From assembly GCA_002841685.1 (NCBI GenBank), contig PHAM01000006.1, positions 1 through 42,339 on the forward strand: DNA of 42,339 bases. Direction: 5' to 3'. A program made the translations under genes and the position numbers. Shown here piece by piece: positions 1 through 42,339 of the stretch (the first letter of the stretch is position 1; every line of letters begins with the position of its first letter). The DNA comes from Elusimicrobia bacterium HGW-Elusimicrobia-2 (GTDB taxonomy: Bacteria; CG03). The notes beneath the pieces are model-generated. The model was not told where the DNA came from. It ran no database searches and saw nothing but the letters and a program-made list of their open reading frames with translations.

Positions 1-102
1 GGATTTTCAAAGACCAGATTTGTAAAAAATGTATGTATTCATACTAAAAGGCAACGTGTTTTGCGCAATGAAGATTTGTATAAAAATAAAGGAATGTTGT
101 AA
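1..102 (+). CDS. C-terminal end of a truncated, unrecognised protein
   Basis: Frame 1 is open from the first base of the window to a TAA at 100-102 and encodes 33 residues, including RFVKNVCIHTKRQ. The stop lies two bases before the ATG of the next gene, a spacing typical of an operon, so this is probably the tail of a real upstream gene cut by the window edge. It is basic and shows no recognisable motif, so I do not assign a function. Context (a glycan cluster) suggests a glycan enzyme, but that is inference only. Confidence 0.5.
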   Translation, partial: GFSKTRFVKNVCIHTKRQRVLRNEDLYKNKGML

Positions 103-104
103 AT

Positions 105-845
105 ATGATTGATAAGGTTAAAGAAAATATCGTTGCAGGTAACCCCTGGTACACGGATTCACAGTTGGTACAGTTACTTCAGCCGCACACAAAAAGAGTT
201 ATCAATGATAGATGGGGATTTATTTTAAAAGAGGTGAATAAAATAATTCAAAAATCGGATCATAATTTAGATCTGCTTGATATCGGTAGCGGAGATGGCC
301 TGAATTTGGAATTGCTGACAAAGCTTAAAAAGTTGAATATTACCGCTTTAGACTATAATCCGCTTAGAATTGAAAGAGTAAGTAAAAAATATCCCAAAGT
401 TAAAGTTATAATCGATGACATATTCCAACATGATTTTAAAGAGAAGTATGACATAATTTTAATGAGTCAGGTGCTTGAACATATTAAAAAAGATTTCCAA
501 GCACTTGTTCAAATCAGGAGTATGCTTAAAGATGAAGGAATTTTAATTTTAGGTATACCAAATGAGGGATGTTTAATGGCTCGATTAAGGAATAGAATAA
601 TACAGCCGCGTATATCAAAAACTACAGACCATGTTAATTTTTATACGAAGTCTGGAATTTTAAAATTAATTAAAAAATCGTATTTTAAGATTAAGTCAGT
701 GTATTATGAAGGTTTTTTCTTTCCGCACACTAGGATTAATCAATTAATTTCTTCTTCTAAGGCAGGTTTTTATATTATGAAAACCTTCGGGCAAATATTC
801 GAAAGTCAGGTTGGGGGATTTTATTTTGTTTTATCTTTGGAATAA
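105..845 (+). CDS. Class I SAM-dependent methyltransferase
   Basis: This 246-residue protein has a Rossmann-type S-adenosylmethionine fold. Motif I is LLDIGSGDG at residues 57-65, an acidic residue ends the second strand (ITALDYN), and the post-motif segment YDIILMSQVLEHI is typical of the methyltransferase 11/23 superfamily. It is likely cytosolic and probably methylates a sugar, sugar nucleotide or lipid-linked glycan, but the substrate cannot be read from sequence. The start follows the upstream stop by two bases. It is one of five methyltransferase domains in the island. Base use is AT-rich, like the flippase that follows. The family call is firm and the substrate unknown. Confidence 0.85.
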   Translation: MIDKVKENIVAGNPWYTDSQLVQLLQPHTKRVINDRWGFILKEVNKIIQKSDHNLDLLDIGSGDGLNLELLTKLKKLNITALDYNPLRIERVSKKYPKVKVIIDDIFQHDFKEKYDIILMSQVLEHIKKDFQALVQIRSMLKDEGILILGIPNEGCLMARLRNRIIQPRISKTTDHVNFYTKSGILKLIKKSYFKIKSVYYEGFFFPHTRINQLISSSKAGFYIMKTFGQIFESQVGGFYFVLSLE

Positions 846-909
846 CATCTGTAAACATAAGAAAAATTATTCTGATACCCGGAAACGGGAAGCAACAGAG
901 AGGGAATTA

Positions 910-951
910 ATGTTCATAGCAGAAGATACACCGGTCGGGTTCAATGAGTAA
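910..951 (+). CDS. Possible 13-codon leader ORF coupled to the flippase
   Basis: A 13-codon ORF (ATG at 910, TAA at 949-951) has a strong Shine-Dalgarno-like purine run, AGAGAGGGA, at 897-905. Its stop overlaps the flippase start at 944. The flippase ATG itself has no comparable ribosome-binding site, so initiation here followed by re-initiation would explain how the flippase is translated. The peptide has no recognised motif. It could equally be a chance ORF or a scrap of a decayed gene. The rest of the gap 846-943 holds only a 4-bp hairpin with a GAAA loop (878-889) and no clear promoter. Confidence 0.3.
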   Translation: MFIAEDTPVGFNE

Positions 952-2434
952 AAATATAAAAAATGATATAGAAAATTCACTGACCGACTATACGGCTCTG
1001 GTAAGCGGCGGTATGGCAAAAATAATAATTGCTGCAATATCTGTTCCGTTAATTACAAGAGTGCTCGGTCCGGCCGGTTATGGCCAACTCAACCTGTTTT
1101 ATATGGTAACTTCTATCGGTTTTATGTTTTCAGTTTCCTGGGTTATAACGCCTGTTATAAGATTCGGCAAAGAAGAGTTTTTAAAGACAGGGAAGATAAA
1201 CGAAGTTTTTTGGTCGCTGAATATGCTGGTTTTGACAGGCATTATACTCGTTACCGGGTTAATAATTGTTTTTAGAAGCGAAATAGTTAATTATATCAGC
1301 ATTGATAACGGAAGCATAGTTGTTTATGTTTTAGGGTATTATTTATTCACTGCCGCTTCCGGATATTTTAATAAGCTGCTGATCGCAACGGGAAAAATTA
1401 AGAAATCCGCATTGCTGGAAGTGCTGCCGAAGCTGCTTTTTCTGGCTCCTCTCATTTTTTTCTTTGCCGCTGATCGCGGTAATATCCAAGCGCTTCTTAT
1501 ACTCATTGTAATAACTCAGGGAATTTCCTTACTAATTGCCGGGAAATGGATTAAAATAGAATTAATCCAGCCGTTTAAAATAAATACTAAACTGATGAAA
1601 AAAATGTTTTTTTTTGCTTCTCCTTTTTTCTTCAGTACGACTGCGGCATATATAATCAATTATGTTGACCTGATTGTAATAAAGAGATATCTGCCCACAT
1701 CTCAAGTAGGAGTTTATTCTCTGGCTTACAATATTTCCAATTACATAGGCCAGGTGATTATCGCTTCAATTACAGTGACTTCGCCGATAATTATCAGTCT
1801 TTATTATGAGAAAAGGCCGGAACTGCTGAAGCAGTATGTAAAGAGATTTATACCGCAGGGAATATTAATCTGGTCCGCTGTTTTATGTTCAATTTTAATA
1901 GCGCTTCCCTTTATTATGCGGGTCTTCTTTGAACAGAGTTTCAGGGGAAGTATAGCCCCTCTTCAAGTTCTGATTTGCGGGTTGCTGGTAAATGGTATAG
2001 CGGCATTTTATTCAGGGATCTTAGTTGCGCATAAAATAGTTAAAACGATAATGCTTGTGAGTATTGCAATTGCAGTTGTTAATCTGATCGGAGACTTATT
2101 GCTTGTCCCAGTATTCGGAATCAGCGGCGCTGCTTTTTCATCAGCGCTTGCATTTGCTGTGGGAGGAACAGGTTATATGTACTTTGGGAATAGATGTCTG
2201 AACCTGAAAGCAATAACACCTTTAATATTCCTTGCTCCGGTATTTTTTGTTTATTTCGCCGTCAGAAAAGATTTTTATTTAATATTGCCGCTGGTTATTG
2301 GTATTTATTACCTCATCATAAAGCGATTTAAAATATTTACGCCCGCCGATAAAGAAATTTTGAAATATATAAATATTCCTCCGAAACTAAGGGATGTTAT
2401 ATATAAAATTTATGATTTTTTAAGTTATGTTTGA
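944..2434 (+). CDS. Wzx-type polysaccharide/oligosaccharide flippase
   Basis: This 496-residue, highly hydrophobic protein matches the MATE/MviN-like polysaccharide exporters (Wzx, RfbX). Its N-terminus reads SGGMAKIIIAAISVPLITRVLGPAGYGQ, and the phrase RVLGPAGYGQ is a family hallmark. About 12-14 membrane segments are apparent, which is the usual number and length. These proteins move undecaprenyl-diphosphate-linked glycans across the inner membrane. It is the only flippase in the window. It overlaps the following GT-C-like gene by 8 bases, so the two are probably co-translated. The start at 944 lacks a good ribosome-binding site and may depend on the short ORF at 910. The function is well supported and the glycan is unknown. 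Confidence 0.9.
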   Translation: MSKNIKNDIENSLTDYTALVSGGMAKIIIAAISVPLITRVLGPAGYGQLNLFYMVTSIGFMFSVSWVITPVIRFGKEEFLKTGKINEVFWSLNMLVLTGIILVTGLIIVFRSEIVNYISIDNGSIVVYVLGYYLFTAASGYFNKLLIATGKIKKSALLEVLPKLLFLAPLIFFFAADRGNIQALLILIVITQGISLLIAGKWIKIELIQPFKINTKLMKKMFFFASPFFFSTTAAYIINYVDLIVIKRYLPTSQVGVYSLAYNISNYIGQVIIASITVTSPIIISLYYEKRPELLKQYVKRFIPQGILIWSAVLCSILIALPFIMRVFFEQSFRGSIAPLQVLICGLLVNGIAAFYSGILVAHKIVKTIMLVSIAIAVVNLIGDLLLVPVFGISGAAFSSALAFAVGGTGYMYFGNRCLNLKAITPLIFLAPVFFVYFAVRKDFYLILPLVIGIYYLIIKRFKIFTPADKEILKYINIPPKLRDVIYKIYDFLSYV

Positions 2435-3887
2435 AGCAGGATTGATATTTTCAACTTTCGTGTTATGTTTTTTTATAAGGCTAAGTCCTTTCCCTGCCCA
2501 AGGATGCGATGCCTATTATTTTCTGCTTTGCGCGGAGCGGTTTAAAAAAGATAAACAAATCCCCATTATCCTGCCGAATTACTACATGCTTGAAAACAAC
2601 GAACAGTGGTATCCGCCAGGATTCAGTATTTTTTTAGCATTGTTTTCACAAAAGTTTCTTGAAAAATGCCATTGGTTATTATCACCTTTGTTAGATTCCA
2701 TTATAGGATTAATTTTAATGTTTGTGTTGTATGCGTTGACAGGAGATGTTGCGGCGGCAGTAATAGCCGGGCTTATATACGCATTCGCATGGGGCGCTAT
2801 CTCGCAGACAGAAAATATGACTTCGAGACAGCTTGGAGTGTTATTCCTCAATCTCGCTGTCATCTTACTCTTTATTTCTCTTGAAACTTTTCCGTTCATC
2901 GCTTTTTATTTTATCGCGGTACTACTGCTGTTAACGACTCACAAATTAAACAGTCAGAATTTTTATATCACTTTGCCGCTGTTGGCCATTATTTCTGATA
3001 TGAGAATTTTAGCGTTATATATCGCCGGTTTGGTTATAGTGTTGATAGCTACTAAAGGTTTTTACTGGAAGATTTTGAAAGCGCATTGGGATATAGTCAA
3101 ATTTTGGAGTAGCAACTGGCCTTTTTTGGGAGCTCATCAGATAAAGCATTCGCCCGTATATGGAAACCCCGATGACTATAATAATGAAATATATTCCCCA
3201 GCGAATATAATTAAATATGTCGCCTCTATTATTTTAGCTAATCCTTTATTCATAATTGTTGCGATTTCATTTTTTACGCTAAACAGTTTGGGGTCTTCTG
3301 CAATAGACAGCTATAGAGTATGGCTTTTATTGACGTATGCGTTGCTGTTCATGCTTATAGTGTTCCCCTTTTTAAGAGGTATTGGCGAAGGCTATAAGTA
3401 TGTTGCAGGAGCTGTTCCTGCTACCGCTTTTATTGCGGGCTATTTGTTTCATGCCGGGCATTATAGAGGAATAATACTTATGCTTTTTGTTGTTAGCCTT
3501 TTTTGGTCATTTTTTAAATATTATAAAATATTTCAAAATCAAAGAGTTCCTCCGGCGGGTGGTCGCCCACGCATGCAAGGCGCCATAAATTATATCAATG
3601 AATTAAAAACCAGTGATAATATATCTCTTCTCTGTGTTCCACTACATTTATCCGATATAATCGCGTACAATTGTAGAATTAAGATTTTATGGGGCAGTCA
3701 TAATCATCCCTTTGAAATGATAAAATCTATTTTCCCGGTTTTTAAAAAGAAAATAAGCGAATTAAAAAAAGAATATGGTATAAACTATCTGCTTTTAGAT
3801 AAAAAATATGCCGATAGCGGTTTTTTTGAGAAAGAACTAAAACAAGAAGTCTTTAGCGAGGGGGATTATTCAATATACCGAATATGA
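2427..3887 (+). CDS. Multi-pass GT-C-like membrane glycosyltransferase
   Basis: This 486-residue integral membrane protein has many hydrophobic helices and a soluble C-terminal tail from about residue 370. The first external loop contains an acidic residue (CDAYYF, Asp28) and is followed by the WYPPGFS segment. An early Asp followed by an aromatic-PP motif resembles GT-C transferases of the GT39/GT83 (PMT/ArnT) type, which take a sugar from a polyprenyl phosphate on the outer face of the membrane. It overlaps the flippase by 8 bases, and its stop overlaps a short ORF at 3884. A Wzy-like polymerase role is an alternative. The superfamily call is moderate and the donor and acceptor are unknown. 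Confidence 0.6.
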   Translation: MFEAGLIFSTFVLCFFIRLSPFPAQGCDAYYFLLCAERFKKDKQIPIILPNYYMLENNEQWYPPGFSIFLALFSQKFLEKCHWLLSPLLDSIIGLILMFVLYALTGDVAAAVIAGLIYAFAWGAISQTENMTSRQLGVLFLNLAVILLFISLETFPFIAFYFIAVLLLLTTHKLNSQNFYITLPLLAIISDMRILALYIAGLVIVLIATKGFYWKILKAHWDIVKFWSSNWPFLGAHQIKHSPVYGNPDDYNNEIYSPANIIKYVASIILANPLFIIVAISFFTLNSLGSSAIDSYRVWLLLTYALLFMLIVFPFLRGIGEGYKYVAGAVPATAFIAGYLFHAGHYRGIILMLFVVSLFWSFFKYYKIFQNQRVPPAGGRPRMQGAINYINELKTSDNISLLCVPLHLSDIIAYNCRIKILWGSHNHPFEMIKSIFPVFKKKISELKKEYGINYLLLDKKYADSGFFEKELKQEVFSEGDYSIYRI

Positions 3888-3970
3888 GTTCTATGCAATA
3901 TTTAAATTTTGGTGAGAACCGATATGCGGATTCGGCAGGACATGCGATTTTAAGAGGATGCAATGTATGA
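3884..3970 (+). CDS. Short overlapping ORF (28 residues), function unknown
   Basis: An ATGA overlap joins the end of the GT-C-like gene to this 28-residue ORF, which ends TGA at 3968-3970. That stop in turn overlaps an ATG at 3967 opening a 16-residue ORF (3967-4017), inside which the next methyltransferase starts at 4004. The peptide (for example NFGENRYADSAGHAILRG) has no motif I recognise. The chain of overlapping starts and stops could provide translational coupling across an otherwise 116-base gap, or could be what remains of a decayed gene. I see no promoter in 3888-4003. Confidence 0.25.
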   Translation: MSSMQYLNFGENRYADSAGHAILRGCNV

Positions 3971-4003
3971 ACTATTGGCGGCAATACGAAGGAAAAAATA
4001 TAG

Positions 4004-4819
4004 ATGACAAGATTTAGATTTGGAAAAAACTGGAAAAAGTTTGTCGGAGCAATAGACAATAACAGAATTGACAGAGCCAAGGGATCAATGATAGCTTTAT
4101 TGGGCGATGCCGCGCTCAAAAATAAAGATTTTCTGGATGCCGGAGCCGGCAGCGGCCTTTTCAGTCTTGCCGCCTGCCTTTTCGGCGCAAGGGTTCACAG
4201 TTTTGACTATGATTCTGAATCGGTTGAGTGCGTGAAATATCTGAAGAACAAATACGCTCCTTCGGCAAAAGACTGGAAGATTGAAAAAGGGGATATCCTG
4301 GATGCGGATTATGTGGCCTCGCTGGGAACCTTTGATATTGTTTACAGCTGGGGGGTTTTGCATCACACGGGAGATATGTGGCAAGCCTGCGACAATGCCG
4401 CCAAATTGGTCAAGCCTGGCGGTTTGCTTTATATCGCCTTATATAACGATCAGGGCTACGCCAGCGAGGCATGGAGAGGAATTAAATTTTTTTATAATTG
4501 GCTTCCGGATGTATTGAAATTGATTGTTCTTGCTCCTGTCTTTATAAGGTTATGGCTTTTCAGTTGCGTCAAGGATGTACTGAAATGTCGGCCTTTTTAC
4601 ACATGGAAGAGTTACAAAAACACCCCCCGCGGTATGGATCCATGGCGGGATGTTATAGATTGGGTCGGAGGATATCCTTTTGAAGTCGCGTCGCCCGGCG
4701 AAGTAATAAATTTTTTCAGGGCCCGCGGTTTTTGTGAAAAACGGGTCGTTACCTGTGGGAAAGGATACGGCTGCAACGAATTTGTTTTTAAAAAAGAGTG
4801 GAAAGTATGTGCGGAATAA
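4004..4819 (+). CDS. Class I SAM-dependent methyltransferase beside asnB
   Basis: This 271-residue protein has SAM motif I FLDAGAGSG at residues 43-51, an acidic second-strand end (HSFDYDSESV) and the post-motif YSWGVLHHTGDM. After the catalytic domain comes a hydrophobic segment around residues 165-187 (LPDVLKLIVLAPVFIRLWLF) that could dock it to the membrane or to a lipid-linked substrate. The C-terminal part (GYPFEVASPGEV) is typical of the subgroup found in polysaccharide loci. A purine run, GAAGGAAA, precedes the ATG. Its last four codons overlap the start of asnB. The methyltransferase assignment is secure and the substrate unknown. Confidence 0.85.
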   Translation: MTRFRFGKNWKKFVGAIDNNRIDRAKGSMIALLGDAALKNKDFLDAGAGSGLFSLAACLFGARVHSFDYDSESVECVKYLKNKYAPSAKDWKIEKGDILDADYVASLGTFDIVYSWGVLHHTGDMWQACDNAAKLVKPGGLLYIALYNDQGYASEAWRGIKFFYNWLPDVLKLIVLAPVFIRLWLFSCVKDVLKCRPFYTWKSYKNTPRGMDPWRDVIDWVGGYPFEVASPGEVINFFRARGFCEKRVVTCGKGYGCNEFVFKKEWKVCAE

Positions 4820-6735
4820 CCGGAATAGTCAATTTTAACGGCCAAGCGGTTGATGCCGATGTTTTGAAGAAAATGAATGATCTTCTTCTACACAGAGGGC
4901 CTGATGATGAGGGGCACTACATAAACACAAAATGCAAAACACAAAATGCAAAGTTGAGCGTGGGTTTGGGGATGAGACGCCTCAGTATAATCGATCTTGA
5001 AACGGGCGCTCAACCTATTTTCAATGAAGACAAATCTATTGTGGTTGTCTGTAATGGGGAAATATATAATTTCCAGAGTTTGCGGGAGGGATTGATACAG
5101 AAAGGACATATTTTCAAAACCAAAAGCGATACGGAAGTTCTTGCTCATCTCTACGAAGAACACGGAACGGATTGCCTTAGTAAACTTAACGGGATGTTTG
5201 CTTTTGCTATCTGGGATACAAATAAAAAATTTCTTTTTCTCGCCCGGGACCGCGCGGGTAAAAAGCCGTTGTATTATACACAGGTCGGAGAATCTTTTTA
5301 TTTTTCTTCTGAAATAAAATCTTTTCTTGCGGTGCCGGGATTTGAAAAAAAGGTAAATTTAAAAGCTATCCATTATTATCTGACTTATCAGTATATCCCT
5401 TCGCCGATGACGATTTTCGAAAAAGTTTTCCGTATCCCGCCGGCTTCATTTCTTACAATTGACTCGTCGGCAAAACAGGAGTGTAAAAAGTATTGGGCTC
5501 CTGATTATCGTAATAAAACAAAATTGTCTTACTCTGAAGCCAAAAAAAATATAAGAGATATCCTGCAGGATGCTGTGAAAATAAGGATGATATCGGATGT
5601 GCCGCTGGGCGCGTTTCTTTCCGGCGGCATAGATTCGTCAGTTGTCGTCGGTATTATGAGCTCCCTTTCAAGTTGTCCGGTCAAGACATTCGCCATAGGT
5701 TTTAAAGAACAGGATTTTTCGGAACTAAAATATGCTGATGCGGTAGCAAAACGTTTTAAAACCGACCATACTGAATTTGTTGTTGAACCGAAGGATACCG
5801 CTATACTTGAAAAACTTGTCTGGCATTATGATCAGCCTTTCGCGGATTCTTCGGCTCTTCCCAGCTATTATGTTGCGAACCAGACCCGCAGGCATGTAAC
5901 AGTCGCCTTGAACGGCGACGGCGGCGATGAGAATTTCGGAGGTTATCTGCGTCATCTGGCGCTCAAACAATCCGAGCTGATAGCGTTCCCTTTTAAGCTG
6001 ATCCCGAATAATTTTTTTAAAGCAATGGTGAATCTGCTTCCCGAAGGAGCAGGGCGCGTCAATGTTTTCAAACGGGGGAAGAGGTTTTTAAATGCTTTAA
6101 AAGAAAAGCCGGCCAGACGGAATCTTATATGGCACCGTATTTTTGATAATGAAACAAAATTTCAAATTTACTCCGATGAAATGAAAGCTGCCGTTATTGA
6201 ACATGACGCATGTGCTTATCTTGAAAAAACTTTTGATAATGCGCCCGCATTTGATTTACTTGACCGGACTTTATATACGGATATGACAACATATTTACCG
6301 GAATGCCTTATGGTGAAAATGGATGTCGCGTCTATGGCAAATTCTCTTGAAGCCCGCTCGCCTTTTTTGGATTACCGGCTTGTTGAGTTTGCGGCAAGTC
6401 TTCCTTCCTCATGGAAAATAAGAGGATTGAAACAAAAAAGGATATTGAAAGACGCGTTTGAAGATATCCTCCCCGATGCAATTATAAATAGGGGGAAACA
6501 GGGTTTTGGGATACCGATTGATAAGTGGTTTAGGAATGAATGGAAGGAATATTTTATAGATATAGTGCTGTCCGGCAAGGCGGCCTCACGGGGTTATTTC
6601 AATATTAAAGAGATCCAGAAACTTTTTGAAGAACATCTTTCGGGAAAGCGGCAGCATGGCTATCGCCTTTGGGCTCTTTTAATGCTGGAATTGTGGCACA
6701 GGGTTTTTATTGACGGCGACTTCGATTTCCAATGA
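4807..6735 (+). CDS. asnB: Glutamine-dependent asparagine synthase family amidotransferase
   Basis: An N-terminal class II glutaminase domain begins Met-Cys-Gly-Ile, and Cys2 becomes the N-terminal nucleophile after Met removal. This fixes the start at 4807 rather than an upstream GTG at 4798. The HRGPDDEG and RRLSIIDL motifs follow. The ATP-pyrophosphatase domain has its P-loop SGGIDSS at residues 272-278. At 642 residues the length is normal for the family. Enzymes of this family make asparagine, or in polysaccharide loci amidate uronic-acid sugars (WbpS-like); the location favours the latter, but sequence alone does not decide. It overlaps the upstream methyltransferase by 13 bases. A 14-base tandem duplication inserts extra residues in the glutaminase domain. 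Confidence 0.88.
   Translation: MCGITGIVNFNGQAVDADVLKKMNDLLLHRGPDDEGHYINTKCKTQNAKLSVGLGMRRLSIIDLETGAQPIFNEDKSIVVVCNGEIYNFQSLREGLIQKGHIFKTKSDTEVLAHLYEEHGTDCLSKLNGMFAFAIWDTNKKFLFLARDRAGKKPLYYTQVGESFYFSSEIKSFLAVPGFEKKVNLKAIHYYLTYQYIPSPMTIFEKVFRIPPASFLTIDSSAKQECKKYWAPDYRNKTKLSYSEAKKNIRDILQDAVKIRMISDVPLGAFLSGGIDSSVVVGIMSSLSSCPVKTFAIGFKEQDFSELKYADAVAKRFKTDHTEFVVEPKDTAILEKLVWHYDQPFADSSALPSYYVANQTRRHVTVALNGDGGDENFGGYLRHLALKQSELIAFPFKLIPNNFFKAMVNLLPEGAGRVNVFKRGKRFLNALKEKPARRNLIWHRIFDNETKFQIYSDEMKAAVIEHDACAYLEKTFDNAPAFDLLDRTLYTDMTTYLPECLMVKMDVASMANSLEARSPFLDYRLVEFAASLPSSWKIRGLKQKRILKDAFEDILPDAIINRGKQGFGIPIDKWFRNEWKEYFIDIVLSGKAASRGYFNIKEIQKLFEEHLSGKRQHGYRLWALLMLELWHRVFIDGDFDFQ
4923..4950 (+). repeat. 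Tandem duplication of a 14-base unit inside asnB
   Basis: The unit AAACACAAAATGCA occurs twice without a gap (4923-4936 and 4937-4950) and is followed by AAG. It encodes an unusual insert (INTKCKTQNAKL) just before the conserved GLGMRRLSIIDL segment of the glutaminase domain. A lone 14-base unit would shift the frame, but two units plus the flanking bases keep it open. Confidence 0.85.
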
Positions 6736-6781
6736 CGCGCGCGCGGTGGACATGCTCGCGGTAAAAATATATTATTATCGG

Positions 6782-6799
6782 GCAGGGGAAATGCCCTGC
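6782..6799 (+). repeat. Small intergenic hairpin between asnB and a GT2 gene
   Basis: GCAGGG (6782-6787) and CCCTGC (6794-6799) form a 6-bp stem with a 6-base loop in the 89-base gap between asnB and the GT2 gene. No T-run follows, so it is not an intrinsic terminator. It may be an mRNA processing or stability element, or chance. An AAGGAG ribosome-binding site at 6814-6819 serves the next gene. Confidence 0.3.
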
Positions 6800-6824
6800 A
6801 AAGGTTATTGTTAAGGAGCTTAAT

Positions 6825-7670
6825 ATGATAGATGAGATTTCTTTTATAATTCCGGTTTTTAACGAAAGAGAGACGCTTCCGGATCTTTTAAAATCCCTGG
6901 GAGTATTGCTTGTGGGTGTGGCCAAAAGCGAAATCATTGTAATAAACGACGGTTCTACCGACGGGAGCGAAAGACTTGTTCCGGATTCCGTAAAGCTTGT
7001 AAACTCTGTGAAGCAGTGCGGCTACGGCGCGTCAATAAAAAAGGGTTTGCGGAAAGCGGAATATTCAAAAATATGCATCATTGACGCCGACGGCACATAC
7101 CCACCGGAAGCCGTGCGGACACTTCTTGAAAACTACAGGGGAGAGGATATGCTCGTCGGTAAAAGAGAGAATATAGACCTTTCGCCGCTGAGAAGGCCGG
7201 TCAAGTGGATTATAAACAAATTCGCCGGTTTTCTGACGGGAGAAAAAATCCCGGATTTGAATTCGGGTCTCAGGATTTTTAAAAAAGCGAAGGCTATGCA
7301 ATTTTTTTCTTATTTCCCCGACGGCTTTTCTTTTACCACAACAATCACGGCGGCTTTTCTGACAAACGGGATGACGGTGAATTATGAGATAATCCCCTAT
7401 CTTAAAAGGTCGGGGAAGTCCAGTTTCAGGCCCATCGCCGACACAAAGAACATGATACTGCTAATAATCAGGAACACCCTTTATTTCAATCCGCTGAAAG
7501 TGCTGCTGCCGCTCGGCGTTTTTTTTGCTATTATTGCGGCTGTGGTTTTTGGGGTGTCCTGGAAAATGGGCGAAATCCTTGACGCGACGGTGTCCGTTCT
7601 GGTAAGCGTGGCCGTGCAGATTTTTGTTCTCGCTTTTATAGCAGATGTTGTAAAGCAAAACAAAAACTAA
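6825..7670 (+). CDS. GT2 glycosyltransferase, polyprenyl-phosphate sugar synthase type
   Basis: This 281-residue protein has the GT-A fold of the dolichyl-phosphate-mannose synthase family: FIIPVFNERETL at residues 7-18, VINDGSTDGS at 39-48, and the metal/nucleotide-sugar site DADGTYPPE from residue 87. Two hydrophobic segments near the C-terminus (about 220-245 and 252-275) anchor it in the membrane, as in the DPM/GtrB subgroup. Such enzymes move a sugar from a nucleotide donor to polyprenyl phosphate at the cytosolic face. The start is backed by AAGGAG eight bases upstream of the ATG's own spacing region. It abuts the following radical SAM gene without any gap. The exact sugar is unknown. 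Confidence 0.85.
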   Translation: MIDEISFIIPVFNERETLPDLLKSLGVLLVGVAKSEIIVINDGSTDGSERLVPDSVKLVNSVKQCGYGASIKKGLRKAEYSKICIIDADGTYPPEAVRTLLENYRGEDMLVGKRENIDLSPLRRPVKWIINKFAGFLTGEKIPDLNSGLRIFKKAKAMQFFSYFPDGFSFTTTITAAFLTNGMTVNYEIIPYLKRSGKSSFRPIADTKNMILLIIRNTLYFNPLKVLLPLGVFFAIIAAVVFGVSWKMGEILDATVSVLVSVAVQIFVLAFIADVVKQNKN

Positions 7671-9095
7671 GTGAAACTGCTTCTCATAAATCCACCGTCG
7701 GAAAACGAGTTGCTTGGGAATAATCCCCAGATCATAGAAAGTGAAAGAGGTTTCAATCCCCCGCTGGGGCTCCTGTATATCGCCGCGTATCTGCGCGAAA
7801 ATTCTTCGCACGACATCGCTGTTATTGACGCTCCCGCCGAGCAGCTGAGCTATTCTCTCCTGGAGAAAAGGATAGCGGCTTTCGCGCCGGATGTAGTCGG
7901 TATAACGGCGATGACTTTCACAATGCGGGATGTCCTGAAAACAGCCGGTATTGTGAAAAAGCTGAACAATGACACGAAATGCGTCCTTGGCGGCCCGCAT
8001 GTTTTTATTTACCCGGATGAAACGATAAATCTGCCTCAGATCGATTTTCTTATTCTCGGCGAGGGTGAAATCGTGTTCAAAGAATTTCTTGATACTATTG
8101 AAAACGGCGGGGATTTAAGCAAAGTGCCGTCGCTGGTATATAAAAATAACTCCGGAGAAACAGTGAAAACACCGATCGCCCCGATGATTGAGGACTTGGA
8201 CGCTCTTCCTCACCCTGCCAGGGATCTGACGCCGTTTGAGAGATATTCGTCACTGATTTTCAGCCGTACGCCTGTTACCACTGTCTTTACAAGCCGTGGG
8301 TGCCCCTATGGCTGCAAATTCTGTCTCCGGCCGCATCTGGGAAAAAAATTCCGCTGCCGGTCGGCTGAAAATGTCATAGGCGAACTGAAAGAATGCGTTC
8401 AGATGGGGATCAGGGACTTCCTCATCTACGACGACACCTTCACGGTCATAAAAAAAAGAGTGTCGGATATTTGCGAGCTGATAATAAAGGAAAAAATGGA
8501 TATCAGATGGGACTGCCGGGCGCGGGTGGATACGGTGAACGAAGAGCTCCTTGTTAAGATGAAGGAAGCCGGCTGTATAGGCGTGCATTACGGCATAGAA
8601 TCGGGTTCTTTGAAAGTGCTGAAAAACATCAACAAAGGGATAGCGCCGGAGCAGGCCAGGGATGTGTGCGCGCTCACGCGTAAAATAGGGCTGAAAGTGC
8701 TCACTTATTTTATGATAGGCCTGCCGGGCGAGACCATGGCGGATATGGAAGAGACTTTCAGCATGATGAGGCGCGTCAAGGCCGACTATGCGCATTTAAC
8801 GATTTTTACGCCTTTTCCCGGAACCGAACTCTACAGGTCCGGTCTGGAATCGGGGATAATAAAGAAAGATCACTGGAAAAAATTCGCGGAAAATCCGGAT
8901 GAGGTTTTTGTCCCGCCCCACTGGGGCGAAAATTTCACGAGGGAACAGCTGCAGGAACTTTTGGTGAGAGCTTATCAGGGTTTTTATTTAAGGCCGGGGA
9001 ATATCGCGCGTATTCTTTTTAATATCAGGACGCCGGGAGAATTTTTCAGAAAAGCCCGCGCGGGCCTGAAAGTGATGTTCATGAAAAAACAATGA
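7671..9095 (+). CDS. Cobalamin-binding-domain radical SAM protein
   Basis: This 474-residue protein opens with MKLLLINPPSENE and an N-terminal cobalamin-binding-like Rossmann domain (to about residue 170, with GGPHVFIYPDE at 107-117). A radical SAM domain follows, with the CxxxCxxC cluster at Cys211, Cys215 and Cys218 (SRGCPYGCKFC). The C-terminal helices (YQGFYLRPGNI) are typical of the B12-binding radical SAM class that includes HpnP, BchE and class B methylases. It could methylate or otherwise rework a lipid or lipid-linked sugar at an unactivated carbon. It starts with GTG immediately after the GT2 stop, so the two are probably coupled. Its G+C is visibly higher than that of neighbouring GT-C genes. 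The substrate is unknown. Confidence 0.85.
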   Translation: MKLLLINPPSENELLGNNPQIIESERGFNPPLGLLYIAAYLRENSSHDIAVIDAPAEQLSYSLLEKRIAAFAPDVVGITAMTFTMRDVLKTAGIVKKLNNDTKCVLGGPHVFIYPDETINLPQIDFLILGEGEIVFKEFLDTIENGGDLSKVPSLVYKNNSGETVKTPIAPMIEDLDALPHPARDLTPFERYSSLIFSRTPVTTVFTSRGCPYGCKFCLRPHLGKKFRCRSAENVIGELKECVQMGIRDFLIYDDTFTVIKKRVSDICELIIKEKMDIRWDCRARVDTVNEELLVKMKEAGCIGVHYGIESGSLKVLKNINKGIAPEQARDVCALTRKIGLKVLTYFMIGLPGETMADMEETFSMMRRVKADYAHLTIFTPFPGTELYRSGLESGIIKKDHWKKFAENPDEVFVPPHWGENFTREQLQELLVRAYQGFYLRPGNIARILFNIRTPGEFFRKARAGLKVMFMKKQ

Positions 9096-9226
9096 GCAAG
9101 CAGAAGTTAACATCTTTTTTTGACAAAGCGGCCGCCAGCCGTAATCGCTGGAGAAAAAAGAATAGCTATTTAGAATATGAAAGTAAGTTATATTTTGAGG
9201 CATGTTCCTTGGATTGGCGATTATAA
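9092..9226 (+). pseudogene. Methyltransferase N-terminal remnant (44 codons)
   Basis: An ATGA overlap with the preceding stop opens a 44-codon frame ending TAA at 9224-9226. It reads FFDKAAASRNRWRKKNSY near its start. From memory, FFD...R..W.kkn.YY is the usual N-terminus of the methyltransferases that precede or fuse to GT2 domains in such clusters. The frame stops before any SAM motif. The next gene (9273) is exactly this kind of methyltransferase-GT2 protein but has a divergent N-terminus, so this piece is probably a leftover of an earlier copy. It could instead be a short coupling ORF for 9273. Confidence 0.45.
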
Positions 9227-9272
9227 AAATGTATAATGCAAAATATATAATGAAAATGCTAAATATCCAACG

Positions 9273-10685
9273 ATGAACAAAATGGAAATAAAACAAGCGG
9301 AACATTCGGACGATAGTTTCAAAAAGCAGAAATACCGTTATTATCACAAAAATATAGAACATTTAATTAAACAAGCCGTCCCCGAGGGGAGCCGAGTTCT
9401 GGATATAAAATGTGATAGAGGTGATTTGCTTGCCTCGTTGGCCCCGTCCCGGGGCGTGGGTATAGATAGAAGGCCGGAATCTATAGAGGGCGCTAAAAGC
9501 AAGTATCCGAACAGTTGCCTGGAATTTATGTGCCTGGATATTGAGACAGAAAAATTTCTTGAAGGCAGGGTTTTCGATTATATAATTTTGAATGATGCTC
9601 TCGGCGAAATTGCGGATATTCAACTGCTGTTGCGTAAAATTCACCGATATTGCGAGCGCGGAACCAGGCTTATAGTCATTCAATACAACCCGTTGTGGGA
9701 GAGAATCCTGAAAATGGCTGAAAAGCTTAATCTTAAAATGCCGGAAAAAATAGACAACTGGCTGTCAATTGACGATCTTGAGAACTTTTTCACGATCACT
9801 AGATTCCAATTTATAAAAAGAGATTTTAGATTGCTTTTTCCTCTCTATTTTCCGATATTCAGTTTCCTGGCTAACAGGTATCTAGCGAAGCTCCCGGTAG
9901 TTAGAAGGCTGAATTTAATTCAAATGATCGTTGCCAGACCCTGGGTTCAATCGGATGATCTCACAGGGCAATCGGTTAGCGTTGTCATAACCTGCCGGGA
10001 TGAAAAAGAAAATATAGAACCGCTGGTGCAGAGGATACCTATGCTGGGGAGCCATACTGAAATAATTTTTGTCGAGGGGCACTCTGCGGACGCGACTCGA
10101 GGAGAAATAAAAAGAATTATCAGTAAATATCCGGAAAAGGATATAAGATTGCTTATCCAGGACCGCGTGGGCCAAAAGGACGCAATTATAAAAGGGTTTG
10201 ACCTTGCCAAAGGAGATTTTATCATTCTTTTAGAAGCGGATTTAACGACTCCCCCCGAAGAAATAAGTAAACTTTGGGATGCTTACCGCATTGGCTCGGG
10301 GGAGTATATAAATGGGACGCGGTTAGTTTATAGCATGGCAAAAGGGAGTATGCCGTATATAAATCTTATGGGAAATAGGGTGTTCGGCAATATTTTCACT
10401 GGAATTTTAAGTCAGCGCTTTACAGACGTGCTTTGCGGACTTAAAGCGGTTTCCAAAAAAGATTATTTGAAAATAAAGAGAAGCATGCCGCTATGGGGCG
10501 ATTTTGACCCGTTCGGAGATTTTGATATTATCTTTGGCGCGGTTATCAATAACCTGAAGGTTGTGGAAGTACCTGTAAAATATTACCCTAGAAAATATGG
10601 TGAAACAAAAACCAGGCCCTTCAAACACGGTTGGTTGTTATTCAGGGCATGCTGTTTGGGATTCAAAAAATTTGTGTTGGATTAA
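9273..10685 (+). CDS. Fusion of degenerate methyltransferase domain and GT2 glycosyltransferase
   Basis: This is a 470-residue two-domain protein. Residues 1 to about 220 follow the class I methyltransferase pattern (RVLDIKCDRGDLLASL at 42-56, then FDYIILNDALGEI), but motif I has lost its glycines: the expected GxGxG-like turn reads KCDRG, so SAM binding is doubtful. From about residue 230 a GT2 domain begins (SVSVVITCRDEKENI) with the acidic site EADLTTPPEE and the DPM-like C-terminus VVEVPVKYYPRKYGETK. The GT2 half probably makes a polyprenyl-phosphate sugar. The inactive half may act as a scaffold or regulatory domain. It is preceded by a methyltransferase remnant. The domain calls are firm and the loss of methyltransferase activity is inferred. 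Confidence 0.8.
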   Translation: MNKMEIKQAEHSDDSFKKQKYRYYHKNIEHLIKQAVPEGSRVLDIKCDRGDLLASLAPSRGVGIDRRPESIEGAKSKYPNSCLEFMCLDIETEKFLEGRVFDYIILNDALGEIADIQLLLRKIHRYCERGTRLIVIQYNPLWERILKMAEKLNLKMPEKIDNWLSIDDLENFFTITRFQFIKRDFRLLFPLYFPIFSFLANRYLAKLPVVRRLNLIQMIVARPWVQSDDLTGQSVSVVITCRDEKENIEPLVQRIPMLGSHTEIIFVEGHSADATRGEIKRIISKYPEKDIRLLIQDRVGQKDAIIKGFDLAKGDFIILLEADLTTPPEEISKLWDAYRIGSGEYINGTRLVYSMAKGSMPYINLMGNRVFGNIFTGILSQRFTDVLCGLKAVSKKDYLKIKRSMPLWGDFDPFGDFDIIFGAVINNLKVVEVPVKYYPRKYGETKTRPFKHGWLLFRACCLGFKKFVLD

Positions 10686-10741
10686 TTGAAGTTTAGTGAG
10701 TCCGGGGCGATGAGCTATAATTCAGATGCGGGAGGTTTGGA

Positions 10742-11662
10742 ATGAAAATATTAGTTACCGGCGGAGCTGGATATGTAGGAATTGAATTAACCCGTCAGCT
10801 GTTGGACAGAGGCGATAAAATAACGATCTTAGATAATTTTATGTATGGATATGAGCCGGTCTTGCATCTTATGAGGAACTCCAATCTGGAAGTTATAAAG
10901 AAGGACATAAGGAACCTCAATGCCTCTGATTTAAAGGGTTACGATGTGATATTTCATCTTGCGGGAATAAGCGGCTATCCCGCATGCGAAGCTAATCCGC
11001 ATTCGGCGCAGATAATTAATGTTGATGCGACCAGACAAATGGTGAAATATATCAAGAATAGTAAACAGTTGATGATTTACGCCTCAACAACTTCATTCTA
11101 TGGTAAAAAAGCTTTTGATTGTGATGAGACAACAGAGGTTGCGCCTGTCAGTTTGTACGGGAAAACAAAATACGAAGCAGAAAAAATCATAATGTCCCGG
11201 AAAAATTCGATTGCCTTGAGATTCGCGACAATTTTTGGAACAAGCGCAAAAATGCGCAATGACCTGTTGGTAAATGATTTTGTATATAAAGCGATCAACG
11301 AAAGGTCGGTTATGATTTTTGACGGTAAATCCCGCCGAACATTTGTACATATACTGGACGCGGTGCAGGGATATCTGTTCGCGCTGGATAACCGCAGGGC
11401 TGTGACGGACGGAGTTTATAATGTCGGTGATGAAAGTATGAATTATTCAAAATACGATATAGTCAAATCAATAAATAAATTCATTGATTTTGAGATCATT
11501 GATTCAAGTTTAAACGATTTGGATGTGCGAAGTTTTAATGTCTCATTCAAGAAGATAAAATCTCTGGGATACGGAGTCAAATATTCACTTTCTGATGGAA
11601 TACAGGAGTTGATAAAGCTCTATCAGTTTTACAGGCAGTACATGCCTTACAAGGTCATATGA
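10742..11662 (+). CDS. NAD-dependent sugar epimerase/dehydratase (extended SDR)
   Basis: This 306-residue protein has the NAD-binding GGAGYVG turn at residues 7-13 (MKILVTGGAGYVG), the active-site Ser/Thr region YASTTSFYG, and the catalytic YxxxK at Tyr139 and Lys143. It belongs to the extended short-chain dehydrogenases that act on nucleotide sugars. An excellent GGAGG ribosome-binding site lies just upstream. A TATAAT at 10716-10721 has no convincing -35 partner. Its stop overlaps the aminotransferase start by an ATGA junction, so the two likely act on the same nucleotide sugar, here generating a keto sugar or epimer for amination. The precise reaction cannot be assigned from sequence. Confidence 0.85.
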   Translation: MKILVTGGAGYVGIELTRQLLDRGDKITILDNFMYGYEPVLHLMRNSNLEVIKKDIRNLNASDLKGYDVIFHLAGISGYPACEANPHSAQIINVDATRQMVKYIKNSKQLMIYASTTSFYGKKAFDCDETTEVAPVSLYGKTKYEAEKIIMSRKNSIALRFATIFGTSAKMRNDLLVNDFVYKAINERSVMIFDGKSRRTFVHILDAVQGYLFALDNRRAVTDGVYNVGDESMNYSKYDIVKSINKFIDFEIIDSSLNDLDVRSFNVSFKKIKSLGYGVKYSLSDGIQELIKLYQFYRQYMPYKVI

Positions 11663-12780
11663 TCATGAAAGTGCCTCAGTTCGAGCCGTTTATGGGGACT
11701 GAAGAGTATATCGCAATCAAAGATTGTTTTGATAAGAACTGGATTACAGAAGGCCCGAAAATGAAGGAGTTTTCTTCTTTGTTGTGCGGTCTAATGGGCG
11801 CTGAATTCGCTGTTTTTGCTCCTAACGGCACGCTGGCGCTCTATCTCGGTTTAAGATCAATCGGCATCAAGCCGGGCGATGAAGTTATTGTTCCGGATTT
11901 TACATTTATAGGCTCGGCAACTTCGGTGGAAATGGCCGGAGCCGTTCCTGTTTTTGCCGATGTGAACAGGGATAATTTTCAAATAGATATTGACAGCTGT
12001 GAAAAATATTTAACTGAAAAAACAAAAGCGATTATGCCGGTGCACATGTACGGCATGGCGGCGAATATGTCCGGTGTTTTAAACTTTGCGAAGCGTCATA
12101 ACCTGTTGGTGATAGAAGACGCCGCTCAGGCGGTCGGGGTTAGATATAACGGTAAGCATTGCGGGACTTTCGGTGACGTCGGCTGTTTTTCTTTCTTCGC
12201 GGATAAAACTATTACAACGGGTGAAGGCGGGTTTGTGGTTGCCAAGAATGAAAAAATATACAAAGACCTTCTGTATTTAAGAAATCAGGGGCGTCTGGAA
12301 AGAGGGTCATTTATTCATCCGCAGATGGGTTATAACTTCAGGATGACTGACATCCAATTGGCGGTCGGTATTGTTCAATTCGGCAAATTGCCTGAGATAA
12401 TTGAAAAGAAAAGCAGGATTATAGGCCTATATAGGGAAAAACTGGGTAACGTGGAAGAAATTCAATTTACGAAAGTAGAGCCGGGGTCAACCCACATACC
12501 TTTCAGGGTGGCGGTCATTTGTAAGGACGCTCACAGGTTAATGGATAGCTTGAGCAAAAAAGGGATAGAAGGTAGAACTTTTTTTTATCCTCTGCACCGT
12601 CAGCCGTGTTTTCAGTATTTGAAAGATAAAGGACAAAACAGTCAGGTTTTAGAGGATGCCCAATTCCCCAATGCGGTATACGGATATGAGAACGGGATGT
12701 GTCTTCCTTCATTTGTAGGGATAACAGAAGAACAGATAAATTATGTGTGTGAGAACATAAAAGCGTTTTATGCGGAATAA
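11659..12780 (+). CDS. DegT/DnrJ/EryC1 family PLP sugar aminotransferase
   Basis: This 373-residue protein matches PLP-dependent nucleotide-sugar aminotransferases such as perosamine synthase. It has EDAAQA at residues 153-158 (Asp contacts the pyridine nitrogen) and the Schiff-base lysine Lys183 in FFADKTITTGEGG. It would transfer an amino group, usually from glutamate, to a keto sugar nucleotide in the cytosol. Met1 (11659) overlaps the epimerase stop; Met3 at 11665 is an alternative start. Its end overlaps an N-methyltransferase-like gene by 11 bases. Together the three make a plausible route to an N-methylated amino sugar. The family is certain and the sugar unknown. Confidence 0.9.
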   Translation: MIMKVPQFEPFMGTEEYIAIKDCFDKNWITEGPKMKEFSSLLCGLMGAEFAVFAPNGTLALYLGLRSIGIKPGDEVIVPDFTFIGSATSVEMAGAVPVFADVNRDNFQIDIDSCEKYLTEKTKAIMPVHMYGMAANMSGVLNFAKRHNLLVIEDAAQAVGVRYNGKHCGTFGDVGCFSFFADKTITTGEGGFVVAKNEKIYKDLLYLRNQGRLERGSFIHPQMGYNFRMTDIQLAVGIVQFGKLPEIIEKKSRIIGLYREKLGNVEEIQFTKVEPGSTHIPFRVAVICKDAHRLMDSLSKKGIEGRTFFYPLHRQPCFQYLKDKGQNSQVLEDAQFPNAVYGYENGMCLPSFVGITEEQINYVCENIKAFYAE

Positions 12781-13537
12781 TAAACTTTTTTACAAGTACT
12801 ACGATCACATATACCGGAATAAGGATTACATAAGAGAGATCGATGAGATATTGCGCATTTACCGGTGCTATTCTGTCAGAAAGCTGTCATCTGCGATTGA
12901 AATAGGTTGCGGAACAGGAGCGCATTCAATAGAGCTGGCCGGCAGGGGTATTGATACGCTTGCGGTGGATATAGATAAGGACATTCTGGAAATAGCAAAA
13001 CAAAAAAAACTGAAATCAAATAAAATACAGCTCAGGTTTGCTCTCAAAGATATATCGGTATATAAGTCTAAAAAAAAATACGATATGGCTTTTGCGCTCT
13101 TCAACGTCGTAAATTATCTTATTACTTGGAAGAGCATGTATGGTTTTTTTAAAGGAGTGAATAACGCTCTCAAACCGGGAGCCGTGTTCATTTTTGATTG
13201 CTATAACGGCGCGGCAGTTATACAGGATCCTCCCCAAAAAAAGAAGGTGAGCCTGAATTATAAGGGCGATCTCAGTATAGATTTAAATCTTTCTCCGGAG
13301 AATGACATATTGTTCCAGAAAGGCTCGCTCAATTACGATATAAGAATAAATGATAATGGGCGCAAATATAATATAAAACACAAGATAATTCATTCATTCT
13401 GGACGGCGGGTATACTAAAGGAAATACTGGGACTATGTAATTTTGAAGTATTGCTAGTATCAAAATGGATGGATTTTAGGACTAAAGCCGGAGTAAAAGA
13501 CTGGAAGATTATGTTTGTCTGCAGGAAAGTGAGATAA
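12770..13537 (+). CDS. Class I SAM methyltransferase, amino-sugar N-methyltransferase-like
   Basis: This 255-residue protein has the N-terminal signature YYDHIYRNKDY and SAM motif I AIEIGCGTGAH at residues 42-52. This pairing, with His directly after the GCGTG turn, resembles the deoxyamino-sugar N-methyltransferases (TylM1/DesVI group). Directly after an aminotransferase, N-methylation of the new amino group is the natural guess. It could also be an O-methyltransferase of the same fold. It overlaps the aminotransferase by 11 bases. The C-terminal half (beta-rich, about residues 140-200) matches the extra sheet seen in that group. The substrate is inferred from context. Confidence 0.75.
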   Translation: MRNNKLFYKYYDHIYRNKDYIREIDEILRIYRCYSVRKLSSAIEIGCGTGAHSIELAGRGIDTLAVDIDKDILEIAKQKKLKSNKIQLRFALKDISVYKSKKKYDMAFALFNVVNYLITWKSMYGFFKGVNNALKPGAVFIFDCYNGAAVIQDPPQKKKVSLNYKGDLSIDLNLSPENDILFQKGSLNYDIRINDNGRKYNIKHKIIHSFWTAGILKEILGLCNFEVLLVSKWMDFRTKAGVKDWKIMFVCRKVR

Positions 13538-13548
13538 CTGTATATAAT

Positions 13549-15405
13549 ATGAGCGGAAAGAATAATTTTTTCAACATGCTGTTATTCTTTTTAGTATTGT
13601 TGTTTTATGGCATATATCCGGTTTGGTTTATCCCCACTATTCCTGTGTTTTACCAGTATGTTTTGCTCAATTTTTTTGTATTGATAATAGGGGGGATCGT
13701 TTACTGCTGGCCAGATTTAAATGATATTTCTTCAGATATTATTTATCCCCGCATTTCTGAAATAAATTTTAATTTCTTCGGTGTCACTATTGTTATAGGA
13801 GCGGTATTAGCCCATATTCCATTTTGGGTTTTACCGGTTGTCACAGGGGATGATATGCAGTCTCATATCTCACCTGCCGCTACCGTTTTGGGTCATGTTT
13901 ACAGTTTTATACCCCCCATTTTTGTAAAACTACTGGCTTTAGCTACTCTTATCGGTATTGTTGTTGTTTTGCGGTTTCTCCGGCATAATTTTAAAAAGGC
14001 TAATTTCGTTTTTTGGATTTCTGTTTTTGCAATAAATCTTTATGCTTTTTTATTACTTAAAACACAGTTGATAAACAAAATGGGAATGTGGCAATCAGTT
14101 TTTCGGTATCCTCCTGCGGCTAAATTAGTTTATTTGACGGGATATTCGGTTTTAGGGGTAAACGAAATTGTGGGGAGGGGGATTCAATTTATATTTTTAC
14201 TAGGCACTGTTTTGGCGGTAGGCCGAACAGTTAAGCTAATTTCAAGAGATGCTGATTTTAATGTTATTTTATTCTTAACATTATTTTTCCCAACCTTTTT
14301 TCACTTTACTAATTATGCTCTCCTTACAAATGGACTCGTTTTTTTCTTTGCCGCTATCTCCTACTTTTTTTTAAAATCCTTAAAAGATGAAAAGAGCATA
14401 AGCTGGGTTATTTTTTTGCTTTCCATAGGATTTCTCTATAAAAGGTTAATATTGGGACTAATCCCGATCATATTTTTTTATTTGATATATCTTTATTTCA
14501 AAAACAGCATAACACTTGTATTTTTGAAGAAATATCTAAAGAACCTGTTTGTCCCGTTGCTTATAGGCTTGCCTTTTACTGTTATAGGATCAATTTTAAA
14601 GATTAGAGGAACCGGCAGTAATATCGGTCATATATTTTCTCCGGTAAAAATGTTGCAGAATTCCAAAGATTTTTTCGAGACGCTGGGGCCGTTTTTATCT
14701 GTTTTAATTGTATTGTCAGCCGCTTGGTGTTTTGTTAGGAGAAAAAAGCATAATGTTTATTGGCTGGTACTGGTAACAGGATATTACCTTATGATAAGTT
14801 TAACTGCGGCAAATGGCTACATAAGACATACTCAGCCCGTTTACCTTGGATTGTTTTATTTCTTTGTAGTCGCATTGACCGATTTTGTCAATTGGGCAAA
14901 ACAAAAAAATAAAATGATACTAATCCTGGCCGGGCTTTTATTATTTGGAGAATTGGGATATAGCAATTTTTTTGCCGTTAACAGAGTTCAAAGAACAGTT
15001 TTGTCTAATAGGTTCAATGAAATTTATCCCTATGACGAATTAATGAAATATTTCAGAGATATTCGAAAATTCCCAATTACTGTTTATGCTCCATGCGATG
15101 TGGAACCCAGTCATTTTTATTTAGCCAAATATCAACTTACAGGTAAGATAAGCTGGGATAGGACGGCCCCTTCAGATGTAAATTTAGGAAGTATTGTTTC
15201 TAGGGCCTCAAAATATGATTATTTATGTTTACTGGACATAGGTACTGAGTATAACTACTACAAGGATGTGATAAAGGATATATTGAAATCCGAGCAAATG
15301 GAACTTGTAAGAGTTTTTGATTATAAAGGACATCGTATGTTTCTTTTTAAGTACCCGAAGGGGCAGATTTCCACGGGCATACTTGGGGGTATCTACAGTA
15401 TTTAA
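13549..15405 (+). CDS. Large GT-C-like multi-pass membrane protein
   Basis: This 618-residue, very hydrophobic and AT-rich protein has about a dozen membrane helices and a soluble C-terminal segment from about residue 495. A long external loop after the second or third helix carries the acidic pair TGDDMQSH (Asp101-Asp102), a position that suits the catalytic Asp of GT-C glycosyltransferases. No signature is strong enough to name a GT family, and a Wzy-like polymerase is possible. It starts 11 bases after the preceding methyltransferase and closes the first half of the island before a recombination scar. Its codon use is much more AT-rich than that of the radical SAM genes. Confidence 0.5.
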   Translation: MSGKNNFFNMLLFFLVLLFYGIYPVWFIPTIPVFYQYVLLNFFVLIIGGIVYCWPDLNDISSDIIYPRISEINFNFFGVTIVIGAVLAHIPFWVLPVVTGDDMQSHISPAATVLGHVYSFIPPIFVKLLALATLIGIVVVLRFLRHNFKKANFVFWISVFAINLYAFLLLKTQLINKMGMWQSVFRYPPAAKLVYLTGYSVLGVNEIVGRGIQFIFLLGTVLAVGRTVKLISRDADFNVILFLTLFFPTFFHFTNYALLTNGLVFFFAAISYFFLKSLKDEKSISWVIFLLSIGFLYKRLILGLIPIIFFYLIYLYFKNSITLVFLKKYLKNLFVPLLIGLPFTVIGSILKIRGTGSNIGHIFSPVKMLQNSKDFFETLGPFLSVLIVLSAAWCFVRRKKHNVYWLVLVTGYYLMISLTAANGYIRHTQPVYLGLFYFFVVALTDFVNWAKQKNKMILILAGLLLFGELGYSNFFAVNRVQRTVLSNRFNEIYPYDELMKYFRDIRKFPITVYAPCDVEPSHFYLAKYQLTGKISWDRTAPSDVNLGSIVSRASKYDYLCLLDIGTEYNYYKDVIKDILKSEQMELVRVFDYKGHRMFLFKYPKGQISTGILGGIYSI

Positions 15406-15463
15406 GGTAAAGGCGGCTACTTTTACTTACATATGAGTGAAAACTGCGCAATGTTTTTATGTC

Positions 15464-15492
15464 TTTACGGAGAAGGGCTTAATAGCTAAAAT
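15464..15492 (+). promoter_or_regulatory. Candidate sigma70-type promoter before the chimeric pseudogene
   Basis: TTTACG (15464-15469) and TAAAAT (15487-15492) are separated by 17 bases and match 4/6 and 5/6 of the -35 and -10 consensus. It lies 47 bases before the ATG at 15539. It may be the relic promoter of a lost gene. The match was found by eye and chance occurrence is not excluded. Confidence 0.3.
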
Positions 15493-15538
15493 GTGGTAAA
15501 ATATATATGTTTACGTTTTTACAAGGAAAAAAGGGGTT

Positions 15539-15886
15539 ATGGATAAATTCAAAGTAGACGGTCAGAAAATGTTTTATTTTCCGGGGCGAATTGCCCAGTG
15601 GTTTAAAGCGGGTGATAACTGGGAAAAGCTGAAAAAAATATATCCGATATATCACAAGAATCCTTTTATTTTCTTTGGCTTTCCGGGGAAGATGTCATTT
15701 ATTCATGTTGATGATTTGGCGACAGCATTGGTGAGATGTATCTCCAGTGATACAGCAACAGGTAAGATTTATTTTGCTGAAACAGAGGCGACTGCAATCG
15801 GAGATATTTTTAAAATTATTTACAGGAACATATATCAGCGTCAGCTAAAACAGATAGCTGTTCCGCGGTTTTCCCATCTTGAGTAA
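15539..15886 (+). pseudogene. Chimeric ORF: radical SAM N-terminus joined to epimerase fragment
   Basis: This 115-codon frame has two unrelated halves. Residues 1-38 (MDKFKVDGQKMFYFP...) match the first 38 residues of the radical SAM/SPASM protein at 17901 at 29 of 38 positions. From residue 40 the sequence becomes part of an extended SDR sugar epimerase (MSFIHVDDLATALVRC, then GKIYFAETE). The iron-sulfur cysteines of the first parent and the NAD site and YxxxK of the second are absent, so neither activity can remain. An AAGGAAAAAAGGGG ribosome-binding region and a candidate promoter precede it, so a peptide might still be made. It is best read as a deletion or recombination junction. Confidence 0.8.
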
Positions 15887-16079
15887 AATTCATACGCTAA
15901 TACCTCTTGCGGGTATTAGTCTGTTCTTAGATTATTTATGGGCGCGTGATGACGATTTTCGCAAGGATTTGTTAAAAGGCATTACTGTGAAAAATATTGA
16001 TGAAGATATAGGGGATGTAATATCAACAAATGAGTCCGCTCTAAAAAGGTGTCATTCCCATGAAAAGGGGAATCCATAA
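15879..16079 (+). pseudogene. Frameshifted gene remnant running into the MITE-like element
   Basis: This frame is open from 15858 and reads PLAGISLFLDYLWARDDD, then LLKGITVKNIDEDIGDV. It has no credible start (TTG at 15879) and overlaps the end of the chimeric ORF in another frame, as expected if one ancestral reading frame was broken by a frameshift near 15860-15885. From 16030 on the codons lie inside the inverted-repeat element, so the last 17 residues are element-derived and the original C-terminus is lost. I do not recognise the parent family with certainty; a continuation of the epimerase is the simplest reading. Confidence 0.55.
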
Positions 16080-16256
16080 AATACAACTCCGACGAAGAAC
16101 TGGATTCCTGCTCCCTGCTTTTGCGGGGACAAGTTTCGCAGAGCCTGCCCCTGTGAAAACAGGGGAATGACAAAGTCAGAAAGTTTATATCGTCGATACT
16201 GGATTGCCCGATTAAATCGGGCAATGACAATTTGGGGCTTTTTAGAGCAGACTCAT
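16030..16256. mobile_element. MITE-like non-coding element with 19-bp terminal inverted repeats
   Basis: The left end ATGAGTCCGCTCTAAAAAG (16030-16048) is the reverse complement of the right end CTTTTTAGAGCAGACTCAT (16238-16256) apart from one base. The 227-bp element encodes no transposase and is filled with nested palindromes, including TGTCATT near the left and AATGACA near the right. I cannot see an unambiguous target-site duplication. It sits between two broken gene pieces and a promoter-like sequence, as expected for a small mobile element of the MITE type, but only copies elsewhere in the genome would prove mobility. Confidence 0.65.
16051..16229. repeat. Three REP-like palindromic units, the first inverted
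   Basis: Unit 1 (16051-16075) runs GTCATTCCC...GGGGAATCCA. Unit 2 (16101-16171) runs TGGATTCC...GGGGAATGACA and contains the stem CCCCTGT-gaaa-ACAGGGG (16148-16165). Unit 3 (16200-16229) runs TGGATTGCCC...GGGCAATGACA with the perfect 9-bp stem TTGCCCGAT-taa-ATCGGGCAA (16204-16224). All share TGGATT and AATGACA ends, unit 1 in inverse orientation. Repeats with this look are dispersed through many bacterial genomes. Here they lie inside the larger inverted-repeat element. Confidence 0.75.
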
Positions 16257-16295
16257 GAAATGATAAGTCTGTAGGTGGAACGGCTTGAATAAAAT

Positions 16296-16324
16296 ATGAT
16301 ATAAGACACGTCAAACCATATAAT
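16296..16324 (+). promoter_or_regulatory. Candidate sigma70-type promoter for the 16430-23425 gene run
   Basis: ATGATA (16296-16301, 4/6 match) and a perfect TATAAT (16319-16324) are separated by 17 bases. Transcription would begin near 16331, giving a leader of about 100 bases that contains a CCCGC-ct-GCGGG hairpin (16332-16343). It lies just outside the MITE-like element, so the insertion may have reshaped the upstream control region. The remainder of 16257-16429 shows nothing else. Confidence 0.4.
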
Positions 16325-16429
16325 TAACCGGCCCGCCTGCGGGAAAATGTGATAGTTGTGTAATATTTGCTATACTTCACGGTAGGAAAAGAGATAAGTG
16401 AAAAGAATCATTTTATTGAACAAATAGTT

Positions 16430-17908
16430 ATGAACATATTGTTTATTGTTAAGGCGATAGATTTTATCGACCCGCAGGGGATAATGCAGCTTTCGGCGCT
16501 GGCTAAAGCGAAGGGGCACGGCACGTTTCTGGGCATATTGGACAGGGATGATATTATGCGGAAAATCAGGGAAGTCGATCCGCGGGTTATTGCTTACAGC
16601 GCAACAACAGGAGAGCACAAATACTATTTGGAAATAAACAAGGAAATAAAAAAACAGTTTGATGTTTTCACTATAATGGGCGGCCCTCATGTCACGTTCA
16701 ATCCTGAATGTGTTGACAACAGTACGCTTGACGCCATTTGTGTCGGTGAGGGAGACGAGGCGTTTGTTGAAGTGATAGAGGCTATAGAAAACGGGAAGGA
16801 TATTTCACACATTGAAAATATACACACAAAAACACAAAAAAACAATGTGCGGAGGCTCTATCCGGATATTGACAAACTGCCTTTTCCCGACAGGAAAATC
16901 TTTTATGACTCGACAGAGATGAAGAATTTTCCGATTAAAAGTTTTATGGTGTCAAGAGGCTGCCCCTATAATTGCAGCTATTGTTTTAATCACGCTTTCC
17001 GGGAAATGTACCGCGGGCAGGGAAAACTTCTCCGCAGAAACAGCGTGGGCAGGGTAATAGATGAAATTCTGGAAGTGAAACGGAATTATCCGCTTCAGGT
17101 TATCAAATTCTATGATGATATTTTTGTCTTTTCCGACGATGAGTGGCTCCGGGATTTCAGCAGAGAATACAAGGAAAAGATAGGTTTGCCGTTTCATTGT
17201 CTTATGCGGGCAAATCTTGTCACGGAGGAAATTGTTAAGCTGCTTAAATCCGCGGGCTGCGTATCAATGAGTATGTCCATAGAGGCGGCAAATCCGCATT
17301 TACGCAATGAAATATTAAAAAGGAATATGACGGACGAGCAGCTGTATAAAGCTTTTGATTTGTGCGTTAAATACGGCATAAAAACATTCGCCAACAGTAT
17401 TATGGGTATACCTTTTTCCACAATTGAGGATGATATAGCGACGCTGGACATGAATATAAAATGCAAAGTTTCTTTAGCGGAATTCCCTATTTATTTCCCG
17501 TATCCCCGGACGGAGCTTGGGGAAATGTGCTGCGAGAAAGGATTGTTTGATGGGAATTATAGTTCGCTTCATATGTCCTACCAGTACCGTTCGCCGTTAA
17601 ACTGCTTTACGGAAAAACATAAAAGTATTCAGAGAAATCTGTCTCTGCTGGGCACGGTGGTTGCGGCGTTTCCTTTTTTGAGAAACCCGGTGGTGAAGTA
17701 TCTTATATACCTGCCGTACAATATTGTTTTTTACTGGCTCTATCTGCTGAGCAAAATCTATGTGGTGAAAACAAAGATATATCCTTTCCGGCTGGCCGCG
17801 GCGGATTTTTTCGGCATGATTAGCAAAAGTGTAAAAGTGGACAAGTTTAAACACGTGGTCAAAAACAAAAAAGATAATCAAAATACGGGGGGCGCTGATT
17901 GTGGATAA
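16430..17908 (+). CDS. Cobalamin-binding-type radical SAM protein
   Basis: Starting at ATG 16430 (MNILFIVKAIDFIDP), this protein has 492 residues. An earlier in-frame TTG at 16367 would add 21 residues unlike the family start. The N-terminal Rossmann domain (GGPHVTFNPE at 84-93, CVGEGDEAFVE at 104-114) is of the B12-binding type, though the classical DxHxxG ligand motif is not evident. The radical SAM cluster is Cys178, Cys182 and Cys185 (SRGCPYNCSYC). Hydrophobic helices near residues 410-450 may bind membrane. It is the first gene of a tightly overlapping run and overlaps the next gene by 8 bases. It probably modifies a lipid-linked sugar or lipid. The exact chemistry is unknown. Confidence 0.82.
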   Translation: MNILFIVKAIDFIDPQGIMQLSALAKAKGHGTFLGILDRDDIMRKIREVDPRVIAYSATTGEHKYYLEINKEIKKQFDVFTIMGGPHVTFNPECVDNSTLDAICVGEGDEAFVEVIEAIENGKDISHIENIHTKTQKNNVRRLYPDIDKLPFPDRKIFYDSTEMKNFPIKSFMVSRGCPYNCSYCFNHAFREMYRGQGKLLRRNSVGRVIDEILEVKRNYPLQVIKFYDDIFVFSDDEWLRDFSREYKEKIGLPFHCLMRANLVTEEIVKLLKSAGCVSMSMSIEAANPHLRNEILKRNMTDEQLYKAFDLCVKYGIKTFANSIMGIPFSTIEDDIATLDMNIKCKVSLAEFPIYFPYPRTELGEMCCEKGLFDGNYSSLHMSYQYRSPLNCFTEKHKSIQRNLSLLGTVVAAFPFLRNPVVKYLIYLPYNIVFYWLYLLSKIYVVKTKIYPFRLAAADFFGMISKSVKVDKFKHVVKNKKDNQNTGGADCG

Positions 17909-18983
17909 ATTCAGAGTTGACGACCAAAAAATATTTTATTTCCCGGATAGGATAGCGCAATGGATGGAAGCCGGAAACAAATGGGAAAAGCTGAAAAAAG
18001 TGTACCCGATATACATGGAGGTGTCTCCTTCCGCAAGCTGTAATCACCGATGTATTTTTTGCGCGTTGGATTATCTGGGATTTAAAAAAAAGTTTCTGGA
18101 TTTCGGCGCCTATCTGCGTTTTGTTAAAGCAGCCTCGCGAAAAGGCGTAAAAAGCATTATGTTCGGCGGCGAGGGTGAACCGCTGATGCACCCGCGTATC
18201 GGGGAAATGATCACCGAAACAAAGGGGCATGGAATAGATGTCGCCTTTACCACCAACGGTTCGCTGATGACTCCCGGTTTTTTAGATGCCAATATGTCTG
18301 ATATCAGCTGGTTTAAAATCAGTTTGGACGCAGCCTCTGCAGAGACCCATGTTAAAATACATAGGACTAACAAGAAGGATTTCCATAAAATAATTAGCAA
18401 CATAAAATACGCGGTAGCCTTAAAAAAGAAAAAGAAATATAACTGTTCTATAGGTGTTCAATTGCTTTTGTTAAAGCAAAATTATAAAGAAGTATTGTGT
18501 TTGGCCGAAACTGTTAAAAAAATTGGGATTGATTATTTTGTTGTCAAGCCGTATTCTCAGGGGCTATACAGCAGAAACAAACTGAAAATAGATTACAAAA
18601 AATTTAAATATTTAGAAAATCAGATAAATAAACTCTCCAACAGAAAATTCAGCTCGGTCTTTAGGGGACAGGCATTTGAAACAGCAATAGCCAAGGGTAC
18701 TGACTATAAATATTGTCATTCTGTGCCGTTTTTTTGGGCATATATAATGGCGAACGGAGATGTGCACACCTGTAGTGCTTTTTTAGGCAATAAAAAATTT
18801 ATCGCAGGAAATATAAAACATCAGGATTTTGATGTGATATGGGAAGGTAAAAAAAGAATGCTTAACTGGAAAATGCTGAAAAAAATGTCAATAAATTCCT
18901 GTAGACGGAATTGCCGGATGGATAAAGTTAATAACTATCTTGATAAAATACTCAATCCGGTGCCGAATCACACTTTTATATGA
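17901..18983 (+). CDS. Radical SAM/SPASM domain protein
   Basis: This 360-residue protein starts with GTG after a strong GGGGGG ribosome-binding stretch. The radical SAM cluster is Cys47, Cys51 and Cys54 (SASCNHRCIFC), followed by the SAM-binding FGGEGEP at 88-94. The C-terminal third carries Cys272, Cys291, Cys334 and Cys338, with YIMANGDVHTC and GNIKHQDFDVIW, which is the SPASM pattern that binds an extra iron-sulfur cluster. SPASM enzymes modify peptides or oxidise sugars and alcohols; in this location a sugar dehydrogenase or epimerase role is attractive but unproven. It overlaps the upstream gene by 8 bases and the E1 alpha gene by 4. A partial paralogue of its N-terminus survives at 15539. 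Confidence 0.85.
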   Translation: MDKFRVDDQKIFYFPDRIAQWMEAGNKWEKLKKVYPIYMEVSPSASCNHRCIFCALDYLGFKKKFLDFGAYLRFVKAASRKGVKSIMFGGEGEPLMHPRIGEMITETKGHGIDVAFTTNGSLMTPGFLDANMSDISWFKISLDAASAETHVKIHRTNKKDFHKIISNIKYAVALKKKKKYNCSIGVQLLLLKQNYKEVLCLAETVKKIGIDYFVVKPYSQGLYSRNKLKIDYKKFKYLENQINKLSNRKFSSVFRGQAFETAIAKGTDYKYCHSVPFFWAYIMANGDVHTCSAFLGNKKFIAGNIKHQDFDVIWEGKKRMLNWKMLKKMSINSCRRNCRMDKVNNYLDKILNPVPNHTFI

Positions 18984-19969
18984 TCCAAATGAGCAAGTTT
19001 AAAAAATCTGCTGATCTGGATAATGTTAAAATGGTAGATTTTTACAGGCAAATGCTTTACATACGTATGGTCAGCGTTGCATTGCGTCAATCGGCTTTAA
19101 AGATGGAATTGAAGTGCCCGGTTCATTTTTCTTTCGGCCAGGAAGCTACTGCTGTTGGAGTCGGAATGAATCTAAAGAAAAAGGATGCTATTGTTATTAC
19201 ACATAGGTCACATGCACCCTATTTAGCAAAAGGCGGTGATCTTAAGAAGATGATCGCCGAGATATATAATAAAAAGGATGGTACTTCGGGAGGGATTGGC
19301 GGGTCGATGCATTTGAATTCCCCTGAAAAAAATATTTTCTGTTCCGCTATAGTCAGCGGCGGAATATCCATTGCCGCCGGATTAGCGCTTTCTTTTCGTA
19401 TGAAGAGAAAAAACAATGTGGCAGTCGCATTTTTTGGTGATGGAGCTGTTGAGGAAGGTGGGCTTAGCGAAACTCTTAATTTCGCGGCTTTAAAAAAACT
19501 TCCTATGGTTTTCTTTTGTGAAAACAATATGTACGCCGTGAATTCACATATAAGTGAAACCAAGGCTGTTCATGAAGTGTCCAGAATAGCCCGTGCTTAT
19601 GATTTGCCGGCTATCAGAATTGACGGGAATAACATTTTAGAAGTTTATAAAGCTGTAAAAACCGCAGTTAACAGGGCTCGGAATTCCCGGGGATCTACGT
19701 TTATTGAAGCCACAACTTATAGGTGGCTTGAACATGTTGGGCCCAGATTCGATCATATCTCCGGTTTACGGCCGGAAAAGGAAGTCAGGAAATGGATTTC
19801 GCGGTGTCCTTTGAAATCATATGAAAAATATCTATTGAAGAAAACGATAATAAACAATAAGGAAATAAGTAAATTTAAGGTCAATATAGAGAGGCGGATA
19901 AAGGCCGCATGGGAATATATGGATAGATCTCCATATCCTAAGCTTAAGCAGCTTGAAAAAATAATATGA
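18980..19969 (+). CDS. Thiamine-diphosphate dehydrogenase E1 alpha-like subunit
   Basis: This 329-residue protein matches the alpha subunit of pyruvate/acetoin/branched-chain 2-oxoacid dehydrogenase E1. It has GGIGGSMHLNSPEK at residues 104-117 and the thiamine-diphosphate motif GDG at 153-155 ending ENN at 181-183. It would pair with the beta subunit encoded next. No E2 acyltransferase, E3 or lipoyl domain gene is in the window, so a normal oxidative decarboxylase complex is unlikely here. A carboligation that builds a branched or extended sugar is one possibility. Starts at 18980 (ATGA overlap) or Met4 at 18989 are both possible. It overlaps the beta gene by 4 bases. The fold is certain and the reaction unknown. 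Confidence 0.88.
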   Translation: MIQMSKFKKSADLDNVKMVDFYRQMLYIRMVSVALRQSALKMELKCPVHFSFGQEATAVGVGMNLKKKDAIVITHRSHAPYLAKGGDLKKMIAEIYNKKDGTSGGIGGSMHLNSPEKNIFCSAIVSGGISIAAGLALSFRMKRKNNVAVAFFGDGAVEEGGLSETLNFAALKKLPMVFFCENNMYAVNSHISETKAVHEVSRIARAYDLPAIRIDGNNILEVYKAVKTAVNRARNSRGSTFIEATTYRWLEHVGPRFDHISGLRPEKEVRKWISRCPLKSYEKYLLKKTIINNKEISKFKVNIERRIKAAWEYMDRSPYPKLKQLEKII

Positions 19970-21015
19970 GATTAATATCTTATGCCGAAGCTATAAATGA
20001 AGCTACATTCCAGCTTATGGACAAAAACCCTTCCGTTTTTGTTATGGGGCTTGGTGTAACGGATAAATCGGGGGTTTTTGGCACTACTCTAAAAGCAAGA
20101 GCGAAATTTCCTGATCGGGTAATAGGTTTGCCTATTGCAGAAAACGCCATGACCGGGATCGCGCTAGGGGCCGCAGCGGGTGGTATGAGGCCTATTTTTA
20201 CTCACCAGCGAATGGATTTTTTGCCTATGGCGATGGATCAAATTATTAATCATTTGGCAAAATGGAAATTCAGCATGGGCGGAAAAGGTTCCGCTCCGGT
20301 TGTAATCAGGGCAATTATAGGTCAGGGGGTGGGAGGCGGATGGGGTCAGGCTTGCCAGCATGCCCAGAGTTTGCAGGCTATATTTGCGCACATACCGGGA
20401 TTACAAGTTGTAATGCCGTATACAGCTTTCGATGCTAAAGGTATGCTTATAGCAAGTGTCTGTAATGATGCTCCGGTAATTTTTATTGAACACCGTCATC
20501 TCCATGGATTAAAGGGTGATGTCCCCCGGAAAATGTATGAAGTTCAACTGGGTAAAGCAGCTAAACTAAGAACCGGTAAAGATGTGACCATAGTTGGTTT
20601 ATCCGCTATGAATATAAAAATAAAAATTGCTGTGGATGAGCTTTCCAAATATGGTTTTGATGCGGAATGGATTGATTTGCGGTCTTTGAAACCCTGGGAT
20701 GAGAAAATGATTTTGAAATCAGTCAGAAAAACTAAAAGATTAATAGTCGCAGATACAGGCCATAAAAGTTTCGGAGCGGGATCCGAGATTATCGCAACAC
20801 TAGCTGAGAAATTAGCCGGAAAGTTAAAAGGAGTTAAAAGGATTAGCCTCCCTGATATGCCGGTTCCGGCGGGCCCCACAATTGAGAAAGAATACTATCC
20901 CTGCGCTAATGATATAATTAATGCGGTTTTTGAAATGTACGGGAAAAAACCAGTATCGAATAGAGAATATATGAAAGATTCCGAGCCTGAAGTGGACTTC
21001 AAGGAGGCTTTTTAA
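19966..21015 (+). CDS. Thiamine-diphosphate dehydrogenase E1 beta-like subunit
   Basis: This 349-residue transketolase-type subunit has the conserved thiamine-activating glutamate in LPIAENAMTGIALGAA (Glu59), then GGGWGQACQHAQSLQAI and the PGLQVVMPYT segment. The C-terminal transketolase domain (IVADTGHKSFGAG) is intact. It is about 20 residues longer than usual because of an acidic tail after residue 325 (DSEPEVDFKEAF). With the alpha subunit it should form an alpha2-beta2 enzyme that binds thiamine diphosphate at the interface. The tail may contact a partner other than E2. It is coupled to the alpha gene (ATGA) and to the following GT2-radical SAM fusion gene (TAATG). Confidence 0.88.
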   Translation: MRLISYAEAINEATFQLMDKNPSVFVMGLGVTDKSGVFGTTLKARAKFPDRVIGLPIAENAMTGIALGAAAGGMRPIFTHQRMDFLPMAMDQIINHLAKWKFSMGGKGSAPVVIRAIIGQGVGGGWGQACQHAQSLQAIFAHIPGLQVVMPYTAFDAKGMLIASVCNDAPVIFIEHRHLHGLKGDVPRKMYEVQLGKAAKLRTGKDVTIVGLSAMNIKIKIAVDELSKYGFDAEWIDLRSLKPWDEKMILKSVRKTKRLIVADTGHKSFGAGSEIIATLAEKLAGKLKGVKRISLPDMPVPAGPTIEKEYYPCANDIINAVFEMYGKKPVSNREYMKDSEPEVDFKEAF

Positions 21016-22637
21016 TGGCCAGGCAGTTATTTGTGAAAGAGGTGGTGAGTTTTATTGTTCCAGTCCTAAATGAAGAAAAAAATATTAAAGATACGATTGA
21101 TACTATAGAAAACAATGTCCCATATGAAAAACTGGATTATGAAATTATAATTGTTGATGGCGGCAGTATTGACAGGACGGTTGAAATAGCCAAGTCTTTT
21201 ACCGAAGACAATAAAAAAATTAAGATCTATAGCTGTGGAGGAGTTAAAGGTTTCGGCCATGCTTATAAAATAGGTGTTTCGATGTCCCAAGGGGATTATA
21301 TTATTTTAATCCCGGGAGACAATGAGGTTGCCGGAGAAGCTATACAAGACATACTCAATGAAGTAGGAACGGCAGATATAATTATCCCGTATTTTGTTAA
21401 TCAGAATATACGCTCACTATTCAGGAGGTGTATTTCCCGGACTTTTGTTTGGATTTTAAATATGATTTCCGGTGTTAAATTGCATTACTACAATGGGACG
21501 GTGCTTTACCGCAGCAAAGTCTTGAAAGGATACAATATACGCACATCAGGTTTTGCTTATCAGGCGGAGAGCTTGATTAACCTTATAAAAGCAGGCTTCA
21601 CTTATAAGGAAGTGGCAACAAAAATCCAGCAGCGCAGCAGCGGTAAGACAAAGATTTTTTCTTTTTCCAATATTACCAGTGTAATGGGGTTTTTAATTTC
21701 TGTTTACTGTCAGCAGATATCGGGCAAATTGTTTAAAAAAACTAATTATTTTTCTAAGACCAATGATTTTAGAAAAAATGGATTAAGTGAGATAAGTGTT
21801 CCTGACGAAATCAATTATATCGCTGTTTTTCTGACATTTAATTGTAATTTAAAGTGCGGTTACTGTATTAACAATTATGAAAAGGGTATATTGAAGAAAG
21901 GAAACATCTCGGGCGAACAATGGGTTCGTGGTTTAAACAGGTTAAAGTTGCGTCATAATTTACCTGTCACACTGCAGGGGGGGGAACCCACATTACATAA
22001 GGATTTTTATTATATAATTGAAAATTTAAAACCGGAAATAGAAATAGACATATTGACGAATTTACAATTTGATGCAGATAAATTCATTTCTAAGGTTCAC
22101 CCTGGCCGTATAAACAGGGATTCAAAATTTCATTCTATAAGAGCAAGTTATCATCCATCAATGATGGATATTGATGAAACAATCGTTAAGGTTTCCAAAC
22201 TGCAGGAAGCCGGTTTCAATATTTGTCTTTCATCTGTAGCGCACCCGGATAGTAAAGCGGAAATAGCAGAGGCAGTAGAAAAGTCAAAAAGAGCGGGAAT
22301 TACATTTTTTCAAAAAGACTTATTGGGATTTTATAATGGGCAGCTTTATGGTTCATATAAATATCCGGAAGCTGTAATGTGCCAGACCAAAAAAAATGTC
22401 CGTTGCCGTACAGATGAACTTTTAATTGATCCGCGGGGAATTATACATAGATGTACCCGGGATGTTTATATAGACGCTAACCCTATCGGTTATCTGTTGG
22501 ATCCGGATTTTAAAGTTGAGTACAAGTACAGGTATTGTCCTAATTTTGGCTATTGTAACCCCTGTGATATAAAATTGAAAACGAATAGGTTTCTTCAAAA
22601 AGGTCATACAGCAGTTGATATAGATTTCATTGAATGA
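21015..22637 (+). CDS. GT2 glycosyltransferase-radical SAM fusion protein
   Basis: One uninterrupted 540-residue frame contains two enzymes. Residues 8 to about 235 are a GT2 domain of the polyprenyl-phosphate type (SFIVPVLNEEKNI, IIVDGGSIDRT, acidic IPGDNE at 99-104). Residues about 265-530 are a radical SAM domain with Cys277, Cys281 and Cys284 (TFNCNLKCGYC) and QGGEPTLH at 321-328. Its tail has Cys456, Cys464, Cys480, Cys508, Cys514 and Cys517, able to bind an auxiliary cluster. AAGGAGG at 21001-21007 is a near-perfect ribosome-binding site and the ATG overlaps the previous stop. No stop or repeat marks the domain border, so this is not an assembly seam I can detect. It suggests that sugar transfer and radical modification act on one substrate. 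Confidence 0.85.
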   Translation: MARQLFVKEVVSFIVPVLNEEKNIKDTIDTIENNVPYEKLDYEIIIVDGGSIDRTVEIAKSFTEDNKKIKIYSCGGVKGFGHAYKIGVSMSQGDYIILIPGDNEVAGEAIQDILNEVGTADIIIPYFVNQNIRSLFRRCISRTFVWILNMISGVKLHYYNGTVLYRSKVLKGYNIRTSGFAYQAESLINLIKAGFTYKEVATKIQQRSSGKTKIFSFSNITSVMGFLISVYCQQISGKLFKKTNYFSKTNDFRKNGLSEISVPDEINYIAVFLTFNCNLKCGYCINNYEKGILKKGNISGEQWVRGLNRLKLRHNLPVTLQGGEPTLHKDFYYIIENLKPEIEIDILTNLQFDADKFISKVHPGRINRDSKFHSIRASYHPSMMDIDETIVKVSKLQEAGFNICLSSVAHPDSKAEIAEAVEKSKRAGITFFQKDLLGFYNGQLYGSYKYPEAVMCQTKKNVRCRTDELLIDPRGIIHRCTRDVYIDANPIGYLLDPDFKVEYKYRYCPNFGYCNPCDIKLKTNRFLQKGHTAVDIDFIE

Positions 22638-23425
22638 AAAAGTATATTACATTAATTTTACTGGTTGCGCTGGGGATTTTTCTTAATTTTTTTTTAGTAG
22701 AAACTTTTCAGATAAACAGAGAAAAAAATACTTATATGACTGTTTACAGACGTGTAATACTAAACGGTTGGAAGGGATTAACTATAGAGGATAATAGATT
22801 CCCGTATTGGGCTAAAATAGGAAAACCATATGGTATTGCCAATTATTGCGGCGCCGGAGGCGTTTTTTTTGATACAAAAGAACAAGAATCTTCTCAATAT
22901 GTATGTATCAAAACCAAAAAAGGAGCCGGTGTTGAGAAAATTTCTGAATTGTATCATGGCCTGGTAGAATGCTTGAGAGAAGAAGATATAGAAATACCTC
23001 AAAAACTGCATACAGCTAAAACTGCCGCCTATCTGGCACACTATATTGTCAGTATAAACCTGCCATTTTACATTGAAGGGGGTGGGGCTATGGAAAAGAA
23101 AAAAGGGATTTTTAGTATTAAAGATTGGCAAGAGCCGTTTGCCGAAGAACATAGAGCATTTGCCCGTTTTATTAAGAATAAGGGGACAGAGTACCCGGAA
23201 TTGAAAACTGACAAGGTGTTGGATACCTGGCCAGGAGATATAGAAAAATATATTTGGTTTTGCGCCCTCCGCGCTAAAAATTTAGATCTCATTAAGGATT
23301 TTGGCAAATGCGGTTCACAGAGGGATATGGCTATGAAAACAGATATTGTCCTGGAAAATGCTTCCCGGGCAGTACGCACAGTTTGGATGCAGGCATATAA
23401 AGAAAGTCAAAAAGATGATAAGTAA
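22634..23425 (+). CDS. Unrecognised membrane-anchored protein ending the operon
   Basis: This 263-residue protein starts at an ATGA junction with the GT2-radical SAM gene. Residues 1-24 (MKKYITLILLVALGIFLNFF) are a signal peptide or anchor with no lipobox. The remainder is soluble, presumably outside the cytoplasm, with two or three segments rich in aromatic and acidic residues (KDWQEPFAEEHRAF; DTWPGDIEKYIWFCALRA). Cysteines are few (Cys79, Cys93, Cys117 and others). I do not recognise a family. Being last in a coupled operon of unusual sugar enzymes, it may bind or process the modified glycan on the outer face. It overlaps the next GT-C gene by 11 bases. Confidence 0.75.
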   Translation: MKKYITLILLVALGIFLNFFLVETFQINREKNTYMTVYRRVILNGWKGLTIEDNRFPYWAKIGKPYGIANYCGAGGVFFDTKEQESSQYVCIKTKKGAGVEKISELYHGLVECLREEDIEIPQKLHTAKTAAYLAHYIVSINLPFYIEGGGAMEKKKGIFSIKDWQEPFAEEHRAFARFIKNKGTEYPELKTDKVLDTWPGDIEKYIWFCALRAKNLDLIKDFGKCGSQRDMAMKTDIVLENASRAVRTVWMQAYKESQKDDK

Positions 23426-24755
23426 GCTTTTGAAAAATATAAATTTAAAAGGGAATTTTTTATCGATACTATTCCTTACTGCTGTGGCTATCAGATTTTA
23501 TTTTATCAATCATATGCTTGATATCATGCCCTGGAGTGATATGTTGTGTTATGACGAATATGCATTGGAAATACTTACAGGGCAAGGATATAATTCAGCA
23601 TGGCCCCCTATATACATTTATCTTTTATCCGGATTGTATTATTTCTTCGGACATAATTACTGGATAGTTCAAGTCGTTCAAATTTTTATAAGTTCATTTA
23701 ATTGTCTAATAGCGTATTTCATAGGGGAGGAAATATTTAATAAAAAAACAGGGATTTGGGCATGTGTGATCTCAGTTTTATATCTTGATTATATGTTTTT
23801 TGCAGGCGTAATAATGTCAGAGACATTATTTATTTTTTTTCTCTCATCATCGGTATATCTGCTTGTTAAAGGGAGCAAAAGCCGGTATGCAGAATATTAT
23901 TATGCAGCAGCTGCATTCGGTTTGACGCTTTCCGCACTTACAAAATCAATGCTTTTTGGGATTATGCCGGGTATAGTAATATGGATAACAGTTAATCATT
24001 GGAAAGAGGGTATTAGAAAAGTGTCACGGAAAGTTATTATATTTTGTTCAGTTTTTATTATTACAATGCTCCCATGGAAAATCATGATTTATTATGTCCG
24101 CGGGATTGATGCCGCTGTTGTATCTTACTCAGGAATAGGTTTTTATACGGCGCATAATCCTAAAGCCAATGGGGGATATGTTAGTATGTATTTTGAGGGA
24201 AGCCCTATCAAACGTTCTATGTCATGGGCCGAGCAGAATAGAGTTTGTTGGCGCGAAGGTATTAAATTTATTTTTCATCATCCGTTTCACGAAATGTATT
24301 TGATTATATTAAGATTTACAAAACAATGGACTTTCCAAACGCATTTTTCTTACTATACCGCTTGTTACGTTAATAAAATTGTTCAAGTTTTTTTACCCAT
24401 TCTTACGAATGCAGTATTGTACCCATTTTGTTTTTTAGGTATGGTTTTTTCATTCAGAAAAAAAGAAACATTATTGTTGAGCGTAATAATAGGAAGTTTT
24501 ACAGGTTTATTTCTTTTTGTCTTTTCAGGTTCAACCCGGCATCATCTTGCCAGTATCCCTTTTATAATAGTATTGGCTGCATATGGAATAACTATATTTC
24601 CAGAGCTGTTTTCTAAATGGAAAATAAACGCCTTATCTTGTTTAGAAAAGAAAAAAATCCAGATCGTTGTGTTTATAGCAATAATCCTGTATGCCAATTT
24701 AACTTATCAATTAATAGTGCGTTTTAAACCTGTGATGGAGTGGCTTAGGGGATGA
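23415..24755 (+). CDS. GT39/ArnT-like membrane glycosyltransferase
   Basis: This 446-residue protein starts at ATG 23415; an upstream in-frame ATG at 23346 lies deep in the preceding gene and would put a hydrophilic stretch before the first helix. The first external loop has the acidic sites SDMLCYDEYALEIL (Asp42, Asp47, Glu48) and then WPPIYIYLLSG, which is the PMT_2/ArnT pattern: an early Asp-Glu followed by PP. About ten to twelve membrane helices follow. The enzyme would use a polyprenyl-phosphate sugar and transfer it on the periplasmic side. It overlaps the unknown anchored protein by 11 bases. The family is good and the donor unknown; the GT2 of the adjoining fusion could supply it. 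Confidence 0.75.
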   Translation: MISKLLKNINLKGNFLSILFLTAVAIRFYFINHMLDIMPWSDMLCYDEYALEILTGQGYNSAWPPIYIYLLSGLYYFFGHNYWIVQVVQIFISSFNCLIAYFIGEEIFNKKTGIWACVISVLYLDYMFFAGVIMSETLFIFFLSSSVYLLVKGSKSRYAEYYYAAAAFGLTLSALTKSMLFGIMPGIVIWITVNHWKEGIRKVSRKVIIFCSVFIITMLPWKIMIYYVRGIDAAVVSYSGIGFYTAHNPKANGGYVSMYFEGSPIKRSMSWAEQNRVCWREGIKFIFHHPFHEMYLIILRFTKQWTFQTHFSYYTACYVNKIVQVFLPILTNAVLYPFCFLGMVFSFRKKETLLLSVIIGSFTGLFLFVFSGSTRHHLASIPFIIVLAAYGITIFPELFSKWKINALSCLEKKKIQIVVFIAIILYANLTYQLIVRFKPVMEWLRG

Positions 24756-24871
24756 TTATTGATCATACTTGATGTGTGTTGATCTTGATTGGATTTGGAT
24801 AAGGAACATTATAGAAAGCAAATTGGAAAATATAAAATGAAGAATATATTTATTGGTTATTTAAACAGAGT

Positions 24872-25555
24872 ATGAAAATCTCGGTTATTATTCCGTTTTA
24901 CAATGAGCGGAAATATCTGAGGAAAATCATTGAAAAAGTCATGGCTCAACCCGAGGTGAATGAGATCATTGCTGTTAATGACGGTTCTAATGATGGAAGC
25001 TTGGATATAATAAAAGATATGGCTTTGAAATATAATAAACTGAAATTGGTTGATATGGATAAAAATTCCGGAAAAGGTACCGCTGTGAGAGCAGGTTTAA
25101 GACATTTGACCGGGGATATAGTCATAATACAGGATGCGGATCTTGAATATAATCCGGAAGACTACCCCCGATTGTTGAAGCCTTTCAATGACCCAACTGT
25201 GCAAGTTGTTTATGGATCGAGGATTCTGCATCGTAAAAATGAGATATCGTATTTCTCGTTTTCGCTGGGCGGTCTTCTACTGACCGGGTTAACTAACATA
25301 TTGTATAACGTTAGGATAACGGATGAACCTACCGGGTATAAAGTTTTTAAAACAGACGTTTTTAAAGGACTTTTTTTGTGCAGCCGGGGATTTGAATTCT
25401 GCCCCGAAGTCACGGCTAAGATAATTAAGAGTGGGATAAAAATACATGAAGTGCCTATCTCGTATTCACCCAGAAAAATATATCAGGGAAAAAAAATAAG
25501 GTTTAGCGACGGAATTATAGCTATCTGGACTCTGCTCAAGTATAGGCTTTCATGA
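24872..25555 (+). CDS. GT2 glycosyltransferase, dolichyl-phosphate-sugar synthase type
   Basis: This 227-residue single-domain GT2 has SVIIPFYNERKYL at the N-terminus, VNDGSNDGS at 35-43 and the acidic QDADLEYNPEDY from residue 87. The DEPTGYKVFKTD and VPISYSPRK segments are typical of DPM1-like enzymes that lack membrane anchors. It would load a sugar onto polyprenyl phosphate in the cytosol for the GT-C transferases nearby. The 116-base gap before it (24756-24871) holds only a 12-codon ORF (24837-24875) overlapping the start and no convincing promoter. Its stop overlaps the radical SAM gene start. The family is secure. Confidence 0.88.
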   Translation: MKISVIIPFYNERKYLRKIIEKVMAQPEVNEIIAVNDGSNDGSLDIIKDMALKYNKLKLVDMDKNSGKGTAVRAGLRHLTGDIVIIQDADLEYNPEDYPRLLKPFNDPTVQVVYGSRILHRKNEISYFSFSLGGLLLTGLTNILYNVRITDEPTGYKVFKTDVFKGLFLCSRGFEFCPEVTAKIIKSGIKIHEVPISYSPRKIYQGKKIRFSDGIIAIWTLLKYRLS

Positions 25556-26961
25556 TTAAAAAAACGGGAATACTGCTCATTGATCCGCCCTGGGAAATAG
25601 AATCTTCGCACAATATCTGGAAGAACATAGGGAGCTGTCTTCCCAGTTTAGGTCTTGCTTACATAGCATCATATCTTGAAAAAAACGGATTCGGTGTCAG
25701 TATTATAGACTGTACTGCCGAGAGAATAGGGCTGCAAAGGCTTAAAAGACTTTTTGGTTTAATGAGCCCGCCGGCATACATAGGCCTGACAGCAACCACA
25801 CCTCTTATAAAAAACGCTCTTTTAATAGCGGATCTGGCAAAGGTTTTTTTCCCGAACAGTAAGGTTATAATGGGCGGCGTACATCCTACGGTTGAACCCG
25901 AGGAATCGCTTCTGAGGGAGTCTGTCGACGCTGTTGTCCGTGATGAGGGCGAGGAGACAATGCTTGAAATCGCCAGAGGTGTGCCCTTCAGGGATATACT
26001 GGGGCTGTCCTATAAGGAAAACGGGGAAATAAAACATAATCCGCCCCGTCCGTTGATAAAAGACCTCAATCAGATTCCGGCACCGGCCTATCACCTGCTT
26101 CCGATGAAGAAATATTATCCGGCGATAGGTTCTTATCACAGATTGCCGGCTATGAGCATGTTCGCGACCCGCGGCTGTCCGGGGCGCTGCACTTTCTGCT
26201 ACAGGACTTTCGGCGGCAAAGTCAGAAAGCGGTCGGCGGAGAACATAATAGAGGAAGTGGCACGGCTGTATAAAGATTACGGTATCAGGGAAATTTCTTT
26301 TTACGATGATTCTTTCACAGCCTTTAAGGATGTTGTTTTCAGGTTTTGCGAGTTGCTGAAAGAGAAAAAACTTAAAATCAGCTGGTCCTGTTTTACCCGC
26401 GCAGATCTTGTGAATAAAAAACTTTTACTTGCTATGAAGCAGTCGGGCTGTCATCTGATACTTTTCGGCGTTGAGACGGGCGACGAGAGGATTATGCGAA
26501 ATATTAACAAACGGATATCCCTTGATAAGGTAGTCGAGAATGTCCGGTTCGCCCGCAGGATAGGAATAGACACGAGGGCTTCTTTTATGCTGGGTAATCA
26601 GGGGGAAACGGAGGAAAGCGTACAGAAGACAATAGATTTCGCTCTTAAATTAAATCCCAGTCAGCTTCATTTTAACATAGCGACAGCTTATCCGGGCACC
26701 GAACTTTATCAATGGGCCAGGGAAAACGGGTATCTTCTGGATGAAAGCAGGTATGACTATAATATGTCAGATGTCAACCTGATTCTACCTGATATATCGC
26801 CGGAAAGGCTCAAATACTATTATAATTACGCTCACAGGAAATTTTATCTTAAACCGTCAACTATCATAAATCATATTTTAAGATTGAGGACGTTTACACA
26901 ATTCGTTGAATATGTGAAGGGATTCATAGCGGTTTTATATGTATTTACGCACAAAAGATAA
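25552..26961 (+). CDS. Cobalamin-binding-domain radical SAM protein
   Basis: This 469-residue protein has the same architecture as the one at 7671: ILLIDPPWE at residues 7-15, a B12-binding-like Rossmann domain with MGGVHPTVEPEE at 107-118, the radical SAM cluster Cys209, Cys213 and Cys216 (TRGCPGRCTFC), and the family tail AHRKFYLKPSTI. It sits directly between a GT2 (ATGA overlap) and a GT-C gene (23-base overlap), so its substrate is probably the same lipid-linked sugar. Class B methylation, ring rearrangement or lipid modification all fit. G+C is higher than in the GT-C genes. The catalytic outcome is not readable from sequence. Confidence 0.85.
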   Translation: MIKKTGILLIDPPWEIESSHNIWKNIGSCLPSLGLAYIASYLEKNGFGVSIIDCTAERIGLQRLKRLFGLMSPPAYIGLTATTPLIKNALLIADLAKVFFPNSKVIMGGVHPTVEPEESLLRESVDAVVRDEGEETMLEIARGVPFRDILGLSYKENGEIKHNPPRPLIKDLNQIPAPAYHLLPMKKYYPAIGSYHRLPAMSMFATRGCPGRCTFCYRTFGGKVRKRSAENIIEEVARLYKDYGIREISFYDDSFTAFKDVVFRFCELLKEKKLKISWSCFTRADLVNKKLLLAMKQSGCHLILFGVETGDERIMRNINKRISLDKVVENVRFARRIGIDTRASFMLGNQGETEESVQKTIDFALKLNPSQLHFNIATAYPGTELYQWARENGYLLDESRYDYNMSDVNLILPDISPERLKYYYNYAHRKFYLKPSTIINHILRLRTFTQFVEYVKGFIAVLYVFTHKR

Positions 26962-28156
26962 ATCCCTGGCATATATATTTTTGGCCGCGCTTCTGCTGCG
27001 TATATGCGTCGGAGTATTTTATACGCGGACCTTTTATCCCGATGAGCAGGGATGGTTGAACATGGCTTCGGCGCTGGCATCGGGTCAAGGCTTTGTGAGT
27101 CATCTGCGGGCGCCGGGCTACATAGTTTTTCTGGCCGGAATATTTAAGATCTTTGGCGTAGGCAATATGGCCGCTGTCCGCCTTATACAGGCATTAATCG
27201 GTTCTCTGCAGGTGGTTTTTATCTATTTTCTCACATTTAAAATTTTCAGGAGAAGGCTGCCGGCATATATAGCGGCGGGTTTGCTGGCCGTTTATCCGTA
27301 CCTTGTATTTTATTCATCACACGCCTTATCGGAAACGCTTTATTCTTTTCTTTTGACCATTTCGGCTTTTTACATATACCGTATGGCCGATGAAGGTCAT
27401 GGCCTAAGGAGTTCTGTTGCGGCTGGTATACTAGCGGCTTTTGCCGCGCTCACAAAGTCCACTGTGCTGGCGGTTGCACCTTTTATCGTGTTATGGTTTA
27501 TATTGAACAATGTGCCCGCGAAAAAAATATTTTTTTTCTTTCTGTCAGGCCTCGCCGTGATGGCGCCGTGGACAGTCAGGAATTATAATAAATTCGGCGG
27601 CCTGTTCCCTGTTACCCCGTCAGGTTCTTACCTTTTTCAGGCATATAACAAAGAAACGATGAGGCTCGAAACCGAAACAAGGCAGTTGAAAGATGTCAGA
27701 TGGTATACAGAAGAATATCTGGAGATTGAGAAACTGCCTGTTCTTGCCGCGGATAAGGAATACCACAGAAAAGCTTTGGCGTTTATCAGGAGTAACCCCT
27801 CAACGGTTCTGAAGCTTATGCGAATGAGGTTTTCTCATTTTTGGCGGGCATACCCCGCTACAAAAAGCGGTTTTCAGAAGTTGTCCGCTCTTGTCACATC
27901 CGGGCCGGTACTTTTTTTGGGGCTTGCGGGTATGCTGCTTTCGGCCGGGTTATGGAAAAAAACTATGTTGTTAATAGCCTTGATTTTTACCTTTAATGCC
28001 GCGCATATGGTTTTTTTGTGCACACTGCGATACAGAATACCCATTGATCCGTTTTTTATGATTTTTGCAGCCTTTACGGTGGAGCGTTTAATAGTTACAA
28101 TGCGGGAGCGCTGGGCAAAAAAAGAGAGAGGTATTCAGGCGATAGAAGATAATTAA
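26939..28156 (+). CDS. GT39/ArnT-like membrane glycosyltransferase
   Basis: This 405-residue integral membrane protein has the strongest ArnT/PMT signature in the window: TFYPDEQGWLNMASAL (Asp35-Glu36) and SHLRAPGYIVFLAG in the first external loop, then repeated helices and a final RYRIPIDPFFMIFAA segment. RYR.P..P is common near the C-terminus of PMT_2 proteins. It should transfer a sugar from polyprenyl phosphate to lipid, glycan or protein outside the cytoplasm. It overlaps the radical SAM gene by 23 bases and ends one base before a small membrane-peptide gene. The GT2 at 24872 is the natural partner for its donor. Confidence 0.82.
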   Translation: MYLRTKDKSLAYIFLAALLLRICVGVFYTRTFYPDEQGWLNMASALASGQGFVSHLRAPGYIVFLAGIFKIFGVGNMAAVRLIQALIGSLQVVFIYFLTFKIFRRRLPAYIAAGLLAVYPYLVFYSSHALSETLYSFLLTISAFYIYRMADEGHGLRSSVAAGILAAFAALTKSTVLAVAPFIVLWFILNNVPAKKIFFFFLSGLAVMAPWTVRNYNKFGGLFPVTPSGSYLFQAYNKETMRLETETRQLKDVRWYTEEYLEIEKLPVLAADKEYHRKALAFIRSNPSTVLKLMRMRFSHFWRAYPATKSGFQKLSALVTSGPVLFLGLAGMLLSAGLWKKTMLLIALIFTFNAAHMVFLCTLRYRIPIDPFFMIFAAFTVERLIVTMRERWAKKERGIQAIEDN

Positions 28157-28157
28157 T

Positions 28158-28289
28158 ATGAACAAAAAACAGTGGTTTATCGTTGTATGGATTTTGGCGG
28201 TCTATATTGATTATTATGTCAGGTTTTTCAGAGATCCATATATGACTCCGTTTCTTAAAAAGTTACTGGATAAGGCGGCGCTATGGTAA
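28158..28289 (+). CDS. 43-residue single-pass membrane peptide
   Basis: ATG 28158 to TAA 28287-28289 encodes 43 residues: a basic start MNKKQ, one hydrophobic helix (WFIVVWILAVYIDYYV, about residues 6-21), then a basic and aromatic tail (RFFRDPYMTPFLKKLLDKA). It starts one base after the stop of one GT-C gene and overlaps the start of the next by 7 bases, so it is positioned as a translated member of the operon. I do not recognise a family. It may be a small accessory subunit of a GT-C enzyme, or the residue of a decayed larger gene. Confidence 0.6.
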   Translation: MNKKQWFIVVWILAVYIDYYVRFFRDPYMTPFLKKLLDKAALW

Positions 28290-30157
28290 TTATTGATTTG
28301 TTTTGCGCGGGCTTTATTTTCTTAATCGCTATTTCCGCCGGCAAAAAAATATTTAAATGGTTAAGATGCAAATTTAACTCAACTGCCGAGAATAATTTAT
28401 TCTCTCTTGGCATAGGGCTACTAATTGTGGCTTATGGAACATACGGTCTTGGTGTCTGTGGACTCTTATACAAAAGAATATTTTATCCAATTTTTTTTAT
28501 TTCAGCCATTTCTTTATTCCCGGAAATTAAACAGATAATACTGGAAATCAAAGAGTATATTAGCGGATGGAATTACAGGGATTTAAGTAATGAGAGTAAG
28601 TTTTTTATTGTTCTTCTTTCAACAGTTGCTATTGCCAACTTCTTTTTCAGTTACGCCCCCCCCGCCGGAGAAGACGGACTCCATTGCTATTTGTTTCATC
28701 CTATGAGGTTTGTCCGGCAGCATTATATTGCCGTGGATTTGGACTTTGATTTTACTCAATTTTTCCCTCTTTTAGTTCAAATGCTTTATACTCTTGGGAT
28801 GGTACTTAAAGGAGTGATGGTAGCTAAACTTATTGTTTATTTCCTGGGGATTAGTATCGCTTGCGGGGCATATTTTTTGACAAAACAATTTATTGGGAAG
28901 AGATTTGCTTTGCTGGCCGCGTCAATTTATTACACAATGCCGCAAGTCACCGGATTGTCAGGTGTAACACGGGTTAATTTCGGTCAAATTTTTTATACTT
29001 TACTGGCGGCGTGGGCTTTCCTGAATTATGCAAATAACAGCAATAAACGGCAAAACTTTTATCTCATGGCAATAATGTGCGGAGCCGCATTTTCCGCCAA
29101 ATATCAGGGAATGAGCGCTATTGTGACGGGAGTTATTTTGATATTTTTTTGGCAAGTTTTTATGCTACGAATATCTCTTCGGCAGGTAGCAAAAGAATTG
29201 GTTATATTTCTTCTGGTCAGTTTCAGTTTATGGATACCGTGGTTTGCAAGAAATTATTTTGCTACAGGGAGCCCTGTTTATCCGCTTTATTTAATTAAAG
29301 CATTGCCTTTTGGGGAAACAGCCATGTTACTTGGCAAACTAATGACATTATCTCCTTTTGAGAGGCTAGTTAAATTTCTTCTCTTTCCGCGGAATTTGGC
29401 ATATGGCGGTCTGATTAATGGCAGCGGACCGATGTTGTTGGCTTTTATTCCGCTTTTGTTGTTTGTTAATGATATATCGAGGGAAATTAAAATCTTATTT
29501 TCTTTTGTTGTTTTAATGAGTATAATCACGATGGCGGGAATTTCGGTTTCCTTATCGGATCTCTGGTTGCATTTTTCTCCTGCCCCCCTCGTCTTTTCCA
29601 TAATTACTGCGTATGCGATTATTAGAATATGCGAAATGCAGAAAAAAAGCGTGCGGCTATTTATATATGCCGCGGTTATAATCGCTTTAATTTTTCCCAA
29701 CGGTGTGCTGAGTTATTATTTCGGATTTAAAAGACTGCCCTTTTTTATGGGCTTTCAAACAGCCGAAGAATATATTCAAGAGGAATGTGCTCCTGAGATG
29801 GAGATAAGTTTTGTGGAATTCTGCAATAAAAATTTACCTGAAGATACGACAATATTAGGGATATCGGGTTTTGCCGTCCAGGCGGCTTATTATTATCAGA
29901 TGAAGATATTCCCGGCCAAACGTGAGCAGATTGGCTTAGACAATCCCGAAGAAATTCTGAATTTTTTAAATAATAAAAAAATTGAATATGTTTTTTTTCA
30001 CCAAAGAGAGTATAGCCGCAATCCAGATGGGTCATTTACGAATAAGACAATTCCTTTCTTTAAGTTCAACTGGTTCAAGAACCAAACTGTTCTTGAGCAT
30101 TTTCAGTTGATTTACAGCGAAAAAGATAGGGTATATCTTTATAGATTAGTAGGATGA
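28283..30157 (+). CDS. Large GT-C-like membrane glycosyltransferase
   Basis: This 624-residue protein has about 12-13 helices. After the third or fourth helix an external loop reads YAPPAGEDGLHCYLFHP (Glu130-Asp131), and a second soluble domain occupies the last 120 residues (about 500-624). The acidic pair plus PP suits GT-C catalysis, but the protein is longer than ArnT and AT-rich like the one at 13549, so a separate GT-C subfamily is likely. It overlaps the 43-residue peptide gene by 7 bases and the following radical SAM gene by an ATGA. The superfamily call is moderate. Confidence 0.6.
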   Translation: MVIIDLFCAGFIFLIAISAGKKIFKWLRCKFNSTAENNLFSLGIGLLIVAYGTYGLGVCGLLYKRIFYPIFFISAISLFPEIKQIILEIKEYISGWNYRDLSNESKFFIVLLSTVAIANFFFSYAPPAGEDGLHCYLFHPMRFVRQHYIAVDLDFDFTQFFPLLVQMLYTLGMVLKGVMVAKLIVYFLGISIACGAYFLTKQFIGKRFALLAASIYYTMPQVTGLSGVTRVNFGQIFYTLLAAWAFLNYANNSNKRQNFYLMAIMCGAAFSAKYQGMSAIVTGVILIFFWQVFMLRISLRQVAKELVIFLLVSFSLWIPWFARNYFATGSPVYPLYLIKALPFGETAMLLGKLMTLSPFERLVKFLLFPRNLAYGGLINGSGPMLLAFIPLLLFVNDISREIKILFSFVVLMSIITMAGISVSLSDLWLHFSPAPLVFSIITAYAIIRICEMQKKSVRLFIYAAVIIALIFPNGVLSYYFGFKRLPFFMGFQTAEEYIQEECAPEMEISFVEFCNKNLPEDTTILGISGFAVQAAYYYQMKIFPAKREQIGLDNPEEILNFLNNKKIEYVFFHQREYSRNPDGSFTNKTIPFFKFNWFKNQTVLEHFQLIYSEKDRVYLYRLVG

Positions 30158-31539
30158 AGATATTGCTTGTTAATCCGTCTTCTGAAAGCGTTTATGAAAA
30201 TTCAAAAATAAAAGCAGGTGTGCCGTGTTCCCCTATGCTGAGCTTGGCTACTGTCGCGGCTTCTGTAACGCCAAGCCACGATGTGAAAATATTTGACGCC
30301 AATATATTTGAAAACCCGTATGAGCGGCTGAAAGAAGATATAATAATTTTTTCGCCTGATTATTTGGGCGTAACATTTACGACGCCGCTTTTTAAAGAGA
30401 TGAAAAAAAGCGTGGAGATAGCGAAGGGAATAAAGCCCGGGATAATAACGATCGCCGGAGGTGCGCATGCGTCTTCCATGCCGAGGGACACACTTATGTC
30501 CAGCTCTTTGGATATTGTGGTGGTCGGCGAAGGTGATTTCGCTTTTTCCGAAATTGTCGACGGGCAAAAAATTGAAACAATAAAAGGGATATTCTACAAA
30601 AAAAACGGTGAGATAATAGAGAATCCTCCGCGTGAGCAGATTAAGGATCTTGACATATTGCCTTTTCCCGCATGGGGGCTTTTTGATCTGCGGAAATATA
30701 GTTCAGGAGAACTTCTTTCCAGGAAAACGCCGGCAGGTTGGCTTGAAACCTCCCGCGGCTGCGTTTTTGGCTGCGCTTATTGCAATAAAAGTGTGTTCGG
30801 ATATAATTTCCGAGTAAAGAGCGCGTCCCGGGTTGTGGCGGAAATTGAACATATGCTCAATGCCGGTTTTAAGGAAATACATATTGCCGATGATGCTTTT
30901 ACGACGAATATCAAAAGAGCAAAGGATATATGCGCGAGAATCATAGAAAAAGGGCTGGTATTTCCGTGGGCGACCGTAACAGGCATCAGGATAGACGGTG
31001 TTGACAGGGAGTTGCTCGCGTTGATGAAAAAAGCGGGATGCTACAGGGTTTACTATGGCATAGAATCGGGGAATCAGAAAGTGCTGGATAATATTCATAA
31101 AGGCATTAAACTTGATCAGGTAAGAGAAGTTGTCCGGATTTCAAAAGAGGAAGGGCTGGAGGTATTCGGATTTTTTATGATAGCGCTACCGGGGGAAACC
31201 GAAGCGACAATGAAAGACACTATAAAATTCGCTAAAGAACTTAACCTTGATATGGCGAAAATGAGCATAACCGTCCCTCTGCCCGCGACAAAGCTTTATG
31301 AAGAATTAAAGCGGGCGGGCAAAATAAAAACGGATGACTGGTCTAAATACAACCTCTACTCAATATCGGATATATTCGAACATCCCAATTTGTCTTGGGA
31401 TTTAATTGAAAAATACTATAGAAAATTTTATCTGGAGTTTTATTTCCGGCCATCTTTTATTGTAAAATATGCGCTTGGAGCTCTGAGAAGAGGAGAAATA
31501 TTCAGAGATATAAAGTATCTGCTGGATACAAAATGGTAA
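30154..31539 (+). CDS. Cobalamin-binding-domain radical SAM protein
   Basis: This 461-residue protein is the fourth B12-type radical SAM enzyme of the island. It opens MKILLVNPSSESVYEN, has AGGAHASSMPRD at 101-112 and VVGEGDFAF at 123-131 in the Rossmann domain, and the cluster Cys203, Cys207 and Cys210 (SRGCVFGCAYC). The tail FYLEFYFRPSFIVKYAL matches the C-terminal helices of its paralogues. It overlaps the GT-C gene upstream and stands two bases before a methyltransferase. The repeated pairing of this enzyme class with GT2 and GT-C genes suggests each modifies one sugar. The substrate is unknown. Confidence 0.85.
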   Translation: MKILLVNPSSESVYENSKIKAGVPCSPMLSLATVAASVTPSHDVKIFDANIFENPYERLKEDIIIFSPDYLGVTFTTPLFKEMKKSVEIAKGIKPGIITIAGGAHASSMPRDTLMSSSLDIVVVGEGDFAFSEIVDGQKIETIKGIFYKKNGEIIENPPREQIKDLDILPFPAWGLFDLRKYSSGELLSRKTPAGWLETSRGCVFGCAYCNKSVFGYNFRVKSASRVVAEIEHMLNAGFKEIHIADDAFTTNIKRAKDICARIIEKGLVFPWATVTGIRIDGVDRELLALMKKAGCYRVYYGIESGNQKVLDNIHKGIKLDQVREVVRISKEEGLEVFGFFMIALPGETEATMKDTIKFAKELNLDMAKMSITVPLPATKLYEELKRAGKIKTDDWSKYNLYSISDIFEHPNLSWDLIEKYYRKFYLEFYFRPSFIVKYALGALRRGEIFRDIKYLLDTKW

Positions 31540-31540
31540 T

Positions 31541-32485
31541 ATGGAAGCTATAAAATGTGAAATTTGCGGCGAGAACAAGTCGTTCGTGTTTGGCTCCGCG
31601 AAATGTCCCGACGGCACGATGGATCGGGTTTTTACGATTCATAAATGTGCGAATTGCGGTTTTGTGTTTCTCTCCCCAATGCCCTCGCGCGATGAAATGG
31701 CCGCTTTTTATTTTGACGAATACTATGGGAATAATTCAGGAGTGTCAGGCAATCTTTCGGCAACAATATTTTCGCTGTTTCGTTTTTTGAGGGGAAAAAG
31801 AATTTATAGGTACAAAAAAACGGGGAGAATCCTGGATGTCGGTTGCGGCGATGGAAGTTTTCTTAATCTGATGAAACTCTCCCGTTGGGAAGTTGCCGGC
31901 GTGGAGACGGCCGAGACTGGTATTAAGCGCTGCGCACAAAAAAAAATCAATGCCCAGCACGACATAAATTTCCCGGATGAATATTTTGACGTTATTACAT
32001 TGTGGCATTCATTGGAACATATAGAAAATCCGCCGGGAATTTTAAAAAAGCTTTATAGGGTTTTGTCAAAAAAAGGAAAGCTGATTATATCCGTACCGAA
32101 TATAGAGAGTATGGAATATGTTTTGTTTAAAAGATCTTGGTTCCATCTTGATCTTCCCAGGCATCTGCGCCATTTTTCGCCTGGAACCTTAAAAAAACTT
32201 CTCCTGAAGGCGGGTTTTAGAACGCTCAGAATAAGCCATTATTCTTTTGAATATAATCCCTATGGATTGTTTCAGACAATAGCGAATGTTTTCACCCCGG
32301 AATTCAATTTTTTCTATAACACTGTCAAAAGAAATCAACCCTGCCGCCATCAGGTTTTTTTAAATACGGTGGCAACTTTACTGACGGTTGTTGTCTTTGC
32401 GCTTCCCGCTTTTTGTTTTTCTTATGTTTTTTCTTTTTTCAAGAGAGGAGGGGTTATACATCTGTATGCTGAAAAAATTTCTTAA
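31541..32485 (+). CDS. SAM methyltransferase with N-terminal zinc ribbon
   Basis: This 314-residue protein begins with a treble-clef-like zinc ribbon (Cys6, Cys9, Cys36 and Cys39: KCEICG and KCANCG) followed by a class I methyltransferase domain (ILDVGCGDGSFL at 97-108; DVITLWHSLEHIENP). This arrangement is common in sugar and lipid methyltransferases (methyltransferase_23 type; related zinc-ribbon enzymes act on TDP-sugars). A hydrophobic C-terminal segment (about 270-300) may attach to the membrane. It starts two bases after the radical SAM stop and overlaps the last GT2 gene by 20 bases. The substrate is unknown. Confidence 0.85.
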   Translation: MEAIKCEICGENKSFVFGSAKCPDGTMDRVFTIHKCANCGFVFLSPMPSRDEMAAFYFDEYYGNNSGVSGNLSATIFSLFRFLRGKRIYRYKKTGRILDVGCGDGSFLNLMKLSRWEVAGVETAETGIKRCAQKKINAQHDINFPDEYFDVITLWHSLEHIENPPGILKKLYRVLSKKGKLIISVPNIESMEYVLFKRSWFHLDLPRHLRHFSPGTLKKLLLKAGFRTLRISHYSFEYNPYGLFQTIANVFTPEFNFFYNTVKRNQPCRHQVFLNTVATLLTVVVFALPAFCFSYVFSFFKRGGVIHLYAEKIS

Positions 32486-33413
32486 AAACTGTATTCTCGG
32501 GAGGATGGGGCTTTACAGCTTTCTGATGCTGTTTTTTGGGATAGCTCTTTATGTTTTAAGCAGAATTTATTTTTGTGTTTTGCAGGAAAGTTTCCCCCCT
32601 GCGATATTAACCCCATTGATCTCGCTTATAGTGATAACAAGTTTTTTGTTTGTGACGGATATAATCGTGCTTAGGAATTTGGTGATCACGAAAGAAGAAA
32701 TAAGGGTGAATCCAATCGCGGGGAAAAGTGTTTCGGTTGGCATGACAGCGTATAATGACGAGGAATGTATAGGCCGCGCTGTGGCGGATTTTGTTAAAGA
32801 GCCTGTTGTCAGCAAAGTGACGGTGGTGGACAACAACAGTTCCGATAGTACGGGAGCAGAAGCCGCTGCCGCGGGCGCTGTCGTGGCGCTTGAAAAGAAG
32901 CAGGGCTATGGATATGCGTGTATGAGGGCTTTGGAAGAGGCGTCCAAGAGCGGTGATATAATCGTTTTGGTGGAGGGTGACGAAACTTTTTCAGCAGGCG
33001 ACCTAAGGAAATTATTGCCATATTTGGAAAATTGCGATATGGTCATCGGCACAAGAACAACAAGAGAATTGAACAGTCCCGATTCTCAGATGGATTGGCT
33101 GATGGTGCTCGGAAATATTCTCGTGGCGAAACTTATGCAAATAAGGTTTTGGGGGATTAGATTTACCGACATGGGGTGCACATATAGGGTTATGAGAAAA
33201 GACGCATATGAAAAAATTAAATCTAAACTCACCGTGGGTAAAATACATTTCCTTCCGCATATGCTGATTCAGGCGCTTAAATCGGAATTAAAAGTTATAG
33301 AAGTGCCTATAACTTTTAGAAAAAGAGCGGGTAAATCCAAGGGCGTCGGTAATAAAAAATTAACCGCTATAGTCGTCGGGATAAGAATGATTTTACTGAT
33401 TCTTTTCTCATGA
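32466..33413 (+). CDS. GT2 glycosyltransferase with N-terminal membrane segments
   Basis: This 315-residue protein is called from ATG 32466, which has GGAGGGG about 12 bases upstream; an earlier in-frame start at 32388 lies within the methyltransferase. Two helices (about residues 14-36 and 47-70) come before, rather than after, a GT2 domain (SVGMTAYNDEECI, VVDNNSSDST, acidic VEGDETFS, and VIEVPITFRKRAGKS). The C-terminal motif is DPM1-like, so it probably forms a polyprenyl-phosphate sugar. The reversed topology is less common. It is the last gene of the island; the DNA changes in composition directly after it. Confidence 0.82.
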   Translation: MLKKFLKNCILGRMGLYSFLMLFFGIALYVLSRIYFCVLQESFPPAILTPLISLIVITSFLFVTDIIVLRNLVITKEEIRVNPIAGKSVSVGMTAYNDEECIGRAVADFVKEPVVSKVTVVDNNSSDSTGAEAAAAGAVVALEKKQGYGYACMRALEEASKSGDIIVLVEGDETFSAGDLRKLLPYLENCDMVIGTRTTRELNSPDSQMDWLMVLGNILVAKLMQIRFWGIRFTDMGCTYRVMRKDAYEKIKSKLTVGKIHFLPHMLIQALKSELKVIEVPITFRKRAGKSKGVGNKKLTAIVVGIRMILLILFS

Positions 33414-33617
33414 AAGCCGGCGGATTTAATGAGTTTTACGGCAACATTATTCCGTTAAATTTACGCGCGGATTTTTCGTGAGGTAATTCAATAGCGGGCT
33501 TAGGGATTTGACGCCTATGGATTTTTACTTGAATAGAGATCCTGCATCCGGGTGACAGATGGGGTGTTTTTTGATATTCTCTTGGTAGAAAAATGGGGCA
33601 AAGGATGCCGGGCAATC
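33414..33617. other. Gap between glycan island and housekeeping genes
   Basis: No ORF with family features is visible on either strand. I see weak -35-like words (TTGACG near 33510, TTGATA near 33570) but no matching -10, and no convincing intrinsic terminator for the island. The transition to higher G+C begins here. This stretch probably holds the metF promoter, but I cannot place it. Confidence 0.4.
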
Positions 33618-33646
33618 ACATAGACAATAATGTCGATTGTCTATGT
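33618..33646. promoter_or_regulatory. Perfect 11-bp inverted repeat upstream of metF
   Basis: ACATAGACAAT (33618-33628) and ATTGTCTATGT (33636-33646) are exact reverse complements separated by 7 bases. The repeat ends 32 bases before the metF ATG, so it is either an operator for a dimeric regulator or a hairpin in the mRNA leader. It lacks a T-run and is therefore not an ordinary terminator. I cannot name a regulator; it does not resemble a known SAM or cobalamin riboswitch. Confidence 0.65.
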
Positions 33647-33678
33647 CAGGCAAAGGAAAATTTGAGGGAGATGATCAA

Positions 33679-34545
33679 ATGAGGATAGCGGAAAAGCTGG
33701 CGGCTTCGGCGAGGGGCGTTTCTTTTGAGTGCTTCCCGCCGAAAACGGAGAAGGGGCGGAAGAACCTTTATTGTGCGCTAGCCGAGCTTGAAAAATACAG
33801 GCCTCTTTTCGTGTCCGTGACATACGGCGCGGGCGGCGGAAACAAGGACACGGCCGTGGGAACGGTTCTGTCGCTAAAAAAAGATTTCTCATTTGAGGTC
33901 ATGCCCCATCTGACATGCATAGGCGCGCCTGTCGGGGAAATAAACCGGATACTGGATACATATAAAGCCGCTGGCATAGAGAACATCCTCGCTCTGCGCG
34001 GCGATCCGCCTGCGGCACTTGAGAGTTTTGACGAGTCAGAAGGCATTTTTCCCCACGCCTCGGATTTCATAAAGCACATCAGAAAAGAATACGGCTTTTC
34101 CTGCGGCGCGGCCGTTTATCCCGAGGGGCATTTTCAGTCCGCATCCCTTGAGGATGATATACTGCACAGCGCCGAAAAGTTCAGCTCCGGCGCGGACTTC
34201 GGCGTCAGCCAGATGTTTTTTGACAACAGCTATTATTATGATTTTTTGGACAGACTGGACAAAGCCGGTATAAAAACGCCGGTTCTTCCGGGCATAATGC
34301 CCATACTGAATTTTGAGAAGATCAGGGAGCTCGCCGCTTCCTCGGCGAAGGTGACGATACCCGCGAAACTGGAGCAGATCATGGGCCGTTACAGCGATCC
34401 GGATGATATCAGAAAAGCGGGCATAGATTACGCATCCCTCCAGTGCGCGGATCTTCTGAAAAACGGGGTGAAATTTTTTCATTTCTTTATGATGAACAGG
34501 TCCGAGTCGGCCGCGCGCATAATAGAAAACGCCGGTATTTTATGA
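33679..34545 (+). CDS. metF: Methylenetetrahydrofolate reductase
   Basis: This 288-residue protein is started at ATG 33679, eight bases after a GAGGGAG ribosome-binding site; a TTG at 33637 would extend it into the inverted repeat. It follows MetF throughout: VSFECFPPKTEKG (catalytic Glu region), FVSVTYGAGGG, MPHLTCIG, ILALRGDPP, FGVSQMFFD and the C-terminal FFHFFMMNRSE. The enzyme is an FAD-dependent TIM barrel that makes 5-methyltetrahydrofolate, feeding methionine and SAM synthesis in the cytosol. An ATGA overlap couples it to the next radical SAM gene. An inverted repeat upstream may control it. Full length and intact. Confidence 0.93.
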   Translation: MRIAEKLAASARGVSFECFPPKTEKGRKNLYCALAELEKYRPLFVSVTYGAGGGNKDTAVGTVLSLKKDFSFEVMPHLTCIGAPVGEINRILDTYKAAGIENILALRGDPPAALESFDESEGIFPHASDFIKHIRKEYGFSCGAAVYPEGHFQSASLEDDILHSAEKFSSGADFGVSQMFFDNSYYYDFLDRLDKAGIKTPVLPGIMPILNFEKIRELAASSAKVTIPAKLEQIMGRYSDPDDIRKAGIDYASLQCADLLKNGVKFFHFFMMNRSESAARIIENAGIL

Positions 34546-35510
34546 AATACAAGTATCTCTTCGGGCCTGTCCCGTCGAGACGGCTCGGCCTATCGCTGGG
34601 AATAGACCTTGTCCCGCTCAAAACATGTTCTTTTAACTGCGTTTACTGCGAATGCGGGGCCACGACGGCCCTGACAGTCTCCCGCGGGGAATATGTGCCC
34701 GCAAAGCGTGTGATAGAGGAACTCGATGATTTCCTGTCAGGGAAACCCGATCTTGATTTCATCACCTTCGCCGGCTCCGGCGAGCCCACACTTCACAGCC
34801 GCATAGGCGATATCATTTCGTTTATTAAAGATAATTATCCGCGATATCCTGTCTGCGTCCTCACAAACGGTTCGCTTTTCCATCTTAAAAGCGTCAGGGC
34901 CGCTCTCATGAGGGCGGACAAGGTCATTCCTTCGCTTGACGCGGCGTCTGTGTCCGCGTGGAAAAAACTGAACCGCCCGCACCGGGCGCTTGATCTGAAA
35001 AAATTGATAAATGCTCTGGGAATGTTCGGAAAAGATTATGAGGGGGATTACGCTGTGGAAGTTTTTATCGTGCCCGGCGTGAATGATTCGGGGGAAGAAC
35101 TTTTAAAACTTAAAAAGGCGCTCATGAAAATAAAGCCTTCATCCGTTCAGCTCAATTCTCTTGTCAGGCCCGGCGCTGAAACATCCCTCAGGGGCGCGTC
35201 ACAGTCGGAGCTGAAAAAGATCGCGCGCTTTTTCGCTCCGCTCAAAGCGGAGCTCGCGGGAAGGCCTGTGAGGAAAATATCGCCGGCCTTTAAGAAAGGC
35301 CTCACCCACAAGATATTGTCGGCCGTATCGCGCCGGCCTCTCACGCTGGAAGATCTCGCCGCCGTTACCGGTTTGAGGATAGTTGAACTGGCCAAAATCG
35401 CCGATGCCCTGAGGTCTTCGGGGCGTGTTGTTTTTATAAAACAGGGCCGTAAAAACTTTATAAAAAAAGCGGAAAAGAAAATGGAGAGAAGGGAGCAAGG
35501 TGGAAAATAA
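34542..35510 (+). CDS. Radical SAM protein with C-terminal winged-helix-like domain
   Basis: Starting at ATG 34542 (ATGA with metF), this protein has 322 residues. YLFGPVPSRRLGLSLGIDLVP is the hallmark of the COG0731-like group, and the cluster is Cys29, Cys33 and Cys36 (CSFNCVYC), with FAGSGEPTLH and LVPGVND-like IVPGVND. Residues about 255-310 (ILSAVSRRPLTLEDLAAVTG) look like a winged helix. These proteins are widespread and mostly uncharacterised; wybutosine-type TYW1 is a distant relative, so a tRNA role is only a guess. It overlaps trxB by 11 bases. Confidence 0.82.
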   Translation: MKYKYLFGPVPSRRLGLSLGIDLVPLKTCSFNCVYCECGATTALTVSRGEYVPAKRVIEELDDFLSGKPDLDFITFAGSGEPTLHSRIGDIISFIKDNYPRYPVCVLTNGSLFHLKSVRAALMRADKVIPSLDAASVSAWKKLNRPHRALDLKKLINALGMFGKDYEGDYAVEVFIVPGVNDSGEELLKLKKALMKIKPSSVQLNSLVRPGAETSLRGASQSELKKIARFFAPLKAELAGRPVRKISPAFKKGLTHKILSAVSRRPLTLEDLAAVTGLRIVELAKIADALRSSGRVVFIKQGRKNFIKKAEKKMERREQGGK

Positions 35511-36444
35511 ATTATTTGACACGGTTATCATAGGCGGAGGCCCCGCGGGCCTTTCCGCCGGCATTTACGCCGCGCGGGGCGGCCTTGAAACCATATTGCT
35601 CGAAAAAGCCGCTGTTGGGGGTTTGGCCATCCTCACCGATAAGATAGAGAATTATCCGGGTTTTCCGGAGGGCATAAACGGCGCTGAACTGATCATGCTT
35701 TTTGAAAAGCAGGCCCGCCGCTTCGGCGCCCGGATAGAGAGCGCTGAGGTCAAGGATGTGAGGCCGCTTCCCGAAGGCGGTTTTGAGGTCATCAGCTCAT
35801 CCGGTTCTTTCAAAACACTTTCGGTCATAATAGCATCAGGAACTCTTCCCAGAAAACTCAATGTGCCCGGGGAAAAAGACTTCACCGGCCACGGCGTTTC
35901 ATACTGCGCCACATGCGATGGGCCTTTTTTCAGGGATAAAACGGTCGCGGTCACAGGGGGAGGTGACGCGGCCGTTGAAGAGGCCCTTTTTCTCACCCGC
36001 TTCGCTTCAAAAGTATATCTCATACACCGCCGCGAGAGGCTTCGCGCGGCCGCTTCCATAAGAGAAAGCGCTGAAAAAAATGATAAGCTGGAATTCGTGT
36101 GGAATTCCGTGTTAAAAGAAATCCGTGGTTCAAGTGCCGTTGAGAGTTTGAAGATAGAGGATGCCAAAAGCGGCGCCGAAAGAGAAATTAAGTGCTCCGG
36201 CATCTTTATTTTTATAGGTTCGGATCCGGCGACGGATGAATTTGGCGCTCTCGCGGAAAGAGACGAAAAGGGATACCTCAAAACAGACGCGGATTTGATG
36301 ACGTCTAAGAAAGGAGTTTTCGCCTGCGGAGATTGTGTGAAACAATCTCTTTTTCAGGTTGTCACAGCCTGCGCGTCCGGAGCCACCGCCGCTTTTTCAG
36401 CGGCTAAATATGTTGAAAAAATAAAGGGAGAAGCGTATGAATAA
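35500..36444 (+). CDS. trxB: Thioredoxin reductase
   Basis: This 314-residue flavoprotein starts with GTG, preceded by AAGGGAGC. FAD-binding GGGPAGLSAGIYAARGG begins the protein, the redox centre is CATCD (Cys136 and Cys139), the NADPH site reads GGGDAAVEEA, and the C-terminal FAD motif GVFACGDC is present. It passes electrons from NADPH to thioredoxin in the cytosol. No thioredoxin gene is adjacent, but a CcdA-like carrier and a TlpA-like lipoprotein lie 2-5 kb downstream and may use its reducing power. It overlaps both neighbours (11 and 8 bases). Intact and of normal length. Confidence 0.93.
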   Translation: MENKLFDTVIIGGGPAGLSAGIYAARGGLETILLEKAAVGGLAILTDKIENYPGFPEGINGAELIMLFEKQARRFGARIESAEVKDVRPLPEGGFEVISSSGSFKTLSVIIASGTLPRKLNVPGEKDFTGHGVSYCATCDGPFFRDKTVAVTGGGDAAVEEALFLTRFASKVYLIHRRERLRAAASIRESAEKNDKLEFVWNSVLKEIRGSSAVESLKIEDAKSGAEREIKCSGIFIFIGSDPATDEFGALAERDEKGYLKTDADLMTSKKGVFACGDCVKQSLFQVVTACASGATAAFSAAKYVEKIKGEAYE

Positions 36445-37072
36445 TTTTGAAGCCTTTGAAAAAAAAGACATGCTTTTGAGAATTAAAACCGAACTCCGTC
36501 ATCACGCGCCCTTTACAGCCGCCGGAGCGGCTTCGGGAATTATTTTGATGATTATTTTCAGTAAAATAAGTTCCAACGCCGCCTTGAATATTTTTCATGT
36601 GTTTCATCCCGGTCATGTTTTTTTGAGCGCGCTTGTCACCTCATCCATGTACCAGCTGCATAAATGCGGAAAGTTAAAGGAGAAATGCTCATTGCTGGGG
36701 CTTTTGGCAATAGGATATATCGGTTCCGTCGGTATTGCCACGTTAAGCGATTCACTTATTCCATACATAGGAGAGTGGCTGCTCGGCCTTCCGAACAGGG
36801 GTATGCATGTGGGTTTTATAGAAGAGTGGTATATTGTCAATCCTTTGGCGCTTGCTGGAATAGCCGTCGCGTATTTCAGCCCTTCAACGAAGTTTCCCCA
36901 TGCGGGGCATGTTCTCTTAAGCACATGGGCTTCGCTTTTCCATATGATCAGCGCCGGAGGGAATATGGGTGCAGGCTCTTATGCTGTTGTTTTTGTATTT
37001 CTTTTTATAGCTGTGTGGATTCCCTGCTGCGTGAGCGACATCGTATTTCCTCTTTTGTTTGTAAAAGAGTGA
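36437..37072 (+). CDS. Unrecognised polytopic membrane protein with conserved-looking histidines
   Basis: This 211-residue protein has about five hydrophobic helices. Histidine-rich spots lie at helix ends (LRHHAPF, FHVFHPGHVFLSA, FPHAGHVLLSTWASLFHM), and the two HxGH elements could bind metal or haem. I do not recognise the family. It overlaps trxB by 8 bases and the following radical SAM gene by a GTGA junction, so it belongs to that operon. A redox or metal-related membrane role is inferred from these neighbours only. Confidence 0.7.
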   Translation: MNNFEAFEKKDMLLRIKTELRHHAPFTAAGAASGIILMIIFSKISSNAALNIFHVFHPGHVFLSALVTSSMYQLHKCGKLKEKCSLLGLLAIGYIGSVGIATLSDSLIPYIGEWLLGLPNRGMHVGFIEEWYIVNPLALAGIAVAYFSPSTKFPHAGHVLLSTWASLFHMISAGGNMGAGSYAVVFVFLFIAVWIPCCVSDIVFPLLFVKE

Positions 37073-38193
37073 AGAAGAAATTTTATTTTTTTCCGCTGAT
37101 TTTTATTTTCTGTGCGGCGGGGATAAAACTTCACAGAGCCGAATACTGGATGAAGTCCGCCGGAAAATCCGTACAATGCGTTCTCTGCCCGCGGCGCTGC
37201 GTGATTTCCGACGGGCAAAGGGGCTTTTGCACATCAAGAATAAATAAGGGGGGTGAGCTTTATTCACTGACCTACGCCCGCCCTGTTGCCGCGGCTATGG
37301 ATCCGATGGAGAAAAAGCCTTTTTTTCATGTTACCCCGGGTGAGGAGGTTCTATCCATAGCGACCGCCGGATGCAACATGAGATGTCTTTTCTGCCAGAA
37401 CTGGAGGATATCCCAGACGCCGCCGGACGAAGCGTCGTCAATGCAAATGAGCCCGCGGGAAGTTGTTGACACAGCTTTGAAAAAAGGCAGCCGCTGGATA
37501 GTATACACTTATACCGAACCGACGGTTTTTTACGAATACATGTTTGATATATGCCGTGAGGCGAAAAAAGAGGGACTCAAAAACGCCATGCATTCCTGCG
37601 GCTACATTAATCCGGAACCGCTTAAAGAACTTCTCAAATACATGGATGCTGTTAACATTGATCTCAAGGGATTCAACGCGGATTTTTACAGAAAAATGGG
37701 CTCGTTTGCCGATATTGAAGCTGTTCTGGAAACTCTGAAAATAATTAAAAAATCAGGCGTGTGGCTTGAAATAACGAATCTTGTTATTCCAGGGCAAAAC
37801 GATTCGCCGGAGGATATAAAAAGAATGTGCGAGTGGATAAAGAAAGAGTTAGGGCGGGATGTGCCGCTTCATTTCAGTCGGTTTTATCCGGCTTACCGTC
37901 TGAAAAATCTTCCTCCCACTCCCGCCGGAACGCTTAAGACCGCACGCGCTATAGCGCTTAGAGCGGGTCTTAATTATGTGTATATAGGGAACGCGCCTGA
38001 GCTTGCCGCCGAAAACACCTTGTGCCCGGGCTGCGGGCGAACGGTTGTTAAAAGAATAGGGTACAAAGTGACGTCTAATCACATAAAAGACGGCAGATGC
38101 GCTTTTTGCGGCCACAAAATAGCGGGAATGTGGGAGATAAACGAAAAAAAGCCTCCGGCGGGGAACCCAGCGAGGGACGGTGCTTTACAATAA
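37069..38193 (+). CDS. AmmeMemoRadiSam-type radical SAM enzyme with hydrophobic N-terminus
   Basis: From GTG 37069 the protein has 374 residues. An open frame reaching back to 36664 overlaps the previous gene and is a shadow. VQCVLCPRRCVISDGQRGFC (residues 35-54) and the radical SAM cluster Cys102, Cys106 and Cys109 (AGCNMRCLFCQNW) are diagnostic of the AmrS family, and a C-terminal Cys-rich knuckle (LCPGCGR, CAFCGHK) follows. The usual AmmeMemoRadiSam A/B (Memo-like) partners are not in the window. Residues 2-19 (KKKFYFFPLIFIFCAAG) form a helix like a signal or anchor, which is odd for a SAM-dependent enzyme. The family is strong and the substrate unknown. Confidence 0.85.
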   Translation: MKKKFYFFPLIFIFCAAGIKLHRAEYWMKSAGKSVQCVLCPRRCVISDGQRGFCTSRINKGGELYSLTYARPVAAAMDPMEKKPFFHVTPGEEVLSIATAGCNMRCLFCQNWRISQTPPDEASSMQMSPREVVDTALKKGSRWIVYTYTEPTVFYEYMFDICREAKKEGLKNAMHSCGYINPEPLKELLKYMDAVNIDLKGFNADFYRKMGSFADIEAVLETLKIIKKSGVWLEITNLVIPGQNDSPEDIKRMCEWIKKELGRDVPLHFSRFYPAYRLKNLPPTPAGTLKTARAIALRAGLNYVYIGNAPELAAENTLCPGCGRTVVKRIGYKVTSNHIKDGRCAFCGHKIAGMWEINEKKPPAGNPARDGALQ

Positions 38194-38277
38194 GAAATTT
38201 CCATGTTGCGGAAGGGAGATGAGAAAAAATATTATAGCGCTGAAGGCAGGGATTCTGATTGAGCCGGATATACTGAA

Positions 38278-38910
38278 ATGATAACGGTTCTTCTGCAGTT
38301 GTTTGCAATCGGATTCATGCTGAATTTCGCCGGGCCCTGCGCTTTCGTCTGCTCGCCGTTGGCGTCTTTGTGCGCGGCCGGCACTTCAAATAATAATAAA
38401 AAAGGTATCATAGCGCTGCTGCTTTTTCTTTCGGGGCGTCTTGCCGCCGCTCTGATATACGGAGTTTTAGCGGGAATATCTTCGGGGGCGATAAGAACTG
38501 CTCCCGCCGTTTACGGCGGTGTTATAGAATTTTTAACGGCGTTTTTTTTTATAGCGGCCGCGCTTTTACTGTTCATCGGAAAATCCGGCTTTATCTGTAG
38601 AGATTCGTTTCTGAAAAATTCGGGTTTCTTTACGGGAGGTTTTCTTATAGGGCTTCTGCCGTGTCCGCCGTTTGTTGCCGTTTTTTTGGAGATTGCGCTG
38701 GTGTCGCAAAGTGTCACACAAGCCGTTTTTTACGGTTTTTCTTTCGGCGCCGGATTATTTGTTTCAGGCTTTATTGTTATGGCGTCTCTCACCGGGGTTA
38801 TGGGTTTTTCCGCATCAGCGGCGGCGGACTCCGTTAAGGTCAGAAAATTGTTAAGAATATTATGCGCGCTGTTTCTTATTTTTGCGGCTGTTAAAAGAAT
38901 TATTCCATGA
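38278..38910 (+). CDS. CcdA/DsbD-like membrane thiol electron carrier
   Basis: This 210-residue protein has about six membrane helices. The first carries GPCAFVCSP (Cys21 and Cys25) and a later one LLPCPPF (Cys129), the Pro-Cys pairs of the CcdA/DsbD transmembrane domain that moves electrons from cytosolic thioredoxin to the outside. The length fits the CcdA type without soluble domains. The 84 bases before it (38194-38277) contain only a 19-codon ORF I do not believe. TrxB upstream and a TlpA-like lipoprotein downstream are natural partners. A different role, such as metal transport by the related SafE proteins, cannot be excluded. Confidence 0.75.
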   Translation: MITVLLQLFAIGFMLNFAGPCAFVCSPLASLCAAGTSNNNKKGIIALLLFLSGRLAAALIYGVLAGISSGAIRTAPAVYGGVIEFLTAFFFIAAALLLFIGKSGFICRDSFLKNSGFFTGGFLIGLLPCPPFVAVFLEIALVSQSVTQAVFYGFSFGAGLFVSGFIVMASLTGVMGFSASAAADSVKVRKLLRILCALFLIFAAVKRIIP

Positions 38911-39000
38911 ACTCCCCGCATGCCATTTCGCGCCTCGCCGCGTGTCGTTTTTCCCGCACCTATTCGATCCAACCTGGCGCTTGCAATTTATTGATAGATT

Positions 39001-41220
39001 ATGAAATTGTCAAGACCTGAGCCGTTCTTTTTCGGCCTTGCGGCGATGGGCGCTCAGATAATTTTTTTGAGAAAGTTCCTTACCTTGTTTTACGGGAACG
39101 AACTTTCAGCGGGCATAACGCTTTCTTTATGGCTTTTGATAACGGCGCTTGGCACTGCGGCGGGCAGGCGTTTTTTGCGGCCTTCACATCCCGAGCGAGA
39201 GGCTTTAAAAATTATATTCGCTTTCGCATTTTTTCTTCCGGCGACTCTTATATCAGCCGATTTTCTCTGGTCAGTGGGTGGGGCGGCTTCAGGAGAAATT
39301 TTTTCTCCCTTGTTTATGCTCTCGGCAGTTTTCTTTCTTCTTTTTCCATGCTGTTTTCTGGCGGGGGCGCTGTTCCCGCTTTTTTGCGCATCCCGGCTCG
39401 GCGAAAAACATGTGTCCGCCGGAATTGTTTACGCGCTGGATACCGCGGGCACCGCCTTCGGCGGTATTGCGGCGTCTTTTTTGCTTGTCCGTTTTTTCTC
39501 TCCTCTTCAATCCGCATGGCTGCTCAGCGGTCTTATTTTCTTTCTTCTGGGAATTGGAGCGTTTTCCCGTGACGTCTTCGTCCGAAGAAGCCGTCTTAGG
39601 TGCGACGGGAAATTGAGCATTTCTAATTTTTCAAAACTCATGTTTGTTGTTTTGACCGCCGCTTATGCACTGGGCATTCCTTCCCGCATAGAAAAATTTT
39701 TTATCAAAAAGCACTATGCCGCATACAACGTTATAATAAGCGCGGATTCAATTTATGGCAATATAACACTTATAGAAAGGCAAGGGCAGCTGTCTTTTAT
39801 TAAAGACGGAAGCTACGATTTCAGCTTTCCCAGCGGAAATATAGACTGTTATACCGCTTATGTTCCTCTTCTACAGACCCCGAACGCTGCAAAAGCTCTT
39901 TTTATAGGAGGAGATCCCGGCGCGGCCCGTTGGGCGCAGCGTTTTCCTCTGAAAGAAATAATATATGCCCAGCAGGATACAAAGCTTACGGAGCTTTACG
40001 AACGATGGGCTTCCTCCGGCGCTTTTGGCGGCAGGCTGCGTCTTGCCGCGGGAGATTCGCGGGAACTCGTAAAAAGAAGCGTCTCGGAATACGACTGTGT
40101 AGTTGTTAACGGTTCTCTGCCGCTAAACGCAGGGGATAACAGATTTTATACGATTGAATTTTTCGCTCAGGCCAAAAGGGCTCTGAAAGAAGGCGGGCTA
40201 TTGTCTTTAAGCACGGAAGCGTCGGGGGATTATTTAAGTCCGCCGCAGGCGGCGGTTCTTTCGTCGCTGTATAAATCCCTTTCTGCTGTTTTTAAAAATG
40301 TGCAGGTCATCCCCGGAGAGAAGACTCTTTTTTTGGCTTGCGACGGCGGTATTGATATGAATTACGGGAAGCTTCTTCAAAATGCGGGAATGGAAGATGA
40401 CGCCATAGCCGGCATAATTGTCTCAAACGCCAGTTCTTCCAGACTGAAATGGATGCAGGATGCTATATCTTCGTCCTCCGCCGGGGAAAATAGGGATTTT
40501 AAGCCGCTGGCCTATTATTACGGTTTCTTCATTTGGCTGGAAACTTTCGGACATTTATTCGGAAAAACTTTTCTGCCGGCAGGCGCTCCTGCGGGGGCAG
40601 TGTTTCTTTTTGCACTTGTTTTTATTACGGCGGTGGCCGTTTTATCCGGACGGAAAACCGGAGCCGTGCTCTTTGCAACGGTGGTTACGGGGTTTTCCGC
40701 GCTTTTTTTTCAGATTCTGCTGATGATAGTTTTTCAGATAATTTACGGGCAGCTATATTACAGGATAGGGATTTTATCCACTTTTTTTATGGCGGGAATG
40801 GCGGCGGGAAGTTTTGCCGGCAGTAAAAAAAACATTTCCCGCGGCAAAGCTTTTTCCGCGCTTCTGAAAGTACAGGCGCTTTATATTTTTTGTCCGCTGC
40901 TTTTTATTTTTTACACATCGAGCTTTTTTGAGGGGCACGCGGTTTTTACGGGGAGATTCGCTTCTTTTTTTATGCTGTTCCCTTTTATTTACGCTTTTCC
41001 GGCCGGATTGTGTTTTTCTCTATCTGCCCGGCTGAAAGGCGGGGAAAATTTTTCGGGAAGGCTTTACGCCGCTGATCTTTCAGGCTCCGCTCTCGGCGCC
41101 GCTCTGGGAGCGGCAGTTTTGATACCGGCGCTGGGAATATACAAGAGCTGTCTTCTGGCAGCCGCTCTGAATCTGATTGCCTTAATCCGTCTTTTTTCTT
41201 ATAATCAGGAAGGAGGGTAA
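39001..41220 (+). CDS. Membrane protein with degenerate spermidine-synthase-like domain
   Basis: This 739-residue protein has about seven helices at the N-terminus (GAQIIFLRKFLTLFYGNELSAG is typical of the membrane-spermidine-synthase group), a soluble aminopropyltransferase-like domain (about residues 240-440), and about seven more helices. The soluble domain keeps the fold signature LFIGGDPGA (300-308) and FYTIEFFAQAKRALKEGG, but the nucleotide-binding vExD is AQQD and the catalytic Asp is Asn370 (YDCVVVN). Polyamine synthesis is therefore unlikely; transport or scaffolding is possible. The 90 bases before it (38911-39000) show no ribosome-binding site or promoter I trust. It ends two bases before the TlpA-like gene. 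Confidence 0.75.
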   Translation: MKLSRPEPFFFGLAAMGAQIIFLRKFLTLFYGNELSAGITLSLWLLITALGTAAGRRFLRPSHPEREALKIIFAFAFFLPATLISADFLWSVGGAASGEIFSPLFMLSAVFFLLFPCCFLAGALFPLFCASRLGEKHVSAGIVYALDTAGTAFGGIAASFLLVRFFSPLQSAWLLSGLIFFLLGIGAFSRDVFVRRSRLRCDGKLSISNFSKLMFVVLTAAYALGIPSRIEKFFIKKHYAAYNVIISADSIYGNITLIERQGQLSFIKDGSYDFSFPSGNIDCYTAYVPLLQTPNAAKALFIGGDPGAARWAQRFPLKEIIYAQQDTKLTELYERWASSGAFGGRLRLAAGDSRELVKRSVSEYDCVVVNGSLPLNAGDNRFYTIEFFAQAKRALKEGGLLSLSTEASGDYLSPPQAAVLSSLYKSLSAVFKNVQVIPGEKTLFLACDGGIDMNYGKLLQNAGMEDDAIAGIIVSNASSSRLKWMQDAISSSSAGENRDFKPLAYYYGFFIWLETFGHLFGKTFLPAGAPAGAVFLFALVFITAVAVLSGRKTGAVLFATVVTGFSALFFQILLMIVFQIIYGQLYYRIGILSTFFMAGMAAGSFAGSKKNISRGKAFSALLKVQALYIFCPLLFIFYTSSFFEGHAVFTGRFASFFMLFPFIYAFPAGLCFSLSARLKGGENFSGRLYAADLSGSALGAALGAAVLIPALGIYKSCLLAAALNLIALIRLFSYNQEGG

Positions 41221-41222
41221 AT

Positions 41223-41747
41223 ATGGACAGGGTTTTATTAGCGGCATTATTTTTTCTTTCTTTTTCCGCGTGCCGCGTCAGTGAGAACGGCGGAAACGCT
41301 TCCACCCGGAGTTCTGTGAACGAGCCCCGCGCTGCGGCCGCCGGCTTTTCGCTTCCGTCGGTAACCGGCGGTACTGTCAGCCTCTCCGAACTGAAGGGGA
41401 AGGTTGTGCTGATAGACTTCTGGGCGACATGGTGCGGCCCCTGCGTTTATAAGATACCCGCGTTCATCAATCTGAAAAACAAATATGCCAAAGACGGTTT
41501 TGAGATCATCGGCCTTTCCGTTGACAGGGGCAGATCGCAGATGACTGGTTTCATCAGGGAAAAGGGGATAAATTATCCCATAGTTTACGCCGACGCGGAA
41601 CTTCAGGAAAAATATGGTGGGATAAGGGGGATCCCCACGACTTTTTTTATAGACAAAAAGGGGCGCATAGCCGAGAAAGTGGTGGGCGGTAACGAAGAGA
41701 TTTTTTTTGATAAAAAAATAAAAGATCTGCTTATGGAGGAGGAATAA
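41223..41747 (+). CDS. TlpA/ResA-like thioredoxin-fold lipoprotein
   Basis: This 174-residue protein has a signal peptide ending in the lipobox-like FSAC, so Cys17 is probably lipidated. A short linker leads to a thioredoxin domain with WCGPC (Cys71 and Cys74), an AhpC/TlpA-type loop (VTGGTVSLSELKGKVVLIDF) and the cis-Pro segment GIPTTFF. It should act outside the cytoplasm as a disulfide reductase, for example in cytochrome c maturation, and be kept reduced by a CcdA-like carrier such as the one at 38278. A good ribosome-binding site (GGAGG) overlaps the previous stop region. The function is well supported and the targets are unknown. Confidence 0.88.
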   Translation: MDRVLLAALFFLSFSACRVSENGGNASTRSSVNEPRAAAAGFSLPSVTGGTVSLSELKGKVVLIDFWATWCGPCVYKIPAFINLKNKYAKDGFEIIGLSVDRGRSQMTGFIREKGINYPIVYADAELQEKYGGIRGIPTTFFIDKKGRIAEKVVGGNEEIFFDKKIKDLLMEEE

Positions 41748-41748
41748 A

Positions 41749-42069
41749 ATGGACGAAAAAATAAAAACGGAGATGGAAGAGACGGGTGAGAGACTGAAAG
41801 AATTTTACGAAAAGGCGAAGGTTTTCACCAAAGATGTCGGCGGCAGGATATCAAAGCAGGCGGGGATACAAAAACTGAACATAGATGCCCTGAAACTTAA
41901 TGATAAGCTTGAAGCGTCTTACAGGGAACTGGGTGAGAAGGTTTTCGCGTATTTCAAGAAAAATCCGCCCGCTTGCGCCGAGATAAAAAAACTTATAGCA
42001 GGCATCAAATCGCAGAACACCGCAATAAAGAGTTTGAAGGCGAAGATCTCAAGACAGAAAAAGTCCTGA
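41749..42069 (+). CDS. Small, lysine-rich helical protein of unknown function
   Basis: This 106-residue, strongly basic and acidic protein is predicted to be almost all helix, with heptad-like spacing in MDEKIKTEMEETGERLKEFY and again in LNDKLEASYRELGEKV, so a coiled coil is likely. There is one cysteine and no membrane segment. GGAGGAGG lies eight bases before the ATG, and the start is one base after the TlpA-like stop, so the two are co-transcribed. It resembles, without being identifiable as, small stress or zinc-ribbon-lacking proteins of bacteria. I do not assign a function. Confidence 0.7.
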   Translation: MDEKIKTEMEETGERLKEFYEKAKVFTKDVGGRISKQAGIQKLNIDALKLNDKLEASYRELGEKVFAYFKKNPPACAEIKKLIAGIKSQNTAIKSLKAKISRQKKS

Positions 42070-42088
42070 GAGCGGTTTGCGCGGCCGC

Positions 42089-42117
42089 TTGCTAAAAATA
42101 ATTTTCTTATATAGAAT
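42089..42117 (+). promoter_or_regulatory. Candidate sigma70-type promoter for tRNA-Ala
   Basis: TTGCTA (42089-42094) and TAGAAT (42112-42117) are 17 bases apart, matching 4/6 and 5/6 of the consensus, in an AT-rich stretch 56 bases before the tRNA. Transcription would start near 42124. This was found by eye. Confidence 0.45.
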
Positions 42118-42172
42118 ACCGCAATGAAAAACAGCCGGCTGACGGTTGTCTTTCACGAAGATTGATTTTTAT

Positions 42173-42248
<76 letters not shown>

Positions 42249-42282
42249 TACGCCGTTTTCGGCATTTCTGTCAAAAAATTTC

Positions 42283-42307
42283 GGTGAGCACGGCTCACCT
42301 TTCTTTT
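42283..42307 (+). terminator. Intrinsic terminator after tRNA-Ala
   Basis: GGTGAGC (42283-42289) and GCTCACC (42293-42299) form a perfect 7-bp stem with a 3-base loop, followed by TTTCTTTT. This is a credible rho-independent terminator for the tRNA transcript. The last 30 bases of the window hold nothing else I can identify. Confidence 0.6.
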
Positions 42308-42339
42308 CGGAATTTCCGGAATCCCCCTCTGAAAAAAAC

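Follow-up and report, generated by a model that had tools for sequence, protein, structure and literature searches.

Which pathway could draw together radical SAM, thiamine diphosphate (ThDP)-dependent and GT2 chemistry in a single glycan locus? The question is raised by six closely packed genes (OP1 to OP6) in a 42,339-nucleotide stretch of DNA from Elusimicrobia bacterium HGW-Elusimicrobia-2 (contig PHAM01000006.1), the whole of which we refer to as the window.

Organization of the operon and its surroundings

All six ORFs were confirmed on the forward strand, and the Pfam domains agreed with the family labels that a first-pass annotation of the sequence had given to OP1 to OP5. OP1 (16430..17908) encodes a B12-binding-domain radical SAM protein (B12-binding and Radical_SAM) and OP2 (17901..18983) a radical SAM/SPASM protein (Radical_SAM and SPASM), while OP3 (18980..19969) and OP4 (19966..21015) encode ThDP-dependent E1 alpha-type and E1 beta-type subunits (E1_dh, 207 bits, and Transket_pyr plus Transketolase_C, respectively). 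OP5 (21015..22637) is a GT2-radical SAM fusion (Glycos_transf_2 and Radical_SAM in one 540-aa frame), and OP6 (22634..23425) encodes an orphan protein with one N-terminal hydrophobic/membrane helix. The tight overlaps described earlier were also found, at 8, 4, 4, 1 and 4 bases between successive genes (ORF coordinates), and the six-gene operon is real. The unit had been taken to end at 23425, but the coupling continues into a seventh forward-strand gene (23415..24755), which overlaps OP6 by 11 bases and encodes a PMT_2-type GT-C glycosyltransferase (Pfam PF13231/PF02366) with approximately nine predicted membrane segments. At the proposed promoter (16296-16324) a consensus match is present, but it carries little weight, since the region contains 43 promoter-type sites compared with 32.8±4.5 in shuffled sequences, and several of the other sites share its score of 10/12; being not above chance, it was rejected as evidence for a transcription unit.

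The glycan locus around these genes includes Wzx, DegT and an epimerase. The Wzx-type gene sits apart from the operon, at 944-2434, and no dedicated flippase was identified. An SDR gene at 10742-11662 resembled GalE, heptose epimerases and 4,6-dehydratases, with every score below the cut-off. Upstream of OP1 there is a deletion scar (15539..15886, forward strand), in which the start of a second OP2 copy is joined to a fragment resembling the end of a sugar epimerase; the OP2-like start covers 39 codons, 74% identical to OP2, and 115 bp with 77% DNA identity to positions 17899-18013. A genome of the same genus (G005) has neighbouring genes that are 91-94% identical, yet a different E1alpha-like gene, indicating variation at this locus within the genus.

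Conservation of the cassette in other genomes

Families of the operon were found together, in order, in other phyla, among unrelated anaerobes; their never co-occurring elsewhere, which the first-pass annotation had set as a refutation, was thus not borne out. The shared order, on one strand, is SPASM radical SAM, E1alpha, E1beta, DPM1-like GT2, (B12 radical SAM), (GT9) and radical SAM, and it was kept in 12 of the 13 loci complete for all five families, so that a unique chance cluster was rejected. The complete loci came from Omnitrophota and from a Deltaproteobacteria-type group, and a Planctomycetota genome carried a shorter version. Orthologues of OP1 matched at 61% in the Planctomycetota locus L087 and at 49-52% in the Deltaproteobacteria-type loci, and those of OP2 in cassette loci at 36-44%.

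When the OP5 radical SAM domain was the sole criterion for picking loci, and each flank had to exceed 6 kb (n=24), a two-subunit ThDP enzyme was present in 18 (E1ab in 13, split transketolase in four and both in one) and absent from six. In the split-transketolase loci of Geobacteraceae type (L176, L177 and L199), the same OP5-type radical SAM, SPASM and GT9 neighbours accompany a two-subunit ThDP enzyme in which transketolase N and C halves replace E1ab. GT9 was present in 31 of 44 loci with an OP5-type radical SAM domain; the window lacks this conserved gene, and a search of its genome revealed no close copy. Cassette surroundings were approximately 3.5 times richer in large multi-span proteins (17 in 268 kb) than the remaining E1 glycan loci (17 in 932 kb). 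The OP5 radical SAM domain gave no match in a plasmid collection.

The operon is best explained as a conserved sugar-modification cassette that has undergone local rearrangement. Of the six families, those of OP1 to OP5 are found elsewhere, while OP6 was not among the window-protein matches at cassette loci. As OP6 also had no relatives in 15 other genomes of the phylum, it probably lies outside the conserved unit. Its description as an unknown anchored protein was apt, given the N-terminal helix and no family match in Pfam or NCBIfam; its predicted structure had a pLDDT of 41.

The E1 pair is distinct from pyruvate dehydrogenase

OP3 and OP4 show the folds of E1 alpha and beta subunits, carry the ThDP motif (GDG...ENN in OP3) and form a free-standing pair inside a sugar-biosynthesis-type cluster; the 80 relatives of OP4 that were kept lie mostly in glycan loci. 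Apart from OP3, the 96%-complete genome has no full-length E1 alpha gene, and the E2 acyltransferase domain (PF00198) was absent from 16/16 genomes of the phylum, while 10 of 14 control genomes scored. In the E1alpha tree, E2-adjacent E1s and six other genomic E1s formed a separate group (99% SH-aLRT) with the window E1 outside it, its exact position being loosely fixed at the low resolution of the tree. On these three grounds we rejected a housekeeping pyruvate dehydrogenase, and the clustering with such enzymes that would have spoken against the original reading was not observed.

E1 pairs of this kind have precedents. Alpha-keto-acid-dehydrogenase-2 carboligases add a two-carbon branch to antibiotic keto-sugars (PMC12247030, PMC4802897; C2-branching E1ab enzymes also in PMC10338323). 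The aldgamycin, KbDH, Plm8/Plm9, avilamycin and EvdU5/EvdS3 systems resemble OP3/OP4 in gene context, as E2-less, two-subunit, PDH-E1-like ThDP enzymes within sugar clusters (PMC12247030, PMC4802897, PMC10338323). In the antibiotic systems, the keto-sugar comes from a nucleotide-sugar dehydratase or decarboxylase and serves small-molecule antibiotics, whereas OP3/OP4 are accompanied by three radical SAM domains and a putative lipid-loading GT2, in loci for surface glycans in uncultured bacteria. YerE, which acts in yersiniose A biosynthesis (Yersinia O-antigen), likewise performs a ThDP-dependent two-carbon branching of a surface-glycan sugar (PMC12247030). In contrast to the E1 alpha/beta pair, it belongs to the decarboxylase superfamily (acetolactate-synthase type). 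To our knowledge, YerE has no radical SAM partners. A search of the open-access literature on radical SAM proteins with E1 or transketolase in polysaccharide loci returned nothing relevant. The first-pass annotation could name no pathway for the combination; the E1 step does have a precedent, but the cassette as a whole is, as far as we found, apparently undescribed.

OP5 joins a putative lipid-loading glycosyltransferase to a radical SAM domain

OP5 consists of a DPM1/ArnC/GtrB-like GT2 domain (residues ~1-235) and a radical SAM domain (~257-540) with a C-terminal cysteine cluster (AlphaFold pLDDT 87). The top 15 Foldseek matches of the GT2 domain, which has a GT-A fold, were all ArnC, GtrB or DPMS. 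With these enzymes, which belong with three-component extracytoplasmic glycosylation (PMC11127046), it shares the fold over ~230 residues, and here a GT-C gene is coupled. OP5 differs from them in its fusion to a radical SAM domain, in having PGDNE where DPMS has DADLQ and in having no membrane helices, as 0 hydrophobic segments were predicted. Animal DPM1 is also a polyprenyl-phosphate GT2 without a transmembrane anchor. Since some known members are built in this way, the anchor is not strictly defining for the group. Judged by family only, the window holds two parts of a three-component system, the lipid-loading-type GT2 and the coupled GT-C. The predicted fold and the coupled gene support the suggestion that the fusion enzyme loads a sugar onto polyprenyl phosphate, a role we would assign to its GT2 domain.

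The fusion itself stands, as a single open frame, but is local. In an Omnitrophota locus (L175) the GT2 and the last radical SAM protein are encoded by separate genes with a 4-base overlap, and both halves of OP5 align unbroken to separate genes elsewhere, so that a frameshift artefact was rejected. A chimeric assembly is unlikely, because the two halves are neighbouring genes in other genomes.

Radical SAM proteins OP1 and OP2

The nearest solved structure to OP1 was AprD4 (6fd2, E 1.9e-22), and that to OP2 was BlsE, with DesII and BtrN (sugar/cyclitol enzymes) lower down, among MoaA and viperins. These four were the best matches among solved structures of sugar enzymes and share the radical SAM CX3CX2C motif with OP1, OP2 and OP5, although OP1 and OP2 align with them mainly over the radical SAM core. 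Both proteins fell far under every curated NCBIfam equivalog cut-off: OP1 scored 64.8 bits against AprD4 (cut-off 500), and OP2 scored 42.1 bits against BlsE (cut-off 400) and 38.3 against DesII (cut-off 450).

Proposed pathway and alternatives

We propose, at roughly even chances, that the operon makes a lipid-linked, two-carbon-branched and radically edited sugar for extracytoplasmic glycosylation. OP3/OP4 would act as a free-standing ThDP carboligase, decarboxylating pyruvate and attaching the resulting two-carbon unit at a sugar keto group to give a tertiary-alcohol branch. OP2 and OP1 would edit the sugar skeleton radically, in the manner of DesII, BlsE and AprD4 (dehydration, deamination or decarboxylation), or by methylation. 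As the core cassette has no nucleotide-sugar dehydratase or sugar 4,6-dehydratase, OP1 and OP2 may also generate the keto group needed by the carboligase; judging from gene content, the keto acceptor would be accounted for only if a radical SAM enzyme made it. The GT2 half of OP5 would then transfer the sugar to polyprenyl phosphate, as its fold suggests, and the radical SAM half may act on the same intermediate, which would explain their fusion. Finally, the coupled PMT-like GT-C, from its coupling and family, could move the sugar to an extracytoplasmic protein or glycan. The earlier idea that radical and thiamine-dependent C-C chemistry builds an unusual sugar is partly supported; we can only infer if the carbon chain is branched or extended and how the steps are shared out among the radical SAM proteins. 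Against the proposed scheme stand the missing GT9 gene, the six loci that have no ThDP enzyme and the low NCBIfam scores of OP1 and OP2.

If this is right, E1-type two-carbon branching extends from antibiotic biosynthesis to the surface glycans of several phyla, and is tied to radical chemistry on lipid-linked sugars. More tentatively, and with some doubt on our part, the cassette may represent an undescribed multi-phylum glycan pathway, with the sugar's carbon skeleton remodelled around polyprenyl phosphate loading by three radical SAM domains together with a ThDP carboligase of interchangeable type (E1ab or split transketolase); its products would be carbon-branched or carbon-rearranged surface sugars of a new class. 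The conserved gene order could serve as a signature in the search for a class of sugars apparently never isolated from these organisms, and the fusion of cassette neighbours, by pointing to two steps that may share one intermediate, makes the pathway testable enzyme by enzyme.

The ThDP pair might instead extend the chain, adding a two-carbon unit to a sugar phosphate at its aldehyde end, as transketolase does, so that an octose- or nonose-type sugar related to the heptose pathway would be loaded. The replacement of E1ab by split transketolase in several loci points this way, as do the frequency of GT9, a heptosyltransferase family, the GHMP kinase and NTP transferase genes in wider E1ab loci (45 and 33 loci, respectively) and the PfkB kinase and SIS genes, of heptose-pathway-type families, in plasmid loci of S. 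carbinolicus and A. oryzae. However, the E1ab enzymes that have been characterized from sugar clusters form C2 branches from pyruvate (PMC12247030), and the core cassette has no heptose-type genes, which leaves extension unlikely in our judgement. We consider it still less probable that the GT2 places a sugar on a membrane lipid for radical SAM enzymes to recast into a head group (cyclitol ethers, calditol lipids), with no glycosylation of protein or polysaccharide. The best weak NCBIfam matches of OP1 do include B12 radical SAM families that act on lipids, HpnJ-like ones among them, but AprD4 is a sugar enzyme, the GT-C gene is coupled in the window with such proteins dense near cassettes elsewhere, and the cassette lies within a glycan locus.

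Compared with the proposed branched, lipid-linked sugar, two further readings seem very improbable. SPASM proteins are often peptide maturases, and pilin-type genes adjoin the cassette in seven Deltaproteobacteria-type loci, which would suit modification of a peptide or pilin by the radical SAM proteins. These loci share their flanks by descent and count as approximately one event, so that pilin as the target, suggestive in that group alone, was rejected; moreover, the window has no pilin motif, no peptide precursor was recognized, and a peptide pathway would have no use for a ThDP carboligase, GT2 or GT9. Similarly far-fetched is the idea that genes serving different sugars came together by chance in a variable glycan island. 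Variability within the genus and the scar just upstream of the operon favour it, but the overlaps between genes, the order and strand kept in other phyla and the fusion of two cassette neighbours all argue against it.

Operon structure and boundaries

ORF and domain searches recovered the six ORFs of the first-pass annotation at 16430-23425 (+ strand) with the domains it had assigned: a B12-type radical SAM protein (OP1), a radical SAM/SPASM protein (OP2), E1 alpha (OP3), E1 beta (OP4), a GT2-radical SAM fusion (OP5) and an orphan anchored protein (OP6), with successive overlaps of 8, 4, 4, 1 and 4 bases. A seventh gene (23415-24755, + strand), overlapping the sixth by 11 bases, encodes a PMT_2-type GT-C glycosyltransferase with about nine membrane segments. 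The candidate promoter at 16296-16324 weighs little, since its consensus match could not be told from chance in this AT-rich stretch. The window is an entire contig from a 1.78 Mb, 96%-complete genome of a small phylum, represented by 16 genomes in our comparison set.

The gene cassette in other phyla

The co-occurrence and conserved order that had been proposed as a check were found in other phyla. An E1 beta profile search over 84,980 species left 80 loci. The E1 pair lay amid sugar genes in the majority of these, and the window's families stood side by side in some. Over all clustered loci, a set that takes in a few viral and further loci grouped with those 80, the gene neighbours included GHMP kinase (45), B12 radical SAM (39) and NTP transferase (33); the E1 enzymes of glycan loci are a wide family. 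A second search, of whole genomes, with the radical SAM domain of OP5 (rS5) alone as query, detected it in 13/395, 7/343 and 37/384 genomes of the phyla of L088 (a Deltaproteobacteria-labelled MAG), L087 (Planctomycetota) and L144 (Omnitrophota), respectively, the phylum names being those of the loci used as search centres.

OP2, E1 alpha, E1 beta, GT2 and rS5 were all present in 13 loci, all but two of them from the rS5 search, on a single strand every time and in that order in 12. Deltaproteobacteria-type genomes carry OP1 and a GT9 gene inserted between GT2 and rS5, and these loci are not independent events, since they share their flanks, a pilin cluster and a metal ATPase among them; in Omnitrophota cassettes the GT9 gene is placed in front. 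This typical GT9 gene was absent from the window, and the window's genome gave only distant GT9-like matches (31%). Identity to the window proteins across cassette loci was 36-44% for OP2, 39-44% for E1 alpha, 47-54% for E1 beta, 31-43% for GT2, 44-56% for rS5 and 50-52% for OP1 (61% in the Planctomycetota locus).

A two-subunit ThDP enzyme was encoded in 18 of the 24 rS5 loci flanked on both sides by over 6 kb (domains checked: 13 E1 pairs, four split transketolases, one both). The split transketolase takes the place of the E1 pair beside rS5, SPASM and GT9 genes in L176, L177, L199 and L253. This exchange is in keeping with a proposed C2 addition to a keto-sugar: the ThDP enzymes known to use ketones as acceptors fall into three groups, namely decarboxylases, transketolases and E1 enzymes of this kind.

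The E1 pair and its relatives

That OP3/OP4 might instead be a housekeeping dehydrogenase, the outcome named in advance as refuting, was rejected on genome count, E2 absence and phylogeny. OP3 was the sole full E1 alpha in its genome, the three remaining matches being weak (21-33 bits), and the E2 acyltransferase family PF00198 was found in 0/16 genomes of the phylum by a search that was positive in 10/14 control genomes. A tree built from 123 E1 alpha sequences placed the four E1s that have a neighbouring E2 gene in one group with six further genomic E1s (99% SH-aLRT); OP3 fell outside it and by path was closest to an Omnitrophota cassette E1, although many inner branches were weak and its exact placement is therefore approximate.

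E1 pairs also accompany GHMP kinase, NTP transferase, SDR and B12 radical SAM genes in many phyla (L122, L141 and L153, among others), and one occurs even in a Nanoarchaeota-labelled MAG (L114). Several viral contigs (L073-L083) carry the pair in conserved order with a GT2, an SDR, a UDP-sugar-dehydrogenase-like protein and an epimerase, an arrangement reminiscent of branched-sugar biosynthesis, here in a bacterial virus. A relative of OP2 (40%) lies at 14992-16065 of L322, a locus on plasmid pDCAR1 of Solidesulfovibrio carbinolicus, near genes for a PfkB kinase, SIS and transketolase N and C parts; this cultured sulfate reducer is a possible laboratory entry point.

Radical SAM and GT2 domains

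The closest solved structure to OP1 was AprD4 (E 1.9e-22, core domain only), followed by the methylases TokK and CysS, and that to OP2 was BlsE, followed by viperins, MoaA, DesII and BtrN. The substrates of AprD4, BlsE, DesII and BtrN are sugars or aminocyclitols. OP1 and OP2 scored far under the curated cut-offs of these families, so that the matches show resemblance, not identity.

GT2 and rS5 are separate genes in cassette loci elsewhere, adjoining with a 4-base overlap in Omnitrophota L175, and form one 540-residue protein in the window. The AlphaFold model of OP5 had two confident domains (pLDDT 87) and a weak linker at 239-249, and the predicted GT2 fold matched ArnC, GtrB and dolichyl-phosphate mannose synthase best, the last also ranking first by sequence. 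These enzymes load sugars onto polyprenyl phosphate. The synthase has DADLQ, whereas OP5 has PGDNE at that place, and hydrophobic-segment prediction found no membrane segment in OP5. Its radical SAM half retains CX3CX2C, with five more cysteines invariant in a three-sequence alignment.

Proposed pathway

Gene content, order, coupling, the fusion and E2 absence are established. The radical SAM enzymes would make or edit a keto-sugar, and the GT2 domain of OP5 would load it onto polyprenyl phosphate. Addition of a C2 branch to keto-sugars by E1-type two-subunit ThDP enzymes has precedent (PMC12247030, section 2.2), as in Plm8/Plm9 (PMC4802897), and has been proposed for EvdU5/EvdS3 (PMC10338323). 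The GT-C enzyme would then use the loaded sugar on the outer side of the membrane, following the pattern of three-component systems (PMC11127046). Large multi-span proteins were denser beside cassettes (17 in 268 kb) than in other E1 glycan loci (17 in 932 kb), a rough comparison, as the taxonomic make-up of the two sets is not the same.

Locus history and the rest of the window

A same-genus genome (L071, G005:C84) carries AsnB, GT2 and B12 radical SAM genes 91-94% identical to those of the window, and near them a differing E1 alpha-like gene (5074-5459, 29%); the glycan locus is a variable island. Upstream of the operon, 115 bp at 15537-15651 match the start of OP2 with 77% identity and continue into an epimerase-like fragment. 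The resulting chimeric ORF (15539-15886), in which an OP2-like start (74% identity over 39 aa) is followed by what resembles a sugar epimerase C-terminus, is a deletion scar left by the loss of most of a second OP2 copy. Between this scar and the operon lies a 245-bp element (16021-16265) with 28-nt inverted ends (82% complementary) and inner TGTCATTCCC inverted repeats, possibly a small mobile or repeat element.

A second set at 24872-33413 (an AglJ-like GT2, a B12 radical SAM protein, two PMT-like GT-C enzymes, another B12 radical SAM protein, a methyltransferase and a GT2) may be a parallel lipid-linked sugar module. The glycan locus also encodes a methyltransferase-GT2 fusion (9273-10685). 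A separate module at 33637-42069 comprises MTHFR, radical SAM, thioredoxin-reductase-like, AmmeMemoRadiSam-type radical SAM (over cut-off), DsbD-like, membrane spermidine-synthase-like and thioredoxin-like proteins.
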